Origin: Bacillus sp. 103mf
GTDB lineage: Bacteria > Bacillota > Bacilli > Bacillales > Bacillaceae_G
Length of the DNA: 64,000 nt
Assembly (NCBI RefSeq): GCF_900116295.1
Contig: NZ_FPAF01000004.1
Coordinates: 186,001-250,000 of the forward strand
Direction of reading: 5' to 3'
Numbering within the stretch: the first letter of the stretch is position 1; each line of letters starts with the position of its first letter. Shown one piece after another: positions 1-64,000 of this stretch. Under the pieces are notes generated by a model that did no database searches, was not told where the DNA came from, and saw only the letters and a list, made by a program, of their open reading frames with translations. The translations under genes were made by a program, and so were the position numbers.

Positions 1-60
1 CAAGAGTTTTGTAATTGCTGCTTTATGTCATCCACTGAAATGTCATGACTATGATTCTAC

Positions 61-145
61 AGAAAGAATAGCGTATTTTTTCATTTTAGGGGGTATTTTG
101 TTTTATTAGCTTGATAGCGATGTGGTGGTACCCCTTTAAGATCGG
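61..145 (+). repeat. Partial bcr1-like repeat
   Basis: It contains TAGCTTGATAGCGATGTGG followed by a TACCCC end, preceded by TTTTAGGGGGTA. The same right end occurs near 2040-2068 and, diverged, near 4622-4651. The left half is not recognisable. The name bcr1 is from memory of the dispersed B. cereus group repeat and is not verified. Confidence 0.5.
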
Positions 146-261
146 ATTACCCTTTTACTAATATCGGAGTGTAACTTAATGCAGTCCTTGATTATGCAAG
201 ATCACTCTCTACCAAACAACTCCTAATGGTCCGAAAATGGTTAGTAAACAGTTTGAAGTAG

Positions 262-310
262 GGGTCCCGCCCTGAAAGTGCGGATTTACAACGCTAAGCA
301 GCTTGTGACG
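262..310 (+). repeat. Dispersed repeat, GGATTTACAACGCTAAG family
   Basis: A GGGGTCCCG..GAAAGTGCGGATTTACAACGCTAAGC block. Related blocks are seen at 31944-31985, in reverse at 44678-44715, and degenerately at 9505-9540. It is a second repeat family, distinct from the bcr1-like one. Confidence 0.45.
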
Positions 311-588
311 TTAAAAACGGAAGATTCCACAACGATAAGATTTTTGAGACAAGTCATATGAGACATCAGAAAGCCTAATTTTATAAGAAATCGATTAAGT
401 CTCAGTAGATTAGACTCTACCTATTCTTTTGATAAAAGGGCTTTGTTTTATCTTCTTTATTAAAAATATAAGAGGCATTTAGCTAGTCCCCTTTCTCCTT
501 ACCTTGAATATATTATAGATAGAACAACCCTTGTTTTATCATTTGCGATATACTGGATTGTTCAAAATGATTATAAAGGAGAATTCGA

Positions 589-1530
589 ATGTCTCAACCA
601 AATATCCCTAATATTTCTCCCATCATTTCAATTACGAGGGAAGATGCGATTAACCTACTCCTAGCTTCCGTTGCAATGGAAGAGTTGGGACTAGCTCATA
701 TCATTAATGCCGAAGGGGAAAAACTACAATATGCACTCGGCACGTTACCTGGCTTGATCTCACCAGCTACGTTAAACGATATCTTACAGGTAAATAAAAG
801 CGTGCGAGATACGCTCGCAATGACAATACAAAAGGAAATGCTGTTAGATAATAAATTAGAGCAAGTGACTCAGATCACTTCGAATGGAGTGACTGGACCT
901 GCAGGACCTCCAGGACCACAAGGAGTTCCAGGACCACAAGGAGTCCCAGGACCACAAGGAGTTCCAGGACCACAAGGACCTGCTGGAGCAGGAGGATTAA
1001 TTCCATTTTCAACGGGTATCATCCTCAGTGGTGCTACAGTAGTATCAGCTGCTCCAATTTTAATGGGTTTTGGTAATCACACGGTTGAAGTTATTGACGG
1101 TTCTGGAGAATCAACTATGCCTCCCGAAGCAGGTGGTTTTGCTTTCCCAATTCCCTTTGCGGGAACCGTTCAAAATTTACAAATAAGCGCAGATTTATTG
1201 GTTGCTTCAGTGGCTCATATAAATACTGTCGGTCTTATATATGATTTTACAGTATTCCTTGCACCGTCAGTTCCTAATAATGGGATTGATCATCTTTCTT
1301 CACCTTACTTGACAACTCCGCTGACTAGTTCGGTTACATTCGGATTTCCGAATACGACCATTACAGCCGGTACTTTCCATACAGCAACCAATATAAATGT
1401 CGGATCATTACCAGTCGCAGCGGGTGATCGTATTGGTATTCGTGTAAGGACGCGTGTATCGACGGATCCCTCAGCAGCTGATATCACCCAACTCTCATTT
1501 AGCGCCAGTCTATCTTATACTCCTTCTTAA
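589..1530 (+). CDS. Collagen-like exosporium-type protein with BclB-like C-terminal domain
   Basis: A 313-residue protein in three parts. Residues 1-102 form a leucine-rich, probably helical N-terminal region containing [20 protein letters not shown]. Residues 103-135 are eleven uninterrupted G-X-Y collagen triplets, mostly GPQ and GVP. Residues 137-313 form a Ser/Thr/Val-rich domain beginning GLIPFSTG, which resembles the C-terminal domain of the B. cereus exosporium glycoprotein BclB. Such proteins normally trimerise through the collagen stalk and sit on the spore surface. The N-terminus lacks an obvious BclA-type exosporium leader, so spore location is inference. The ribosome binding site AAAGGAG lies 8 bases before the ATG. 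The triplet tract is encoded by an 18-bp tandem repeat and probably varies in length between strains. Confidence 0.85.
913..966 (+). repeat. 18-bp tandem repeat coding for collagen triplets
   Basis: Three nearly identical copies of GGACCACAAGGAGTTCCA start at 913, 931 and 949 and encode GPQGVP. A partial fourth copy starts at 967. Only one silent change (GTT to GTC) separates the copies, which suggests recent slippage. Confidence 0.9.
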
Positions 1531-1622
1531 TAAGCCTCCAGCATTGTAATCCGCCATTTGTTTCATGGGTAGGCGAACGATTCAGGAAATGAACCGCCAC
1601 ATCTGAAAACATTTCCAATTAA

Positions 1623-1844
1623 GGAATTTATCGTGATGAAATAGAGGAAAGATTACTAGTTTATGGAGTAGTTTATAAAAATAAGAATAAGACGGATTAT
1701 CAATCTGAAATAGCAAAACAGTTTTGTGTTTTTTGTAATTTAGAAGATGAATTATTATTAAATCTTGCTGCTTCAATAGAATTTATTTCATTTTTTAAAA
1801 GAATATTAAATATTCTTGAAATTAGACAAGAAGATGTTGGATAA
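1623..1844 (+). pseudogene. Open remnant without start codon
   Basis: This frame stays open for about 73 codons after a TAA at 1620 and gives a protein-like sequence containing EIEERLLVYGVVYKNKNK and LNLAASIEFISFF, ending in TAA. No ATG, GTG or TTG with a ribosome binding site precedes it. It is probably the 3' end of a decayed gene of unknown function. Chance openness cannot be excluded at this AT content. Confidence 0.3.
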
Positions 1845-1922
1845 ATTGTTGTACCATTTCTACTACTATTTAGGAATGGTTTTTTTATGTTTTTTGAGGT
1901 AATAGTCCCGTGGATGTTCTTT

Positions 1923-2068
1923 TAGGGGTCACTATACATGCCCATCAACTTAAGAATTTTATAACACCCCAAAACAAAAAAATTGTACATTTTCACATGA
2001 AGATGTCAATTTTCTCGTTTTGGAGGTATTTGTATTTCTTAGCTTGATAGCGATGTGGCGGGACCCCT
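1923..2068 (+). repeat. bcr1-like repeat, apparently complete
   Basis: About 146 bp. The left end AGGGGTCACTATACATGCCC and the right end (reverse complement AGGGGTCCCGCCACATCGC) form imperfect terminal inverted repeats. The centre holds a long imperfect hairpin (CCCCAAAACAAAAAAATTG against CAATTTTCTCGTTTTGGAGG). Size and structure fit the bcr1 family that I recall as specific to the B. cereus group. No coding capacity. Confidence 0.6.
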
Positions 2069-2229
2069 AATAGAAGATTCCTCCCGTTAATTTATTGAAA
2101 TTAATATTAATACTGAAATGATAAATCTTGCTATAAAAATAAATTTTTAAAAAACGTTGACAATTAAAATACCGAAGACCTATAATACGTTTAACAACTT
2201 TGAATTGAGTCTTAATTTTCTAATTATAA

Positions 2230-2532
2230 AATATTTATCTGCGATGAAGAGAAGAGTAGATGATTAAGAGCGTATCAGAGAGCCACCCCAAGGCTGAAAG
2301 GGTGGTAACGATCGAATCATTGAAGGTAGCCTTGGAGCTTTACTTGTGAAATAGTTATTTAATGACTAAATTAGTATGTAACGGTTGGTCACGTTAACAG
2401 ACCTAAGTCTAACTTTATTGGTTAAACTTATTAAGCCTGTTTTCCGTAAGGAAAATAGGAAAATTGGGTGGTACCGCGATAACCTCGCCCCAATATTTGA
2501 TTTTTCAGGAATCAAATATTGGGGCTTTTTAT
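2230..2532 (+). promoter_or_regulatory. T-box riboswitch unit 1, probably isoleucine
   Basis: A canonical T-box leader. The Stem I region has a hairpin (CCACCC against GGGTGG) followed by ACGATCGAA, whose ATC is a good candidate isoleucine specifier. The conserved T-box sequence TGGGTGGTACCGCGATAA lies at about 2464-2481. It is followed by a terminator (GCCCCAATATTTGAT against ATCAAATATTGGGGC, then T-run, 2487-2532). Uncharged tRNA would favour the antiterminator and let transcription proceed. It is the first of three units before brnQ. Confidence 0.9.
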
Positions 2533-2549
2533 ATGAATTGAATAAATAA

Positions 2550-2841
2550 TGGCGTTGAAAAGAAGGAGTAAAAGAGAATTCTAATGCACAGAGATTCGTT
2601 CCATTGGCTGAGAGAACGAATATTAGAACTCTTTGAAGGTAGTCTTGGAGCTTTGCTTTTGAAAGAGTAAAAATGGTATCCAGTAGAAAGCAACGGTTTG
2701 GTTCTCGTTATCGAACTATAGTTATATGACTTATTGAGTCTATTTACCGTGAGGAAATAGAGAAGCTGGGTGGTACTGCGATAATTTCGCCCCAACATTT
2801 GATTGATTTTTCAGGAATCAATCAAATGTTGGGGCTTTTTG
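2550..2841 (+). promoter_or_regulatory. T-box riboswitch unit 2, degenerate
   Basis: A second T-box unit with a Stem I-like region (about 2555-2640), a T-box sequence with one change (GGGTGGTACTGCGATAA, about 2767-2783) and a long terminator (GCCCCAACATTTGATTGAT with its complement, ending in TTTTT near 2840). Alignment with unit 1 puts ATT at the specifier position, also an isoleucine codon. However, that ATT falls in ATTAGAA, which can pair perfectly with TTCTAAT upstream, so the specifier may be sequestered. The T-to-C-type changes suggest relaxed constraint. Confidence 0.8.
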
Positions 2842-3017
2842 TATCCAGTAAAATACAACGATTTGGTTCTTGTTATTGTTATTGTTATTGAACAAAGGTC
2901 ATATGACTTGTTGAGTCTATTTACCGTAAGGAAATAGAGAAGTTGGGTGGTACCGCGATAATCTCGCCTCAGCAATCAAACATATTTTTCATATTTGATT
3001 GTGGGGGTGAGATTTTT
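2842..3017 (+). promoter_or_regulatory. T-box unit 3 lacking Stem I
   Basis: This unit is a duplicate of the 3' half of unit 2: 2677-2840 aligns with 2842-3017. It has the conserved GGGTGGTACCGCGATAA (about 2945-2961) and a terminator (CGCCTCAGCAATCAAA against TTTGATTGTGGGGGTGAG, then TTTTT). No Stem I or specifier domain lies between the unit 2 terminator and this sequence. A TTGTTATTG microsatellite expansion at about 2867-2891 sits where unit 2 has a single copy. It lies directly before brnQ. Confidence 0.8.
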
Positions 3018-3085
3018 CTATTTAAAAATTAAAAGATTTAAAAAGGTCATAGAAATTAAAATGATAACAACAGGAGGAACAAAAA

Positions 3086-4441
3086 ATGAAAGATTTTTCA
3101 ATGAAGGATAACTTATATATTGGTTTTATGTTATTTGCTTTATTTTTCGGAGCTGGTAACCTAATCTTCCCCCCTGCCTTAGGACATGCAGCTGGAACAA
3201 ATATTTGGGAAGCGATGATTGGATTCCTTATTACATCAGTTGGCCTACCAATATTGGGCGTAACCGCTATTGCGAAATCTGGAGACTTACAAACTTTAAC
3301 CAACCGTGTACATCGAAAATTTTCAATTTTTTTCACAATTACAACTTATTTATGCCTAGGTCCATTCTTAGTTATTCCGCGTGCCGGGAGTGTAGCATTT
3401 GAAATGGGAGCTGTTCCATTTCTTCCTAATGAGTTAACGAACCAGGGGATATCACTTTTTATATATACCATTTTTTATTTCTCTTTTAATTTTTGGTTAT
3501 GTCTAAATCCTTCTAAACTATTTGATAGGATCGGTAAAATGTTAACTCCCATTATACTCGGAATTATTACAATTATCTTTATTCAAAGCCTATTTCATCC
3601 AGTTGGAGCATATGGAATACCCTCTCAAACATATGAACATAACGCCATATTTAAAGGGGTTATAGATGGCTATTTAACAATGGATGCTTTATCTGCTCTT
3701 CTTTTTGGGAGCGTTGTTATTGCAGCAATTGAGAAAAAAGGTATCCATGATTCACAAAAGATAACGCGTATTACCATTAGAACAGGAATAATTGCAGGCG
3801 TTTGTTTAGGAATTATTTATCTGATGTTAGGGCATTTAGGAGCTACTAGCCAGTCTTTACTGAATGCATCCGGAAATGGTGGACTTATTTTAACTGCTAT
3901 AACTACTTATTTATTTGGAAATTCAGGTAGTGTTCTATTAGGAGTAGTATTTACTCTTGCTTGTTTAACAACATCCATTGGACTTATCACTTCTTGTAGT
4001 CAATACTTTGCTAGAATTATACCGCATTTTAGCTATAAGAAATGGGTTGGGATTCTTTGTTTTATTAGTATGATTCTTGCTAACTTGGGTTTAAATCAAA
4101 TTATCTTGATTTCCGTTCCAATATTAACTGTCATTTATCCTTTAACTATTGTTTTAATTATTTTGTCCTTTTTTCATAAATACTTTAAAGGATACTCATC
4201 TGTTTATGTGGGCAGTTTGACTGGAACAGCTTTGATTAGTATCGTTGATGGCTTAAAACAAAGCAAAATTGAAATTAATTTTATCGGAAAAGTTTATGAT
4301 TTTATTCCACTATATGAAGCAGGCCTTGGCTGGATTTTACCTGCAATTTGTGGGGCTTTTATCGGCTATTTATGGGGAATTTTAAAAAATGATTATTCTT
4401 ATCAAAGTGAATATGATATAAAAAATAACATCAACAATTAA
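3086..4441 (+). CDS. brnQ: Branched-chain amino acid transporter, BrnQ (LIV-II) family
   Basis: A 451-residue polytopic membrane protein that imports leucine, isoleucine and valine with sodium or protons. The family signature GFMLFALFFGAGNLIFPPAL is at residues 12-31, and about twelve hydrophobic segments follow. Length fits the family (about 440). The ATG at 3086 follows AGGAGG. The three tandem T-box units upstream, with isoleucine-type specifiers, tie expression to isoleucyl-tRNA charging and support the substrate call. The next gene on this strand is over 500 bp away, so it is probably transcribed alone. Confidence 0.92.
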   Translation: MKDFSMKDNLYIGFMLFALFFGAGNLIFPPALGHAAGTNIWEAMIGFLITSVGLPILGVTAIAKSGDLQTLTNRVHRKFSIFFTITTYLCLGPFLVIPRAGSVAFEMGAVPFLPNELTNQGISLFIYTIFYFSFNFWLCLNPSKLFDRIGKMLTPIILGIITIIFIQSLFHPVGAYGIPSQTYEHNAIFKGVIDGYLTMDALSALLFGSVVIAAIEKKGIHDSQKITRITIRTGIIAGVCLGIIYLMLGHLGATSQSLLNASGNGGLILTAITTYLFGNSGSVLLGVVFTLACLTTSIGLITSCSQYFARIIPHFSYKKWVGILCFISMILANLGLNQIILISVPILTVIYPLTIVLIILSFFHKYFKGYSSVYVGSLTGTALISIVDGLKQSKIEINFIGKVYDFIPLYEAGLGWILPAICGAFIGYLWGILKNDYSYQSEYDIKNNINN

Positions 4442-4527
4442 TTACCATTTGGAATTTAACTGTTCAACAATTATTTTATATAAGAGTCATATTTCATACT
4501 ATTTTAATTGGTAAATTAACTAATCGA

Positions 4528-4651
4528 ATCAACTTAAGAAATACATTCAATCCCAAAACGAAAAAATGAGCTTTTTTGCTACAAGTTAACACAAAATTTC
4601 GTTTTGGGGGTACTATAAAATTTTAGCTTGATGGCTATGTAATATTACCCC
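4528..4651 (+). repeat. bcr1-like repeat, truncating a PBP-like gene
   Basis: The left end ATCAACTTAAGAAATACATT, a central hairpin (TCCCAAAACGAAA with TTTCGTTTTGGGGG) and the right end TTAGCTTGATGGCTATGTAA match the element at 1923-2068 in order. The right end forms the last nine codons of the remnant ORF 4613-4798 on the other strand. Confidence 0.55.
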
Positions 4652-4798
4652 ATTTTGGTCAATAATGTTACCTCTTTCAGCTGGAGAAGTTGTGATAGTA
4701 AACGAAATAAAGTTTGTTTTAACTAAAATCGTAAAAACAACTCCTAGAATGGAAAGGATCACTAAAATCCCCCATCTTTTTGTTTTTGTATGTAACAT
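4613..4798 (-). pseudogene. Truncated 5' end of a class B PBP-like gene
   Basis: A 61-residue reading frame: basic start, one membrane helix (RWGILVILSILGVVFTIL), then AERGNIIDQNGVIL, the sequence that in class B PBPs follows the membrane anchor (usual form RGxIxDRNG). The frame then runs into the bcr1-like repeat and stops. A ribosome binding site (GGGAGG in reverse at about 4804) precedes the ATG. The sequence beyond the repeat shows no continuation, so the transpeptidase part is lost. A second, more decayed copy of the same gene start lies at 9533-9604. Confidence 0.75.
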
Positions 4799-4981
4799 AA
4801 AAACCTCCCTTATGCAGACTCTACTTGATCTTAAAATTAATTATTTTTTTGTAAATGTGGAACAACGGTAGTACTTGCATTGTCTATTATGTATCATAGC
4901 ATTTTTAGAAAAGAAAGAAACAATCATCATAATACAAGATAGCATAGTTGCCGCAGTATAAAAAACGTATTTGGAGGATGT

Positions 4982-7108
4982 ATGAAAAAACAAAAAAGAA
5001 AGAAATTAAAGACACATATATCTCCTCGGTTAAATATCCTATTTTTTTGTGTATTTCTATTATTCTCGTCCATTATTGTTAAGTTAGGAAAAGTACAAAT
5101 CGTAGATGGAGAGACTTATAAGAATCAATTGCAAAAAGATGGGAGTATAACAAGTATTTCAGCTCCTCGTGGCAAAATTTTTGATCGAGAAGGTAAACCG
5201 GTTGTCGATAATAGGCCCGTTCGTATTATTACGTATACAAGATTAAAAGGAGGAAGTTCCGAAGACATTTTAAAAACTGCTAAAGATCTTGCAAATGTAC
5301 TTGAAATACCAGAAGAAGAGATAAATAAGCTAACCGAAATAGATAAAAAAGATTTTTGGATGCAATTAAATAAAAAACGTGCTGAAGCAAAAATTACTAA
5401 GCAAGACGAGGATCATTTGAGAGAAAAGAACATGCAAGAGAAAGAGTTATCCAAGAAAATTGAAGAGTTAAGAAGAAAACGTATTACAGAAGAAGAATTG
5501 GCAGAATTAACATCACAAGATTTAAAAGTATTAGTTATTAAAAATAAAATGAGCTCTGGTTATCAAATGACACCACAAATTATTAAAAAAGACGCGACAG
5601 AGCAAGAGTATGCGAGAATAAGTGAAAATTCAGCAGAATTTCCAGGTGTAGATGCAACAGTTGACTGGGAACGTAATTATGTAAATGGTGACTTATTCCG
5701 TTCGGTGTTAGGGAATATAACAAATTCTGAAGAGGGACTGCCAAAAGAACATTTAGACTCTTATTTGGTACGTGGATACAATCGTAATGATCGCGTTGGA
5801 AAAAGTTATATTGAACAACGCTATGAAGATGTATTACATGGAACAAAAGGAGAAGTTAGAAATCATACTGATAAAGCAGGAAACATTATTCAGACAGAAA
5901 CCGTTTCTAAAGGAAAAAGCGGTAATAATTTAACATTAACAATTGATATGGAATTACAGAAAAAAGTGGAAGAAAGTATAGAAAAAAATTTAAAAGCCTT
6001 TCAAGGTTCAGAACCATTAATGGATCGTGCTTTTGTTGTCATGATGAATCCAAAAACTGGAGAAATTTTATCTATGGCTGGTAAGAAGTTTGTAGAAAAA
6101 GATGAAAAAAAAGAGATAGAAGATTTTGCATTAGGCAACATGGTAACTTCTTATGAATTAGGTTCAGCTGTAAAAGGGGCTACTTTATTAACCGGATACA
6201 AAACAGGAGCTATACAACCAGGAGCTCAATTTTATGACGCACCTATGAATTTTAAAGGTACGAAAGCGAAAAAATCATGGAATGTATCCGGATTTGGGAA
6301 TATTAATGATTTAAGAGCTTTACAAGTATCTTCTAATGTATATATGTTCCATACAGCTTTGCAAATAGCTGGAGTTAATTATGTACCAAATAGTTCGCTA
6401 GATATTAAACAAGAAGCATTTGATACAATGCGTTATTATTTTAAACAATTTGGTTTAGGAGTCCCAACAGGGATTGATTTACCAAATGAAATAATTGGAC
6501 AAACGAGACAGAAAGATAGTCAACCTGGATTTTTGCTAGATTTTTCTATTGGGCAGTACGATACGTATACCCCTCTGCAATTGGCACAATATATTTCAAC
6601 GATTGCAAACGGTGGATATCGAATGCAGCCTCAAATTGTACAAGAAATACGAGAACAATCACCCAAAAAAGAAGACATTGGTAAAGTCATACATTCTATT
6701 GAGCCTGTTGTGTTAAATCGAGTTGATATGAAGACAGAATATATTGATCGAGTAAAAGAAGGGTTTAGATGGGTATTTCAAGAAGGCGACGGAACAGGTG
6801 TAAAGTACTTCAAAAATGCCCCATATCAGCCAGCAGGTAAGACAGGAACAGCTCAAACAGTATATGGTGGGGAGAATGAAATTGGAAGGAATGCAAAAGG
6901 TGAGCGTATTGAGTGTTACAATTTAACATTAGTTGGATATGCTCCGTATGATAATCCAGAAGTAGCATTTTCTGTAGTGGTTCCATGGGTTTATAATGAT
7001 AAAGGTGGTATTAACTCATTAATTGGAAAAGATATTTTAGATATATACTTTGATTTAAAAAATCAACGAATAAATGGTGGTGCTACCAATACAGATAGCC
7101 CTAATTAA
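4982..7108 (+). CDS. Class B penicillin-binding protein, PbpA/PbpH (PBP2A) type
   Basis: A 708-residue membrane-anchored transpeptidase that cross-links peptidoglycan stems. A basic start precedes one membrane helix (about residues 17-35). The dimerisation domain begins SAPRGKIFDREG (60-71) and includes a long charged insert (about 110-190). The transpeptidase domain has S395-A-V-K398 (active-site serine), S450-S-N452 and K620-T-G622, so the catalytic set is intact. YELGSAVKGAT matches the PbpA/PbpH subfamily. GGAGG lies just before the ATG. The upstream 150 bp is duplicated before the beta-lactamase gene. Together with the next PBP and the beta-lactamase it forms a beta-lactam-related block. 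Confidence 0.88.
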   Translation: MKKQKRKKLKTHISPRLNILFFCVFLLFSSIIVKLGKVQIVDGETYKNQLQKDGSITSISAPRGKIFDREGKPVVDNRPVRIITYTRLKGGSSEDILKTAKDLANVLEIPEEEINKLTEIDKKDFWMQLNKKRAEAKITKQDEDHLREKNMQEKELSKKIEELRRKRITEEELAELTSQDLKVLVIKNKMSSGYQMTPQIIKKDATEQEYARISENSAEFPGVDATVDWERNYVNGDLFRSVLGNITNSEEGLPKEHLDSYLVRGYNRNDRVGKSYIEQRYEDVLHGTKGEVRNHTDKAGNIIQTETVSKGKSGNNLTLTIDMELQKKVEESIEKNLKAFQGSEPLMDRAFVVMMNPKTGEILSMAGKKFVEKDEKKEIEDFALGNMVTSYELGSAVKGATLLTGYKTGAIQPGAQFYDAPMNFKGTKAKKSWNVSGFGNINDLRALQVSSNVYMFHTALQIAGVNYVPNSSLDIKQEAFDTMRYYFKQFGLGVPTGIDLPNEIIGQTRQKDSQPGFLLDFSIGQYDTYTPLQLAQYISTIANGGYRMQPQIVQEIREQSPKKEDIGKVIHSIEPVVLNRVDMKTEYIDRVKEGFRWVFQEGDGTGVKYFKNAPYQPAGKTGTAQTVYGGENEIGRNAKGERIECYNLTLVGYAPYDNPEVAFSVVVPWVYNDKGGINSLIGKDILDIYFDLKNQRINGGATNTDSPN

Positions 7109-7315
7109 AAACAGTAATATATATCTAGAAAAGATTATGATTATTAGCATTTAAGAGGTTCATGAACAAGAGAATAAAAGAATGAGATTTGGGGCGTGGA
7201 ATAGCAGCTATTATTTATTTCGCTTTAACGGGTAGTCCCTCATCTTAAGATGCAGAGGGAAGCAAATAAGATAGGTGTGAGATAACTCTTGGCATGCACC
7301 AAATCCGTAAGAGAT
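7109..7315 (+). other. Structured non-coding element of unknown type
   Basis: No ORF. Several hairpins are visible, such as CCCTCATCTTAAGATGCAGAGGG (about 7232-7254). The block from GGGGCGTGG (about 7191) to CCGTAAGAGA (about 7314) is GC-richer than its surroundings and ends in a terminator directly before the next PBP gene. It could be another dispersed repeat or a leader RNA. I do not recognise it. Confidence 0.35.
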
Positions 7316-7355
7316 TTCCATCAGTGAGGAATGAAGCCCCTCACTGATGGAAGTT
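7316..7355 (+). terminator. Hairpin directly before the PBP3-like gene
   Basis: A perfect 14-bp stem: TTCCATCAGTGAGG at 7316-7329 against CCTCACTGATGGAA at 7339-7352, with a nine-base loop. The following T-run is weak (GTTTCACTTT). It ends 46 bp before the TTG start of the next gene, so it could act as an attenuator as well as a terminator. Confidence 0.65.
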
Positions 7356-7398
7356 TCACTTTATGTCATTTTTATTTCATAAAAAGGAGAAGATTAAA

Positions 7399-9384
7399 TT
7401 GAAAAAAATATGGGGACTACTTTTCTTTTGGTTACTTCTTGTATTGGTAGGATGTAATAAAGAAGAAACACCAGAACAAGCATTCAATATATATATTAAA
7501 TTATGGGAAAATAAAAAGTTTGCAGATATGTATGATCAGCTATCAGAACATGCGAAAAAATCTATTTCGAAAAAAGACTTTACGGGGAAATACGAAACAA
7601 TTTATGAGGGTATTGGAGTTGAGAATGTAAAAGTTAAAATAGAAAAAATAAATAACGATAAAAAGGATAATAGGCTCATTCTTTTTAAAGTTAGTATGGA
7701 TACTTCGGGAGGAAAAATCTCCTTTTCACATGAAGCAAAACTTGTAAAAGAAAAAGCTGGAGATAAAGAAACTTGGAAAATAGATTGGACTCCAGACTTC
7801 ATTTTTCCAGGTATGAAAAAAGATTATAAAGTACGTATACAGACAGAGCAAGGAAAACGCGGTGAAATCTATGATAGAAATGGAAAAGGACTTGCAACAA
7901 ATGGAAATGCAATGGAAGTTGGAATTATTCCAGAAAAATTAGGTGAGGATGCAATGCAAAAGAAACAAACAGTAGCGCAATTACTGAATATGTCTGTTGA
8001 AGAAGTTGAACAGAAGCTTGCAGCAAAATGGGTGAAACCAGATTCATTGGTGCCAATTGGTATTTTACCAGAAGGGACACTGCAAAACGATTATATTTCG
8101 TTGGAAGGTATTTCGTCACATCCGGTAAAAGTTCGTACGTATCCATTAGGAGAAGCAGCAGCACATTTAATAGGATATATAGGAAAAGTAAATGCTGAGG
8201 AATTAAAAACACTTCAGAAAAAAGGATATCAAGCAGATGATTTAGTAGGTAAGACAGGCTTAGAGAAAGTATTAGAAGATAAATTGCGTGGTGAAAAGGG
8301 TGTGCGCATATTTATGGAAGATGCGAACGGAAAAGTGATTGAATACTTAGCAAAAAAAGAACCGAAAAGTGGGGAAAATGTTACGTTAACAATTGATACT
8401 TCAATTCAAGAAAAAATCTTTAATGAAATGAAAAATGAAGCTGGAGCTAGTGCAGCAGTTAATCCAAAAACGGGTGAAGCAATGGCACTTGTCAGTAGTC
8501 CTGCTTATAATCCGAATATAATAGTTAGAGGGGCATCAAAAGCCCAACGTGAAGCATGGAATAATGATTTGAAAAAGCCAATGATAAATCGTTTCACACA
8601 GGCATTTGTACCCGGTTCTGTATTTAAAACAATTACAGGTGCAATTGGTCTGGAAACGAAAGTTATAAATCCGAAGGAAGGATTTAAAATTGAAGGATTA
8701 AGGTGGACAAAAGATTCATCGTGGGGAAATTATTATGTAACACGTGTGAAAGATACTAGTCCAATTGATTTCGACAATGCTATGAAGTACTCTGATAATA
8801 TTTATTTTGCACAACAAGCTTTGAAAATTGGTAAAGATCAGTATTTAAATGAACTTAAGAAGTTCGGATTTCATGAAAAGTTACCAATCGAATACGAATT
8901 TCCTACTTCAATAATTGCAAAAGATGGGATAAAAAATGATATTCAATTGGCAGACACAGGATACGGACAAGGACAAGTATTAATGACGCCTCTGCATTTA
9001 GCACTGACTTATGCACCAATTGTCAATGAAGGTGCTATCCCATCACCTTACCTTATAAAAGAAAAGAAAGAAAAGAAAAATTGGAAAGAAAATGTGATTT
9101 CTAAAGAAAATCAAGAAATATTAAAAAATGCATTAATAAAGGTCATTAATGATTCTGATGGTGCGGGGAGTATTGCTAAAGTCGATGGTATGACCCTTGC
9201 TGGTAAAACGGGAACAGCAGAACTGAAAGAATCAAAAGATGCGGCAGGAAAAGAACTTGGGTGGTTTGCTGCATTCGATGCAAACTCACCGGATATGATT
9301 GTTGTAATGATGATTGAAGATGTAAAAGGAAGAGGAGGAAGCAACGTTCCAGGTGAAAAAATAAAACATGTTTTTCAAAAATAA
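7399..9384 (+). CDS. pbpC: Lipoprotein class B PBP with MecA-type N-terminal domain (PBP3/PbpC-like)
   Basis: A 661-residue transpeptidase. I chose the TTG at 7399 because AAAAGGAG lies 8 bases upstream and the product then starts MKKIWGLLFFWLLLVLVGC, an ideal lipoprotein signal with lipid-modified Cys19. The ATG at 7363 has no ribosome binding site. Residues 20-140 form an NTF2-like MecA N-terminal domain (ETPEQAFNIYIKLWENKKF). A dimerisation domain (KRGEIYDRNGKG) follows, then the transpeptidase with S407-V-F-K410, S465-D-N467 and K603-T-G605. This architecture is that of B. subtilis PbpC and staphylococcal PBP2a. Low beta-lactam affinity is possible but not shown by the sequence. Confidence 0.88.
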   Translation: MKKIWGLLFFWLLLVLVGCNKEETPEQAFNIYIKLWENKKFADMYDQLSEHAKKSISKKDFTGKYETIYEGIGVENVKVKIEKINNDKKDNRLILFKVSMDTSGGKISFSHEAKLVKEKAGDKETWKIDWTPDFIFPGMKKDYKVRIQTEQGKRGEIYDRNGKGLATNGNAMEVGIIPEKLGEDAMQKKQTVAQLLNMSVEEVEQKLAAKWVKPDSLVPIGILPEGTLQNDYISLEGISSHPVKVRTYPLGEAAAHLIGYIGKVNAEELKTLQKKGYQADDLVGKTGLEKVLEDKLRGEKGVRIFMEDANGKVIEYLAKKEPKSGENVTLTIDTSIQEKIFNEMKNEAGASAAVNPKTGEAMALVSSPAYNPNIIVRGASKAQREAWNNDLKKPMINRFTQAFVPGSVFKTITGAIGLETKVINPKEGFKIEGLRWTKDSSWGNYYVTRVKDTSPIDFDNAMKYSDNIYFAQQALKIGKDQYLNELKKFGFHEKLPIEYEFPTSIIAKDGIKNDIQLADTGYGQGQVLMTPLHLALTYAPIVNEGAIPSPYLIKEKKEKKNWKENVISKENQEILKNALIKVINDSDGAGSIAKVDGMTLAGKTGTAELKESKDAAGKELGWFAAFDANSPDMIVVMMIEDVKGRGGSNVPGEKIKHVFQK

Positions 9385-9393
9385 TACTTAGAG

Positions 9394-9425
9394 GAGCATC
9401 GCTATACTGCCATCGACTTAAGCAT
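9394..9425 (+). repeat. Partial left end of a bcr1-like repeat
   Basis: GCATCGCTATACTGCCATCGACTTAAG resembles the left end of the element at 1923 (GGTCACTATACATGCCCATCAACTTAAG). No right end follows; a terminator takes its place. Confidence 0.35.
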
Positions 9426-9449
9426 TTAGGTTCTATTTTTAAAGATAAA

Positions 9450-9497
9450 AGCACGTTACTATTCTCTTATACGAATGAGAATAGTAACGTGCTTTTT
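9450..9497 (+). terminator. Rho-independent terminator after PBP3-like gene
   Basis: A perfect 17-bp stem (AGCACGTTACTATTCTC at 9450-9466 with its complement at 9477-9493) followed by a T-run. Confidence 0.9.
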
Positions 9498-9504
9498 ATG
9501 AAAG

Positions 9505-9540
9505 GAGTAACGTCAGAAAATTGGTTCTCACGCTAAGAGC
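9505..9540 (+). repeat. Degenerate copy of the CGCTAAG repeat family
   Basis: GTAACGTCAGAAAATTGG..ACGCTAAG aligns loosely with GTACCGTCAGGAAAATGAGG..ACGCTAAG at 31944-31985. It sits directly next to the decayed PBP gene start. Confidence 0.35.
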
Positions 9541-9604
9541 ATGTCGAATCAAAAATACCTAGAATCGAAAGGAGCACTAAAATCCTCCATCTTTTTGTAT
9601 GTAA
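9533..9604 (-). pseudogene. Second decayed copy of the PBP-like gene start
   Basis: Read in reverse, this encodes LHTKRWRILVLLSILG before diverging and stopping. That is almost the same as the start of the truncated PBP-like gene at 4613-4798 (MLHTKTKRWGILVILSILG). The initiation codon is lost. The DNA similarity extends through 9605-9690, matching about 4800-4890, so this is a duplicated and decayed segment rather than chance. It lies between the PBP3-like gene and the beta-lactamase. Confidence 0.65.
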
Positions 9605-9769
9605 TCTACTTTATCTTAAGATTGAATTATTTTTAAAAAAATTATGGAACAATATTGTTATTTAGATTGTCTATTAAGTGTAATTTTAAAAATGGGTGTT
9701 CAAATTGGATGCATTGTATCTAATTTAATATCTGTTTTAAGTATTAAAATTCTGAAGGGAATGATCATT

Positions 9770-10690
9770 TTGAAAACTACAAGGATGCTAAAAATAGGAA
9801 TGTGTGTTGGCATACTAAGTTTAAGTCTTGCAAGCGTAAAATTCTTTACAGGTGAACCACTGCAAGTTGAAGCAAAAGAAAAAACAAAGCAAACCAAGCA
9901 TACAAATCATGCGACTCATCGAGAGTTCGCTCAACTTGAGAAAAATTTTGACGCTCGACTAGGTGTCTATGCTATTGACACTGGTACAAACCAGACAGTA
10001 ACTTATCGACCTAATGAAAGATTTGCTTACGCATCTACCTACAAAGCTCTGGCGGCAGGAGCCGTACTACAGCAAAACTCAATTGACAAATTAAACGAAG
10101 TCATTACCTATACCAAAGATGACTTAGTTACCTATTCACCAGTCACAGAGAAACATGTGGACACTGGGATGACGCTTGGAGAAATTGCAGAGGCTGCTAT
10201 TCGCTACAGTGATAACACCGCGGGGAATCTTTTATTCAAGAAACTAGCCGGACCTAAAGGATTTGAAAAGGCACTTAGACAGATTGGTGATAGAGTTACC
10301 ATGGCTGATCGCTTTGAGACAGAGTTGAACGAAGCTATTCCGGGAGACATCCGTGATACAAGTACACCTAAAGCACTTGCTACCGATCTTAAGGCTTTTA
10401 CAGTCGGAAATGCACTCCCAGCTGACAAACGTAAAATTCTTACAGATTGGATGCGTGGAAACACTACAGGAGACAAACTCATTCGCGCTGGCGTACCGAA
10501 AGATTGGGAAGTCGGTGATAAATCAGGAGCCGGAAGCTACGGAACACGAAATGATATTGCGATCGTTTGGCCACCGAATAGAGCACCCATTATCATCGCA
10601 ATTCTGTCCAGCCGAGATAAGAAAGATGCTACCTATGATAATGAACTGATCGCGCAGGCTGCCAAGGTTACAATTAATGCTCTAAAATGA
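9770..10690 (+). CDS. bla: Class A beta-lactamase, B. cereus penicillinase type
   Basis: A serine beta-lactamase that hydrolyses penicillins outside the membrane. The TTG at 9770 is preferred: GAAGGGA lies 9 bases upstream and the product starts [18 protein letters not shown] like known B. cereus enzymes (about 306 residues). Upstream in-frame ATG codons would add an unlikely extension. A signal peptide ends near residue 25-30. The class A motifs are intact: S89-T-Y-K92, S147-D-N149, E183-T-E-L-N187 (the Glu166 box) and K251-S-G253. It is very close to B. cereus beta-lactamase I. No blaI/blaR1 regulators are visible. A terminator follows. Confidence 0.95.
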
Positions 10691-11061
10691 TAATATCTCA
10701 GTTTCCTCATTTCTTAATCCAATGTTATATAGAGGATAAAACTAGAAACCGATTCTTTTTATTTTGAAGAGAATCGGTTTTTTGCATGCTTATCATTTCC
10801 ATTATATATGTCTGATTAGTATTTATATAGATAAGTTCATCCATATCTTTTATGTTTCATCTCTAAATTTTATTATACCTATGGTAGTAATTATGATACA
10901 GCACTCCAATTCACTATGACCCGAAGTAATACGTATCTTGCCTGAATTCCAATACATGTTTACTCTTGACCTGAAATGCGTTTCATACATTATAACTAAG
11001 ATGTTGCAGATGAGAACGATATCACTTATCGCATATATAGAGACGAAAGTAGGAGACAGGA
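10691..11061. other. Intergenic region after bla
   Basis: It contains the bla terminator (listed separately) and then about 280 bp without a convincing ORF or repeat, up to the ribosome binding site (GTAGGAGA, about 11049-11056) of the HAD phosphatase gene. Confidence 0.5.
10746..10783 (+). terminator. Rho-independent terminator after bla
   Basis: AAACCGATTCT (10746-10756) pairs with AGAATCGGTTT (10770-10780), followed by a T-run. Confidence 0.9.
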
Positions 11062-11916
11062 ATGAAACTTATCGCAATTGATTTAGATGGAACGCTTCTT
11101 ACATCACAGAAAGTAATTAGTGAAGAAAATGTAGCAGTTATTAAGGAGTGTCAAGAAAAAGGACATGTTGTAGCTATTTGTACAGGGCGCTCTATGACAG
11201 ATGTTCAAAAGCTTTTGCAAGAAACAAATTTACAATGTCCAATCATTGCAGAAAATGGTGCGATTTTGTATTTGGATAATGAAATGTTACAACGATATCC
11301 AATTGCAAATGGACATGCAGAAGAAATCGTTGATTATTTAGAAGAGAAAAGTATATTTTATCAATTGTATACAGATCAAGGTGTATATATACCAGAATAC
11401 GGAGAAAAAAGCATTCAACTTGAGATGGATTTTATCATTAACTCCGATATACATGCTGATGAAGAAGAACTGAAACAAATCGCAGCATTATATTTACAGC
11501 ATACTGAAACGAAAACAATCGAAAGTTGCAAACAGCTATTTTCAGAGCCAATTCATATTCATAAAATTCTCCCATTCTCGTATCAAAGGGAAAAATTAAA
11601 GCTATTAAAGAAGCAATTCATAGATAACGAGCAGCTATCGATTACGGCATCTTACTGGCACAATCTCGAAATAAATCATATTTATGCTCAAAAAGGGAAC
11701 GGCTTATATACACTAGCAAATCATTTAGGGATATTAAAAGAACATACCGTTGCAATCGGTGATGGTTTAAATGATATGTCTATGATGGAAAAGGCAAATA
11801 TATCAATTGCAATGGGGAATGCAGTGGAAGAGATTCAAGCACTTTGTCATTACAAAACACTTTCAAATGATAATCACGGTGTTGCGCATGCACTTCGCCA
11901 TTATGTTATTGGATGA
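11062..11916 (+). CDS. HAD-superfamily hydrolase, Cof/IIB subfamily
   Basis: A 284-residue cytosolic phosphatase of the Cof type, which usually acts on sugar phosphates, FMN or similar small substrates. Motif I DLDGTLL gives the nucleophile Asp7 and acid Asp9. Motif II is CTGRS. Motif IV GDGLNDMSMM binds magnesium. A C2B-type cap lies between residues about 85 and 200. Length fits the family. The ATG follows GTAGGAGA. It stands alone, with its own terminator downstream. The exact substrate cannot be read from the sequence. Confidence 0.88.
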   Translation: MKLIAIDLDGTLLTSQKVISEENVAVIKECQEKGHVVAICTGRSMTDVQKLLQETNLQCPIIAENGAILYLDNEMLQRYPIANGHAEEIVDYLEEKSIFYQLYTDQGVYIPEYGEKSIQLEMDFIINSDIHADEEELKQIAALYLQHTETKTIESCKQLFSEPIHIHKILPFSYQREKLKLLKKQFIDNEQLSITASYWHNLEINHIYAQKGNGLYTLANHLGILKEHTVAIGDGLNDMSMMEKANISIAMGNAVEEIQALCHYKTLSNDNHGVAHALRHYVIG

Positions 11917-12229
11917 ACTTATTTTTGCTATTTAGACCACGGCTGAAAAAGCAAAGAAGGTATGAGAAAAAATTGTTTTTATAAGTTTAATTACTTTAAA
12001 TATGCAAAAAAGAACAAATTATGTCGAAATTTGTTCTTTTTTTGTGTATTTTTATCCACTTTTCTTCTCTATCGTATTGAAAAATAAAAAAATTACTAGA
12101 TAACACTATTTTTCTATGTACCTTGATGAATTTAATTCGTATAATGGAAAAGTTGAGTAAATTTACAAATTAAACACAATTGAAAAATCAATATATACAT
12201 GTGAATTACAGATATAGGAGTTGGCGGAT
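11917..12229. other. Intergenic region with terminator
   Basis: It holds the terminator at 12006-12043 and the upstream region of the histidine kinase gene. No ORF with a ribosome binding site was seen. Confidence 0.5.
12006..12043 (+). terminator. Rho-independent terminator
   Basis: AAAAAGAACAAAT and ATTTGTTCTTTTTTT form a stem with a T-run downstream of the HAD gene. Confidence 0.85.
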
Positions 12230-13954
12230 ATGTATCGGCTTACAGAACTTATTGATATTCAAGAAATACAAACAATGGCAGAACAATTTTATTTTTTAAC
12301 ACATATTTCACATCAGCTTCTTGATTGCGATCAAGAGATAATATTTCATTACGGCACACAATCCAATGATACACATTTACATACAAAAATTCATATCCCG
12401 ATTATAATCCATGAACGCACTATTGGTGGTTTTATCATTTTTTCTCCGCAAGATCATATTGATTCTTGTACAACATATTTCAAATCTCTTGTAGCACTTA
12501 TGACCAATATAGGAAGGAATAAATTGCAACAACTTCAGGAGAAGCAATCAATACCTACTGAAAATTTATATACGATTTTACAAAACATGCCCGTGATGGT
12601 TGATGCATTTACTGAAGAAGGTACATTTTCGATATGGAACCGAGAATGTGAACTCGTAACCGGGTATAGTGCATCTGAAATTGTTCAAAATCCTTACGCA
12701 TTAGAACTGCTTTATCCTGATGAAGGATATCGAAATCAAATGCTACATGAATTTTCCGTTCGTGGTAAAAACTTTCGTGATTGGGAAATGACACTTACTT
12801 GTAAAAATGGTGATAAGAAAACGATTATGTGGTCAAATCTATCAGAAGAATTTCCTGTCCCTGGATATAGCCACTGGGCAATTGGCGTCGATATTACACA
12901 TCGAAAAAAGATTGAAGAAGAGCTCATCCAAAAATCCTCAGAGTTAGAATTACTCTTTAAAGCACTTCCAGATTTATGCTTTTTAATAAATCTTGATGGA
13001 ACGATTTTTGATTATAAGGCTGGGTGTTCAGAGAAATTTTATATGCCTGTTGAACAATTTATGGGCAAAAGGTTTCAAGATATCTTACCTTCCGATGTTG
13101 CCGAGCAGCTACATGAAGCAATTATAAAAGTACAAGAAAATAATTCTATAGAAATTGTAGACTACTCTTTACCGATGCATGATAGTATATATTATTTTGA
13201 AGCACGATGTTTACCGCTTTTAACAGATAAAATTATGGTTATTGTTCGTGATATTACGGAACGAAAAAAGACAGCTGAACTATTGAATAAATCAGATACA
13301 TTAGCCGCAGTTAGTCAACTTGCTGCAGGAGTTGCGCATGAAGTAAGAAATCCTTTAACTGTTATTAAAGGATTTATACAATTATTACAAATTCAAATGA
13401 ATAATGATACAGAATATTTTCAGCTGATGCTTTCTGAAATTGAGCGTATTGAATCTATTATTCATGAGTTTTTATCGATTGCTAAACCTGAAATTATTTC
13501 TTTTGAAAACAAGAATCTTTGTTTTATATTAGAAAATGTTGTGTCATTAATTAACACAAAAGCAATTATGACAAATATTCATATCACATTCCAAACAGAT
13601 CCTGATGTCTTGCATATTGATTGTTGTGAAAAACAGTTAAAGCAAGTATTTATTAACATTTTACAAAACTCTATTGAAGCCATGCCAAATGGAGGGGAAA
13701 TCATAATTACCGCTAAGAAAGTAAACGACACTGAAGTGATGATTTGTATTTCAGATGAGGGGATAGGTATTCCAGAAGAAAGGATTATAAAACTCGGAGA
13801 ACCTTTTTATAGCACGAAAGAAAAAGGAACAGGTATTGGTTTAATGATTAGCTATAAAATTATTGAACGTCATCAAGGAAGAATCCATATAACAAGTAAG
13901 GTTGGAGTAGGGACTTCGGTGAAAATTTCCTTACCAATTTCTCAAATTTCTTAA
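12230..13954 (+). CDS. PAS-domain sensor histidine kinase, sporulation-kinase type
   Basis: A 574-residue protein from the ATG at 12230, which has AGGAG 9 bases upstream; the in-frame TTG at 12221 abuts the ribosome binding site. Two PAS domains (about residues 105-230 and 235-350) precede a HisKA domain with the phospho-acceptor His in GVAHEVRNPLTVIKGFIQLL. A HATPase follows with N box (NILQNSIEAMPNGG), G1 (DEGIGIPEE) and G2 (GTGIGLMI). No membrane segments are evident, so it is probably cytosolic like B. subtilis KinA or KinE. No response regulator gene is adjacent, which fits an orphan phosphorelay kinase feeding Spo0F; that role is inference. Confidence 0.88.
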   Translation: MYRLTELIDIQEIQTMAEQFYFLTHISHQLLDCDQEIIFHYGTQSNDTHLHTKIHIPIIIHERTIGGFIIFSPQDHIDSCTTYFKSLVALMTNIGRNKLQQLQEKQSIPTENLYTILQNMPVMVDAFTEEGTFSIWNRECELVTGYSASEIVQNPYALELLYPDEGYRNQMLHEFSVRGKNFRDWEMTLTCKNGDKKTIMWSNLSEEFPVPGYSHWAIGVDITHRKKIEEELIQKSSELELLFKALPDLCFLINLDGTIFDYKAGCSEKFYMPVEQFMGKRFQDILPSDVAEQLHEAIIKVQENNSIEIVDYSLPMHDSIYYFEARCLPLLTDKIMVIVRDITERKKTAELLNKSDTLAAVSQLAAGVAHEVRNPLTVIKGFIQLLQIQMNNDTEYFQLMLSEIERIESIIHEFLSIAKPEIISFENKNLCFILENVVSLINTKAIMTNIHITFQTDPDVLHIDCCEKQLKQVFINILQNSIEAMPNGGEIIITAKKVNDTEVMICISDEGIGIPEERIIKLGEPFYSTKEKGTGIGLMISYKIIERHQGRIHITSKVGVGTSVKISLPISQIS

Positions 13955-14037
13955 TTGAAAAACGAAGTTACTTTAGATTAGAACGTGAATAAATGGTCAT
14001 AATAGTAATCATGTATATTAATTTAAAGGATGATATG

Positions 14038-14544
14038 ATGATTTATATTTATACTGATTATGGCGGGACACATACAACTTCACTAGCAGCAGCGTATCAT
14101 TTAAAAAAACTACCAACCAATCGGAAACTCACGAAAGATGAGATATTAAATGTTGATTATTTTAATAAACTAAAAACTTCTGATATGGGAAAAATTATTT
14201 TTCACGGACGAGATGAAAATGGAGATTCTGTTTATACAGTCGGCCATGGTGCATCTAAAGTTGTAGTTCCAGCTTTAAAAAATTTAAGTGTACTGTTACA
14301 AGAGAAATATCAAAACCATGAAAAAATTGTGTTCTCTAATACATCACCAACCGTTCCGTTTGCTATGACAATTGGTGGTTTATTTTCGAGAAGATTAAAA
14401 ATTGATTTTATTGGTGTACCGTTGTTAGTTTTCGGGGCAAAACAAGCTTGCGATAATATTATCAGGCTCGTAGAATATACAAAACAGGGCGGAAGGTTAA
14501 CAAATGAAGATGTTGTAGTATTAGAAAATGAAAATTTTAAATAA
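14038..14544 (+). CDS. DUF3189 family protein
   Basis: A 168-residue protein starting MIYIYTDYGGTHTTSLAAAYHL, matching what I know of DUF3189 proteins of spore-forming Firmicutes. AAAGGA lies 7 bases before this ATG; longer starts lack one. The N-terminal GGTHTTSLAAA looks like a nucleotide- or phosphate-binding loop, but no function is established. It follows the histidine kinase by about 80 bp and could be co-transcribed with it. A shared bidirectional terminator separates it from the convergent gene. Confidence 0.75.
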   Translation: MIYIYTDYGGTHTTSLAAAYHLKKLPTNRKLTKDEILNVDYFNKLKTSDMGKIIFHGRDENGDSVYTVGHGASKVVVPALKNLSVLLQEKYQNHEKIVFSNTSPTVPFAMTIGGLFSRRLKIDFIGVPLLVFGAKQACDNIIRLVEYTKQGGRLTNEDVVVLENENFK

Positions 14545-14549
14545 TAGTT

Positions 14550-14596
14550 ATAACAAAAAGGATGGCTAATCATATATTAACCATCCTTTTTGTTAT
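14550..14596. terminator. Bidirectional terminator
   Basis: ATAACAAAAAGGATGG (14550-14565) pairs with CCATCCTTTTTGTTAT (14581-14596), with T-runs on both strands. It serves convergent genes and overlaps the stop codon of the reverse-strand gene. Confidence 0.9.
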
Positions 14597-15297
14597 AATA
14601 TCTCAACTTTTTTTCGAATGACAATCTTATCAATGTCCTCTTCTTCATCACCAATATATAAACCGCGTTCTCTTAAATACATCTCAAAATATAAATCAGC
14701 TTCAGCGCGTTCATCGTATGGCTTTACAGATAAAACAAATCCCAATTTATGTTGCTCTTCCAATTCAACAGTAGAAATATAAGCTGGAATTTTATTACGT
14801 AAAAATAACTCCTTAACTGGAATAATCATGTCTTTCATTAACTTTGATAAAAGGCTCATTTCAAATTCGAAATTAAAGCGATCAATGCTTGATAAATCTG
14901 CAAAAACAACACCAATGAAACCAGTATTAAAAATTTCTTGATAATTTTCTTCTTCTATATTTCCGTTGTAAAAATTCTTTTCAATTAAGTAATTTTTAAA
15001 ATAAGCAATGCCTTCAGCTTCTTTAAAAGGTTTTGTAGAAAGAACAAAACCAATTTTCTGTTGTTTATGTAAATATGCACACGATAAGTAAGCAGTAACA
15101 TTATATTCAGCGAAAAGAGAACTTGTTGCTTGCGCAAGACCATCTAACACATGATGCACAATATGTAGTTGTTTACGAGAGAAGTAATATGATTTTTTTT
15201 CAAGTTCCAATGTATCGATAAACACAGAGCCAATAAAGCCTGTATTTGAAATAGTAGGAGTATGCTTTTTTCTTCCTCTGCGTTTATTTTGAGCCAA
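14593..15297 (-). CDS. Hypothetical protein with a duplicated domain
   Basis: A 234-residue protein of unknown function. It starts at TTG with AGGAAGG about 10 bases upstream. The sequence is an internal tandem duplication: residues about 17-112 and 123-216 align as SNTGFIGSVFIDTLELEKK / FNTGFIGVVFADLSSIDRF and KIGFVLSTKPF / KLGFVLSVKPY, both ending in an NY/MYL..K/RGLY-type helix. The N-terminus is very basic (KRRGRKK) and the C-terminus mixed acidic. No signal peptide or membrane helix. The paired motifs look like a small alpha/beta fold, but I do not recognise the family. Confidence 0.7.
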   Translation of the reverse strand: MAQNKRRGRKKHTPTISNTGFIGSVFIDTLELEKKSYYFSRKQLHIVHHVLDGLAQATSSLFAEYNVTAYLSCAYLHKQQKIGFVLSTKPFKEAEGIAYFKNYLIEKNFYNGNIEEENYQEIFNTGFIGVVFADLSSIDRFNFEFEMSLLSKLMKDMIIPVKELFLRNKIPAYISTVELEEQHKLGFVLSVKPYDERAEADLYFEMYLRERGLYIGDEEEDIDKIVIRKKVEIL

Positions 15298-15421
15298 TGA
15301 AATCCATCCTTCCTAGTACCTGTCCCATAAGGGAGAAGATGCAAACGAACATTTGTTCTTATATTTATATTGTACTATGTATTAGTTGAAAAGTAAATAT
15401 TTTATTCGCAAAATAAACAAA

Positions 15422-15443
15422 AAGATGCCTCAAAAAGGCATCT
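15422..15443. terminator. Small hairpin between reverse-strand genes
   Basis: AAGATGCCT pairs with AGGCATCTT around a short A-rich loop. T- and A-rich flanks make it a plausible terminator for the small reverse-strand gene at 15496-15600. Confidence 0.6.
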
Positions 15444-15495
15444 TAATTAAGAAGAGGGAAGAGTACTTACCCCATAATATTATGTATAATTTATA

Positions 15496-15600
15496 TTAAG
15501 AAACAGATACAAATTCTTCTGCATCTTCGACATCTAAATGGCAATCCATTGTACGTACATCTTGATCTTCATGGCTTCCAAAATAAATAGTAATTTTCAT
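15496..15600 (-). CDS. Small acidic hypothetical protein, 34 residues
   Basis: A short gene with a strong ribosome binding site (AAAGGAG, 7 bases before the ATG). The product starts MKITIYFGSHEDQDVRTMDC and ends EDAEEFVSVS. It is acidic, with no signal or membrane segment. The clear ribosome binding site and its own downstream hairpin support a real gene. Function unknown. Confidence 0.6.
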   Translation of the reverse strand: MKITIYFGSHEDQDVRTMDCHLDVEDAEEFVSVS

Positions 15601-15765
15601 ATGTATCGCTCCTTTATTTTAGGAATACCTAAAATAATCATTTATTGTTTTCTATTATATACCACTTTACACATTCCTACAATCTTATCGTTAGTTTAAA
15701 AAATGTTTCTTTAATATTAAGAAAATTGTTATAATAAATTCATCTATATTGAAGGAGGAAATAAC

Positions 15766-15822
15766 ATGCAAAAAACATTAAAAATATTTTCAAATGTAGG
15801 AAGAGGAGTGAATATTAACTAA
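15766..15822 (+). CDS. 18-codon leader peptide before MFS transporter
   Basis: The ORF MQKTLKIFSNVGRGVNIN has a very strong ribosome binding site (GAAGGAGG, 7 bases before the ATG) and ends 66 bp before the start of the MFS gene. Codons 12-15 (GGAAGAGGAGTG) form the first arm of an RNA structure that competes with the hairpin hiding the MFS ribosome binding site. This arrangement is typical of leader peptides in translational attenuation of antibiotic-resistance genes. That it is translated and regulatory is inference. Confidence 0.6.
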   Translation: MQKTLKIFSNVGRGVNIN

Positions 15823-15883
15823 CACAATATAGCACTCCTGCTTCCTAAAATCATTATGAAAAATGAACAACGGAAAGTAGGAG
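15799..15883 (+). promoter_or_regulatory. Putative translational attenuator of MFS gene
   Basis: There are three segments. Segment 1 is GGAAGAGGAGTG (15799-15810, inside the leader ORF). Segment 2 is CACTCCTGCTTCC (15833-15845). Segment 3 is GGAAAGTAGGAG (15872-15883) and contains the ribosome binding site of the MFS gene. Segment 2 can pair with segment 1 (12 bp, one bulge) or with segment 3 (11 bp, one bulge, one G-U), so the two structures exclude each other. Pairing 2-3 hides the ribosome binding site; pairing 1-2 exposes it. Ribosome position on the leader ORF could decide which forms. Confidence 0.6.
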
Positions 15884-15888
15884 AATAA

Positions 15889-17112
15889 TTGAAGAGACAA
15901 ACAATCGCAACGCATAATATTTCGATTTTATTTTGGGTACAGTTTTTTGGAACGATTAGTTTTTTACAGCCGGTAATGACACTTTTTTATATGGAAAGAG
16001 GTTTAACAGCAGCAAATATATTTATTGTGATGATGTGTTGGAGCGGGGCAGTACTTGTTGGGGAAATTCCAGCAGGTGTTTTTGCTGATCGCTTCGGTGC
16101 AAAATTATCGTTTTTGACAGGATCTATCATAAAAACGTTTAGTATTTCTATCTTGCTATTTGCAGATAACCTATGGTTATTTTGTCTATATAGTTTATTG
16201 AATGGATTGTCGGTTACATTTTTCTCCGGAGCAGACGAAGCGCTAATTTATGAGTCTTTAAAAGAAAACAATGAGCAACATGTAATGGATCAAGCAATGG
16301 GAAAAATCCAATCGGCGGGCTTTATTTCCATGTTATTCGCAGTAATTTTCGGTTCGTATTTCGCTAAAGATCTACGAGAAGAACAATTTACACTATTAAT
16401 TGTTCTCGGAATAATATTTCATTTGGTAGAACTTGCTTTACTATTTTTCATTAAAAGTCCAAAGAAACTATCATCTTATCGGGAAGAATCTTTTTCACAA
16501 GTAATCGAAGGAATAAAGGTTATTCGTAAAGCGCCACAATTACTCGTTATGTTTTTAAACGTCTCACTTGTATTCATTCCGGCAAGTGCAGTATATGATA
16601 CATTTAATCAACCACTGTTTACGAACGCAGGACTTCCTGTATTTGCAATTGGTATTATGTACGCTTTAGCTGCCATTCTTGGATACTTTTCTTCGATATC
16701 AATTGGCTGGCTTACTAGCAGATTTTCACGTGCAATTTTAATGAATGTGACAGGTGGTTTAGCCGTTGGTGGTTTATTGTTATCAACATTTTTCGGAGAT
16801 ACATTGTGGGTTATATTAGGAGCATTCTTTATGTTACGGTTCGTACGTGCCATTAGATATCCGATTTACTCGCAGCTTAGTAATGACATGATCCCGTCTC
16901 ATGTACGTGCAACAACGATTTCGTTATTGTCTGTGCTAGATTCGATATTAGATCTTATTATTTTCGGAACACTATCATTCGTAGCCGTTAAATCATTACC
17001 ATTTGTATTCGCCGGCTGTGCATGTATTGCATGTATCGGGACGTTTTTACCGATACAAAAAAATGCTGTGGGCGTTACGGCGCAGCGTAGAATGAATCGA
17101 AATATAAAATAA
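15889..17112 (+). CDS. MFS transporter, drug-efflux type
   Basis: A 407-residue major facilitator superfamily protein with about twelve hydrophobic segments. It begins at TTG after GTAGGAG. After the second membrane segment it has the loop GVFADRFGAK, equivalent to the MFS motif A (G-x3-D-R-x-G-R/K). It also has GADEALIYESLKE, a segment I associate with multidrug or macrolide-type efflux MFS proteins; the substrate is not readable. The leader ORF and competing hairpins immediately upstream suggest inducible expression, as for ribosome-targeting antibiotics. A strong terminator follows. Confidence 0.82.
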   Translation: MKRQTIATHNISILFWVQFFGTISFLQPVMTLFYMERGLTAANIFIVMMCWSGAVLVGEIPAGVFADRFGAKLSFLTGSIIKTFSISILLFADNLWLFCLYSLLNGLSVTFFSGADEALIYESLKENNEQHVMDQAMGKIQSAGFISMLFAVIFGSYFAKDLREEQFTLLIVLGIIFHLVELALLFFIKSPKKLSSYREESFSQVIEGIKVIRKAPQLLVMFLNVSLVFIPASAVYDTFNQPLFTNAGLPVFAIGIMYALAAILGYFSSISIGWLTSRFSRAILMNVTGGLAVGGLLLSTFFGDTLWVILGAFFMLRFVRAIRYPIYSQLSNDMIPSHVRATTISLLSVLDSILDLIIFGTLSFVAVKSLPFVFAGCACIACIGTFLPIQKNAVGVTAQRRMNRNIK

Positions 17113-17115
17113 AAT

Positions 17116-17150
17116 ACTCCCCCAAAGTGTGCTATAAACTTTGGGGGACT
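17116..17150 (+). terminator. Rho-independent terminator after MFS gene
   Basis: ACTCCCCCAAAGT (17116-17128) pairs with ACTTTGGGGGACT (17138-17150), followed by TTATGTTT. Confidence 0.85.
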
Positions 17151-17218
17151 TTATGTTTACATTATAAAAAATTATTAGTAGGCAATATAATAGTTTGAAA
17201 TATATGGAGGTCAACCTA

Positions 17219-17650
17219 ATGTTACATATAGTGAAAGCAAAACTTGATGATTTACAATGGATTAATTCTCAATACGAAAAGGCTGATTTTGTACCATCAC
17301 ATTTAGACAATGAGGAGATTGGAATTGCGTATTTTAATGGTCAAAAGGCTGGCTTAGGAAGGTTAGTAAAAGTTGATGAAAACACCTTTGAAATGGGTGG
17401 GATATATACGTTAGAAGACTATAGAGGAAAGAAAATTGCTGATAGTATCGTTGCATTTCTTATTAAAGAAGCTCGGAAACTTCAAATTCAAAATGTATAT
17501 TGCATTCCATTTGAACACTTAAAACCTTTTTATAGTAAACATGGATTTCAAGAAGTAGTAGATTTAGCTGCAGTTCCTAAACTGGTTATAGATAAATATA
17601 ATTGGTGCTTAGAGCAATACGATATAAAAACATTGTTAATGAAATTATAA
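17219..17650 (+). CDS. GNAT-family N-acetyltransferase
   Basis: A 143-residue acetyl-CoA-dependent acetyltransferase. The ATG at 17219 has GGAGG 8 bases upstream; the longer frame from 17195 has no such site. The acetyl-CoA binding stretch is GGIYTLEDYRGKKIADSIVAFLI (beta4 and the R/Q-x-x-G-x-G/A loop in the variant form YRGKKIAD). A C-terminal PFYSKHGFQEV is the usual GNAT ending. Substrate unknown. It lies alone between terminators. Confidence 0.82.
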   Translation: MLHIVKAKLDDLQWINSQYEKADFVPSHLDNEEIGIAYFNGQKAGLGRLVKVDENTFEMGGIYTLEDYRGKKIADSIVAFLIKEARKLQIQNVYCIPFEHLKPFYSKHGFQEVVDLAAVPKLVIDKYNWCLEQYDIKTLLMKL

Positions 17651-17655
17651 ATTTG

Positions 17656-17681
17656 AAAACACACATAGCGTGTGTTTTTTC
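17656..17681 (+). terminator. Rho-independent terminator after GNAT gene
   Basis: AAAACACAC and GTGTGTTTTTT surround a short loop just after the stop codon. Confidence 0.8.
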
Positions 17682-18034
17682 TTTTGTCAAAAAACGTTTA
17701 GGGAATAAAAAGCATGAAAATATGCATTGTTTTACAATTATTCACTCCTTCATAATCTCCGCTAGTACTCCTGATAATTTATACTTCTTTCCCGGTGTTG
17801 ATATATTTATATTTCTCATTTTATTTTTAGTAGATACTTTTAGGGATTTTTATGTTTACAAACCTAGAACTATGATTACTTTACACGATCCAAAATTAGG
17901 CATTTGAACAAGTTACAATACCTAATTATAGGTCATACTTTGTTGAAGAGTGCATTCGAAAAAATCTATTGTCTTATCTATTGCAGGACGTATTTTCATT
18001 ATGGCTTGCTAATTATATACATGGAGGTAATGAA
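17682..18034. other. Region upstream of bacteriocin precursor
   Basis: About 350 bp with no convincing gene. It presumably holds the promoter of the bacteriocin precursor. A short inverted repeat (CCTAATTATAGG, about 17923-17934) is present. The ribosome binding site of the precursor is TGGAGGT at about 18022-18028. Confidence 0.5.
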
Positions 18035-18346
18035 ATGAATAATTTTCAACAAGAACTTCAAACGTTAAATTTAAATGATTATAATGCTGGAAATATTGTG
18101 TACTGGGATAGTCAAATTCCTTCTCCATACTACATTGATGACGACTATACTCGTCGTTGCGGAGGATGTGGTCGTTGCGGAGGATTCGGTCGTTGTGGAG
18201 GATTTGGTCGTTGCGGAGGATTCCGTTGCTTTGGATGCTTTGGATGCCTTGGATGCGGCGGTTGTGGCGGTTGTGGTGGTTGTGGCGGTTGCGGAGGATT
18301 TGGCGGTTGTGCTGGATTCTGCGTGGACGGAGTATGCTTTATTTAA
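18035..18346 (+). CDS. Heterocycloanthracin/sonorensin-family bacteriocin precursor
   Basis: A 103-residue precursor from the ATG at 18035 (GGAGG about 7 bases upstream). Residues 1-41 are a Cys-free leader (MNNFQQELQTLNLNDYNAGN, then IVYWDSQIPSPYYIDDDYTRR). Residues 42-103 are the core, with 16 cysteines mostly in Cys-Xaa-Xaa units such as CGG, CGR, CFG, CLG and five CGG in a row, ending CVDGVCFI. This is the pattern of the thiazole/oxazole-modified heterocycloanthracin family, whose Cys residues are cyclised to thiazoles. The three genes downstream encode exactly the expected RRE/E1-like, YcaO and SagB-type enzymes. In the published B. anthracis/B. cereus description as I recall it, the precursor lies far from these genes; here it lies 197 bp before them. 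Confidence 0.9.
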   Translation: MNNFQQELQTLNLNDYNAGNIVYWDSQIPSPYYIDDDYTRRCGGCGRCGGFGRCGGFGRCGGFRCFGCFGCLGCGGCGGCGGCGGCGGFGGCAGFCVDGVCFI

Positions 18347-18370
18347 CTCTTATTTTTTAATTGAAACTTT

Positions 18371-18426
18371 ACTTAAAGAAAAGCGTTTCTACATGAATTT
18401 TATTGTAGAGACACTTTTCTTTAAGT
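18371..18426 (+). promoter_or_regulatory. Long hairpin between precursor and maturation genes
   Basis: A 23-bp arm (18371-18393, starting ACTTAAAGAAAAGCG) pairs with 18404-18426 (ending TTTTCTTTAAGT), with two mismatch or G-T positions and a ten-base loop. No clean T-run follows, so it may be a partial terminator or an mRNA-stability or processing element that keeps precursor mRNA in excess of enzyme mRNA. Confidence 0.75.
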
Positions 18427-18543
18427 ATGATAAACCACTCTTCTTCTTTCCGTTTGACATAAGAAAAAATAGTATACATAAAATTGTTATGACGGAAGTT
18501 ATCATGCTCATTCAAGAACAATGAACAGAGAAGGAGGAGTACA

Positions 18544-20469
18544 ATGACAAAATTAAACGCTTCGACACGTTTGAAAATGAAAAGAGATACTTTTTTTCTC
18601 TCTGATCCAAAAGGGGAAGTGTATTTTAGAAATAATGCCAGTTCATTTCGAATGGAAGGGAAGTCTATCAATCAATGGATCGAAAAATTAATACCAATGT
18701 TTAACGGAGAACACACATTAGGAAATTTGACAGCTGGCTTACCTGAGCCATATCGAAAGCGAGTATTTGAAATAGCAGACATACTGTACCAAAATGAATT
18801 TGCAACAGACATAAGTCAAGATTATCCACACCAATTGCCAGAAAATATTCTCAAAAAATACGCATCACAAATTGAATTTTTAGATAACTTCGGCGTGTCT
18901 GGGGCATACCGTTTTCAAACGTATCGTCAAATGAAAGTATTAGCTATCGGTTCTGGTTCTTTTTTTGTTTCCCTTATTTCCGCATTACTTGAATCAGGAT
19001 TACCACAATTCCAGATGCTAATTACTGATTCCGTACAAACCAATAGAAGAAGATTAAAAGAATTAATAGCATATGCACAAAAAACAGATCCTGAAGTGGC
19101 GATTGAAGAAATTTTTTTACAAAAAGAAAAAAGAAATGGTTTGAAAGATGCGGTGCAGCCATTTCAGGCGATTTTGTATGTATCACAAGGAGAAGACATA
19201 GAGGAATTAAAAATTTTTCATGCTATTTGTAAAGAAGAAAAAAAGATTTTCATCCCTGCCATATCTAAGCAAGGAGTCGGATTAGCCGGGCCACTCGTAC
19301 ACTCAGAAAGTGATGCTTGCTGGGAATCAGCTTGGCGACGTATACACAAGTCTGCATTTTCTAAAACTTCAGGGGAACACACTTTTTCTTCTACAACGGA
19401 AGCAATGTTAGCAAATGTAGTGGTATTTGAACTGTTCAAAAAGGTTACAGATGTAACGAAACCCACGCAAACGAACCAATTTTTTCTGTTAAATTCCGAA
19501 ACGTTAGAAGGAAACTGGCATTCCTTTTTACCTCATCCTTTAGTAACTGAGAAAATGGAAATCGAATGGGTCCAAGACTTTAATACGAGAATCAAAGAGA
19601 GCTCAAATAAAAATGAATTGAATGAATCTACTCTGAACTTGAATTATCTTGTATCAAAAGAAGCAGGGATTTTTCACACTTGGGAAGCAGGTGACTTAAA
19701 ACAGCTACCAGTGGCTCAATGTCGTATTCAAACAGTTGATCCACTGTCAGAAGGCCCTGCTGAATTATTACCAGATATGATTTGTACAGGTTTGACGCAT
19801 ATGGAAGCAAGGTACGAAGCTGGATTAGCCGGAGTTGAGACCTATATATCGCGAATAGCTAGTTCAAAGTTTTCTGAACATGGGCAATTTATAGGAATTG
19901 GAGCCGGGGAAACGATTGCAGAATGTGTATCTAGAGGATTACAAAAATGTTTAGATGAAGAATTTCATAAGAGACAGACGAGTCAAAATATTGTTGTTTC
20001 TCGAGTAGAATTAGACGCAATAGAAGATGAGCGCTGCCGCTTTTATTTGCAAGCACTTACTACTCTGCAAGGAGCACCTACAATTGCTTTTGGTGAAGCC
20101 ATTTTCGATTTCCCTGTTATATGGATTGGCACGAATAATCACTGGTATGGAAGTGTAGGGTTAAATAGAACAATCGCGTTACGTAAAGCATTACAACAGG
20201 CACTTACAGAAGCACAAAATTGTGATGATTGCTGCGCATCACAAGCGCTAGAGGCTTCATCAGTTTTATTACAAGATACAATGCCATTACACTCCGCCAT
20301 TTCTTCTTGTGAAAACATGACGCAAGAAGAAATATTACAATCTGCTGAACAGACATTAAAACAAAATGGAAAACGGCTCTGCGTATTTGAAATATCACTA
20401 GAAGCAATCTGGAAGGAGGAACTAGCAGGACTATTTGGAGTATTATTGGGAGAGGAGGAATCCCATTGA
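18544..20469 (+). CDS. Thiazole-bacteriocin maturation protein, RRE plus E1/ThiF-like
   Basis: A 641-residue cytosolic protein. Residues about 14-88 (RDTFFLSDPKGEVYFRN onward) look like a PqqD-like winged-helix RiPP recognition element that would bind the precursor leader. Residues 130-260 contain a Rossmann-type loop (VLAIGSGSFFVSLISALLE), as in E1/ThiF-like partner proteins. The C-terminal half contains stretches (HPLVTEKMEIEW; MEARYEAGLAGVETYIS) echoing the YcaO partner. It matches what I know as the putative thiazole-containing bacteriocin maturation protein. It starts after AAGGAGGAG and overlaps the next gene by 4 bases, implying translational coupling. Confidence 0.85.
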   Translation: MTKLNASTRLKMKRDTFFLSDPKGEVYFRNNASSFRMEGKSINQWIEKLIPMFNGEHTLGNLTAGLPEPYRKRVFEIADILYQNEFATDISQDYPHQLPENILKKYASQIEFLDNFGVSGAYRFQTYRQMKVLAIGSGSFFVSLISALLESGLPQFQMLITDSVQTNRRRLKELIAYAQKTDPEVAIEEIFLQKEKRNGLKDAVQPFQAILYVSQGEDIEELKIFHAICKEEKKIFIPAISKQGVGLAGPLVHSESDACWESAWRRIHKSAFSKTSGEHTFSSTTEAMLANVVVFELFKKVTDVTKPTQTNQFFLLNSETLEGNWHSFLPHPLVTEKMEIEWVQDFNTRIKESSNKNELNESTLNLNYLVSKEAGIFHTWEAGDLKQLPVAQCRIQTVDPLSEGPAELLPDMICTGLTHMEARYEAGLAGVETYISRIASSKFSEHGQFIGIGAGETIAECVSRGLQKCLDEEFHKRQTSQNIVVSRVELDAIEDERCRFYLQALTTLQGAPTIAFGEAIFDFPVIWIGTNNHWYGSVGLNRTIALRKALQQALTEAQNCDDCCASQALEASSVLLQDTMPLHSAISSCENMTQEEILQSAEQTLKQNGKRLCVFEISLEAIWKEELAGLFGVLLGEEESH

Positions 20470-22409
20470 GCGCTTCGATTTTAATTATTGGAGAGGGGCT
20501 ATTGGCAAATCGTGTATATGAAGAATTATCAGTCCAATATGAAATCACTCAATACACGGATTTTGATCGAAAAATACCAGCAACGACCGATTTAGTTCTC
20601 GTATTACATGATACTTGGAATCCTTCATTTCATAAGCAGGCAGAAAGCGTACTTCAATCAACGAATATTCCTTGGCTGCGAGCTTTCGTTTCATTTGGAG
20701 AAGGAATAATCGGTCCGCTAGTTCGCCCAGGCACACCAGGATGTTCAGAGTGTGCAGATATACGCCGTACTTTCGCAGGAAATGATTCTAAAGAGATGTG
20801 GGGGATCATGCAGATCTTAACAACAAATAAGGAAATACCTCGAGACATATGGGCATCAAGTAATGGATTATTACAGATGACACATCTTCTGCTAGAAGAA
20901 GTCCAGTGCATTTTACAAGGTGATCATGCACGATCAGAAGGACACATGTTTTTCGTTAATTTACAAACATTGAAAAGCTCATATCATTTTTTTCTACCTC
21001 ATCCTTTATGCTCAAATTGTAGTCAATTGCCTAATGACTCATCACATTCAGCTAAGATTTCATTGCAATCAAGCCCGAAGATTAGCATAAATGATTATCG
21101 TTGTCGTTCCATTTCTGAACTGAGTAAAGTATTAGCCAAGGATTATCTAGATTATGAGACTGGGTTTTTAAATGATAAAATGTATAACCTTACACCTCCT
21201 TTTGCCGAGGTAAGTGTAAATCTTCCGTTGCTCTTTGGAAATGAAGGAACAGCTGGGCGTACCCATTCATATGCAACTAGCGAATTAACTGCTATTTTAG
21301 AAGGATTAGAACGATATTGCGGTCTAGAACCTCGGGGGAAACGTACAGTTATTCAGGACACGTTCCGCAATTTAGCTCATCAAGCACTTAATCCCCTTGA
21401 AGTGGGTGTACATGCAACGGAACAATATATGCAACCTAATTTCCCGTTTAAACCGTTTCATCCAGATCGTCCAATGAACTGGGTATGGGGTTATTCACTT
21501 TTGCAAGAACGTCCAATTTTAGTTCCAGAACTACTTGCTTATTATAGTTTAGGCGGTAGAGATGGTTTTGTTTATGAGACTTCCAATGGTTGCGCATTGG
21601 GTGGCAGTTTAGAAGAAGCAATTTTTTATGGCATTTTAGAAGTGATTGAGCGCGATTCATTTTTGTTAACTTGGTATGCCGAGCTGCCTCTCCCGCGTCT
21701 TGATCTTTCTTCTGTCAATGATCAAGAGTTGCAGTTGATGGTAGAACGCGTGCATACAGTAGGGGGATATGATATACATTTGTTTAACTCGACAATGGAG
21801 CACGGCATTCCAAGCGTCTGGGCACTAGCAAAAAACAGAAAGGAGAAAGGATTAAATATTATCTGTGCAGCTGGAGCTCATTTAGATCCGATACGAGGGG
21901 CGAAAAGTGCAATATATGAATTAGCTGGTATGATGTTAACACTTGATAAGGAATTTGAGATGAATCGCAAGAAATATGTACAGATGTTCCATAATCCTTC
22001 CCTCGTGAAGCAAATGCCTGACCATCCTAAGGTATGCGGTTTGCCAGAAGCGGAAGAACGGTTTCAGTTTTTACTAGATAATAATCGCCCGTTACAAACG
22101 TTTACTGAGGCATTCAAGCAAAAAACAAGACATGAGGACTTGACAGATGATTTAAGAGAAATAATTCAGATGTTGCACCAGTTGAACCTCGATGTGATTG
22201 TGGTAGATCAGACAACACCAGAAATAATGCGAAATGGATTACATTGTGTGAAAGTACTCATTCCAGGAATGTTGCCAATGACATTTGGGCACCATCTTGC
22301 GCGCTTAACAGGTCTAGAGAGAGTATTACGGGTGCCAATGGAACTTGGATATACGAAGCAACCGCTATCGTTTGAACAACTCAATCCACATCCGCATCCA
22401 TTTGCGTAA
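20466..22409 (+). CDS. YcaO-domain cyclodehydratase (SagC-D type fusion)
   Basis: A 647-residue enzyme that uses ATP to cyclise Cys residues of the precursor to thiazolines. It starts at TTG inside the stop of the previous gene, with AGGAGG 8 bases upstream. Residues 1-220 form an E1-like docking part with Zn-type pairs CSEC and CSNC. The YcaO domain spans about 230-647, with the ATP-binding glutamate-rich helix SYATSELTAILEGLERYCG and a second one EEAIFYGILEVIERDSFLL. It ends in NPHPHPFA, the C-terminal P-x-P-x-P motif of azoline-forming YcaO proteins. All core features are present, so it is probably active. Confidence 0.92.
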   Translation: MSASILIIGEGLLANRVYEELSVQYEITQYTDFDRKIPATTDLVLVLHDTWNPSFHKQAESVLQSTNIPWLRAFVSFGEGIIGPLVRPGTPGCSECADIRRTFAGNDSKEMWGIMQILTTNKEIPRDIWASSNGLLQMTHLLLEEVQCILQGDHARSEGHMFFVNLQTLKSSYHFFLPHPLCSNCSQLPNDSSHSAKISLQSSPKISINDYRCRSISELSKVLAKDYLDYETGFLNDKMYNLTPPFAEVSVNLPLLFGNEGTAGRTHSYATSELTAILEGLERYCGLEPRGKRTVIQDTFRNLAHQALNPLEVGVHATEQYMQPNFPFKPFHPDRPMNWVWGYSLLQERPILVPELLAYYSLGGRDGFVYETSNGCALGGSLEEAIFYGILEVIERDSFLLTWYAELPLPRLDLSSVNDQELQLMVERVHTVGGYDIHLFNSTMEHGIPSVWALAKNRKEKGLNIICAAGAHLDPIRGAKSAIYELAGMMLTLDKEFEMNRKKYVQMFHNPSLVKQMPDHPKVCGLPEAEERFQFLLDNNRPLQTFTEAFKQKTRHEDLTDDLREIIQMLHQLNLDVIVVDQTTPEIMRNGLHCVKVLIPGMLPMTFGHHLARLTGLERVLRVPMELGYTKQPLSFEQLNPHPHPFA

Positions 22410-22431
22410 GTGATGATTAGGAGGGGGAAGG

Positions 22432-24003
22432 ATGGGTTTAGAGACATTTTTGAACAATTTACATTTTCATACTGACGAAGCAACCTCTTCGACTTGGGAG
22501 GTGGATTGGGAAGATGGACCACTTTCATATAAACTTTATCGGGACTTACCAGGAATTCCGTTATCTTCAGAAGTAACATTAACACTTGAGAACCTCGAAG
22601 TATCAACAGAACCTAATCTTCGCGAAATCGGTCATTTTCTCTGGTACGTATTTGGGATTACTCAATTCTGTCAGTCAACCTTACCGACACCAGAAATAAA
22701 TTTTATGCAGTCGTATCGAAGATTTGTTCCCTCGGGCGGAGGCTTATATCCAAATGAATTGTATATATATTTAAAGATGGAAAATGTGCCTACCGGAATT
22801 TACCACTATGATGTAGCGCACCACCGCTTAGTGTTATTAAGGGAAGGGCATTTTGATTCATATGTAGCCCAGACTCTTGGGAATAGCTGTGACACATCGG
22901 CTTGTTTTGGTGTTATTTTTGTATCGACAATGTTTTGGAAAAACTTCTTTAAATATCATAACTTTTCTTATCGTCTGCAAGGACTAGATGCAGGCGTATT
23001 AATAGGACAATTGCTAGAAGTAGCAAAACGATTCCACTATACATCAAGTGTGCATTTCCAATTTTTAGACCGTTCCATTAATCATTTACTCGGGTTATCC
23101 GAACAAGAGGAGAGTGTATATGCAGTTATCCCTCTATCAGTAAATTCTGGAACCCCGCAGTCTAATAATGAGAATGATGCTACGGATAAAGAAGTCTCTG
23201 CAACTCAATTATGCGAAGAATTACCAGTTATTCATCATAATCACTATGTCCGATCACGAAAGATTGCACAGTATCCGATGCTGATTCAAATGAATGAAGC
23301 ATCTATGCTTGAATCTACACGATCGTTTCACAAAATCAAGAGTGAAACGAATAGAATGCGTGATGGTCAAGCGTTAGTTCTTCCCCGTATAAAGCGAATG
23401 TCGTACGACTTAACAGCCGCATGCCAAAATCGATTTTCACCGGAAATGGATTTTACTTTTAGGAAAATAAGTCAAGAACAATTGACTACGTTACTGCATG
23501 AGGCAACTGCTTCTTTCGCCTATCAAAACGATTTAGATACAAATCTTGAAGAACCCGCATCCCGTGTTTCCATATACGTATGTTTATTTGGCGTTGAAGG
23601 TATCCCAAACGGCGCTTATCATTATGACAATGATGCTCATGCATTACGACAAGTACATCTTGGAGATCATCGATTTTTACTGCAAAGCGGGATGACATTC
23701 CACAATGTGAATCTCTTCCAAGTACCACTTTGTCTGCATGTAGTAGGAGATAAAAATCATCTTAAAAGAGAACTTGGATATAGGGGATACCGAATTCAAC
23801 AGATGGAAGCAGGCATACTTGTACAGAAATTATTGTTAGCAGCTTCTGCTCTTGGGCTAGGAGGACACCCGCTTCTTGGGTTTGATGTCAACTTGTGTGA
23901 TGAGCTTTACAGGTTGGATTCAGAAGAAAAAACGAGTCTTATCCAAATTCCGATTGGTTTCCATCGTCAACGTCCTTGGTTGAAAGGGAGTTTGCATAGT
24001 TAA
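22432..24003 (+). CDS. SagB-type azoline dehydrogenase, two nitroreductase-like domains
   Basis: A 523-residue FMN enzyme expected to oxidise thiazolines to thiazoles. The first domain (about residues 60-230) has FVPSGGGLYPNELYIYLK and GIYHYDVAHHRLVLL; the second (about 310-510) has GAYHYDNDAHALRQV and YRGYRIQQMEAGILVQKLLL. These are the paired SagB/nitroreductase signatures, and the second domain's YR..QMEAG resembles the first domain's YRLQGLDAG. AGGAGGGGG precedes the ATG, 22 bp after the YcaO gene. A terminator closes the operon. No export, protease or immunity gene is found downstream. Confidence 0.88.
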   Translation: MGLETFLNNLHFHTDEATSSTWEVDWEDGPLSYKLYRDLPGIPLSSEVTLTLENLEVSTEPNLREIGHFLWYVFGITQFCQSTLPTPEINFMQSYRRFVPSGGGLYPNELYIYLKMENVPTGIYHYDVAHHRLVLLREGHFDSYVAQTLGNSCDTSACFGVIFVSTMFWKNFFKYHNFSYRLQGLDAGVLIGQLLEVAKRFHYTSSVHFQFLDRSINHLLGLSEQEESVYAVIPLSVNSGTPQSNNENDATDKEVSATQLCEELPVIHHNHYVRSRKIAQYPMLIQMNEASMLESTRSFHKIKSETNRMRDGQALVLPRIKRMSYDLTAACQNRFSPEMDFTFRKISQEQLTTLLHEATASFAYQNDLDTNLEEPASRVSIYVCLFGVEGIPNGAYHYDNDAHALRQVHLGDHRFLLQSGMTFHNVNLFQVPLCLHVVGDKNHLKRELGYRGYRIQQMEAGILVQKLLLAASALGLGGHPLLGFDVNLCDELYRLDSEEKTSLIQIPIGFHRQRPWLKGSLHS

Positions 24004-24032
24004 CAACCATGTAATTTATATGGAAATGAGGT

Positions 24033-24063
24033 AGCTTGGATTCAATTGAATTCAAGCTTTTTT
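24033..24063 (+). terminator. Terminator of the bacteriocin operon
   Basis: AGCTTGGATTCAATTGAATTCAAGCTTTTTT folds into a stem with a T-run. A closely similar hairpin occurs at 25853-25886. Confidence 0.85.
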
Positions 24064-24106
24064 AATGTAATCTGATTGAAAATGAGTTGTTGTCAAAAAC
24101 TAAGAC

Positions 24107-24130
24107 TAATTTCATTTACCGTATTTTTAC
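24107..24130 (+). repeat. 24-bp motif shared with 58038-58061
   Basis: The 24 bases containing ATTTCATTTACCGTATTTTT recur exactly, in reverse, at 58038-58061, and with a few changes at 25928-25950. Here and at 25928 the motif follows an AGCTTGGATT-type terminator by about 45 bp, so motif and hairpin may be one repeat unit. Confidence 0.6.
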
Positions 24131-24228
24131 ATTTGATAATATTAATTCACGTTTCATGGTTCCAATAGAGTAAAAAGAACAATATAGGGCATGACTACAT
24201 TTAAAAAGATGTGAAGGAGATAACCAAA

Positions 24229-24372
24229 ATGAAAAAACAACCTAATGATAATAAAAAACCAAACATTAAAAAATTAAACACAGAAGAAAATGCTATTTAT
24301 AGCGATCCAAAAGATGCGAGTAATATGCAACCAATACCACAACCAAAAGATTATGATGAAATAGAGTATTAA
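24229..24372 (+). CDS. Small hydrophilic hypothetical protein, 47 residues
   Basis: The ATG follows GAAGGAG. The product is very polar and Lys/Asn-rich (MKKQPNDNKKPNIKKLNTEE) and ends QPIPQPKDYDEIEY, so it is basic at the start and acidic at the end. No signal peptide or membrane helix. A terminator follows directly. It resembles the 41-residue product at 25705-25830 in style. Such small proteins in Bacillus are often spore-associated; that is a guess. Confidence 0.6.
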   Translation: MKKQPNDNKKPNIKKLNTEENAIYSDPKDASNMQPIPQPKDYDEIEY

Positions 24373-24380
24373 TACAGTAG

Positions 24381-24419
24381 AAAAAGGAACAGAAACGTTA
24401 TTATTTCTGTTCTTTTTTT
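24381..24419 (+). terminator. Rho-independent terminator
   Basis: AAAAAGGAACAGAAA pairs with TTTCTGTTCTTTTTTT just after the small gene. Confidence 0.9.
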
Positions 24420-24466
24420 AAGTTACTGAGCAGCTAGTGATTATTCACTACATCCATTTTTTCGTG

Positions 24467-24778
24467 CTATTCCTTATTGGAAGGCGGAAAAGAAAGAAAG
24501 ATTAATGAATCAATAAGTTCGACAGAAATGTTGAAATCATCATGAATGGTAATTTCTACACATGTAACTAATGGTAACGTAATAATAAGTACGTCACCAT
24601 CAATGATAACTCCTGATGAACATGTATCGTAGTCACTTATAGACAGCTCTATGTTTATACCTGGAGAAATTAAAATTTCCAAACATATATTTATGCATTG
24701 TTCGAATACGTAAGCGATTGTAGACCTCTCCTTTCTACATATCCACAATTTATATGTAGATAGACGTTTAAATTCCAT
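24467..24778 (-). CDS. Hypothetical protein, beta-rich, 103 residues
   Basis: An unrecognised protein with alternating hydrophobic and polar residues (INIELSISDYDTCSSG, DVLIITLPLVTCVEI, FNISVELIDSLIFL), suggesting a small beta-sheet fold. It contains six cysteines. The ribosome binding site before the ATG at 24778 is weak (TTTAGAG), and a good AAAGGAG lies inside the frame without a usual start codon after it, so the start is uncertain. It is isolated between small genes. Its style recalls spore-coat-associated small proteins but I cannot name a family. Confidence 0.5.
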   Translation of the reverse strand: MEFKRLSTYKLWICRKERSTIAYVFEQCINICLEILISPGINIELSISDYDTCSSGVIIDGDVLIITLPLVTCVEITIHDDFNISVELIDSLIFLSFPPSNKE

Positions 24779-24980
24779 CTCTAAAAGTAACTCTCATACC
24801 ATACTATTTAAAGATTTATCTTCTTGATTGGACAGGTTATCTATTTATAAAAAATAAATTTCTGTAGTAAAGGGTGGATCTGGAGAATTATATAAAAGCA
24901 TTTTCTAGGGGCAATCGGGGACTACCACAATAATAAAATCGAGATTTCTATCCTTTTGTATCATTACTTTCATGAATATG

Positions 24981-25023
24981 AAAAGTCCGATATAACTTTA
25001 ATGAAGTTACAATCGGACTTTTT
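24981..25023. terminator. Hairpin with T-runs on both sides
   Basis: AAAAGTCCGAT (24981-24991) pairs with ATCGGACTTTTT (25012-25023). It lies downstream of the reverse-strand gene 25068-25400 and is probably its terminator. Confidence 0.8.
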
Positions 25024-25067
25024 ATGTCAAAATTATCTTAATGTAATTGTTCATTAGCGAACGTTAT

Positions 25068-25400
25068 TTAAAAATTTTCATACCTCATCCATCCACTTTC
25101 AGATCGTTCCGCTTTATATTTACCGTAAGACAGAAGCTTCATTGCTGAACGATTGGCTGCGTGAAAAACTAAGCTCAGCTTCCGTTCTTCGTCCATTTCA
25201 CTCGGATAGGTCGTAGATTCATAAACATAATAAGCTGCCATAATACAGGGGACTACTTGTTCCGGTTCAAATTCATATGCAGTTGCATCATCGACAACGA
25301 AATCAATAAGACATCGGTTTTCATCTAACATTTCTTTTTGGAGTAACTTTTTTACCGGTTCCGGTACTAATTCTAATATTTTATTTCTCAGAACAGTCAT
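25068..25400 (-). CDS. Hypothetical protein, 110 residues
   Basis: An unrecognised soluble protein, probably mostly helical (MTVLRNKILELVPEPVKKLL; ERKLSLVFHAANRSAMKLLSYG). Its ATG overlaps the TGA of the upstream 50-residue gene (ATGA), so the two are translationally coupled. No signal or membrane segment. The operon ends at the hairpin 24981-25023. Confidence 0.65.
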   Translation of the reverse strand: MTVLRNKILELVPEPVKKLLQKEMLDENRCLIDFVVDDATAYEFEPEQVVPCIMAAYYVYESTTYPSEMDEERKLSLVFHAANRSAMKLLSYGKYKAERSESGWMRYENF

Positions 25401-25549
25401 TTTTTCGCTCTTTCAGCACGAAGAATTGCATCATTTGTTGGTGTGTTAGGTACAAAATTCCCATGACTATCAATGCTATGCGCTTCTTTATCATATTGTC
25501 CGTTAGCATTACGTTTCTTTATTGTAAACGGGTTTTGATTGTTTCCCAT
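25397..25549 (-). CDS. Small basic hypothetical protein, 50 residues
   Basis: The ATG follows a strong GGAGGTGA 5 bases upstream. The product starts MGNNQNPFTIKKRNANGQYD and ends NDAILRAERAKK; it is hydrophilic and Asn/Lys-rich. The stop overlaps the start of the 110-residue gene by 4 bases. Too short to assign; the coupling suggests the two products work together. Confidence 0.65.
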   Translation of the reverse strand: MGNNQNPFTIKKRNANGQYDKEAHSIDSHGNFVPNTPTNDAILRAERAKK

Positions 25550-25704
25550 ACTTATCACCTCCAATAAATAGTATGTGCAAATCAGAAACTATTTTGTCTA
25601 AAAGATATTTTACAAAAAGTGGAATAGGAATGACGATTTACCCTGTATGAAATAGTTCCTTTCGTAAAAAATAGGTACAAACCTTAACAAAAGGAGGGTA
25701 AATT

Positions 25705-25830
25705 ATGACGAATCGAAATGATAATCGAGAACGTAAAAACAAATATCCTAACAATCAAAAAAACGATACTGAATTCTCCAAAGATGTAAATATTAGAAGC
25801 GAAGTAACAAAAAAAGATTTAAAAAAATAA
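25705..25830 (+). CDS. Small hydrophilic hypothetical protein, 41 residues
   Basis: The ATG follows AAAGGAGGG. The product is extremely polar (MTNRNDNRERKNKYPNNQKN; ends SEVTKKDLKK), and similar in style to the 47-residue product at 24229-24372. A terminator of the AGCTTGGATT type follows within 25 bp. Probably a genuine small, perhaps spore-stage, protein. Confidence 0.6.
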   Translation: MTNRNDNRERKNKYPNNQKNDTEFSKDVNIRSEVTKKDLKK

Positions 25831-25852
25831 TGTTTTGAACCATTAAATACTG

Positions 25853-25886
25853 AAAAAGCTTGGATTCAATCAAATCCAAGCTTTTT
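25853..25886 (+). terminator. Rho-independent terminator, AGCTTGGATT type
   Basis: AAAAAGCTTGGATT pairs with AATCCAAGCTTTTTC. It is nearly the same hairpin as at 24033-24063. Confidence 0.85.
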
Positions 25887-25927
25887 CAAATGATAGAAAT
25901 CCAACCATATTTCTCATAAAAAAGGAT

Positions 25928-25950
25928 GAATTTCACTTACCGTATTTTGG
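25928..25950 (+). repeat. Diverged copy of the TTACCGTATTTT motif
   Basis: GAATTTCACTTACCGTATTT differs at a few positions from the 24-bp motif at 24107. It lies about 150 bp before the speD start. Confidence 0.45.
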
Positions 25951-26098
25951 TAATGAAAATTAAAACCAACCATTAAATCATATTTAATGGTTGGTAAGCA
26001 ATCTTAAGACACATGTATTAAAAAATTGTAGGATGGAACTATATTTCATAAAGAGTTTGTCAATCATTATTGAATATAAAAAAGAGGGGGCATTCACC

Positions 26099-26935
26099 AT
26101 GAAACTAACACCAGAGCAGCGAATTCAATTGCACGGATTTAATAATCTTACAAAATCATTAAGTTTTAATATGTATGATATTTGCTATACCAAAACAAGA
26201 GAAGAACGAGAAGCATACATAGAATACATAGATGAACAATATAATGCAGACAGATTAACAAAGATTTTAAAAAATGTATCTGATATTATAGGTGCACACG
26301 TATTAAATGTTGCGAAACAAGACTATGTTCCACAAGGAGCGAGCGTAACAATATTAGTTTCAGAAGGCCCGATTGTAGAAGTTCCAACTGAATCATTTAA
26401 CGAATCACCCGGTCCTCTTCCTGGATCAGTCGTTATACAATTAGATAAGAGCCATATAACAGTTCATACGTATCCGGAATATCACCCAGATGAAGGAATC
26501 AGCACTTTTAGAGCAGACATCGATGTATCTACATGCGGCGAAATCTCGCCTCTTAAAGCACTAAATTATTTAATCCACTCATTTGATACGGATATTATGA
26601 CCATTGATTACCGAGTTCGTGGCTTTACAAGAGATATAACAGGTAACAAATTATTTATTGACCACGAAATAAACTCCATCCAAAATTACATCCCAAAGAA
26701 TGTAAAAAAAATGTATGACATGATTGATGTCAATGTATATCAAGAACATATTTTTCATACAAAATGCAAATTAAAAGAGTTTGACTTAAATAATTATTTG
26801 TTTGGATATACACAAGAAACATTGTCTGCAGACGAACAAGAAAAAATTACAAAGCAATTAAAATTGGAAATGGACGAAATATTTTATGGAAAGAATATGA
26901 ATCATGGTTCTATTGAAGAAGGTTCAAATGAATAA
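26099..26935 (+). CDS. speD: S-adenosylmethionine decarboxylase proenzyme, E. coli-like class
   Basis: A 278-residue pyruvoyl enzyme that makes decarboxylated SAM for spermidine synthesis. I start at the ATG at 26099 (GAGGGGG upstream); the longer frame from 25991 lacks a site. The self-cleavage motif [13 protein letters not shown] is present, and Ser118 would become the pyruvoyl group. [17 protein letters not shown] is the other conserved stretch. Length fits the long (E. coli) class, not the short class typical of B. subtilis. No spermidine synthase gene is adjacent. Confidence 0.92.
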
Positions 26936-26991
26936 TAAATACACAACATCAGTTGGACATCGCAAGTACTAATGAGAATCTACTACTTACT

Positions 26992-27022
26992 AAAAACAGG
27001 GAGATAAAATTCCTGTTTTTTT
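26992..27022 (+). terminator. Terminator after speD
   Basis: AAAAACAGGGA and TTCCTGTTTTTT form a short stem with a T-run. Confidence 0.75.
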
Positions 27023-27104
27023 ATATGCTACATGTAAAGAAAGGTATTCTTCATTTTTTGTCGAAATTAAAATTTGTCATAGATCTGTTAAAGGAAGGTA
27101 AAAA

Positions 27105-28109
27105 ATGAAAAAATACGAACAATTAATTTCATGGGTAGAAAATATAAAAGAACGAAACCACAGCTCTTCTGCTGCACTTTTTATTATGAAAGATAATGAA
27201 GTTGTATTGGAGCATTATAGTGGAACCCACTCTAATATAAAAAATAGTTCTCCTATTACTGCAACTTCACAGTTTAACGTTGCTTCTGCAAGAAAAAGTT
27301 ATTTAGGACTTGCGATTGCCTACGCGCTTTATGAAGGAAAAATTAAGAGTTTAGACGATTATGCTGTGGATTACTTTGAAGAGTGTGACAAAACTTTACT
27401 TGGTAAGACAACCTTAAGGCACTTAGTCACTCATTCGCACGATCTCCATATGAGTGACAGCGGGATTACGTACCGGGAATTTGAACCTGGGGAAGAATGG
27501 GCTTATAGAGGTATTAATGTTGAAATGATGACGCAGCTAATTTATAAGTTATATAATAAAAGCTTTCCGGAATTACTGAAAGAACGAGTCTTTATACCTG
27601 CAGGTTTTACGGAAACAGCTTGGCAAACAACAGATCATGAAAATTTAGTAAAAGTAGTCATAAATCCAAATGAAGAAGCTGTAAGTAAGATAGGAGTATC
27701 AGATGACGGGACAGAATCGAATCTTTTTGTCTCCGCTAAAGAGTTTGCTTATTGGGGACACCTTCACTTAAATAAAGGGTATATGAATGGAAAACAAATT
27801 GTACCAGAAGAAGTTATTGAGATTGCAACACAAGTTCATTCTCCTTATTATAAAAATCCAAATTTACCACAAAACGGATTGTTTTGGTTTGTTCAGAATG
27901 CACCAGCACTGCAAAGCGAAATAGGAGAAAGAGTTCCAAAGGGATCTTATCAAATATTAGGTATAACAGGACCAACAATTTTAGTTATTCCTGAATATAA
28001 TGTCGTTGTCGCAAAGATGTATAACAAAAGATATAACTATGGAGGAGACAATTATCTACAATATTTAAGAGAATTTAGCAATTTAGTGGCTGATATGTTT
28101 GCTTATTAA
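27105..28109 (+). CDS. Serine hydrolase, beta-lactamase class C/PBP4* family
   Basis: A 334-residue protein of the beta-lactamase-related serine hydrolase family (esterases, D-amino peptidases and class C relatives). The active-site motif is S61-A-R-K64 in FNVASARKSYLG. The Y-x-N-type tyrosine is probably in EWAYRGINVEM, and HITG-like GITGPT near the end replaces the KTG box. No signal peptide is seen, so it is probably cytosolic. AAGGAAGG precedes the ATG. Despite the fold, beta-lactamase activity should not be assumed. A terminator lies about 175 bp downstream. Confidence 0.85.
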   Translation: MKKYEQLISWVENIKERNHSSSAALFIMKDNEVVLEHYSGTHSNIKNSSPITATSQFNVASARKSYLGLAIAYALYEGKIKSLDDYAVDYFEECDKTLLGKTTLRHLVTHSHDLHMSDSGITYREFEPGEEWAYRGINVEMMTQLIYKLYNKSFPELLKERVFIPAGFTETAWQTTDHENLVKVVINPNEEAVSKIGVSDDGTESNLFVSAKEFAYWGHLHLNKGYMNGKQIVPEEVIEIATQVHSPYYKNPNLPQNGLFWFVQNAPALQSEIGERVPKGSYQILGITGPTILVIPEYNVVVAKMYNKRYNYGGDNYLQYLREFSNLVADMFAY

Positions 28110-28465
28110 ATCTTTTATTCATGCAAAGTAAAAGTATCTGAATTAGGGCATAATTACCTTTTTAAAAAAGGGCATTCTTATAAATAGCAACAAATACATT
28201 GTTTGATATGGTATGTACATAAATCATTAGAAGATACATTATGTTAGCACAGCTTTACTGCAATCAAATCGAATATTTTTAATCAACAAAAAGACACTTC
28301 ATTGGTAAGTGTCTTTTTGTTAATTAAAAACGATAAAGTCAAAGGTAGTACACCATATTCATTTTTATCTTCATATCCGTATCTCACGGAGCATTGTGGT
28401 TATAATAAACATCGTTAGACGATTATTGAAAAGAATTGAAATAAGAACAGAGAGGGAAGGATGGT
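28110..28465. other. Intergenic region with terminator
   Basis: It contains a strong terminator at 28285-28321 and otherwise no ORF with a ribosome binding site. The final bases hold the ribosome binding site (GAGGGAAGG) of the truncated ORF at 28466. Confidence 0.5.
28285..28321 (+). terminator. Rho-independent terminator
   Basis: AACAAAAAGACACTT pairs with AAGTGTCTTTTTGTT (28307-28321). Confidence 0.9.
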
Positions 28466-28549
28466 ATGAAACATTCATCTGTTAATCCATGGCTTGTTGC
28501 CCTTGGTACATCTGTCTCTTCATATGGCACGGGCAGTCTAATTATGTAG
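28466..28549 (+). pseudogene. Truncated start of a permease-like gene
   Basis: A 27-codon frame (MKHSSVNPWLVALGTSVSSY, then GTGSLIM and a stop) with a good ribosome binding site. The sequence looks like the first membrane segment of a transporter, such as an MFS protein. It is followed directly by a hairpin (GTAGAAC with GTTCTAC) and a repeat-like GC-richer block to about 28670. Probably a gene cut off by a repeat or deletion; a real 27-residue peptide is the alternative. Confidence 0.45.
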
Positions 28550-28816
28550 AACACAACATGTTCTACACTCGCTTACTCCCTTTGTTTTAAACCTCGCATG
28601 CGGCAGAAAAACTCCCTGACTGCTTCTACGCACGACCAGATGCTCTTGCCCCACTAAAAAAAGGGTTTTATGTCATTTTTTAAATTTGTACATATATATA
28701 GTTAGTGCAATTCTTATATATTTCTATAAAATTTATAAATAGAGGATGGCATATAAAGAGAAATATAAGGTAATATAAAAACTATGGCATAAAAACTTTA
28801 AGAGAGGAGAGAAAAT

Positions 28817-29638
28817 ATGATGATGGATCAACATGAGTTGAAACAAGAACTGCAACAAATCAAAAATAACAATTATGCCGTCCCAGAAGATGTGGACGCA
28901 TATCCATATGCACAATGGATGCTGGATTATATCGGGTCACCCGATGCCGAGCTGCGTGATGAATTGATTTACAGTACGCTCGAACGATGGATTACAGGTG
29001 AAGTGTTTAGACAAAAAGAGTTACGCGGGCTACTGCTGCAGGCACTTAGTCCTGATTATTTGTTTTATAAAATCGGCGAGAAGGAAACAGACTCTGTTTT
29101 TAAACGTGCTTTCTCAATTCTAATCCCACCGCTTATTTTATCTGTTCATGAAAAAGAACCGTTCTTATCTGAAGAACAGCTCTACAGCGTGGCAGAACAA
29201 GTTCTTGAATATGTGTATCTTGAGCAAGATGTAAGGGGCTATGTAGATGGAAAAGGATGGGCTCATTCTACTGCACATGCCGCAGATGCGCTAGATGCTT
29301 TAGCACGTACGATACGAAGTCGCGAATTTTCACATGCAATCCTTACTGCTGTTCGTCATAAGGTTCGTCTGCACGATTACGTATACATAAACTTTGAAGA
29401 TGAGAGATTAGTGACGGCGGTAATCTCTTTATGGAACCAAAATATATTAGCCCAAGAAGAATGGAACAATTGGCTTTATAGCTTTACAATCATTGAAGAA
29501 GCTTCAGCTTCTCGAAATGATATTTTAATACAAAACATGAGAACCTTCTTAAGAAGCTTGTATTTCCGAGCTTTAGAACAAGAGGGAAACTCTGCGTTTA
29601 CAATTGCTACATTGGAGACTTTAAAAAAATTGCGTTAG
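28817..29638 (+). CDS. DUF2785 family protein
   Basis: A 273-residue, mostly helical soluble protein. The central HSTAHAADALDALART stretch and the overall sequence match DUF2785, a family known from Bacillus without an assigned reaction. GAGGAG lies 7 bases before the first of three adjacent ATG codons. No signal peptide or membrane helix. The lipoprotein gene follows in the same direction after 72 bp, with no strong terminator between. Confidence 0.78.
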   Translation: MMMDQHELKQELQQIKNNNYAVPEDVDAYPYAQWMLDYIGSPDAELRDELIYSTLERWITGEVFRQKELRGLLLQALSPDYLFYKIGEKETDSVFKRAFSILIPPLILSVHEKEPFLSEEQLYSVAEQVLEYVYLEQDVRGYVDGKGWAHSTAHAADALDALARTIRSREFSHAILTAVRHKVRLHDYVYINFEDERLVTAVISLWNQNILAQEEWNNWLYSFTIIEEASASRNDILIQNMRTFLRSLYFRALEQEGNSAFTIATLETLKKLR

Positions 29639-29710
29639 TTTTAAAAGTCACTTTATTATTAAATTCATCATGTTATTTTTCACAAAATTAATAAACTCGA
29701 GGTAAAAGAA

Positions 29711-30535
29711 ATGAAAAAAATTTCAGCATTCATGTGTGTTTCCCTACTCTTACTAGGAGCATGTGACAAAAAAGAAACTACTGAACCTAAGAAACAAACA
29801 GAAAAACAACAAGAATCCCGTACAGCGAAACAAACGGAAAAACAACAAGAGTCTCATGCATTGAAACAAAAAGATGTGTTTGCAGCCACTCGAACAGCGT
29901 TAACAGCAAAGACAAAAATGAATATATTCTTACCAACAAAAATCCCTCTGTCTAATGAAAAAAAGGTTTTATCTGCATACACAGAAGGACAAGATAAAGG
30001 TTACACTGTTACATTTTTTGAAAGTAACAGTCCATTACCTGTTGATTCTGCTGCACTTTCGGATTCTAATCAAGCTAAGCAAATCGCAAAACTATCTGTC
30101 AAAAAGTATGAGACAAAAGAAGAAGCCGGTAAAAGTTTATGTTCAACATTTAAATTAAATCCTGATTACGAAAAAGATGTCCCGAGCAAGGATGATCCTA
30201 GTGCAATAGATTTAGGGAATGGAATTAAAGGTTTTACTGAGGGAGCAGCAGGAACAATGTATTTGAATTTTGTTAAGGATCATTGGGCAATTTTTGTAAA
30301 AAGTCCATCGACAAATAAAGATGACAATATATCTGTAGCAAAATCCATAGTGAACCAATTAGAGAAAGAGCCACTACCAACTCCAAACTCTTACGCAGTT
30401 ATAGAAGTGGATAACAGACTGAAACAAAATCGTGTATATTGGCAAAATGGAGATACTTTATATGGGATAGAAACAAGTGGCTCTATCCAAGATGCATTAA
30501 CTATTGCCGCTCACTTTGAGTCTACGTCTAAGTGA
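29711..30535 (+). CDS. Secreted lipoprotein of unknown function
   Basis: A 274-residue lipoprotein: signal MKKISAFMCVSLLLLGAC with lipobox LLGAC (lipid-modified Cys18). A low-complexity linker has two near-identical units (KQTEKQQESRTAKQTEKQQE), and a globular domain with no recognised motif follows. The C-terminal VYWQNGDTLYGIETSG looks like a short beta repeat. GAGGTAAAAG precedes the ATG. A strong terminator follows. Probably anchored to the outer face of the membrane. Confidence 0.75.
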   Translation: MKKISAFMCVSLLLLGACDKKETTEPKKQTEKQQESRTAKQTEKQQESHALKQKDVFAATRTALTAKTKMNIFLPTKIPLSNEKKVLSAYTEGQDKGYTVTFFESNSPLPVDSAALSDSNQAKQIAKLSVKKYETKEEAGKSLCSTFKLNPDYEKDVPSKDDPSAIDLGNGIKGFTEGAAGTMYLNFVKDHWAIFVKSPSTNKDDNISVAKSIVNQLEKEPLPTPNSYAVIEVDNRLKQNRVYWQNGDTLYGIETSGSIQDALTIAAHFESTSK

Positions 30536-30559
30536 TTAAAAAGAAATACAAATTGTTTA

Positions 30560-30596
30560 TCAAAAAAGAGTCTTAATCATTAAGACTCTTTTTTGA
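30560..30596 (+). terminator. Rho-independent terminator
   Basis: TCAAAAAAGAGTCTTA pairs with TAAGACTCTTTTTTGA. Confidence 0.9.
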
Positions 30597-30637
30597 ATGT
30601 TCAGCATAGCAGTGTAAACAAAATAATCTCCATGTAG
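30582..30637 (+). repeat. Segment repeated at 36356-36415
   Basis: AAGACTCTTTTTTGA..GTT.AGCATAGCA..GTAA.....CTCCATG aligns with 36356-36415 over about 55 bp, starting inside the terminator stem. The copy at 36356 lies directly before murQ and has no matching stem on its left. Confidence 0.5.
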
Positions 30638-30770
30638 GCTCAGTGTCAGATTTGAGTGGAAATAAATGTATGTAGCATTTAAAAATGATAAATGTGTTTA
30701 TTGTAAATAAAATAAAGCTTGTGACCCGAAATTACATGTATCTCGGTCGAACCCCATTTCATGCCTTCAC

Positions 30771-31298
30771 CTATAATTTTTGTTTATATGATAAAAAAAA
30801 TTTGCCACTAAAATCTTCACCAGTTATTTTTACTTGATACATATCATCTTGGGGGATTTGAATGCTTTTTTCTTTCTGGTCATGATTTAACTGTAAAACA
30901 ATACTCCCATGAGAATCGATAATATATGCTGTTAAAATGCCTCTCTGGGTTTCTTCATTTAAGGAGAATAACCAATTTTCATCTTTTTTTACTTTCATAA
31001 ATTGGCCTATTTCACCTATGAAGCTCTCACATCGTCTAATTCCTAAGCTATTCTCTTCAGTTTTAATTTTACCTCTATCTATTGTTCCTGTTCTATAAAA
31101 TCCCCTATTTTCTGCTTCCCGTGCCATTTCGTCTTTTCTTTTACCTAATTCTATTAATTCTTTACCTTCAGGCGTATTTAAAGATGGATCATCGATTGCA
31201 GCACCAGTATTCTCTGTTTCTTTAGAACTAGCTGTGTTATGGCTACAAGATACACAAAAAAGGGTGAAAGTAATAAATGTAATTACACTTTTTTTCAT
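30771..31298 (-). CDS. Lipoprotein of unknown function
   Basis: About 175 residues from the ATG at 31298 (GGGAG just upstream). The signal peptide MKKSVITFITFTLFCVSC carries the lipobox CVSC. The mature part is hydrophilic at first, then has a beta-rich C-terminal half (LTAYIIDSHGSIVLQLNH; DMYQVKITGEDFSGKFFLSY) that resembles a carbohydrate- or stress-type beta-sandwich but is not recognised. It follows the secreted-protein gene at 31324 by about 25 bp on the same strand, probably one operon. Confidence 0.7.
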   Translation of the reverse strand: MKKSVITFITFTLFCVSCSHNTASSKETENTGAAIDDPSLNTPEGKELIELGKRKDEMAREAENRGFYRTGTIDRGKIKTEENSLGIRRCESFIGEIGQFMKVKKDENWLFSLNEETQRGILTAYIIDSHGSIVLQLNHDQKEKSIQIPQDDMYQVKITGEDFSGKFFLSYKQKL

Positions 31299-31323
31299 TC
31301 GAACTCCCATTTCTTTCTTCCAT

Positions 31324-31749
31324 TCAACTGCTTTTCTTTAATTCAATTGGTTCAGTATAAAAAACGCCTGTTTTTCCATCAGCATGTTTTGTTTCCACCT
31401 TCAAACGATACATACCAGGGGATACAATTTGTCCACCCCAACCAGTCCAAATATCAAAATCTTCATATGTGTTGGCAGGTAATTCCGAATGGAATCCATC
31501 TGCATCATAATATTCCCATTTATCTTTGACTAATTTTTCAATACTTACTTGATACCATACGCTATATGGATTATCATTTGTAGCTTTTAATAAAAAACTT
31601 TGCCCTTGATAATATGAATTTGCTGTAGAAACAACAGTGAAATTATCTTGTGTAGCTGCTGAAACTTGTTTTGTTGGCGTAGTCATTTCTATAGCTGTAA
31701 AACTTCCGAATGTTAATGCTCCGATAAGTACTAATTTACCTAATTTCAT
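31324..31749 (-). CDS. Secreted protein, possible immunoglobulin-like domain
   Basis: A 141-residue protein with a Sec signal peptide (MKLGKLVLIGALTFGSFTAI, likely cleavage after QVSA at about residue 31). The mature part is beta-rich (SYYQGQSFLLKATNDNPYSV; GMYRLKVETKHADGKTGVFY), suggesting a single Ig-like or C2-like sandwich. GGAGG precedes the ATG. First gene of a two-gene reverse operon with the lipoprotein. Function not known. Confidence 0.7.
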   Translation of the reverse strand: MKLGKLVLIGALTFGSFTAIEMTTPTKQVSAATQDNFTVVSTANSYYQGQSFLLKATNDNPYSVWYQVSIEKLVKDKWEYYDADGFHSELPANTYEDFDIWTGWGGQIVSPGMYRLKVETKHADGKTGVFYTEPIELKKSS

Positions 31750-32173
31750 TTTGTGTTGTCCTCCATTATAAAATGATTTTTTAAATACTTGTTAAGTATA
31801 AAATAACCTAAAGGTAAACAGTTCCAATTCTTGTATTGTTTTGTTTTTTGTCTAGAAAAAGTAAGATTTATTTTTATTACAGGTGGTAGTAATACAAAAA
31901 AGAAACCCATAATGGATTTCTTTTTACATTTTCATTGGGTTTATTGGGGTACCGTCAGGAAAATGAGGATTTACAACGCTAAGCTCATTTTCAAGACGAT
32001 TCCCCAATTTATAACTAGGTTTTATTTCTCCCTCTAGATGGCCATTAAAGTGCTATTAGCCAAAACAAAAATGGATGTTATGTTAAAATTAATGTGAGAT
32101 TGTGAAAATTTGTACTTAAACCAAAGGTCAAGTTTGATCAAGAAATAAAGTGGAATAGGAAGTGGGATAAGCT
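31750..32173. other. Divergent intergenic region
   Basis: It lies between divergent genes and contains a repeat block (about 31880-32030, listed separately). The rest is AT-rich without a convincing ORF. Confidence 0.5.
31880..32030 (+). repeat. Dispersed repeat, CGCTAAG family, with hairpin
   Basis: AGAAACCCATAATGG with CATTGGGTTT forms a hairpin, followed by GGGGTACCGTCAGGAAAATG and GGATTTACAACGCTAAG. The latter part matches the family seen at 262-310 and, in reverse, at 44678-44715. Confidence 0.5.
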
Positions 32174-33244
32174 GTGAAAAGTTCAAGAAACAGGCTTGAA
32201 AGTATTCGTGTACTTGTTAATAAAATACTTGATTTGGACAGCTTTGTTAACAGACAAGAAGCTCATGCTCAACTTAATGGAGTATCATCTTTCGCTTCGA
32301 TGCTTGCAATGAAGAGAGGATTAGAAACAGAAATTGCGGCTATCACAGGTTTGCTTCACAACTATTATTTCTATAAAACTGGTATCAGTTATTTTCCCGG
32401 TATTAATAGTGCTGAAACCGTTAGACCTATCATAAGAGATTTAAATATTTTTTCTAAGGATGAACAACTTACCATTCTTCGGGCAATATTCTACCAGAAT
32501 CAGCGTGGGAAAGTCCACGGTCCATACGATGAATTAATCAAAGATGCTATTATGCTCAATAATTTCTTTCAGAGCTTGGATTACACCGTATCTCATATGG
32601 ATGTTCAAAGATTTCATAATATATTTGGTGAATTATCCATTCCAAAGGACCAACTTGAAGAAGTAGTTCCAACCAATCATAATGAAAAGATTGCAAAAAA
32701 CGGAAAAGATAAACGAAGCTTGTTGGCCGATATTTCAGAAGAACTAGCAAGTCAAAACATTATTGGTATTCCGGAAGATAAACTGTATACGGAAATTTGC
32801 CATTATTGGCCTGATCCAGATATATATAAAGTACTCCAAGGGAATTGGTGTGCAGCATTCGTATACCATTGCTGTATGCAGGCAGGAATTTTGCTGCCGA
32901 TACGTTATCCAAACGGTAATTATCGACTAGCTGGTGTAGGTGCTATATTTGAGTGGGCTCTACTGCCCGAAACTGGATTTTTTAATTATGATGACCAGAA
33001 CTTTAGACCACAACGCGGCGATATAGTTATTTATGAAAAACTTTTATCAAATAATTCTCACGACCATATTGGAATTGTCCTTGATTGCGAAGACCAAGAA
33101 ATTCTTGTCGCAGAAGGGAACAAAGATAATGAAAATTATTCAAGCGTATTTCGTAGGTGTAGGGAACGCAACATTCTAGGCTATATTCGAATCGACAATG
33201 AATACGAATTTCATTTCGATGGTGACTATAATCCTATCATTTAA
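32174..33244 (+). CDS. HD-like domain fused to CHAP-like peptidase domain
   Basis: A 356-residue protein starting at GTG (GGAAGTGGG upstream). The N-terminal part (about 20-160) resembles an HD-type metal phosphohydrolase (RQEAHAQLNGVSSFASMLA, AAITGLLHNYYFY). The C-terminal part (about 225-345) resembles a CHAP/NlpC-like cysteine hydrolase: catalytic Cys in GNWCAAFVYHCCMQAG, His in NSHDHIGIVLDCE, then an acidic/Asn position. No signal peptide, so the CHAP-like domain would act inside the cell. I do not know a named family with this pairing. Confidence 0.6.
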   Translation: MKSSRNRLESIRVLVNKILDLDSFVNRQEAHAQLNGVSSFASMLAMKRGLETEIAAITGLLHNYYFYKTGISYFPGINSAETVRPIIRDLNIFSKDEQLTILRAIFYQNQRGKVHGPYDELIKDAIMLNNFFQSLDYTVSHMDVQRFHNIFGELSIPKDQLEEVVPTNHNEKIAKNGKDKRSLLADISEELASQNIIGIPEDKLYTEICHYWPDPDIYKVLQGNWCAAFVYHCCMQAGILLPIRYPNGNYRLAGVGAIFEWALLPETGFFNYDDQNFRPQRGDIVIYEKLLSNNSHDHIGIVLDCEDQEILVAEGNKDNENYSSVFRRCRERNILGYIRIDNEYEFHFDGDYNPII

Positions 33245-33283
33245 ATACTGTGTACCAATAGTTTATTAATATTTAAGGTTGAT

Positions 33284-33385
33284 ATGATTGGAAGAAAAAT
33301 TGCTTATTGAAGTGAATTTTATCAAGTACCTGATGATGGAGGACTATATGAAATGATAGAATATGTTGTAGATACACTGATTTAG
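33284..33385 (+). pseudogene. Short coding remnant with internal stop
   Basis: MIGRKIAY, TGA, then SEFYQVPDDGGLYEMIEYVV reads in one frame with a ribosome-binding-site-like AAGG before the ATG. The second part is protein-like. Probably the remains of a small gene; weakly supported. Confidence 0.25.
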
Positions 33386-33410
33386 ATGAGAGAATGGGGA
33401 GAGGGTTAGC

Positions 33411-34298
33411 GTGCAATTACAAGAACAAAATCGAATTAAGCTGAAGCAACAATTGGAGGATAATGGTTTTGAACATGCGATAAACTATTTGATGGAGACA
33501 TCGCGGCAAGGGGTGCGTTGTGCAAAAGCGGGAGAGACAGATTACACAAAGCTGGGGCGTTCTCGTGTTGGTGGCGATCCAGATTTGCCTCCACAATTTG
33601 CATGGCCGCTTACAACGGCTGGGACACCAATGACCTTCTTAGTTCAATTGAATATGTGTGATGTGGCGAAGCACGATGATAATGCATTATTACCAAAGAC
33701 AGGGATGCTGTCTTTTTTTCTCGGAATCGATGAGCCAGCTTACAATATTGAACATCGAGTTATATGGTTTGATGAAACAGAGGTACTATCGGCTGTTCGC
33801 CGTGAACCGCCAAGTAAGACTGCGTTAGAAGATACTTATGTTGGCTATGACCTGGAAGCGCGCTCATCACTGGAGCCTCCAAGCTACGCTTACATTGATA
33901 ATGAGCAGATAGAGAGTAATAACGTCACCTTAGACGATTATGATGATTTACTTTATGAGATTCGAGACGTAGAAGATGACGATATTATTCAACTGTTTGG
34001 TTATCCGATAGGACAGCATGATGATTCGGAATATGAAGCAGCGTTGATGTTGCTGACTGGTGAAGAATACGAGTATAATGAGGATAAGGCATTGGAGAAG
34101 ATCGCGGCACATTTCGGTGGTGATAAGACGAAGGCGAAGCAGGAAGTCGCGGATATGCAGATGTTGTTGGAGCTGGAAACAGATGATGACGTTGGCTTCT
34201 GTTGGTGGGACGCAGGAGTACTACACTTCTTTATTCGTAAGGAAGATTTGGTTGCTGGACGATTTGACCGTACCTATTGTTCTCTTTATTCCAGTTAA
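33411..34298 (+). CDS. DUF1963 (YwqG-like) protein
   Basis: A 295-residue cytosolic protein starting at GTG after GGGGAGAGGG. SRVGGDPDLPPQFAWPLT and MTFLVQLNM followed by KTGMLSFFLG are the DUF1963 signatures (B. subtilis YwqG). The family is widespread, often near toxin or stress genes, with no established activity. The acidic middle (DDYDDLLYEIRDVEDDD) is unusual but within family range. CWWDAGVLHFFIRKEDL near the end is the conserved C-terminal block. Confidence 0.8.
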   Translation: MQLQEQNRIKLKQQLEDNGFEHAINYLMETSRQGVRCAKAGETDYTKLGRSRVGGDPDLPPQFAWPLTTAGTPMTFLVQLNMCDVAKHDDNALLPKTGMLSFFLGIDEPAYNIEHRVIWFDETEVLSAVRREPPSKTALEDTYVGYDLEARSSLEPPSYAYIDNEQIESNNVTLDDYDDLLYEIRDVEDDDIIQLFGYPIGQHDDSEYEAALMLLTGEEYEYNEDKALEKIAAHFGGDKTKAKQEVADMQMLLELETDDDVGFCWWDAGVLHFFIRKEDLVAGRFDRTYCSLYSS

Positions 34299-34384
34299 AT
34301 TAAGTAATAGGAATACTTATAACCTTCCTTTCTGAATATTGTAAGATATAACAAAAAAATAAAACATTAATATATGATGACATA

Positions 34385-34411
34385 CCCCCGTCCTATTTTG
34401 GATGGGGGGGA
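34385..34411. terminator. GC-rich hairpin after DUF1963 gene
   Basis: CCCCCGTCC and GGATGGGGG pair around TATTTT; the following run is A-rich on this strand, so termination would be better on the reverse strand. Confidence 0.35.
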
Positions 34412-34494
34412 AAATAAAGTAGTTAAATTTTTTTAAGGATGCTCTAGCAATATAGTCATTTTAATATTTTAATTTTCTTCAATAATCGCGCCCG

Positions 34495-35196
34495 TTAACG
34501 AAATAACGAAAATGCTGAATATGTAAAATAACTTAATAATCTATCAAAAGAATTGATCTCGGCATATGGTTTTATTTCGGTATCATTCTTGATCATATAA
34601 GGATTGAACCATATGCCCTTTATATTTGCATTTTGACAACCACCAATATCCTTTTCTATGTCATCTCCAACGAATAATGCTGCTTCCGGTTGCACATTAA
34701 GCTTATTTAATGCTAATTCAAATATACGTTTGTCAGGTTTACTAAATCCCACTTCTTCAGAAATAATTATTATATCAAAACAACTATTTAAATTAGTGTT
34801 AATTATTTTAGCCTTTTGTCTCTGAGTTGAACCATTTGTTATAATTGCAACTTTAACATGCATCTTTATAGTATTTATGATATTTATAGTATTTTGGTTT
34901 ATAGAAAAACAATGAGGAAAATTATTATTCCAAAAATCTTGAATGTAATTGCGTGGCAATCTATATTTTGGTGGAAATTCATCAAAAAATGATTCCAAAA
35001 CTTTTACTTTGTCACTGTAGCCATAGCTTCTTTTATCATATTCCTTGAATTTCTGCAACATTTCGTTTTTTACTGAATGTTGTTTAACATCCCCATAACA
35101 CTTCTCTAAAATAATTGAAAACAATTTATCTACTGCCTTATCCCTATCAAGTAAGGTATCATCTAAATCAAATATCATTGCTTTATAACCACTCAA
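34495..35196 (-). CDS. HAD-superfamily hydrolase, subfamily IA (YjjG-like)
   Basis: A 233-residue phosphatase. Motif I FDLDDTLLD (nucleophile and acid Asp), motif II ITNGSTQRQK, motif III Lys in GFSKPDKRIF and motif IV VGDDIEKDIGG are all intact. The helical cap lies between residues about 15 and 95. This subfamily includes nucleotidases such as YjjG/YfnB; the substrate is not readable. Probably transcribed alone. Confidence 0.85.
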   Translation of the reverse strand: MSGYKAMIFDLDDTLLDRDKAVDKLFSIILEKCYGDVKQHSVKNEMLQKFKEYDKRSYGYSDKVKVLESFFDEFPPKYRLPRNYIQDFWNNNFPHCFSINQNTINIINTIKMHVKVAIITNGSTQRQKAKIINTNLNSCFDIIIISEEVGFSKPDKRIFELALNKLNVQPEAALFVGDDIEKDIGGCQNANIKGIWFNPYMIKNDTEIKPYAEINSFDRLLSYFTYSAFSLFR

Positions 35197-35446
35197 ACAA
35201 CTTCACAGCCTTTCTCACATTATATAAATAATCCCTACCAGTTACGGAATGTACGTAAGATGGTATTAGACATCAACCTACAAGGTGTCACACTGCGTCC
35301 CTCACGGTTATAAAAAAACCTGATTCTTCTGCTTGGCGTAGAAAAATCAGGGGTTTAACTTCCCAAAAACGTCTTAGTGTATAATCGCGGTTTGTCGGCA
35401 GTCCCCCTATATAACTTATCTACTTAATAGTCTAAATTCCCTATGA

Positions 35447-35663
35447 CTACCAAAAACTCCTTCATTGGTGTATTTTTTATCTGGTTTATCCGATGGATGG
35501 GTGCAATGCAATGAAGGAGAAGGGACTTGGAATGTCTCAGAAGTGATTGAGCACCTTATTGAGGGAGAGGAAAATAATTGGATCCTAAGGTTAGAATTTA
35601 CTCTTCAAGAAGGTGAAAATAAACCTTTTCCTCCTTTTGATCGTTATTCCCACTTACATAATA
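35447..35663 (+). pseudogene. DinB-superfamily gene fragment
   Basis: The frame encodes FLSGLSDGWVQCNEGEGTWN and VSEVIEHLIEGEENNWILRL, then FPPFDRYSHL, which are clearly DinB/YfiT-like sequences (helical bundle, metal-binding His in EHL). The first helix of the domain and the C-terminal half are missing, and the frame continues into unrelated sequence with a later stop. Thus a decayed gene. No ribosome binding site remains. Confidence 0.7.
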
Positions 35664-36200
35664 GGTCTCAAGGATCTATTGAACAAAAATTGTGTCCTTA
35701 CTCTAAAAAAAGGATACTTTTTTTACATTTGAACAAAAAATCTTACAGGTGCATAAAAAACCGACACTTCAGATTAGCCTGTAATGAATTTTAATGTTAA
35801 TAATAATGCTGTTGGTATCAGAACATCCAAATCATCTTATAGGGCCGATATAAGCAGTCAAATGAAATTAATGCATTTTTATGACCTAGTTTTACACGTA
35901 TCAATTATTCTAGTTGTTTTATTTTCTCTTATAAGACCCGACCTAAAAAAGAAAATCGTACGTTATTAGATGTCTATTAAAATGTATTATTTTTCATTCC
36001 TACTTGTTTCATTGCTTCTACTGCTCTTACACTGTTTCTATTCTTGATATACGGATATAAACCTATTATCGATCTCAATTTTCTTTCGATCGAAATTCAG
36101 TCCCTTAAAAAATCACTATTCTCCCATTTCTTCTAAAACGATGAGAGGATAGTGATTTTGAAACTTCTTCACCTGTTCAATTGAAATTTCCCGTTACTTA
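35664..36200. other. Non-coding stretch with hairpin
   Basis: No convincing gene. A long inverted repeat (AAAATCACTAT near 36108 with ATAGTGATTTT near 36155) may terminate transcription from both sides. A 61-codon frame at 35784-35969 has no ribosome binding site and I do not accept it. Confidence 0.4.
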
Positions 36201-36350
36201 TTACGGATTCATCGTGATTTCAATTGCTGAAGCTCTATCATTCCAATCCGCAGCCATATTAGCAGTTTTACCATACCACTCATAATGTCTAAACATGACT
36301 CCTTGGCCATATCCCTGAGATGAGGTATGCTCCCACTTGCAAGAAATAAT
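36201..36350 (-). pseudogene. C-terminal remnant of an unknown gene
   Basis: Read in reverse, 36201-36350 gives SCKWEHTSSQGYGQGVMFRH, then YEWYGKTANMAADWNDRASA and IEITMNP and a stop. It looks protein-coding (balanced composition, Trp/Tyr-rich, ends cleanly), but there is no start and the frame closes upstream. The style recalls small secreted beta/gamma-crystallin-like or inhibitor proteins; unproven. Confidence 0.45.
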
Positions 36351-36355
36351 AATTT

Positions 36356-36415
36356 AAGACTCTTTTTTGAGCGTTTAGCATAGCAATATAAAATAAATAG
36401 TATCCATGGAGAAGA
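36356..36415 (+). repeat. Copy of the segment at 30582-30637
   Basis: AAGACTCTTTTTTGAGCGTT..AGCATAGCA....CCATGG aligns with the downstream half of the terminator region at 30582. It lies just before murQ. Confidence 0.5.
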
Positions 36416-36448
36416 TGAAACATTTTGAAATAAATGAGGGTGATGAAT

Positions 36449-37336
36449 ATGTTAGAAAATTTAATAACCGAAACACGCAATAAAAAAACAATGAATTTAG
36501 ACGAAATGTCAACAATTGATCTTTTAACAATCATGAATGAAGAAGATGCAAAAGTCGCAGAAGCAGTGAAACAAGAGCTTCCGCAAATTGCCAAGGCTGT
36601 TGAAGCGATTGTTGCAACAAAAAGAAAAGGTGGCCGCTTAATATATATAGGAGCTGGAACTAGCGGACGTATTGGTTTGTTAGATGCGGTTGAATGTCCT
36701 CCAACATTCGGAACAGATTCAGAAGAAGTAATCGGGTTAATTGCTGGCGGTGAAAAAGCCTTCATTAAAGCAGTAGAAGGTGCAGAAGACAGTAAAGAAT
36801 TAGGTATTCAAGACTTAAAAAATATTAATTTAACAAACAAAGACATTGTAGTAGGAATTGCAGCAAGCGGCCGAACTCCATACGTTATCGGAGGATTAGA
36901 ATATGCAAATTCAATTGGTACACAAACAGTCGCAGTATGCTGTAACAAAGACTCAGCAGTAGGAAAAGTCGCAACCATCGCCATTGAAGTAGTAAACGGA
37001 CCAGAAGTATTAACTGGTTCAACTCGCTTAAAATCAGGTACATCACAAAAATTAATTTGCAATATGCTCTCAACAGCCTCTATGGTGGGAATCGGGAAAG
37101 TGTACGGGAATTTAATGGTTGATGTTCAACTAACAAATGAAAAGTTAGTAGAGCGCGCAAAGCATATCGTGATGGAAGCAACATCTTGCGATTATAAAAC
37201 AGCTGAAACCTACTTAGTAAAAGCAGATAATAAGCCCAAAATTGCGATTGTAATGATTCTGACAGGACTTTCAAAAGAAGAAGCAATGAAGAAATTAGCA
37301 GAAACACAAGGATTTGTTAGACAAGCAGTAAAATAA
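36449..37336 (+). CDS. murQ: N-acetylmuramic acid 6-phosphate etherase
   Basis: A 295-residue cytosolic lyase that removes D-lactate from MurNAc 6-phosphate to give GlcNAc 6-phosphate during cell-wall recycling. It has a SIS domain with YIGAGTSGRIGLLDAVECPP (catalytic Glu in DAVE) and LKSGTSQKLICNMLSTASM, both hallmark MurQ stretches. The ATG at 36449 has GAGGGTG about 7 bases upstream. A PTS transporter gene for the same sugar follows 19 bp later. The usual MurR regulator is not in this cluster. Confidence 0.93.
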   Translation: MLENLITETRNKKTMNLDEMSTIDLLTIMNEEDAKVAEAVKQELPQIAKAVEAIVATKRKGGRLIYIGAGTSGRIGLLDAVECPPTFGTDSEEVIGLIAGGEKAFIKAVEGAEDSKELGIQDLKNINLTNKDIVVGIAASGRTPYVIGGLEYANSIGTQTVAVCCNKDSAVGKVATIAIEVVNGPEVLTGSTRLKSGTSQKLICNMLSTASMVGIGKVYGNLMVDVQLTNEKLVERAKHIVMEATSCDYKTAETYLVKADNKPKIAIVMILTGLSKEEAMKKLAETQGFVRQAVK

Positions 37337-37355
37337 CCGAAAAGAGGGTGACATG

Positions 37356-38774
37356 ATGAACAAATATCATAACATGGCATCTCAAATTTTAGATGCGGTT
37401 GGTGGTAGTGACAATGTTTTAGCATATACAAACTGTATGACACGTCTTCGCGTTACACCTGTAGATCGTAATTTAATTAATGAAGAAGTATTGAAAAAGA
37501 TTGATGGGGTTCTTGGTATTGTTGATGATGAAACATACCAAATCATTCTTGGACCAGGTGTTGTAACGAAAGTAGCAGAACAGTTCGGTACTGCATTAGC
37601 AGAGAGAAAAGGTGGTTCTTCAAAAGTTTCTTCTGCAGAAAAACTACAAGCAAAAGGTGCAGAAATCAAGGCAGAATTAAAGAAAAAGAATCATACACCT
37701 TTTAAAAAATTTTTAAGAAAAATTGGAAGCGTTTTTATTCCTCTTATACCAGCATTCGTTGGAGCGGGGTTAATTGCAGGTATTGCTTCTATTCTATTAA
37801 ATAATATTACTGCTGGAAATTTAGATAAAGAAACTTGGGGACAATACGTAACAGTTTTAAATGTGATTAAAAATGCATTATTTAGTTATTTAGTAATTTA
37901 TGTTGGCATTAATGCGGCAAAAGAATTCGATGCAACACCAGCACTTGGAGGGGTAATCGGTGGTATTACCCTTTTAACTGGTATGACGCCAGAAAATCCA
38001 ATTTTTAATATCTTTACCAGTCAGCCGTTATCACCAGGACAAGGTGGAGTTATTGGTGTATTATTGGCTGTTTGGATCTTAGCATTTGTAGAAAAGAAAT
38101 TACGTACAGTGATTCCCGATGCAATTGATATTATCGTGACACCTACAATCGCATTATTAATAGTAGGGCTTGTAACGATTTTCTTACTCATGCCATTAGC
38201 AGGTTTCGTTTCAGATAACTTAATCGGCGCTATCAGTTGGGTATTATTACGCGGTGGTGCATTTGCTGGATTTGTACTTGGCGCAACATTCTTATCACTT
38301 GTTATGTTAGGATTACATCAAATATTAATACCAATTCATATTGAAATGATCAATACAACGGGTATGACACAATTACTTCCTATTCTTTCGATGGCAGGAG
38401 CTGGGCAAGTTGGAGCATCAATGGCATTATGGATTCGCTGTCGTAAAAATAAATCTTTAACAAATGTAATCAAAGGTGCACTCCCAGTAGGAATTCTTGG
38501 CATTGGAGAACCATTAATTTACGGTGTTACATTACCATTAGGCTATCCTTTTATCACCGCATGTATCGGTGGAGGTATTGGAGGAGCAGTTATCGGATTA
38601 CTTGGTAACGTTGGTGCAATTGCTATCGGACCATCTGGTCTGGCATTAATTCCTTTAATTGCTGGCGGAGTATGGTGGAAATACGTCATTGGATTATTTG
38701 CAGGATACGTCGGTGGGTTTATCGTAACCTATTTCTTTGGTGTACCAAAGGAAGCGATGATAGAACAAGAATAA
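37356..38774 (+). CDS. murP: PTS EIIBC component, MurP-like (N-acetylmuramic acid)
   Basis: A 472-residue membrane protein that imports and phosphorylates MurNAc. The EIIB domain comes first, with the phospho-Cys in AYTNCMTRLRV (about residue 28). A linker follows, then an EIIC domain of about ten membrane segments ending in GYVGGFIVTYFFG. There is no EIIA domain, so a separate EIIA-glucose-type protein would be needed, as for MurP. Adjacent ATG codons at 37353 and 37356 both fit the GAGGG site. Position directly after murQ supports the substrate. Confidence 0.85.
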   Translation: MNKYHNMASQILDAVGGSDNVLAYTNCMTRLRVTPVDRNLINEEVLKKIDGVLGIVDDETYQIILGPGVVTKVAEQFGTALAERKGGSSKVSSAEKLQAKGAEIKAELKKKNHTPFKKFLRKIGSVFIPLIPAFVGAGLIAGIASILLNNITAGNLDKETWGQYVTVLNVIKNALFSYLVIYVGINAAKEFDATPALGGVIGGITLLTGMTPENPIFNIFTSQPLSPGQGGVIGVLLAVWILAFVEKKLRTVIPDAIDIIVTPTIALLIVGLVTIFLLMPLAGFVSDNLIGAISWVLLRGGAFAGFVLGATFLSLVMLGLHQILIPIHIEMINTTGMTQLLPILSMAGAGQVGASMALWIRCRKNKSLTNVIKGALPVGILGIGEPLIYGVTLPLGYPFITACIGGGIGGAVIGLLGNVGAIAIGPSGLALIPLIAGGVWWKYVIGLFAGYVGGFIVTYFFGVPKEAMIEQE

Positions 38775-38928
38775 TATATCTTAAAAGTACGATTAACTTT
38801 TTGGTCAATCATTGGGCTCTACTATCATTCATCTACAGCAAAAAAAACTGCCACTTATGAAATATACATGACCTAATATGTGCTGATATCTTATAATAAT
38901 AGGAAGTTAATGTTAAAGGAGGAGAAAC

Positions 38929-39768
38929 ATGGGGGAACAAATATTGAAAATAAATAAAGTAGAGATTTGTGCAGAAAGTTTTGGAAATCCTAAGGACCCT
39001 GCTGTACTTTTAATCATGGGGGCTATGTCTTCATTAGATTGGTGGGATGAGGAATTCTGTCTCCGTATCGCTGATCAAGGAAGATTTGTCATTCGATACG
39101 ATCATCGTGATTTGGGACGATCGACTACTTATGAACCTGGTACTTCCAACTACACAATATTAGACATGGCTGCCGATGCAATTGGAGTCCTGGATGCTTA
39201 TTCTATAAAGCAGGCTCATATCGTTGGAATGTCCTTAGGTGGTTTGATTGGCCAAATTCTTGCCCTAAGATATCCAAAGCGTATATTTACGCTTACTTTA
39301 ATTGCATCAAGTGTGTTCGGGACTGAGATGGAAAAACTACCTCCAATGGATCAGAACATACTAAATTACCATGCAAAGAGTACTTCCATAGACTGGTCAA
39401 ATCAAGAGGCGGCTATTTCCTATCTTGCGGGTTTATGGAAAACTTTAGCCGGTTCCAAACCTTATGAGAGGGAAAGAATATATAAATTGGCGAAAAGGGA
39501 GGTAACTCGTGCCAAACAGCTTCCAAGCAGATTTAATCATGCCATGCTGCAAGGCGGAGGTGATTATTATAATAGGATGGGAGAAATCAGCATACCAGCA
39601 CTCATTATTCATGGAACAGAAGATCCAGCTTTGCCATACGAACATGGACTTGCTCTTGCGAAAGCCATTCCCCATGCTGAATTAGTGACTCTTGATGGAT
39701 CAGGGCATGAGATTCATAGTGAAGACTGGGAACAAATGATAGAATCAATTGTAAAACTTAGTTCCTAA
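38929..39768 (+). CDS. Alpha/beta hydrolase
   Basis: A 279-residue soluble hydrolase. Nucleophile elbow GMSLGG (Ser about residue 103), acid in IHGTEDPALP and His in GSGHEIH make a complete triad. The oxyanion segment is LLIMGAMSSLDWWDEEF. The early YDHRDLGRSTTYEPGTSNYT is typical of family members related to aclacinomycin methylesterase-like or proline-iminopeptidase-like hydrolases. AAGGAGGAG precedes the ATG. It is not linked to its neighbours in function. Confidence 0.85.
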   Translation: MGEQILKINKVEICAESFGNPKDPAVLLIMGAMSSLDWWDEEFCLRIADQGRFVIRYDHRDLGRSTTYEPGTSNYTILDMAADAIGVLDAYSIKQAHIVGMSLGGLIGQILALRYPKRIFTLTLIASSVFGTEMEKLPPMDQNILNYHAKSTSIDWSNQEAAISYLAGLWKTLAGSKPYERERIYKLAKREVTRAKQLPSRFNHAMLQGGGDYYNRMGEISIPALIIHGTEDPALPYEHGLALAKAIPHAELVTLDGSGHEIHSEDWEQMIESIVKLSS

Positions 39769-39815
39769 TAAAAAGAAGTAGTTGATTATTTTAATAATAG
39801 AAAGGTACTAAAATT

Positions 39816-40514
39816 ATGGAGAAAAACATTCTATCTGATACAGTAAATGACATGATATTATCTGGTAAGAAAGTTGATACAATTAAAGATAAAGAGGAAA
39901 TAAAAAGAGTATTTGCCAATGAAGGAATACCTTTTTTTGATAAAGTAATTGATTTTCAAGTATCATTTGGTGGTATTTGGTATAAAATTGGTAAAAAATT
40001 TTATGAAGGTTTCCAAATGGATATGTTTTACTTCAATACATTTGAAGAAAAATATGAACTTAGATATTTTAGAAAAGAAAACGGAAAATACTTTTTTCAA
40101 TGTATGGAATATCATTATGCAGGAGATTTTGGACCTTGTATTGATGAGGATGGGAAAATATATCATTTCTGCATGGGGAGTTTTTTCATTAGTGCTGACA
40201 ATATAGAAGAATTTTTAGAAGATGAAGCAATTAAATATTATATGGTTAATAAGCATCCAAATTGGCTAACACGTGGTGCTGAAAAAAGCGAAATTGATGA
40301 GTTTGAAAAAACGAAAGCTTTGAATAAAATTAAGAGAGAATCATTTTCAGGTAAATACTTTGAGTGGTGGTGCAATACCGAAGAAACAATTTTTATAAGA
40401 ATTGATTTAGTAAGTAAACATAACCGTGCAGAAGTATATTGTAAAAACCAAAAGGTATTAGAGCAATTGTATAAGTCGAACATACCAGCATGTGTTTTTC
40501 CACCTAATAACTGA
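39816..40514 (+). CDS. Hypothetical protein, possibly SUKH/Smi1-like
   Basis: A 232-residue soluble protein rich in aromatic and acidic residues. EIKRVFANEGIPFFDKVIDF followed by QVSFGGIWYKIG is reminiscent of the opening helix and loop of SUKH/Smi1-Knr4 folds, which often act as immunity proteins against contact-dependent toxins. GDFGPCIDEDGKIYHFCMG fits the gly-asp turn of that fold. This is a weak resemblance. AAAGGTAC precedes the ATG. No toxin gene is nearby. Confidence 0.55.
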   Translation: MEKNILSDTVNDMILSGKKVDTIKDKEEIKRVFANEGIPFFDKVIDFQVSFGGIWYKIGKKFYEGFQMDMFYFNTFEEKYELRYFRKENGKYFFQCMEYHYAGDFGPCIDEDGKIYHFCMGSFFISADNIEEFLEDEAIKYYMVNKHPNWLTRGAEKSEIDEFEKTKALNKIKRESFSGKYFEWWCNTEETIFIRIDLVSKHNRAEVYCKNQKVLEQLYKSNIPACVFPPNN

Positions 40515-40685
40515 AAATAAATATTAATATTGTGCCAAAGTAGTTTGTTTTATTAATTATATATTAAAATTTCACTTCACAATCATCATATTTGTAGCTA
40601 ATTATCAACATTAGTTTAAAACAAAGCCATAAACGAAAAACTAAAAAGACATCTGCTGATTCTCGGTGGATGCCTTTTTAGTATT

Positions 40686-40714
40686 GAGGTCTCGCCACAT
40701 GTCCATCAAGCTAA
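40686..40714 (-). repeat. Right end of a bcr1-like repeat
   Basis: In reverse: TTAGCTTGATGGACATGTGG followed by CGAGACCTC. This matches the right ends at 2039-2068 and 61-145. The left part is absent. Confidence 0.5.
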
Positions 40715-40763
40715 TCTTGTTGTCTACATACTTGATATTTTGTTTATTTGTTTTTAAACATAG

Positions 40764-40803
40764 AAATCGCCTATCAAATATATAGATAGGCGATTCTTGT
40801 TTT
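40764..40803. terminator. Bidirectional terminator
   Basis: AATCGCCTAT (40765-40774) pairs with ATAGGCGATT (40786-40795) between convergent genes, with T-rich sequence on the right. Confidence 0.65.
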
Positions 40804-40855
40804 TCTAAGAACAAAATTAAATAACTTTATTATTTCTACACATTTACATCTAAAT

Positions 40856-41902
40856 TTAGCACAAAGATTTATCCTCTAATCCCCAGCTAAACCAGCGTGC
40901 ATGACCGTCTGTTTCTCCGATCGTTTCATTGTATTCTTTACCATTAATAAAATAATCAAGATGAAGATCTCTATCCCACATGTTATTGTAAAGATGGAAA
41001 ACATCTCGCTTGGCACCAATTTCTTTAATCTGTTCTACTAGTTTATGCTTTATACCCTCTGGTATTTGATTCGCTACATGTGTATGGAAGACACAAATCA
41101 CTGAATCCTCTGGAATTTGTTCTGCAATTTCAGAAAGAAGAGATACCCCATCTCCTTCTATAAGTTTCACTGATTGTTCTTTTAAACAAGCTGCTGCATG
41201 ATCGAACATTTCAAGCCTTTCTTTATGCTCTGGCCAAATGAGCGAGCGTAACCATAAATAATCTTCCTCATCATTCAAATCATTTATATGTAAATCCAAT
41301 CCAATTCTTTCTGTGACAGGAGGGCTTTGTTGTAAAAGAAATGGTTGATTTTCACCTTTTATTTCCGATTTTAATTGGACCTTAGAATTTATGTTACCAT
41401 ACACTTTCTCAGTTCCATACGAATAACAATATTGATCCCAAAATAATTGTAAACCAGCGCTTGTTCCGATTTCAATTAACGCTAAAGGTTTATTAACTTT
41501 ATTAAACATATAGCAAAAACTCGGATATAAATACGTACATCTTCTTACTTCGTTTGTCTGTACTAACTTCGTTTTTAAAATAGCAATAATCTCTTCTCTA
41601 TGAAGCTGGCAAAAACCTTTAAAATGGTGGAAAGCCTGGTCTAAATTTTTTTCTGGAGTTGAAATGAGGCTATCGTAGTATTGTTTTAATACATGGCTGT
41701 TTCCTTTCAATAATAAATAGTGAACGGCACCAAGTAATAAATTTGGAGTTGGCTGACCAAGTTGTGCATGTGACGCTAATGCAAGGAGTTCCTCATCTTC
41801 TGCAATTCTTAATGATAAATGTTCATATAAATCGCTCGACCCTTTACATTCTTTTTCTGAAAAGTTTCTAAATAAGTTGGAGATTTGTTCTGGTGTAAGC
41901 AT
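40856..41902 (-). CDS. DUF2332 family protein
   Basis: A 348-residue soluble protein matching DUF2332. LALIEIGTSAGLQLFWDQY is the most conserved part and resembles the SAM-binding loop of methyltransferases; GDGVSLLSEIAEQIPEDSVI and CVFHTHVANQIPE follow like strands 4-5 of that fold. Enzyme activity is not established. AGGAGG precedes the ATG. It stands alone on the reverse strand with the convergent terminator at 40764. Confidence 0.8.
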   Translation of the reverse strand: MLTPEQISNLFRNFSEKECKGSSDLYEHLSLRIAEDEELLALASHAQLGQPTPNLLLGAVHYLLLKGNSHVLKQYYDSLISTPEKNLDQAFHHFKGFCQLHREEIIAILKTKLVQTNEVRRCTYLYPSFCYMFNKVNKPLALIEIGTSAGLQLFWDQYCYSYGTEKVYGNINSKVQLKSEIKGENQPFLLQQSPPVTERIGLDLHINDLNDEEDYLWLRSLIWPEHKERLEMFDHAAACLKEQSVKLIEGDGVSLLSEIAEQIPEDSVICVFHTHVANQIPEGIKHKLVEQIKEIGAKRDVFHLYNNMWDRDLHLDYFINGKEYNETIGETDGHARWFSWGLEDKSLC

Positions 41903-41983
41903 TTATAATCCTCCTAGGTAATAATGTTAATATTCGGAATAATTTTAACATAAATCAATTTAAATGTGGTATAAATATCCTTT

Positions 41984-42304
41984 TTGATTCTATATAGCAC
42001 CACAAATGAATTTTATAAAACTATCTCTACTTCAGTAGATTCTTTCAAAACTTTTTCGTTTGAAGTAGTAAAGAAAGACCTGTTTCAATGTCGTTTTATC
42101 ATAAGGAATACTCTCAGGACAATTGATTCTAATAATCTTGTTTCAAAGAATGCGAATTTTGAAGGTAACTCGGGGAAAGCAGACATAGATGTAGAGGGTT
42201 TATTATATGAAGATAAATCGAAGAATAAAGCAATTGGCATAAAGGATGATGGGGAAAATAAGATTAAAGTACAAACAAGCTCAGGAGATTTGAAATTAAA
42301 ATAG
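41984..42304 (+). pseudogene. Remnant resembling a DUF4097-type adhesin-like C-terminus
   Basis: The second half of this frame (SKNANFEGNSGKADIDVEG, then KIKVQTSSGDLKLK) resembles the C-terminal beta-repeat of DUF4097 proteins, which end in V-K-T-S-S-G-D-type strands. The first half is unlike that family and no ribosome binding site precedes the first ATG. I take it as a truncated gene. Confidence 0.4.
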
Positions 42305-42611
42305 TTGATGATTCTGAGTTATTATCATATTTTAGCTGGAGTAATAGACGATACATAATAAATATACTCTCATTCTTATTCCGCTAACGGAGACTTTACT
42401 TTAAGAAGCCAAATAAAAAATGGCGGTTCCTCATACTACAGGAATTCGCCTTTTTTTATTTAAATTTGCTTAGCGTACAAGATTTCCGGAATGTTGCTGG
42501 TACCCCGAATTGAGAATGTGGGGTTAGATTTTATAAATTATAATGATAATCGTTAAATTAGATATTCCACCCATATTTTACTTTTGGTTGTCATATCCTA
42601 TTTCTTTCTTA
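42305..42611. other. Intergenic region between convergent genes
   Basis: It contains a terminator (42415-42457) and a short repeat-like GGTACCCCGAATTGAGAATG block near 42496. No gene. Confidence 0.45.
42415..42457 (+). terminator. Rho-independent terminator
   Basis: GGCGGTTCCT and AGGAATTCGCC form a stem with A-rich left and T-rich right flanks. Confidence 0.75.
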
Positions 42612-43991
42612 TCACTTAAAAATCTTTCGTAAAATTTTAATTTTGTCCCTATACGGTGGAAATACAAGCCCTAGGTCTATCCTTGAACTTTTCTTTAAAA
42701 TGCTTTTATGATGTGTAAAAGCATCAAAGCTATGTTTCCCATGATAGGCACCGAATCCTGCACTTCCTACTCCGCCAAAAGGCAAGTGGAGATTAGCCAT
42801 ATGTGACATTGTATCATTGATGCATCCTCCTCCAAAAGAAACTCGTCCTAATACTTGTTTTTCGACGTTTTTATTTTCAGTAAATACATACAAAGCTAAC
42901 GGTTTGGGATGGTTGTTAATCATACGAATGACCTCATCTAAATCGCTGTACTCCATAATTGGTAAAATCGGTCCGAAAATTTCTTCTTTCATAGCTGCAT
43001 CATCCCACGATTTTGCTTCAAGAAGTGTTGGTTCAATATATAAATGACTTCTAGATGATTTTCCACCAGATATTATATGACTTTGGTCTTGTTCTAATAT
43101 AGAAATAAGTCTATCAAATTGTCCCTCATTGACAATTCGACCATAATCATTGCTTTTTGATACATCTGATCCATAAAAGCTTGTGATGACTTCTTTCATT
43201 TTCGAAATCAATTGTACCTTAATAGATTTGTGAGCAATAACATAATCAGGTGCAATACAGGATTGCCCAGCATTTATAAATTTTCCCCAGACAATACGTT
43301 TGGCTGCTATATCGAGGTTAGCTGTTTCATCGACAATAGCTGGTCCTTTTCCACCAAGTTCTAATGTTACTGGTACAAGGTTTTTCGCCGCAGCTTCCAT
43401 GACAATTTTTCCAACTTGAACGCTACCAGTAAAAAAGATATGGTCAAATGGTGCGTGAATCAATAAAGAAGTTGTTTCTTTGTCTCCTTCAATTACACGA
43501 ATATATTGCTTATCAAACGTTTCACTTATTATTTTGTTAATTACAGCCGAAACATTTGGTGCATTTTCTGAAGGCTTGAGAACTACACAATTTCCTGCCG
43601 CAATCGCCCCGATAAGAGGTTCCATTATTGATTGGAATGGATAATTAAAAGGTCCAATAATTAGCACTGTACCATATGGTTCTTTTATTATGTAGCTTTT
43701 GGAAGGTAAAAAATGAATAGGTGTTTTTACTTTTTGAGGTTTCATCCACTGTTTTAGGTATTTCATTATAAAGTTGATACTGTTAAAGGCGAAACCAATT
43801 TCTGCAGCGTATGCTTCAAACTCGCTTTTATGTAAATCTTGATATAATGCGCTCAGCACTTGATTTTCATATTTTCGAATAGCATTTTTTAATTTTTCTA
43901 ATTGTTCAAGGCGAAATTGTAGACTTCTTGTATGATCATGATGAAAAAATTGTTTATGCTCTTGAATCAGTTGTTGCATATTATCAGCCAT
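42612..43991 (-). CDS. Aldehyde dehydrogenase, YwdH-like
   Basis: A 459-residue NAD(P)-dependent aldehyde dehydrogenase of the short class 3-like type. It has the cofactor loop IFFTGSVQVGKIVMEAAAKN, the general-base Glu in TLELGGKGP and the nucleophile Cys in NAGQSCIAPDYV. The C-terminal amphipathic tail (FPPYRDKIKILRKIFK) is typical of fatty-aldehyde members and of B. subtilis YwdH. All catalytic residues are intact. GGAGGG precedes the ATG. Probably handles medium- or long-chain aldehydes; this is inference. Confidence 0.88.
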   Translation of the reverse strand: MADNMQQLIQEHKQFFHHDHTRSLQFRLEQLEKLKNAIRKYENQVLSALYQDLHKSEFEAYAAEIGFAFNSINFIMKYLKQWMKPQKVKTPIHFLPSKSYIIKEPYGTVLIIGPFNYPFQSIMEPLIGAIAAGNCVVLKPSENAPNVSAVINKIISETFDKQYIRVIEGDKETTSLLIHAPFDHIFFTGSVQVGKIVMEAAAKNLVPVTLELGGKGPAIVDETANLDIAAKRIVWGKFINAGQSCIAPDYVIAHKSIKVQLISKMKEVITSFYGSDVSKSNDYGRIVNEGQFDRLISILEQDQSHIISGGKSSRSHLYIEPTLLEAKSWDDAAMKEEIFGPILPIMEYSDLDEVIRMINNHPKPLALYVFTENKNVEKQVLGRVSFGGGCINDTMSHMANLHLPFGGVGSAGFGAYHGKHSFDAFTHHKSILKKSSRIDLGLVFPPYRDKIKILRKIFK

Positions 43992-44152
43992 TAGGAAATC
44001 CCTCCAATAGAAAGAAAATATTTATATACTATGTACATAAGCTACTGTTAAGCCAAGAGTGATTATCTTAGAAATGTTGAAGAATTTAAAACATAGGCTC
44101 CATTATTCGAAGATGGTCTTCTTGCCCCTTGTAAAAAAGAGAAAACATTTTA

Positions 44153-44287
44153 GTGTTTGTAAATGCTAAAAAACAAGGATACAAGGTTGATTGGCGTGAG
44201 CTTAGAGCCTAGGATCTTCCAGAGTTATGTAATGTTATAGATAAAATAATTCACGATGAAGTAACATTCTATTTGCAAGATGGTTAA
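44153..44287 (+). pseudogene. Gene remnant with in-frame TAG
   Basis: VFVNAKKQGYKVDWRELRA, a TAG stop, then DLPELCNVIDKIIHDEVTF and YLQDG read in a single frame. The protein-like quality on both sides of the stop indicates a gene killed by a nonsense change and missing its 5' end. It overlaps the next ORF by 8 bases in another frame. Family not recognised. Confidence 0.45.
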
Positions 44288-44591
44288 TCCTTCTGATATC
44301 TGGATTATTTCAGTTCAAGATAAAAATGAAGAAGAGTGGTTAAAAATCATAGATGAAGATTCAGATTTTATCCATGAAGAAATTATGACTTATCGGTGTC
44401 AATCTCAATACATTTTAACAAAAATTACTGATCATTCTACGAAAAAAATAGTATTTCATTACACCCCAGACTATGAAAATATTCAAACAGAAAGTAATGT
44501 CTTTAATGGGAGTGAAGTATTATTTGTAAAATCCGCTAGTAATGAGGAATTTCCTTTACATATTAAGCATCCAATCATGTCCCAAGCATAG
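44280..44591 (+). CDS. Hypothetical protein, 103 residues, perhaps incomplete
   Basis: An acidic soluble protein (ISVQDKNEEEWLKIIDEDSD; FHYTPDYENIQTESN) of unknown family. There is no clear ribosome binding site before the ATG, which lies inside the upstream remnant; it may have been translated by coupling with that gene before it decayed, or the two may once have been one gene. A strong terminator follows, which suggests the stop is original. Confidence 0.45.
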   Translation: MVNPSDIWIISVQDKNEEEWLKIIDEDSDFIHEEIMTYRCQSQYILTKITDHSTKKIVFHYTPDYENIQTESNVFNGSEVLFVKSASNEEFPLHIKHPIMSQA

Positions 44592-44611
44592 ATTTGTAAC
44601 TCTGTAATAAC

Positions 44612-44659
44612 AAAAAAAGCCCAATTTCTTAATTTAATACTGAGAAAGCGGGCTTTTTA
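44612..44659 (+). terminator. Rho-independent terminator
   Basis: AAAAAAGCCC and GGGCTTTTTA close a stem-loop (CTTTCTTAA-type inner pairing is imperfect). Confidence 0.75.
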
Positions 44660-44677
44660 ATATTGTAATTTCCTTAA

Positions 44678-44715
44678 CGTTGTAAACCTGCATTTTCCTG
44701 ACACTCCCCCTATTA
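44678..44715 (-). repeat. CGCTAAG-family repeat, reverse
   Basis: In reverse: GGGGAGTGTCAGGAAAATGC followed by AGGTTTACAACGTTAAGG. It matches the core of the family at 31944-31985. Confidence 0.5.
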
Positions 44716-44818
44716 GTCTTACAAAACTGTAAGGTATCTGTCATCTTCTTCAATAGCATTTAAAAATATCCAGCTTATATACTAAAGGTAAATTTAATCA
44801 AAAGAGGAGTGGGCGAAT

Positions 44819-44938
44819 ATGTATGAAGTGATTGAAGAAGTGGTATCTGGCCTATGTGAATTTGTAGTTGAAGTTGCAGTTGACGCCGTAACTAGCATCT
44901 TTACAGATTGGAATACAGAGGAAGAAGAAATATTGTAA
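44819..44938 (+). CDS. Small acidic hypothetical protein, 39 residues
   Basis: The ATG has AGAGGAGTGGG upstream. The product is strongly acidic and amphipathic (MYEVIEEVVSGLCEFVVEVA; ends WNTEEEEIL), and could form one amphipathic helix. No signal peptide. It precedes the NAD-salvage cluster but is separated from it by over 100 bp and a palindrome. Function unknown. Confidence 0.6.
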   Translation: MYEVIEEVVSGLCEFVVEVAVDAVTSIFTDWNTEEEEIL

Positions 44939-45049
44939 ATTCAAATCATCCATTATATAAAAACAAACGGTGTAAAATTTAAACTAAGCCATATGGGGAT
45001 TTTTAAAAATTTCTATGGACAAATAAAAATAATTCGTGCATAATTGAAT

Positions 45050-45076
45050 TAATAATTAACCAATTGTTAATTATTA
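45050..45076. promoter_or_regulatory. Palindromic operator candidate before nrtR-like gene
   Basis: A perfect inverted repeat TAATAATTAAC-CAATT-GTTAATTATTA, 52 bp before the start of the Nudix regulator gene. It shares TTAAC-N5-GTTAA with the palindrome at 45917-45950, as expected for two binding sites of one regulator. Confidence 0.75.
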
Positions 45077-45127
45077 AGAGAAGAGAAATACGTAAAGAAA
45101 AATACTAACCGTTTAGGAGGGAGCTAA

Positions 45128-45904
45128 ATGTCAAACCAAGAAGCTTTACAACAATATGATGTTAAAAAATATAAGACACCTGATGGCTATACATCAGATA
45201 TCGCAGTATTTACTATTGTTACTGAGGAAAAAGAAGAACATAAACCTCCTGTTATGGCTTTGAAATTAATGCTGATAAAACGGGCATTGACCAATTCAGA
45301 AGGAAAACCTAATATTGAAGCAGGGAAGTGGGCGTTACCTGGCGGCTTTGTACAGGATGATGAAACGGCGTTTGAAGCAGCAAAGCGAGAGCTAGAAGAA
45401 GAAACAGGTGTAGAAGGTATACATATTAAACATTATGGCGTGTATGATAAACCTGGCCGTGATCCACGAGGTTGGATTATTTCTAACGCGCATTATGCAA
45501 TTGTACCAGAGTATTATTTAGAAAAACGTCAAGCTAATGATGATGCTGCAGAAGTTGCATTATTTTCAATTGATGAAGTCCTGAAATTAGACTTAGCTTT
45601 TGATCATAACCAGATCATACGTGACGCAATTAAAGTCATCACAATTGATTTACTTCAAACAACTGTAGCAAAAAACTTCTTACCAAAGAGTTTCACATAC
45701 TCTGAGCTACAAGCCGTATTATTGACTGTTACTGAAGATCCAGCAATTAAGAGTGGGCAGGCATTTGCGAGAAAAATAAAAACTTTGCCGTTCATTCAAG
45801 AAATTACGGGCCAAACGACTCAGCGAACATCGAAAAAATCCGCACAATTATATCGTTTTATAGAGATGGATATAGTGCAACCAATATACACAGCTAGATA
45901 CTAA
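45128..45904 (+). CDS. NrtR-like Nudix-domain transcriptional regulator or Nudix hydrolase
   Basis: A 258-residue protein. Residues about 20-165 are a Nudix domain with a complete box (GGFVQDDETAFEAAKRELEE, then ETGV), so hydrolase activity is possible. Residues about 175-258 look like a winged helix (SFTYSELQAVLLTVTEDPAI). This is the architecture of NrtR, the regulator that represses NAD genes and responds to ADP-ribose-type ligands. It heads a cluster with pncB, a nadD-like gene and nadE, and palindromes lie before it and before pncB. GGAGGGAGC precedes the ATG. In most Firmicutes NAD genes are under NiaR instead. Confidence 0.8.
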   Translation: MSNQEALQQYDVKKYKTPDGYTSDIAVFTIVTEEKEEHKPPVMALKLMLIKRALTNSEGKPNIEAGKWALPGGFVQDDETAFEAAKRELEEETGVEGIHIKHYGVYDKPGRDPRGWIISNAHYAIVPEYYLEKRQANDDAAEVALFSIDEVLKLDLAFDHNQIIRDAIKVITIDLLQTTVAKNFLPKSFTYSELQAVLLTVTEDPAIKSGQAFARKIKTLPFIQEITGQTTQRTSKKSAQLYRFIEMDIVQPIYTARY

Positions 45905-45916
45905 TTTTTTTAAAAT

Positions 45917-45950
45917 TAATATTTAACAATTTGTTAATTGTTAAATATTA
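45917..45950. promoter_or_regulatory. Palindromic operator candidate before pncB
   Basis: A perfect 15-bp-arm inverted repeat: TAATATTTAACAATT, TGTT, AATTGTTAAATATTA. It lies 46 bp before the pncB start. It also contains TTAAC-N5-GTTAA, as the palindrome at 45050-45076 does. Without a T-run it is not a good terminator. Confidence 0.75.
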
Positions 45951-45996
45951 TAGATGTATACATACAATATATTTTAAATAATTGGAGGGAATTATA

Positions 45997-47466
45997 ATGA
46001 ATAATACATATACAGACGATAGCCTAACACTACATACTGACCTTTATCAAATTAATATGGCGGAAACGTACTGGGAAGATAATATGCATAATCGTAAAGC
46101 AGTATTTGAAGTATTCTTTCGAAAACTTCCATTCGGAAACGGGTACGCTGTTTTCGCTGGTTTAGAAAGAATTATAAATTACTTAAAAAATTTCCGTTTT
46201 ACTGAAAGTGATATTGCATATCTTCGCGATGAATTAGGGTATCAAGAGGATTTCTTGGAGTTTTTAAAAGGTATAAAGTTTACTGGAACTGTCCGTTCGA
46301 TGAAAGAAGGTGAATTAGTCTTTGGGAATGAGCCGATGCTTCGAATTGAAGCACCTTTAGTAGAGGCTCAACTCATTGAAACAGCTATTCTAAACATTGT
46401 AAATTACCAAACATTAATTGCAACAAAAGCTTCGCGAATGAAACAAGTAGTAGGAGAACAAACTGCAATGGAATTTGGAACTCGTCGCTCTCACGAAATG
46501 GATGCAGCAATTTGGGGTACAAGAGCAGCCTATATCGGAGGATTTGACGCTACATCTAATGTACGTGCCGGAAAACTGTTTGGCATTCCTGTAGTTGGTA
46601 CACACGCACATGCAATGGTTCAAGCATATCGCGATGAATATACCGCTTTTCATAAATACGCTCGTAGACATAAGGATTGTGTATTTTTAGTAGATACTTA
46701 CGATACATTAAAATCAGGGGTGCCAAATGCTATTAAAGTGGCCAAAGAACTTGGAGATCAAATTAATTTTAAGGGAATTCGACTAGATAGCGGAGATTTA
46801 GCTTACTTATCTAAAGAAGCGAGAAAAATGTTAGATGAAGCAGGTTTTACAGAAACAAAAATTATTGCATCCAATGATCTAGACGAAAAAACGATCACTC
46901 ATTTAAAATCACAAGGAGCGAAAATTGATATTTGGGGAATTGGCACAAAATTAATCACAGCATTTGATTCTCCTGCTCTAGGAGCTGTTTACAAGCTTGT
47001 TTCCATCGAAGATATAAACGGTGAAATGGTAGATACAATTAAAATCAGCTCCAATCCAGAAAAAGTAACTACTCCAGGTCTTAAGAAAGTGTACCGTATT
47101 ATTAATACGACAAACAAAAAATCAGAAGGAGATTATATCGCGTTAGAGACAGAAAATCCAGCTGAAGAAGATCGATTAAAAATGTTTCATCCAATGCATA
47201 CTTTTATTAGTAAATTTGTAACGAACTTTGAGGCTAAAGAGCTGCATCACGATATTTTCATAGAAGGCGAGTGTGTATATCAATCTGCATCACTGCAAGA
47301 AATCCAGCAATTCACAAAAGACAACTTAAATTTACTTTGGGATGAATATAAACGCGGATTAAATCCAGAAGAATATCCTTTAGACCTTAGTCAAAAGTGT
47401 TGGGATAACAAAATGAAACATATTGAGGAAGTAAAACAAAAAGTTGCGGAGATGATTAGAAAATGA
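45997..47466 (+). CDS. pncB: Nicotinate phosphoribosyltransferase
   Basis: A 489-residue enzyme that converts nicotinate to nicotinate mononucleotide, the entry step of the Preiss-Handler NAD salvage route. The ATG at 45997 has GGAGGG 7 bases upstream. LHTDLYQINMAETYW is the family start. GTRRSHEMDAAIWGTRAAYI includes the phosphorylated-type His region, and RLDSGDLAYLSKEARKML is the phosphate-binding block. Length fits. Its stop overlaps the next start by 4 bases. A palindrome lies upstream, so NrtR-type repression is likely. Confidence 0.93.
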   Translation: MNNTYTDDSLTLHTDLYQINMAETYWEDNMHNRKAVFEVFFRKLPFGNGYAVFAGLERIINYLKNFRFTESDIAYLRDELGYQEDFLEFLKGIKFTGTVRSMKEGELVFGNEPMLRIEAPLVEAQLIETAILNIVNYQTLIATKASRMKQVVGEQTAMEFGTRRSHEMDAAIWGTRAAYIGGFDATSNVRAGKLFGIPVVGTHAHAMVQAYRDEYTAFHKYARRHKDCVFLVDTYDTLKSGVPNAIKVAKELGDQINFKGIRLDSGDLAYLSKEARKMLDEAGFTETKIIASNDLDEKTITHLKSQGAKIDIWGIGTKLITAFDSPALGAVYKLVSIEDINGEMVDTIKISSNPEKVTTPGLKKVYRIINTTNKKSEGDYIALETENPAEEDRLKMFHPMHTFISKFVTNFEAKELHHDIFIEGECVYQSASLQEIQQFTKDNLNLLWDEYKRGLNPEEYPLDLSQKCWDNKMKHIEEVKQKVAEMIRK

Positions 47467-48167
47467 AAATAAATGAAATCAAATCAACTAAAAGTATGGA
47501 GTACCTTCAAGAATTGAATCCAGAAAAAGATATTAGCGGACTATTAAAAAAAGGGCGACGAATTGGAATATATGGTTCATCATTTGACCCAATTACGAAT
47601 GTTCATTTGTGGACTGCTTCAACTGTGGCACATCGTAAAAAGCTAGATTATATTATCTTTTTACCTTCTACAAACAAGCGCATTGATAAGAAAATACAAA
47701 CGACAGGTGATCACCGTGCTAAGATGCTCAGTTTAGCCATACAGGATAATCCCAAGTTCGTTCTGGACACCCATGAATTAAACGTATTACCAGGAAAACA
47801 TTATACATACTATACAATGAAGCATTTTAGATCTATATTAAAAGAAGCAGAATTGTTCTTTATCATGGGTGCAGACCTTTTAGTAGATATCGCTGATGGA
47901 AAATGGAAGATGGCCGAAGAATTGATAAGTGAAAATAATTTTATCGTTATGGCTCGCAATGGTATCGATATGCTCCAAACGATTAGTCGATCCGCTCTCC
48001 TGCGCAATTATGATGATGGTAGATTTCAATTAATTGATAAAGGATTAGCTATGGAAATTAGTTCTACATATATACGCGAAGAATTTTCTAAAGGCGGCGA
48101 ACCACGTTACCTTCTCCCGGATAGCTGCTACTATTACATCAAGGAAAAAGGTTTGTATCAATCATAA
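47463..48167 (+). CDS. nadD: Nicotinate-nucleotide adenylyltransferase-like protein
   Basis: A 234-residue nucleotidyltransferase that would convert nicotinate mononucleotide to deamido-NAD. It has [15 protein letters not shown] (variant of the G-x-F-x-P-x-H-x-G-H ATP site, with T-N-V-H in place of H-x-G-H) and ISSTYIRE (the ISST-R motif). It carries an extra 30 or so N-terminal residues over the housekeeping NadD. The variant motif and the cluster position suggest a second, salvage-linked NadD. It starts inside the pncB stop (ATGA). Confidence 0.85.
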
Positions 48168-48216
48168 GGATTACATTGCATATAAAACTTTAAAAACTGA
48201 AAGGGAATGTTTTGAA

Positions 48217-49038
48217 ATGACAACTTTACAACAAAAAATCATGTCGGATTTACATGTATCAGCAGTAATTGATCCTATTCAAGAAATTCGTAAAAGAGTA
48301 AATTTTTTAAAGGAGTACGCACTTAAAACAGGAGCAAAAGGCTTCGTTTTAGGAATTAGCGGTGGGCAAGATTCAACATTAGCTGGAAGACTTGCTCAAC
48401 TAGCAGTAGAAGAACTGAGAACCGAAGGGAAAAATGTAAAATTCGTGGCCATCCGCCTACCTTACGGCGTTCAAAAAGATGAAGATGATGCACAAGCAGC
48501 ATTACAATTTATTCGAGCAGACGAAGAATTTGTATTTGATATCAAAACGACAGTTGACGCTTTTGCAGAGCAATATAAAAAAGATGCAAAAGAGCAACTT
48601 ACAGATTTCAATAAAGGAAATGTGAAAGCCAGGGTTCGAATGATTACGCAATATGCGGTAGGTGGGCAAAATGGCCTTCTTGTAATCGGGACAGACCACG
48701 CAGCAGAAGCTGTAACAGGCTTCTTTACGAAGTACGGCGATGGTGGTGCTGACATTCTTCCGTTATCTGGATTAACAAAAAGACAAGGAAGAGAACTATT
48801 GAAAGCTTTAGACGCTTCTGAAAGATTGTATTTAAAAGTTCCAACAGCTGATTTATTAGATAATAAACCACAACAAGCAGATGAAACCGAGCTAGGAATT
48901 TCTTATGAAGAGCTAGATGATTATTTAGAAGGTAAGAAAGTGTCAAAAGAAGTAGCAGAAGCAATCGAAAAACGATATTTAGCTACAGAACATAAACGAC
49001 AACTTCCTACAACTATGTTTGATGATTGGTGGAAGTAA
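48217..49038 (+). CDS. nadE: Ammonia-dependent NAD synthetase
   Basis: A 273-residue enzyme that amidates deamido-NAD to NAD with ATP and ammonia. P-loop [33 protein letters not shown] and [20 protein letters not shown] are textbook NadE blocks. Length equals that of the B. subtilis enzyme, without a glutaminase domain. GGGAATG-type site (AAAGGGAA) precedes the ATG. Third enzyme of the cluster; with pncB and nadD it forms a complete route from nicotinate to NAD. Confidence 0.95.
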
Positions 49039-49094
49039 TATATCATCATATTCTCTAACTAGCGGAGACAGATTAGTTCAATAACAAATCAATT

Positions 49095-49139
49095 AAAGAA
49101 TGCACATATAAGGCATGTCTTATATGTGCATTCTTTTTA
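49095..49139. terminator. Bidirectional terminator
   Basis: AAAGAATGCACATATA pairs with TATATGTGCATTCTTT, with T-runs on both strands. It ends the NAD cluster and the convergent rap-phr operon. Confidence 0.9.
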
Positions 49140-49172
49140 TTTTTTAAAGGTCTTTTCATTTTGTAACTTAAA

Positions 49173-49334
49173 TCAAAACGTTTTACCATGTTCTCTTTGA
49201 GGATCACTCGATTGTTCCAGGAATGTTTTACCATGTTCTGCTTGGAATGTGTTTGAAGGAGTATATCCAATAATTCCTGTTAGTAGTAAAGTTAATCCAA
49301 ATGTAATTCCAAAAAATTTAGCTAATTTTTTCAT
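49173..49334 (-). CDS. phr: Phr-type signalling peptide precursor with two copies of the signal motif
   Basis: A 53-residue pre-pro-peptide. A hydrophobic secretion signal (KLAKFFGITFGLTLLLTGII) is followed by two copies of a signal motif: AEHGKTF at 32-38 and REHGKTF at 47-53, the latter being the C-terminus. Phr precursors are exported, cut to penta- to heptapeptides and re-imported by Opp to inhibit the cognate Rap. The ATG overlaps the rap stop by one base, and AAGGAGG lies 11 bases upstream. The motif recalls the HGK-containing B. thuringiensis Phr8 peptide. Confidence 0.88.
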   Translation of the reverse strand: MKKLAKFFGITFGLTLLLTGIIGYTPSNTFQAEHGKTFLEQSSDPQREHGKTF

Positions 49335-50428
49335 TATTTTAAAGCCTCCTTATCGTGTAGTTTTTGTTCAGCTTCGTGTGACTTATAAAAATATTGACTT
49401 GCTTTATCAGGTTGATTAGAAGCATAAAACTTTAAAGCCAATTGTTTAGAGTAGTCATGCACGAACCCTAATAAATCTTCTCGCTCAAAGTATTGAATTC
49501 CTTCTTTAATTATTGTTTCAAATGTATTAATTGGTTCTTCTGTATTTAATGCGTGAAGGATGGAAAAGTGATGTTTATATCCAATTACTTGTAAACGGTT
49601 ACAAATTTCCAATCCTTTTTCAATAAATTTATTTGTTTCTTCAGTGTGACCTAATTTAAAATGTTCTCTTGCTAATAGGAAGGTACATTTATAGTCAGTT
49701 TCAGGATCTTCAATGGAAGCAGATAAATTTCTAATAGCGGCTTTAGATAAGTTTTGCTCAGCATATAAGAAACCTAAATTATGTCTAATTTTTAGAGCAA
49801 GTAGTGTACTTTTCTTTTTATTAGCAATATCTAAAGCATTTATGAAATATTCTTCAGCTGATTCATATTGACCTAAAGAAGTACATGTAAGTCCTAAAAT
49901 ATTTGTACAACCAGCAATATTAACCTCATATCCTATTGAGTTTTCATAATAATTTTTAGCTTTTGTTGCATAATTAATAGCGACAAGTGGTTGACGAACT
50001 TGATAGTAGTATGCAGCAGCTTTGTAGTGAAATTCAGCTCTTTCAGCTTCGTCAGGTATAGTTTTTAATAACTCTTTAGCATTACTAAAGTATTCGTTAG
50101 CTTCTTTAAATTTACCAATCTCAGTAGCATGTATTGCTTTAAAGAAATGATAGTAATATGTTAAAGAATCATCAGTTGGTTTTTCGAAGCTATTAATTTT
50201 TTCTAACAAAGTATTTGATTCTTTATAATCATTTGTAAGTAATTTATATCTAAATTCTAGTAAAAAGTAGTATAGTAGAATGTTCTGATTTTCCTCAATC
50301 CTATCAATTTTCTTGTTTACATCATTTCTAATTTCAAGTGCAAGAACTGTATTTTGACTACGAATTGCATCATACCAATTATTTAATAAAGAAGTAATTT
50401 GTTCTAACGTAACTGTTGTAGTCTCCAT
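49334..50428 (-). CDS. rap: Rap-family response regulator phosphatase/inhibitor
   Basis: A 364-residue TPR protein from the ATG at 50428 (AGGGGGGGG about 7 bases upstream); the longer frame lacks a site. The N-terminal helical bundle (about 1-75: LEQITSLLNNWYDAIRSQNT) is the response-regulator-binding part. Six or so TPR repeats follow (for example LGLTCTSLGQYESAEEYFINA). Rap proteins dephosphorylate Spo0F or block ComA-type regulators. The phr gene follows directly, so this is a complete quorum-sensing pair. Whether the catalytic Gln for Spo0F dephosphorylation is present needs an alignment. Confidence 0.9.
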   Translation of the reverse strand: METTTVTLEQITSLLNNWYDAIRSQNTVLALEIRNDVNKKIDRIEENQNILLYYFLLEFRYKLLTNDYKESNTLLEKINSFEKPTDDSLTYYYHFFKAIHATEIGKFKEANEYFSNAKELLKTIPDEAERAEFHYKAAAYYYQVRQPLVAINYATKAKNYYENSIGYEVNIAGCTNILGLTCTSLGQYESAEEYFINALDIANKKKSTLLALKIRHNLGFLYAEQNLSKAAIRNLSASIEDPETDYKCTFLLAREHFKLGHTEETNKFIEKGLEICNRLQVIGYKHHFSILHALNTEEPINTFETIIKEGIQYFEREDLLGFVHDYSKQLALKFYASNQPDKASQYFYKSHEAEQKLHDKEALK

Positions 50429-50576
50429 GGCATAACCCCCCCCTAATATATTTTTATATAATTGTATCAAGTTTTACAATATTTAGGGATTGAGAAAAAT
50501 ATTTCTCAATAAAATACTATTGATTTAAAGAAAGGAGAAAATTTGTTATTTTTTCGTAAGAAGCATGTTGTGAACT

Positions 50577-50957
50577 TTAGATTGTTATTTCAATCTGATT
50601 GCCTTCTGGATCACTTACTACACTTTCATAGTATCCATCACCAGTAAAGCGAGGTTCACTCAATATAGGATAGCCAGCTTTTCTTAATGTTTCCGTTAAT
50701 CGATTAACGTTATTTTTGCTTCCGACAGAAAAAGCGAAATGAGCATATCCAGTAATTTCATTTTTAGGTTTATTCTTTACTCCTTTCTTTCGCATAATTT
50801 CTATACGTGCCCCTGTTTCAAATGTAATAAAATAAGATTCAAATTGTTTTGTTTCATTACGATATAAGTTATTAGCTTTACCTTTAAAATATTTGGTATA
50901 AAACGTGCGCATTACTTCTAAATCATTTACCCAAATAGCTATATGTTCAATTTTCAT
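50577..50957 (-). CDS. VOC-family (glyoxalase-like) protein
   Basis: A 126-residue protein with paired beta-alpha-beta-beta-beta motifs. MKIEHIAIWVNDLEVMRTFY contains the first metal His, GYAHFAFSV the second and SDPEGNQIEITI the Glu. It resembles B. cereus glyoxalase/bleomycin-resistance-type proteins. I start at the ATG at 50957 (AAAGGTG upstream). Substrate unknown; fosfomycin or bleomycin resistance should not be assumed. Confidence 0.85.
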   Translation of the reverse strand: MKIEHIAIWVNDLEVMRTFYTKYFKGKANNLYRNETKQFESYFITFETGARIEIMRKKGVKNKPKNEITGYAHFAFSVGSKNNVNRLTETLRKAGYPILSEPRFTGDGYYESVVSDPEGNQIEITI

Positions 50958-51129
50958 TATCTTCACCTTTCAATTCATAGTCTTATTTTGATTCTCTTAT
51001 AAAAGAATGGACTATAAAATTCAGTATCAATAAAGTGGCTGCTGGCTTTGTTGGGATTCCATAATAAGTTTATTTAATATATTGTTCAGGATAGTTAAAG
51101 GCTATTATAAACTTGTTAAATATGATCCT

Positions 51130-51166
51130 ACAAAAAACTCTCTTTTGAGAAAAGAGAGTTTTTTTG
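51130..51166. terminator. Strong hairpin terminator
   Basis: ACAAAAAACTCTCTTTT pairs with AAAGAGAGTTTTTTTGT. No adjacent intact gene on the left uses the + strand, so it may be left over from a lost gene. Confidence 0.8.
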
Positions 51167-51272
51167 TAGGTTCCAAATATAATTGTATATATTTCAGAAT
51201 AATAAGTCTATAATTTATTTTTTAGAATTTTATAATTAATCATATTAATTCGGAAGTGGTAGGGAGTTATGA

Positions 51273-51383
51273 GAACGTGGATTTGTAGAAGATGCAAAAC
51301 ATTATGCACGCTTAAATGTTTATCAAATAGTACCAACTCTATATAAAGATCATTTTGTTGAGGAGAAAAATGTATTTACATAA
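51273..51383 (+). pseudogene. Short coding remnant
   Basis: After a TGA the frame reads ERGFVEDAKHYARLNVYQIV, then PTLYKDHFVEEKNVFT and a stop. It is protein-like but has no start. First of several decayed pieces up to 52440. Family not recognised. Confidence 0.3.
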
Positions 51384-51488
51384 TCCATTTTTTAATTGAC
51401 AGAGCAGGGTAGTTTAAGACCCGTTATTGAAGAATGAACCATTGTTCTATTTATTCATATTTTTCGTATGATATTAATAAATAGAACA

Positions 51489-51925
51489 ATTTCTTCAACT
51501 AAAAGAAATAGAAAAACCCGCTCCTAGGGAAAATGAAATACTGGTAAAAATAAAAACGACAACCGTAACAGCAGGGGATATTCGGTCACGGAGTTTTACA
51601 GTTCCTCTCTCTGTTTGGTTGCCTGCTCGAATAACACTTGGTAAAATCTCTGGGAGCCGACAAGGTAATTGATTACACAGCAAAAGATTTTTCTCGTACA
51701 GACGAGACTTATGATATTATCTTTGAAGCAGTAAACAAGAGTTCATTTTCAGATTGTAATAAATTGCTAAAGGAGGACGGTACCTATATAAATGTTGTTG
51801 AACCGTTGCCAAGCGTTCGAATGCTATGGACTAAATTGACAAGCAGCAAGAAATTAATATTAAGTCAAAATTCACCTGAAACTTCCGAAGCATTAAATTT
51901 CCTTAAAGAACTTGTCGACTTATGA
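51489..51925 (+). pseudogene. Zinc-less alcohol dehydrogenase/quinone reductase (MDR), internally deleted
   Basis: The 5' part (51490-51645) encodes [20 protein letters not shown], then [18 protein letters not shown], the start of an MDR-family oxidoreductase. The frame then jumps to [20 protein letters not shown] and YDIIFEAVNKSSF, which belong about 100 residues later in the domain (after the NADP loop). The junction is at about 51640. The cofactor-binding middle is gone, and the C-terminus is cut after LKELVDL. A clear deletion pseudogene. Confidence 0.75.
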
Positions 51926-52345
51926 AATCAGCAATATTCATTGCGAAAAAATAGGTACAATTCTTGCAACAATACATAAAGCTGATTTTTCGGAGTTAAG
52001 TATAACAAATGATGGATTTGATAACGGACAACCTACTAATTGGAATTATTATTTGTAAAAAGGTAAAGAAAATCGTTCAGAATGGGTTAAGTTACTCCTT
52101 GAAAATCTCGATAACCTTAGTGAATGGAATTTAAAGGAAATTCGCGCATCTGAATCTCTTTCATCAAATATGGTTATTAGCCATAGGGATTTAGATTCTA
52201 AGAATGTTATGTGGAACCAATACAATCCCGTTCTTATTGATTGGGAATCAGCTGGTTATATAAATCCAATGCAAGACTTAATTGAAACGGCAATCTATTG
52301 GTCTAAAAATGAAAAAGGCGTCATTGATAAACAAAGATTCCTAAG
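51915..52345 (+). pseudogene. Aminoglycoside phosphotransferase-family remnant
   Basis: The frame encodes HCEKIGTILATIHKADFSEL, an in-frame TAA at about 52056, then VISHRDLDSKNVMWNQYNPV and LIDWESAGYINPMQDLIETA. H-R-D-L-D-S-K-N is the catalytic loop and D-W-E the metal site of the APH/choline-kinase fold. The N-terminal lobe is missing. Its 3' end joins a homing-endonuclease fragment at 52340. It begins inside the MDR remnant. Confidence 0.75.
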
Positions 52346-52420
52346 TTTATTGATAAAGAAAAACAGTATCGTATATATGTAAGTAGTAAAAAAGACATTC
52401 ATTTTATAGAAAACTCAAAG
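52340..52420 (+). pseudogene. Fragment of a LAGLIDADG-type endonuclease gene
   Basis: In its own frame this reads IDKEKQYRIYVSSKKDIHFI. That is almost identical to the C-terminal IDKEKQYRIYLSGKKDIQHF of the intact protein at 54037-54807. At DNA level CCTAAGTTTATTGATAAAGA and following bases match 54667 onward, with about 5 differences in 60. The match starts abruptly at 52340 inside the phosphotransferase remnant, so it marks a recombination junction. Confidence 0.75.
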
Positions 52421-52507
52421 TATAAAAATAGTATTTTTGGTCTTCTTGCTACTATATTTATAGCTATGTATCTTAATACTTACCAAAAAGGAAAGGTAGG
52501 TCTTAAT

Positions 52508-53707
52508 ATGTACAAGTTGTATTGTAGATTATATCAAAACACGTTTAAGTTAGTTTCCCACTTTTTACCTTGGCGTGAACCTCAATTATTAACTGGAGAA
52601 AATAGCTTAAGTAAACTTCCAATTCACTTAAATAGTATCAATATTGATAGGGTGTTAATAGTGACAGACAAGGGTATTACGTCAATTGGATTATTAGATG
52701 AATTTCTTAAACAACTAAAAGAAGCAGGAGTAAAATATTTTATTTATGATAAAACCGTTCCAAACCCTACAATTTATAATATTGAAGATGCACTATCTCT
52801 TTACCACGTAAGTAAGTGTCAAGGTATCATTGCATTTGGCGGTGGATCACCGATTGATTGTGCAAAAGGGGTCGGGGCGCGTGTTGCTAGACCGAGAAAA
52901 AGTATTCCTGAAATGAAAGGGGTTTTAAAGGTCAGAAAAAAGATTCCACCCTTATTCGTAATCCCTACAACATCAGGTACAGGAAGTGAGGCTACAGTTG
53001 CTGCTGTCGTATCTAATAGTGAGACACATGAAAAGTATGCAATTAACGATCATGCACTCATCCCGCAGTTAGCCGTACTGGATCCGATGCTTACAGTTAA
53101 ACTACCTCCCCATATAACATCAACTACTGGAATGGACGCTTTGACACATGCAGTTGAGGCATACATCGGAAAAAGTAATACAGAAGAAACAAAACAGAAC
53201 AGTAGAGAGGCAGTTCAATTGATATTTAATAATCTTTATGAATCCTATATAAATGGTTCAAATATTCATGCACGCAAAAACATGCAGAAAGCATCATATT
53301 TAGCTGGTGTAGCGTTTACTCGTGCATATGTTGGAAATGTTCATGCTATTGCGCATACATTAGGAGGATTTTATTCCGCTCCTCATGGATTAGCTAATGC
53401 TATAATCTTGCCTTATGTTTTGGATTATTATGGAAAATCAGTATATAAACCTTTAGCTGAACTGGCAGATTTAATTGGGATCAGTAACTCATCTGACACC
53501 GATGAACAAAAATCAAAAAAGTTTATAGAAGCAATAAAAAAACTCAATGAAGACATGAGTATACCCAAAAAGGTCAGCTGCATTCTTGATAAAGATATTC
53601 CTGCTATGGTAAATCAGGCTTTAAAAGAGGCGAATCCGCTCTATCCCGTTCCCAAAATCCTTTCAACAGAAGACATGGTTCGGCTTTACCAAATGATAAA
53701 AGAATAA
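52508..53707 (+). CDS. Iron-containing alcohol dehydrogenase
   Basis: A 399-residue type III dehydrogenase. I start at the ATG at 52508 (AAAGGTAGGT upstream). The NAD site is FGGGSPIDCAKGVGA. Metal ligands are in TGMDALTHAVEAYI and VGNVHAIAHTLGGFYSAPHG (three His). A slightly extended N-terminus (YKLYCRLYQNTFKLVSHFLP) precedes the usual LLTGENSLSKL, as in some B. cereus paralogues. All ligands are intact, in contrast to the decayed genes on its left. Confidence 0.9.
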   Translation: MYKLYCRLYQNTFKLVSHFLPWREPQLLTGENSLSKLPIHLNSINIDRVLIVTDKGITSIGLLDEFLKQLKEAGVKYFIYDKTVPNPTIYNIEDALSLYHVSKCQGIIAFGGGSPIDCAKGVGARVARPRKSIPEMKGVLKVRKKIPPLFVIPTTSGTGSEATVAAVVSNSETHEKYAINDHALIPQLAVLDPMLTVKLPPHITSTTGMDALTHAVEAYIGKSNTEETKQNSREAVQLIFNNLYESYINGSNIHARKNMQKASYLAGVAFTRAYVGNVHAIAHTLGGFYSAPHGLANAIILPYVLDYYGKSVYKPLAELADLIGISNSSDTDEQKSKKFIEAIKKLNEDMSIPKKVSCILDKDIPAMVNQALKEANPLYPVPKILSTEDMVRLYQMIKE

Positions 53708-53768
53708 GAATGTTGCTCTTAAACTATTTAATTCTATCCATTAAATAAGTGGAAGGTTTATATAGAAA

Positions 53769-53897
53769 ATTAAAACAAACAAGCTATTATTTTGGAAGAC
53801 AACTCAACAAATTCTGAACAATTCGGAGTTACCTATTTACTTAAAAGAAAATATTAAACTTGCTGATAGATTAATAAAACTTAATGTTTCTCCTTAA
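53769..53897 (+). pseudogene. Short C-terminal coding remnant
   Basis: KLLFWKTTQQILNNSELPIY, then LKENIKLADRLIKLNVSP and a stop read in one frame without a start. Protein-like, probably a helical C-terminus of a lost gene. Not recognised. Confidence 0.3.
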
Positions 53898-54036
53898 TTT
53901 ATTTATAAATCATAGTTTTATCTCATTTAATTTGTTAGCTATCTTTTTTATTCCCAATAGACAGAACATAAGTTCTTTTCGTATGATAGAGAAGAAGATG
54001 TACTCAATTTATATCTGTTGAAAGGGGATAATTCTA

Positions 54037-54807
54037 ATGTGTAGAAAGAGCAGAGGAAGGTCTAAATGTACAATGGAAAAGGGCGAAATGATTAAGTTAT
54101 ATTTAGATGGTTCTAGCACATCAGACATTGCAAATTTGGCTAACGTTACTTCTAGATACGTTCGCATGGTCCTAGCAGATAATAATGTCGAAATGAGAGC
54201 ACGTGGCAGTTGGAAGCGTAAATATGATATAAATGAAGATTATTTTAAAACTTGGTCTAACAACATGGCATATATTTTAGGTTTTTTCATCGCTGACGGC
54301 GTAATAGCTAAGAACTGTCATACAGTTAGTATTTCTCAAAAAGAAAAAGAAATTTTAGAGGATATTAAAAAAGAAATAAAGTCAAACCAGCCATTATGTA
54401 AAAACAAAAATACCGATGTATATATGCTAAACTTAAATAGCAAAATCATGAAAAACGACTTAATAGATATACACGGCATTACTCCTTGTAAATCATACGA
54501 TGTACAATTCCCGTATGTTCCAGAAGAATTTTTACATCATTTTATTAGAGGATATTTTGATGGAGATGGACATGTTAATCCTAAAAAATATTTTGCAAGT
54601 TTTGTCAGCGGATCACATCTTTTTATGAATTCTTTAAAAGAAGTATTAATCGCTCAAAACCTCAAACCTAAGTTTATTGATAAAGAAAAACAGTACCGAA
54701 TATATTTAAGTGGTAAAAAAGACATTCAACATTTTGCAGAATGGATCTATAAAGACAAAGAATTATTTTTACGAAGAAAACGTGAAATTTTTCAACAGAA
54801 AAAATAA
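54037..54807 (+). CDS. LAGLIDADG-type homing endonuclease-like protein, free-standing
   Basis: A 256-residue protein. Residues 15-60 look like a helix-turn-helix (MIKLYLDGSSTSDIANLANV). Two LAGLIDADG-like helices follow: YILGFFIADGVI (about 81-92) and HFIRGYFDGDGHV (about 168-180), each with the acidic active-site residue. It has AAAGGGG before the ATG. It is not inside an intron or intein here; the flanks are intergenic. A fragment of a near-identical gene lies at 52340, 1.7 kb upstream, so such elements have inserted or recombined here more than once. Terminator downstream. Confidence 0.75.
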   Translation: MCRKSRGRSKCTMEKGEMIKLYLDGSSTSDIANLANVTSRYVRMVLADNNVEMRARGSWKRKYDINEDYFKTWSNNMAYILGFFIADGVIAKNCHTVSISQKEKEILEDIKKEIKSNQPLCKNKNTDVYMLNLNSKIMKNDLIDIHGITPCKSYDVQFPYVPEEFLHHFIRGYFDGDGHVNPKKYFASFVSGSHLFMNSLKEVLIAQNLKPKFIDKEKQYRIYLSGKKDIQHFAEWIYKDKELFLRRKREIFQQKK

Positions 54808-54816
54808 ATTACCTTT

Positions 54817-54860
54817 CAGTTAGTGTGCATACTCTAAAGAAGCACACTAACTGATTTTTT
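54817..54860 (+). terminator. Rho-independent terminator
   Basis: CAGTTAGTGTGC (54817-54828) pairs with GCACACTAACTG (54842-54853), followed by a T-run. Confidence 0.9.
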
Positions 54861-55529
54861 ATTAATAACAGAAAGATAAAGAATAGGGAGGTATCTAACA
54901 ATACTTACTTAAACTTAGTTGATTTATTTTTTACAGTTGACATAATATAAATTATAGGTAGTTGTGAAAAGAAAGGGGTTTTATATCTCTATAAGCAAGT
55001 AAACTATACATTTTGAGATGAAACAGGGATTTTTGAAACAATCCATAACATATTTACATACCGGTTTAAAACTTCATAAATTTAAATACACGCTAAAATT
55101 TCATACACAAAATTCATTACATACCGTCGTAAAAATTTTTATGATGAATCCTCACACATAATTTATATTGAATTTCACTGAACATTGTATTTGTGAACTT
55201 CTCTTTATTTTATATTCATTTATATCTTAGTTTCTGAATATTCACAGAAGCTTGCTGTATATAAAAATTTTGCATAATTCGGTCTAACCTATCTTTCTTT
55301 TATTCAATTTACAATTCTTAGTTAACATAATGTTTTTATGAAACAAAAAAATTCTCCCTTATTATTTTGGGGAGAATTTTAATAATAGTATTGGTTTACT
55401 TGCTAAGAGTTTGATCCATATACCCGCTGTCCATAATTAATGATGTTTCTCTGTAATTTTTATGATGTCACATTATGAATATTCTCTTCTATAAAGAACT
55501 GTATCAAATTTAGATACCATGCTAAAATA
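54861..55529. other. Long AT-rich non-coding stretch
   Basis: Almost 670 bp without a convincing gene or gene remnant. The only clear feature is a terminator-like hairpin at 55346-55381 (AAAATTCTCCC with GGGAGAATTTT). The length is unusual for this genome and may reflect a decayed gene beyond recognition. Confidence 0.45.
55346..55381. terminator. Hairpin in non-coding stretch
   Basis: AAATTCTCCC and GGGGAGAATTT pair around TTATTATTT, with A- and T-runs outside. Confidence 0.65.
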
Positions 55530-55943
55530 TTAACTTGGTATATTTATCTTCATTTTTTGCGCTGACGGCGGACAAGTTAAATTGTACTCATGAATTTTTT
55601 TATTAATCATTTCAACCATTGCAACAGTTTCTTCTTTTTCTGTACATGTATGCAACTTTTCCTTTAACGTATCAATCTCTTTCGAAAGCTCAATCCACCT
55701 CGGCAATATATGATTATCTTTCATCGTTTTATATAGTTGTTTTTCTGGATTATAAGAGAGACTTTTATCAATTTGCAGTGGCTTCCCTTTTCCTACTAAA
55801 TCATCAAATACTCCTTCTTTTTGCGATCGTTTAATAATTGAACTAATATGATCTTCGTACGTATATGACCATACTTTTTCATCTTTTACTAAAATTTCTT
55901 GTTTCTTTAATGCCTTATCTAAATCTTTTTCTCTATCTTTCAT
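55530..55943 (-). CDS. DUF1992 (DnaJ-homologue-subfamily-C-like) protein
   Basis: A 137-residue soluble helical protein. YEDHISSIIKRSQKEGVFDD followed by LVGKGKPLQIDKS is the signature of the DUF1992 family, related to part of human DNAJC28. NHILPRWIELSKEIDTLKEK is the second conserved block. No J domain is present. A strong GGAGGAGG lies before the ATG, 17 bp after the esterase gene, so the two are probably co-transcribed. Function unknown. Confidence 0.82.
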   Translation of the reverse strand: MKDREKDLDKALKKQEILVKDEKVWSYTYEDHISSIIKRSQKEGVFDDLVGKGKPLQIDKSLSYNPEKQLYKTMKDNHILPRWIELSKEIDTLKEKLHTCTEKEETVAMVEMINKKIHEYNLTCPPSAQKMKINIPS

Positions 55944-55960
55944 ATGCCTCCTCCTTTTTA

Positions 55961-57154
55961 TTATTTCATAGGTATTTTAAATTGTTGTAAGGATACTAAT
56001 CCCTGAGCAAACTGTTTATGCCACCACAATACATCGTGACCACCAGGAAATTCAACATAGGTACTTTGATATTCTTTTTCTTTAAGTACTTGTGCTAACC
56101 TCCTATTTGCTTCTAACAATGATTTATTTTCTAACTCCCCAGCACTCATATAAATATGTAATGGTAATGTGCTGCTTCTTTTAAAGTGATTTTCAATCCA
56201 AGGGTGTGATCCTTCGTAATTTTCTTTTTTCCAATGTACAGAACCAGACAATGATAAAACATTTCCAAAGATATCTGGATATTGCAACGCTGCATAAAAA
56301 GCTGCTAAACCACCAAGACTGAATCCACCAATTGTTGTATGATCTGGATCTGCATGAACGTGATATCTTTCTTGAATCCAAGGAAGTAGTTCTTTTGTTA
56401 AAAACATATTCATTTCCTCGTAAAATGTGAGTTCTGTAAATCGATCTACATGATCAATACCAATTAGGATACATGGCTGAATTTCTTTTGTATGTATAAG
56501 GTAATCTAGTGTTGCAGCTGCTGATAACGTCTGCAGCATAGATCTGCCATCAAACATGATAAGAAGGTCATAAGAAGATTGTTCAGGTGAGTAATTATGT
56601 GGAGTATATATCCAAAGTTGTCGTTTATTCTTCAATATAGGACTATGAATCTGATATGTTTCTATTTTTCCTTTTGGAATGTGCGTTTGCTGCTTTGTTT
56701 TGTCAATCTGCGACGATAGGCCTAGCTCTAAAAAAGACATTGGTTCTGCTTCATGCCCAAACATTTTAGAATTCAATGGATCACACTTATAATTTTCACT
56801 TCGTTTTACCCAATCTTGTTCAAAGTTATCATTAATTGAAAAGTAATACGTCGAAACAAACTTTTCTTTTGTTCGAAACGTTTTAAACCATATGTTTGTA
56901 TGTGAAAGTTTATCCAGTTCATTCTCTTCTATATCCCAACCAGGAAAACTTCCAAATACATATGCGTTTTCGGTTTGTTCATCACCTAACCAAATATATG
57001 TAACAAGATCGTACTCATCATCAATTGGATAAGTCTCTACAATAGGTGTTTCTTGGTTCTTTATGCTCTCTAAAAACAATGTAACAGCAGAAGGATTTCC
57101 ATGATTTAACTGCTTCGCCAAATCATGCATAACCGGACTCATTAGTTTCTTCAT
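55961..57154 (-). CDS. Enterochelin-esterase-like (Fes/IroD type) hydrolase
   Basis: A 397-residue cytosolic protein from the ATG at 57154 (GAGGAGG just upstream). The N-terminal half (about 1-160) is the enterochelin esterase N-terminal-like domain (TYIWLGDEQTENAYVFGSFP). The C-terminal half is an esterase domain with Ser in GGFSLGGLAAFYAALQYP and His in FPGGHDVLWWHKQFAQGL. It probably cleaves a triscatecholate siderophore such as bacillibactin to release iron. No Fur box was confidently located. A DUF1992 gene follows. Confidence 0.85.
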   Translation of the reverse strand: MKKLMSPVMHDLAKQLNHGNPSAVTLFLESIKNQETPIVETYPIDDEYDLVTYIWLGDEQTENAYVFGSFPGWDIEENELDKLSHTNIWFKTFRTKEKFVSTYYFSINDNFEQDWVKRSENYKCDPLNSKMFGHEAEPMSFLELGLSSQIDKTKQQTHIPKGKIETYQIHSPILKNKRQLWIYTPHNYSPEQSSYDLLIMFDGRSMLQTLSAAATLDYLIHTKEIQPCILIGIDHVDRFTELTFYEEMNMFLTKELLPWIQERYHVHADPDHTTIGGFSLGGLAAFYAALQYPDIFGNVLSLSGSVHWKKENYEGSHPWIENHFKRSSTLPLHIYMSAGELENKSLLEANRRLAQVLKEKEYQSTYVEFPGGHDVLWWHKQFAQGLVSLQQFKIPMK

Positions 57155-57289
57155 TTTTTCCTCCTCTTCTCTTTTCAACTCAATACTTATTTCAGTAATA
57201 AATTGATTGTTTCCTTGTTATTTACTGTGGGTATAGTGTCTATTTTGTGAACGAAATTTATATTTAGGACGATTATATAGAATAAAGTA

Positions 57290-57333
57290 TGTTAAAAAAG
57301 GTGTTTTCCTGTCTAAAAAACACCTTTTTTAAC
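57290..57333. terminator. Terminator between esterase and DHFR genes
   Basis: TGTTAAAAAAGGTGTTTT pairs with AAAACACCTTTTTTAACA. On the reverse strand it ends the dihydrofolate reductase transcript. Confidence 0.9.
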
Positions 57334-57365
57334 ATACCCCTAGTTATCGGTAGTTCTTCTCGAAA

Positions 57366-57851
57366 TTATTTTATTTTCTCAAATACATGAAAGTAATAAT
57401 CATAGTGGTTCTTTTCATCTTTAATTCCTTTTTCGACTGACAATTATTTCCACAAGGGATAATCAATCGTTGGGAAGAAACGATCTCCATCAAAAGGAGC
57501 GTGAATCTTAGTTATGTACAACCTTTGAATGTAAGGAAGAAACTGCCAATAGATTTCTTCTCCCCCAAGAATAAATACTTCTTCTCCTTCACATTTAGAA
57601 AGGGCGTCTTCGATCGAATAAGCTATATGACAACCTTCAGCCTTATAGTCTTTATTTGTTGTTAGGACGATGTTTTTACGACCATCTAGAGGTTTTCCTA
57701 TTGATTCATAATTCTTTCTTCCTAAAATGATAGAATGGCCCATAGTAATTCTTCTCAAGTATGCCCAGTCATTCGAAAGTCTCCAGGGAAGATCGTTGTC
57801 TTTACCAATTACATTATTTTCTCCTACAGCAACCATTGCGGATATTATCAT
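57366..57851 (-). pseudogene. Dihydrofolate reductase with in-frame premature stop
   Basis: From the ATG at 57851 (AAAGGAG 8 bases upstream) 135 codons encode a DHFR: MIISAMVAVGENNVIGKDND, LPWRL, GRKNYESIG, the NADPH loops and FILGGEEIYWQFLPYIQRLY. A TAA (57444-57446) follows ..DYPLWK. The same frame then continues SVEKGIKDEKNHYDYYFHVF, then EKIK and a natural stop at 57366, giving the usual 161-residue length. The lost C-terminal beta-hairpin is part of the fold, so the truncated product is probably inactive. Probably a spare dfrA copy in decay. Confidence 0.85.
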
Positions 57852-57884
57852 GTTCTCATCTCCTTTACTCCATCTTATCAAAAG

Positions 57885-58062
57885 TTAAAGCGTACTAACC
57901 CAACACGTTTCTATATCATGTTCTTGAATTCTTTTCATCAACCTTTGTATGGCATTATCCGGCAGCACTTTACGCCTTTTCAAATTTTCTTCAGCAGGTT
58001 CAATCCAATAAAAATCCAGATTTGTTTTTATTGAATTGTAAAAATACGGTAAATGAAATTAA
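57885..58062 (-). pseudogene. C-terminal gene remnant upstream of DHFR
   Basis: Read in reverse the frame gives NLDFYWIEPAEENLKRRKVL, then PDNAIQRLMKRIQEHDIETC and WVSTL with a stop 34 bp before the DHFR start. It is clearly protein-like but has no start; upstream it runs into the 24-bp motif at 58038. Family unknown. It may once have been in an operon with the DHFR gene. Confidence 0.5.
58038..58061 (-). repeat. Exact reverse copy of the 24-bp motif at 24107
   Basis: In reverse, the 24 bases include ATTTCATTTACCGTATTTTT, identical to 24107-24130. It sits at the edge of a gene remnant and about 190 bp upstream of the DHFR start. Confidence 0.6.
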
Positions 58063-58135
58063 CTTGATTAATATGCTGTTATCCTCTTCCCTTTTTTCAA
58101 TGTAATAGCCTAATCTTGACAATCATTTTTAATCG

Positions 58136-59005
58136 CTATTTCTGTTGCTTGTTAAAAGCCAATGACCACTCTTTTAACTGCTCAAATTGATTCTTCGCAT
58201 CGTTATAACCAAGTTCATATAAATGAACCAATCTTTCTTGATTACGTTCCAATCCACTTACAGGTAATTGCACACTCGGTTGAATTACAAAGAAATTCTC
58301 TTTTTGTTCTTCTGAGTAGAGATACGATATAGTATTGTTGTAAATTTCAGAATGCTGAGCAAGGCGATCTGCCACATTCGGATACTGTCTATATAACCAT
58401 TTTGCAATGGAAGCAAGCTTACTAGGCTGCTTTTTATATCCCGCTGGCTTTGTCATAATCACAACATTTTTTTGATATCCATCCCCCTGCGCTTTCTGAA
58501 TCGGAATTGGATCAGTAATCCCTCCATCAAGTAGTCTTTTATCATCGTATTCAACTACCGGCGCAATAAATGGTACAGAGCTTGATGCACGAATAATTTT
58601 TAAAATATCATCTCCATGTTCATGCTTATTGTAATACACAGCTTCTCCTGTTTCACAATCAGTTGTTCCAATAACAAACTGTTCTGCTCCGTCTTGGAAT
58701 GTTTGAAAATCAAACGGTACAATTTTATTAGGTACTTCATCAAATAAAAAATCCATGCCAAACAATTCGCGTTTTCGTAAAAAATTTCGAAAAGAAATGT
58801 AGCGTGGATCGCTTACAAGTTCTGTGTTTACTTTCTTGTTTCTTCCTTTTTGACGAGACAAATACGTAGCAGCCATACACGCTCCTGCTGAAACACCTAT
58901 TACATAGGGAAAATACAAATTCTGTTCCATAAAATATTCTAATACGCCCGCTGTATATAGACCCTTCATTCCTCCGCCTTCTAAAACTAATCCGATATTA
59001 TTCAT
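58136..59005 (-). CDS. Patatin-like phospholipase, YjjU type
   Basis: A 289-residue hydrolase with the Ser-Asp dyad of patatins. Oxyanion loop LEGGGMKG (residues 8-15), nucleophile elbow GVSAGA (Ser about 40) and the catalytic Asp in LLDGGITDPIPI are intact. It resembles the YjjU/YlbK group of bacterial patatins. No signal peptide, so probably cytosolic. It could release fatty acids from phospholipids; the substrate is not shown by the sequence. Confidence 0.88.
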   Translation of the reverse strand: MNNIGLVLEGGGMKGLYTAGVLEYFMEQNLYFPYVIGVSAGACMAATYLSRQKGRNKKVNTELVSDPRYISFRNFLRKRELFGMDFLFDEVPNKIVPFDFQTFQDGAEQFVIGTTDCETGEAVYYNKHEHGDDILKIIRASSSVPFIAPVVEYDDKRLLDGGITDPIPIQKAQGDGYQKNVVIMTKPAGYKKQPSKLASIAKWLYRQYPNVADRLAQHSEIYNNTISYLYSEEQKENFFVIQPSVQLPVSGLERNQERLVHLYELGYNDAKNQFEQLKEWSLAFNKQQK

Positions 59006-59201
59006 CTATTGTCCCTCTATCATAAGTTCATTGTGTATAAAAAGTTCTTACACAAATATATTAGCATAAGATATTATGATAAAGTATTAAATCATTTCAT
59101 TGCAATTACAATTTAATTCTTATACCTAAAAGTAAGAATCTGCTTTTCATTACATGCTACAATAAAAGAGATTCATTCTATACATAAAGGAGGAATTCAT
59201 A

Positions 59202-59579
59202 ATGGGTTTATTTAGTGGTTTTTTAGGAAATGCATCTGATGCAGATATAAGTGAAGTAAAACGTGATTTACAAGCAATTATGCTCGATGACGAACAAGTA
59301 GAACACGCTTATAAGTTGATTCGTGATTTAATCGTATTTACAAATCGCCGTATGATTTTAGTAGATAAACAAGGTATGACTGGTAAAAAGACGGAATATC
59401 ATTCTATTCCATATAAAAATATTACACAATTTAGCATCGAAACAGCTGGACATTTCGATTTAGATGCTGAATTAAAAATTTGGGTATCAGGCATGCATAA
59501 TCCAATTACGAAAGAATTTAGAAAAGATGATAGTATTTATAGCATTCAAAAAGCGCTTGTAGCATATACAACAAAATAA
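59202..59579 (+). CDS. PH-domain protein (YvbH/YozO-like)
   Basis: A 125-residue protein almost wholly a bacterial PH domain: EQVEHAYKLIRDLIVFTNRRMILVDKQG, then YHSIPYKNITQFSIETAG and LKIWVSG. AAAGGAGG precedes the ATG. The same single-domain proteins are common in Bacillus; function unknown. It is transcribed alone. A hairpin (about 59654-59695) follows. Confidence 0.82.
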   Translation: MGLFSGFLGNASDADISEVKRDLQAIMLDDEQVEHAYKLIRDLIVFTNRRMILVDKQGMTGKKTEYHSIPYKNITQFSIETAGHFDLDAELKIWVSGMHNPITKEFRKDDSIYSIQKALVAYTTK

Positions 59580-59652
59580 CAATTGTGTATGTTTATACAA
59601 AACAAAAAGTATTAACCCCGTATTTTTTGGAACAAAATACAATGATATTGAT

Positions 59653-59696
59653 TAAAAATACAAAAATAGACTTTTCTATGATAGTCTGTTTTTGTG
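59653..59696. terminator. Convergent terminator
   Basis: CAAAAATAGACT and AGTCTGTTTTTG flank a short loop between convergent genes. Confidence 0.6.
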
Positions 59697-59751
59697 TTCC
59701 ATTATCTTTATCTATCCCCTATAGCATATTGCTGTGAAATGAAAAGTTCGT

Positions 59752-61425
59752 TTAAACTTCAATAATTATAGGAAGAATCATTGGTTTTCTTTTTGTATGT
59801 TCGTATAAAAATTGTCCAATGGTTTCTCTTATATGCTTTTTTAGAACATTCCAATTGTTAACGTCCTTCTTTTGTAAATTTTGAATGGTTGTTGTAGCTA
59901 ATTGATTAATTTCCTTCAAAAAGTCTTCCGAATCACGCACATATACAAATCCGCGTGAAATGATATCTGGGCCAGAAATAATTTTCCCCTCTGTTTTACT
60001 AAGAGTTATAACGATAACAAGCATACCATCCTCAGAAAGCTGTTTGCGGTCACGTAAAATAATATTTCCAACATCTCCAATACCTAATCCATCAACATAT
60101 ACATTTCCTGCAGGTATTCGTCTAGATTGATAAGCCACTTGATTTCTTATATCAACAACGTCCCCGTTATTAATAACATAGATATTATCTTTCTTAACAC
60201 CAACAGATTCTGCTAAAAGGCGATGATGATGCAACATTCTAAATTCACCATGAATCGGAATAAAATATTTCGGCTTCATTAAAGTAAGCATTAATTTTAA
60301 TTCTTCTTGATAAGCATGTCCTGAAACGTGCATTCCTGTTGAACTCCCAGATCCATAAATCACATTAGCCCCTAATAAAAATAAGTTATCTACAATTCGT
60401 GAAACATTTCGTTCATTTCCTGGTATAGGAGTAGCAGCGATAATAACGGTATCTTCAGGAAGAATATCTACCTGCCTATAGCTTCCGCTAGCTAAACGAG
60501 CTAAAACAGCCAACGGTTCACCTTGACTACCCGTACAAAGAATGGCTACTTTTTCTGGATCCATTTGATTGATTTCATGCGCTTCAATCAGCATTCCCTC
60601 TGGAATATTCAAATATCCCTTCTCTAATGCAACGGTTACTACGTTTACCATACTCCTTCCGAGTAAAGCGAGTTTTCGATTTGTTTTAATCGCAGCATCC
60701 ACCACTTGCTGTACTCGATTAACATTAGAAGCAAAGGTCGAAATAATTACTTTTCTATGGGCTTTGAAAAATGCCTCTTCAATATGGTTACCTACTAATC
60801 GTTCTGATGGCGTAAATCCAGACCGCTCTGCATTTGTACTTTCAGAGAGTAAAGCTAAAACACCGCCTTCTCCAATTTTAGCCATTTTATGAATATCCGG
60901 ATATTGATTATTGATTGGAGTTAGATCAAACTTGAAATCCCCCGTATGTACAACTGTACCTTCTGGCGTATGAAAGGCAATCCCAAGACAATCGGGAATG
61001 CTATGGTTGGTTTTAAAAAAGGTTAAACTTATTTGTCCAAATTCAATAAACGATTCAGAGTCAATAACAAATAAATCAGTTACATTTTCCAGTCTATGTT
61101 CTTTTAATTTAATTTCAATTAAGCCTAGTGTTAAACGTGTTGCGTAAATTGGTACGTTCAATTGTTTTAATAGATATGGAATACCGCCAATATGATCTTC
61201 ATGCCCATGTGTTACAACTAAAGCTCGAATCTTATCTTTATTTTCCTGCAAGTATGTAATATCTGGGATAATTAAATCAATTCCTAATAAGCTCTCATCA
61301 GGAAACTTAGAACCGCAATCAATTATGACGATATCGTCTGCATATTGTATTACATACATATTTTTCCCTATTTCATTTACACCACCTAAGGCAAAGATAG
61401 ATAGTGTATTTTCTGCTGTATTCAA
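59752..61425 (-). CDS. Ribonuclease J family enzyme
   Basis: A 557-residue metallo-beta-lactamase/beta-CASP ribonuclease. The TTG at 61425 fits best: AAAGGAGG lies 9 bases upstream, and the longer frame starts before that site. IFALGGVNEIGKNMYVI, THGHEDHIGGIPYLL, NHSIPDCLGIAFHTPEGTVV and HTGDFKFD are the zinc-site blocks; STNAERSGFTPSE and IPIHGEFRMLHHHRLLAESVG are also RNase J hallmarks. All metal residues look intact. It could be the main RNase J1, J2 or an additional paralogue; the sequence alone does not decide. Confidence 0.88.
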   Translation of the reverse strand: MNTAENTLSIFALGGVNEIGKNMYVIQYADDIVIIDCGSKFPDESLLGIDLIIPDITYLQENKDKIRALVVTHGHEDHIGGIPYLLKQLNVPIYATRLTLGLIEIKLKEHRLENVTDLFVIDSESFIEFGQISLTFFKTNHSIPDCLGIAFHTPEGTVVHTGDFKFDLTPINNQYPDIHKMAKIGEGGVLALLSESTNAERSGFTPSERLVGNHIEEAFFKAHRKVIISTFASNVNRVQQVVDAAIKTNRKLALLGRSMVNVVTVALEKGYLNIPEGMLIEAHEINQMDPEKVAILCTGSQGEPLAVLARLASGSYRQVDILPEDTVIIAATPIPGNERNVSRIVDNLFLLGANVIYGSGSSTGMHVSGHAYQEELKLMLTLMKPKYFIPIHGEFRMLHHHRLLAESVGVKKDNIYVINNGDVVDIRNQVAYQSRRIPAGNVYVDGLGIGDVGNIILRDRKQLSEDGMLVIVITLSKTEGKIISGPDIISRGFVYVRDSEDFLKEINQLATTTIQNLQKKDVNNWNVLKKHIRETIGQFLYEHTKRKPMILPIIIEV

Positions 61426-61755
61426 AATCAAAAGCCTCCTTTTAAACATTTAAATGCCTGTAAAGAAATACGGAGTTCTTTTTTATGATTAACCTATCTA
61501 AGTAAATATTATTCTAATTTATAGTGAATCAAACATTGATTTTCCTTTTATTAATGAATCAGATGAACAGTTTGAACAAAGTTAAATAATGAGCCTTTAT
61601 TTCAAAACTACAATTTGCATACAAATTTAATAAAAAGTAAATAATTTTAATTAAATTGAATAAGTTATTTTTGCAGCATATGTGTAGATTTTTAAAGATT
61701 AGCACTAAGATATAAAAGCTAATACCACATACATTTGATTAAGGAGTGAGTACTT
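61426..61755. other. Divergent intergenic region
   Basis: About 330 bp between divergent genes, very AT-rich, presumably with both promoters. No ORF, repeat or hairpin of note. The ribosome binding site AAGGAG of the MFS gene is at 61741-61746. Confidence 0.45.
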
Positions 61756-62955
61756 ATAAATATAGATAGAAAAGACAGATGGAGTTTATGGGCTCTTTCA
61801 TCTGTACCATTAGTTATGACACTTGGAAACTCCATGTTAATTCCAGTCCTTCCATTAATCGAAAAAAAATTGAACATTACTGACCTCCAAGTTTCTCTTA
61901 TTATTACCATTTATTCTATCGTCGCTATTATTTTGATTCCTGTAGCTGGATATTTATCTGATAAATGGGGAAGAAAAAAAGTGATTATTCCTAGCCTATT
62001 TATAGCAGCTATCGGGGGCGCTATTACTGGCTGGGTCTCATGGAAACTAAACAATCCTTATATATGGATTTTAATTGGAAGAATAATTCAAGGGATTGGC
62101 TCGGCCGGGGCAATGCCTGTTGTTATTCCTTGTGTAGGTGATATGTTTCAAGATGAAGAACAAGTTAGTTCTGGTCTAGGACTAGTAGAAACATCAAATA
62201 CATTAGGGAAAGTTTTAAGTCCGATTTTAGGCTCCTTATTAGCTTCATTTATCTGGTTTCTTCCTTTTTGGTTTATCCCTATTTTGTGTATAGTCTCAAT
62301 TATATTAATTATGTTTCTTGTTAAACCACCGAATTCAACTAAGGAAGCGCCTCCATTAAAAGTCTTCCTACAAAATGTAAAAGATATCTTAATGGAAAAA
62401 GGGCGTTGGCTTCTTCCTACTTTTTTGCTAGGTGGAATCATTATGTTTATTTTATTCGGTATTCTTTTTTATTTGTCCTCAATTTTAGAAAAACGATATC
62501 ACTTAGAAGGTGTTTGGAAAGGTCTTGTGCTAGCAATCCCTTTAGCTTCTCTCTCCCTTACTTCTTATATAACTGGAAAGAAGATTGGAGATAAAAAGGG
62601 AGTTATGAAATGGTGTATATGTGCTGGGTTTCTCATATTAGGAATAACGTTAACGATTCCGATATTCTTTAAAAATATTTATATTATTATCATTAGTCTT
62701 GTGATAAGTGGAATTGGAATCGGAGTGGCTCTTCCAAGCTTAGACGCTTTAGTAACGGAAGGTGTACAAAAAGAACAAAGGGGGTCTATCACATCTCTTT
62801 ATAGCTCTATGCGTTTTGTTGGTGTAGCAGCTGGTCCGCCTTTATTTGCTTTATTAATGAAGGGACCGGATAATTATATCTTTTACCTTTCCATTTCTCT
62901 TGCTCTTTTGGGAGCTATATTGGCTCTTAAATTTATTAGACCCAAAGATAATTAA
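61756..62955 (+). CDS. MFS transporter with apparent ATA start codon
   Basis: About 400 residues with twelve membrane segments. The frame extends upstream of the first ATG (61816) and encodes NIDRKDRWSLWALSSVPLVM, the natural start of membrane segment 1. AAGGAG at 61741-61746 is 9 bases before an ATA at 61756, the only codon at the right distance, so the start seems to be ATA or a mutated ATG. GYLSDKWGRKKVII is MFS motif A, and GRIIQGIGSAGAMPVVIP is typical of the drug-efflux DHA1 group. Starting at 61816 would remove half of the first membrane segment. Confidence 0.78.
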   Translation: MNIDRKDRWSLWALSSVPLVMTLGNSMLIPVLPLIEKKLNITDLQVSLIITIYSIVAIILIPVAGYLSDKWGRKKVIIPSLFIAAIGGAITGWVSWKLNNPYIWILIGRIIQGIGSAGAMPVVIPCVGDMFQDEEQVSSGLGLVETSNTLGKVLSPILGSLLASFIWFLPFWFIPILCIVSIILIMFLVKPPNSTKEAPPLKVFLQNVKDILMEKGRWLLPTFLLGGIIMFILFGILFYLSSILEKRYHLEGVWKGLVLAIPLASLSLTSYITGKKIGDKKGVMKWCICAGFLILGITLTIPIFFKNIYIIIISLVISGIGIGVALPSLDALVTEGVQKEQRGSITSLYSSMRFVGVAAGPPLFALLMKGPDNYIFYLSISLALLGAILALKFIRPKDN

Positions 62956-62997
62956 ATCAACAAGGCTCTATTTTATAGCAGAGCCTTGTTGATTTCT
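62954..62997. terminator. Bidirectional terminator
   Basis: AAATCAACAAGGCTCT pairs with AGAGCCTTGTTGATTT (62980-62995) between convergent genes. Confidence 0.9.
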
Positions 62998-63007
62998 TTT
63001 ATGTTGT

Positions 63008-63895
63008 TTAATTCATTTTCGTTTCCAAAGCAGACCAATGTGCCGGGCGAGAGAGCGAGTTAGGTAATTTTGTACGCGCATCTCCCTTCGCTGAGTTAAT
63101 CTGAACTTGAGTAAGAAAAATACTCTCTGTGAGATCTGCTCCTCTAAGATCAGCATCTCGTAAATCAGCACCGATCAGGTCTGCCGCTCGCATATCTGCA
63201 CCGCGAAGGTTAGCAGCAATTAGGTATGCTCCTCTTAAGTTAGCTCCTCTAAGATCTGCTCCTTTAAGATTGGCCCCCATAAGATTAGCACTTCGATAAT
63301 TGATTCTCTTGCTTTTTTGAGAACCCTTACGCTGACGATTTGATTCTATCCACACGAGTTCACTTGTCTTTAAAAGTAAATCATTTACATACGCTCGGTG
63401 TGATGGAACATCTAGTTCTATGAGTAAATCAGGACTAAGTTGCGAAAGTCGTTCCATTTCATCAAGTGCGCGCCTCAGTTCTCTGTGAATCGGACGAGTC
63501 GCTTTCAACGTCAAGGCTTCCGTCAAATATGAGAGCATTTCATGAAGTTGCTGCATAATTGGGAACACATCGAACATTTTCTTTGCCGTTTCTGGACCTT
63601 CTTTCCAATCGACTCCTTCAAAAGTTACTTGCGAAACCTTTTGCCCTGCACCGAAGCATTCAAAAACAGTACACCCTTTAAACCCCTGTTGTCTAAGATT
63701 CTTATGAATGCCGCACCGAAAGTCCAATTGGAGATTTTTACATGGTGTTCCGCCGTCTTTATCAATTGCGAAATCTGCTGAAGCTGCAAAAGGTAGTGCA
63801 ACGCAACATAAGCCGAAGCAGTTCTCGCAGTCGGCACGCAAACTATTAAAACTAGTATCGCGCTTTATATTTGGATCATTATGTTTCTCAAACAA
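63008..63895 (-). CDS. Pentapeptide-repeat protein with Cys-rich N-terminal domain
   Basis: A 295-residue protein. I prefer the TTG at 63895, since AAAGGAG lies 9 bases upstream and the ATG at 63904 abuts it. Residues about 20-75 contain C-x2-C-x3-CC and three further cysteines ([38 protein letters not shown]), like the metal-binding YkgJ type. Residues about 200-275 are a run of A-x-L-x-x pentapeptides ([20 protein letters not shown]) forming a right-handed beta-helix. Its function is unknown; DNA mimicry, as in Qnr, is one option for such repeats but not indicated here. Confidence 0.8.
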
Positions 63896-64000
63896 TATGT
63901 GCATCTCCTTTGTTTCCGTATTCCTTACATGAATGAATATATAATTTGTTGCTTCATTTGTTAGAAAAAACGGTTATGCTATAAAAATCAAAATCTATTC

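Follow-up and report, generated by a model that had tools for sequence, protein, structure and literature searches.

The window, a 64,000-nucleotide stretch of DNA from Bacillus sp. 103mf, carries a complete heterocycloanthracin-type locus, in which a precursor gene is followed directly by its three maturation genes. This is the usual gene order in the sampled Bacillales. Promoter patterns found upstream of both parts of the locus indicate that the maturation enzymes are probably expressed from a σE-type promoter and the precursor from a σK/GerE-type promoter, and that the product is probably a mother-cell peptide, which would be freed by lysis or bound to the spore.

The precursor gene and the maturation operon

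The precursor gene (18035..18346, + strand) starts with the ATG at 18035 and encodes a peptide of 103 amino acids with 16 Cys residues, as a previous sequence-only reading of this DNA had described. All Cys residues are located C-terminal to an Arg-Arg boundary, which precedes the Cys-Xaa-Xaa repeat core characteristic of the family (TRRCGGCGRCGG...), here rich in Cys-Gly-Gly. A fit to the heterocycloanthracin/sonorensin model had been named beforehand as a test of family membership, and the precursor matches TIGR03601 with 101.1 bits (cut-off 35). The precursor stop at 18346 and the ATG at 18544 of the next gene delimit the 197 bp gap that had also been reported. This next gene (18544..20469, + strand; TIGR03693, 772.1 bits, cut-off 561.9) had been called RRE/E1-like; it is indeed the maturation gene that follows the precursor, but its proper identity is that of a TOMM F protein, which is ocin-ThiF-like and leader-peptide binding. 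It is followed by a fused YcaO cyclodehydratase gene (20466..22409, + strand; TIGR03604, 433.5 bits, cut-off 219.25; TIGR03882, 142 bits; PF02624), whose TTG start at 20466 gives a 4-bp overlap with the F stop, and, after a gap of 22 bp, by the gene for a SagB-family azoline dehydrogenase (22432..24003, + strand; TIGR03605, 226.3 bits in two stretches, cut-off 78.4), which had been recognized as such. F, the fused YcaO and SagB hence form one operon, as is typical for the family. While the assignment of YcaO as a cyclodehydratase held, the protein does not end in PHPHP as had been stated; its tail is NPHPHPFA, with PHPHP two residues before the end. PHPFP is the C-terminal end of YcaO in 76 of 77 relatives, and the final residue of the YcaO encoded in the window deviates from it.

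With the precursor and all three maturation proteins scoring above the curated NCBIfam cut-offs (4/4), the gene set is complete at a single locus, and the locus is confirmed as a genuine and correctly named heterocycloanthracin-type locus. Thiazol(in)e formation has reportedly been reconstituted in vitro for this family (PMC4603692). A thiopeptide cluster was also considered, as thiopeptides share the F protein; this was rejected, since the precursor matches TIGR03601 and no match to a pyridine-forming enzyme was found in the ten proteins scanned (13993-28109) or, using Pfam only, in two small minus-strand ORFs.

Promoter patterns upstream of the precursor and the operon

Upstream of the precursor, a GerE-like box, AATTAGGCATTT (17894..17905, + strand), matches exactly the GerE consensus RWWTRGGYNNYY. 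It is followed by a σK-type promoter pattern, AC-N17-CATACTTTG (17915..17942, + strand). The general form of this pattern, AC-N15-17-CATAnnnTR, was present in 63 of 82 precursor regions and in 23 of 675 control regions, in a count made after the promoter motifs had been spotted by eye and with controls that comprise regions upstream of any ORF of at least 180 codons, many of them operon-internal and unmatched in base composition. At least one precursor with the pattern was found in 57 of 75 loci, and 50 of 82 precursor regions, compared to a single one of the 675 controls, had a GerE-like box within 60 nt upstream of the pattern. The unaltered pattern was also present in 14 of 15 further genomes outside the discovery set, 12 of which belong to one family and are hence mutually related. 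By genus label, the pattern was not found in Brevibacillus (0/3) or in the single Alicyclobacillus, Alkalihalobacillus, Metabacillus and Schinkia entries.

The maturation operon is preceded by a σE-type promoter pattern, ATA-N15-CATAAAAT (18459..18484, + strand), whose spacer of 15 is the minimum that the pattern permits. A narrower first version of this pattern was found upstream of F in 55 of 78 loci and 3 of 687 controls; the version ATA-N15-17-CATAnnnT, which was widened after inspection of the loci, was found in 69 of 78 loci and 9 of 675 controls. In further genomes, the first version was present in 7 of 16 and the widened version in 15 of 16. Genus labels for which the pattern was not found were Brevibacillus (0/4), Alicyclobacillus, Cohnella and one Paenibacillus (0/1 each). 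Boxes resembling the SpoIIID consensus were modestly enriched upstream of F (30/78 loci vs 59/687 controls), and those that overlap the σE pattern occurred in 23 of 78 loci and none of 687 controls. The 160 bases before F in the window contain no exact SpoIIID-like box, and SpoIIID was left aside.

Both promoter patterns were simplified from consensus sequences and from PMC517825, which describes a T in the -35 element of B. subtilis σE promoters and a C in that of σK promoters. The difference between the two promoter blocks in the window parallels this difference, and each block is of the type expected for a member of the respective regulon. The distinct patterns suggest that the enzyme genes and the precursor gene represent two mother-cell transcription units. 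The two units are possibly separated by a strong hairpin in the gap between the precursor and F (18370..18427, + strand; -28.5 kcal/mol, z -7.96), which is not followed by a T-run in the window; 44 of 71 precursor-F gaps of up to 450 bp, including that of the window, fold with z < -2. An intrinsic-terminator-like hairpin downstream of SagB (24033..24058, + strand), with an 11-pair stem followed by TTTTT, was found by a pattern with 7 matches in the region vs 4.3 expected from shuffles. No RNA families were found in 17600-24600.

The peptide could instead be a classical secreted stationary-phase bacteriocin, made from a single σA transcript and served by unlinked export and immunity genes, with the promoter-like blocks being incidental. 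The family name, the activity reported for sonorensin and the presence of an MFS gene upstream of the precursor (15889-17112) are in favor of this explanation. However, neither MFS, GNAT nor the other tested neighbors, including SpeD, had a match in the loci of 77 relatives (for MFS and GNAT, which were rejected as members of the locus, at E 1e-8), σ70-like matches in the region did not exceed those in shuffles (20 vs 23.7 expected), and the sporulation-type promoter blocks are well above controls, which makes a secreted bacteriocin of this kind unlikely. Within -6.5 to +9.5 kb of F, ORF clusters other than the four genes recurred in at most 13 of 78 loci.

Gene order across the Bacillales

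The sequence-only reading had stated that B. anthracis and B. cereus always encode the precursor at a distance from its operon, which agrees with the abstract of the original 2009 paper, and had considered the adjacent order in the window to be novel, perhaps an unusual self-contained form of ancestral or transferred origin. The novelty did not survive comparison. Among the 92 genomes of the order in which F scored above threshold, 79 had the precursor at most 1 kb upstream of F, based on 93 of 94 genomes with a TIGR03601 match (G293, with no F match listed, was left out, as was one of two overlapping pieces on contig C35 of genome G002). The median gap in these 79 adjacent loci was 193 bp, compared to 197 bp in the window. 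The same order was found in 74 of 77 named loci and, within one family of 19 genomes, in all 18 that carry both genes. Moreover, the 2009 paper itself describes a B. licheniformis precursor adjacent to maturation genes, a 2015 survey of 254 clusters counted 14 precursors within 10 kb (PMC4603692), and a 2024 paper describes four-gene loci in Parageobacillus (PMC11270796). Adjacency was therefore rejected as a new feature; it is the commonest order in the sampled Bacillales genomes and does not by itself change the known picture. An unusual form, distinct from a usual distal arrangement, is thus refuted as a general claim and highly improbable for the window, even though an ancestral origin as such fits with adjacency being widespread among Bacillales genera; none of the observations point to a transferred origin. 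A decayed or silent locus, to which the deviating final YcaO residue could point, is more improbable still in view of four intact frames above the family cut-offs, the promoter-type blocks and the strong hairpin.

Distant precursors also occur. Genome G002 carries another precursor on a separate contig with its own GerE and σK sites. A precursor that forms its own late transcription unit could be located anywhere in the genome, which would explain the distant precursors of the 2009 paper. Carriage of the locus on plasmids was rejected, as a DNA search of plasmids yielded two Paenibacillus records with 15% coverage each; the precursor had no match among plasmids and the F protein had seven partial matches.

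A putative role in sporulation and the nearest known systems

Following the roles known or proposed for the family, F would bind the leader and hand the precursor to YcaO, which would convert core Cys residues to thiazolines that SagB would oxidize to thiazoles. If the operon is transcribed early in the mother cell from the σE-type promoter and the precursor late from the σK/GerE-type promoter, as two separate units, the enzymes would be ready before their substrate arrives. The product would most likely be an azole peptide of the mother cell, and its release at lysis or attachment to the spore surface would make a dedicated exporter unnecessary. The two-unit layout, together with the lack of a recurrent fifth gene, suggests a late sporulation product, a timing not usually ascribed to this "bacteriocin". 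More tentatively, and with chances that we place slightly below even, heterocycloanthracin-type peptides in general may primarily represent spore-surface or lysis-released mother-cell material rather than exported bacteriocins, with σE-dependent enzymes, σK/GerE-dependent precursors and free precursor location. Against a role in sporulation, published work describes sonorensin as antibacterial and increasing membrane permeability, and a putative gene of the family as up-regulated in B. cereus biofilm cells (PMC6962202). Our literature search found no earlier statement linking heterocycloanthracin to the mother cell, with mention elsewhere being possible, and no paper joining cyclodehydratase, sporulation and mother cell, or thiazole, sporulation, σE and YcaO. 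Confirmation would bring a large RiPP group, with the 254 clusters of the 2015 survey, into the spore-formation program and would account both for the wandering precursors and for why no exporter or immunity gene is conserved; one would then expect to find the product in sporulating cultures, in their spores and lysates, and not in growing cells.

Among known systems, heterocycloanthracin of B. anthracis (precursor BA_2677; operon BA_1266-1268) shares with the window the TIGR03601 leader family, the Arg-Arg ahead of a Cys-Xaa-Xaa core and the three kinds of maturation proteins, but its precursor is located 1.27 Mb from the operon. Sonorensin is placed in the same family. In B. licheniformis ATCC 14580, a TIGR03601 relative adjoins two maturation genes and so resembles the precursor in the window, but its core is rich in Cys-Trp-Ser. 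The Parageobacillus LAP locus (cyclodehydratase, maturase, dehydrogenase and a TIGR03601 peptide of 74-113 aa) shows no difference in gene content from the locus in the window, and the YcaO of P. caldoxylosilyticus is 71% identical to that of the window. Genome G005, the closest of the 19 genomes by RNase J DNA (84%; YcaO DNA 73%), likewise has an adjacent precursor arrangement with σK and GerE-type sites, but carries two tandem precursors where the window has one.

Gene content and family of the locus

The gene description and the heterocycloanthracin/sonorensin assignment made in the sequence-only reading are borne out by profile searches, in which all four proteins of the locus score far over the curated NCBIfam cut-offs. 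The precursor gene (18035-18346) encodes 103 residues, including 16 Cys that are all located after an Arg-Arg pair, and matches TIGR03601 with 101.1 bits (cut-off 35). The gene encoding the leader-binding F protein (TIGR03693, 772.1; cut-off 561.9) follows after a gap of 197 bp, and its stop overlaps the TTG start of the YcaO gene (TIGR03604, 433.5; cut-off 219.25), with the SagB gene (TIGR03605, 226.3; cut-off 78.4) located 22 bp beyond. A 2015 survey describes F as the leader-binding component, on which the truncated fused cyclodehydratase is dependent (PMC4603692). While the YcaO protein was correctly placed in the cyclodehydratase family, it does not end in PHPHP as had been claimed; its tail (22386-22409) is NPHPHPFA, ending in PHPFA. 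A PHPFP tail was found in 76 of 77 relatives, and all 77 carry PxPxP within the last eight YcaO residues.

Adjacency of precursor and maturation genes

As a general claim, the proposed unusualness of the adjacent arrangement fails against both the literature and the genomes compared here. The statement that the precursor is always distant agrees with the abstract of the 2009 paper, which describes it as "always encoded far" in B. anthracis and B. cereus, unlike the 197 bp in the window, but not with the text of the same paper, where the B. licheniformis precursor adjoins two maturation genes (PMC2674419). In later papers, 14 precursors within 10 kb are reported for 254 clusters (PMC4603692), and a four-gene locus is described for the Parageobacillus and Saccharococcus examined, with two exceptions (PMC11270796).

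Among 77 named loci gathered by YcaO similarity, our in-house profile detected a precursor upstream of F in 72 (gaps 119-1066 bp, median 170), and TIGR03601 found those overlooked in L067 and L069, giving 74; neither model found one in L004, L048 or L077. SagB was detected in 73 of the 77, in unchanged order. In the family around Ectobacillus funiculus, both genes were present in 18 of 19 genomes, with the precursor just upstream of F in all 18. Across 397 genomes drawn from the order Bacillales, 92 carried an over-threshold F. Counting TIGR03601 matches with E up to 0.001, some of them under the curated cut-off, 79 of the 92 had one at most 1 kb upstream (median gap 193 bp), 4 had one further away, 4-10.1 kb upstream and on the same strand, and 9 had none. 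These three samples share members. The arrangement as first described is ordinary.

Neighboring genes and other features

For 78 loci (the 77 and the window; some shorter), a crude clustering was made of all ORFs with 90 or more codons lying between -6.5 and +9.5 kb relative to F. The recurring clusters were YcaO (78), F (77), SagB (74) and the precursor (56); the next in size reached 13 loci, and the few ranking directly below it were opposite-strand ORFs within the operon coordinates. The MFS, GNAT, DUF3189, beta-lactamase-fold and three minus-strand neighbors in the window, as well as SpeD, had no match in the 77 loci at E 1e-8. Therefore, no gene for export, immunity or proteolysis is conspicuous as part of the locus, which agrees with the statement in the 2015 survey that all clusters share only the cyclodehydratase, F and B proteins (PMC4603692).

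Elsewhere, the window encodes two penicillin-binding proteins, of which the second has a MecA_N domain, and after them a class A beta-lactamase (4982-10690); an S-adenosylmethionine decarboxylase that matches the E. coli-type model (25991-26935, 468 bits); and an ORF with LAGLIDADG-like domain matches (54037-54807), perhaps a free-standing homing endonuclease. A collagen-like repeat protein (589-1530), with a Pfam collagen match slightly below cut-off, has what we take to be an exosporium-type look. The 21.6-kb Paenibacillus larvae plasmid NZ_CP019653.1 (8333-9196) matches only the first 289 residues of F (61.6% identical).

Putative sporulation-type promoters

Two conserved blocks were first spotted by eye in upstream regions and counted afterwards. 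The block CATAwtGGACAAA-N7-TACATAAAATGATAG, which many loci carry upstream of F, is presumably a sigma-E-type promoter (ATA...CATAnnnT), and the one that many loci carry upstream of the precursor, AATAGGC...AGTAACAACGACCTAA-N-TCATAATTTGTTGAAGAGAGT, we take to be a sigma-K-type promoter (AC...CATAnnnTR) with a GerE-like box (RWWTRGGYNNYY), a consensus string for which a literature search found no paper. Pattern matches in the window are the GerE-like box at 17894-17905, the sigma-K-type pattern at 17915-17942 and the sigma-E-type pattern at 18459-18484 (spacer 15). The sigma-E pattern, widened after inspection, was present in 69 of 78 F regions compared to 9 of 675 control regions upstream of any ORF of at least 180 codons (first version, 55/78 and 3/687). 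The sigma-K pattern, left unchanged throughout, occurred in 63 of 82 precursor regions, representing 57 of 75 loci, compared to 23 of 675 controls; it was preceded by a GerE box at a distance of up to 60 nt in 50 of 82 regions compared to 1 of 675.

Outside the discovery set, the sigma-K pattern was present in 14 of 15 genomes with a profile-detected precursor, 12 of the 15 being from one family, and absent in G010; of three genomes added later, G287 and G383 carried it but G333 did not. The sigma-E pattern was found in 7 of 16 further genomes before widening and 15 after. Grouped by genus label, 16 of 20 labels include at least one locus with the sigma-E pattern; for the sigma-K pattern the figure is 14 of 19, and neither pattern was found in Brevibacillus or Alicyclobacillus loci. 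Just after the sigma-K-type -10, many of the 77 loci have a conserved stretch, TTGTTGAAGAGAGTAC, often with ACTCTC further on; this could possibly form a 5' leader hairpin.

A strong hairpin (18370-18427, z -7.96) separates the two units in the window. Of 71 precursor-F gaps, 44 fold at z < -2, and in a number of relatives a GC-rich stem is located close to a T-rich stretch. The hairpin would fit a boundary between two transcripts, though no T-run follows the stem in the window.

Judged from sequence patterns, the explanation that we consider best, and probable, is that the locus forms two mother-cell transcription units, in which the enzymes would be made early and the precursor late, and the azole peptide would be either released when the cell lyses or deposited on the spore. 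Confidence in this explanation is slightly tempered by the shared family of most further genomes. The two-unit layout would also account for distant precursors, such as the second precursor of G002 (the E. funiculus genome), which is on another contig with its own GerE and sigma-K sites. G005 carries two tandem precursors (L096:9342-10448) with sigma-K and GerE-type sites upstream of each, and more than one precursor-like ORF was seen in L023, L029, L034, L037, L043 and L065, though a sigma-K match does not accompany every one. No second precursor turned up when ORFs of 40-260 residues from the entire window were searched with the profile. Sonorensin has been reported as a membrane-active antibacterial, which counts against the mother-cell reading, although such expression would be compatible with a lysis-released bacteriocin.

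The promoter result is the part deserving a second look; no published statement of it was found in a search that took in few subscription papers and few full texts. According to a study of the B. subtilis mother cell, sigma-E and sigma-K promoters have a common -10 element and their -35 differs by one base, with C in the sigma-K class where the sigma-E class has T (PMC517825); the two blocks found here differ likewise, the precursor block having ACA and the F block ATA, similarly spaced from CATA.
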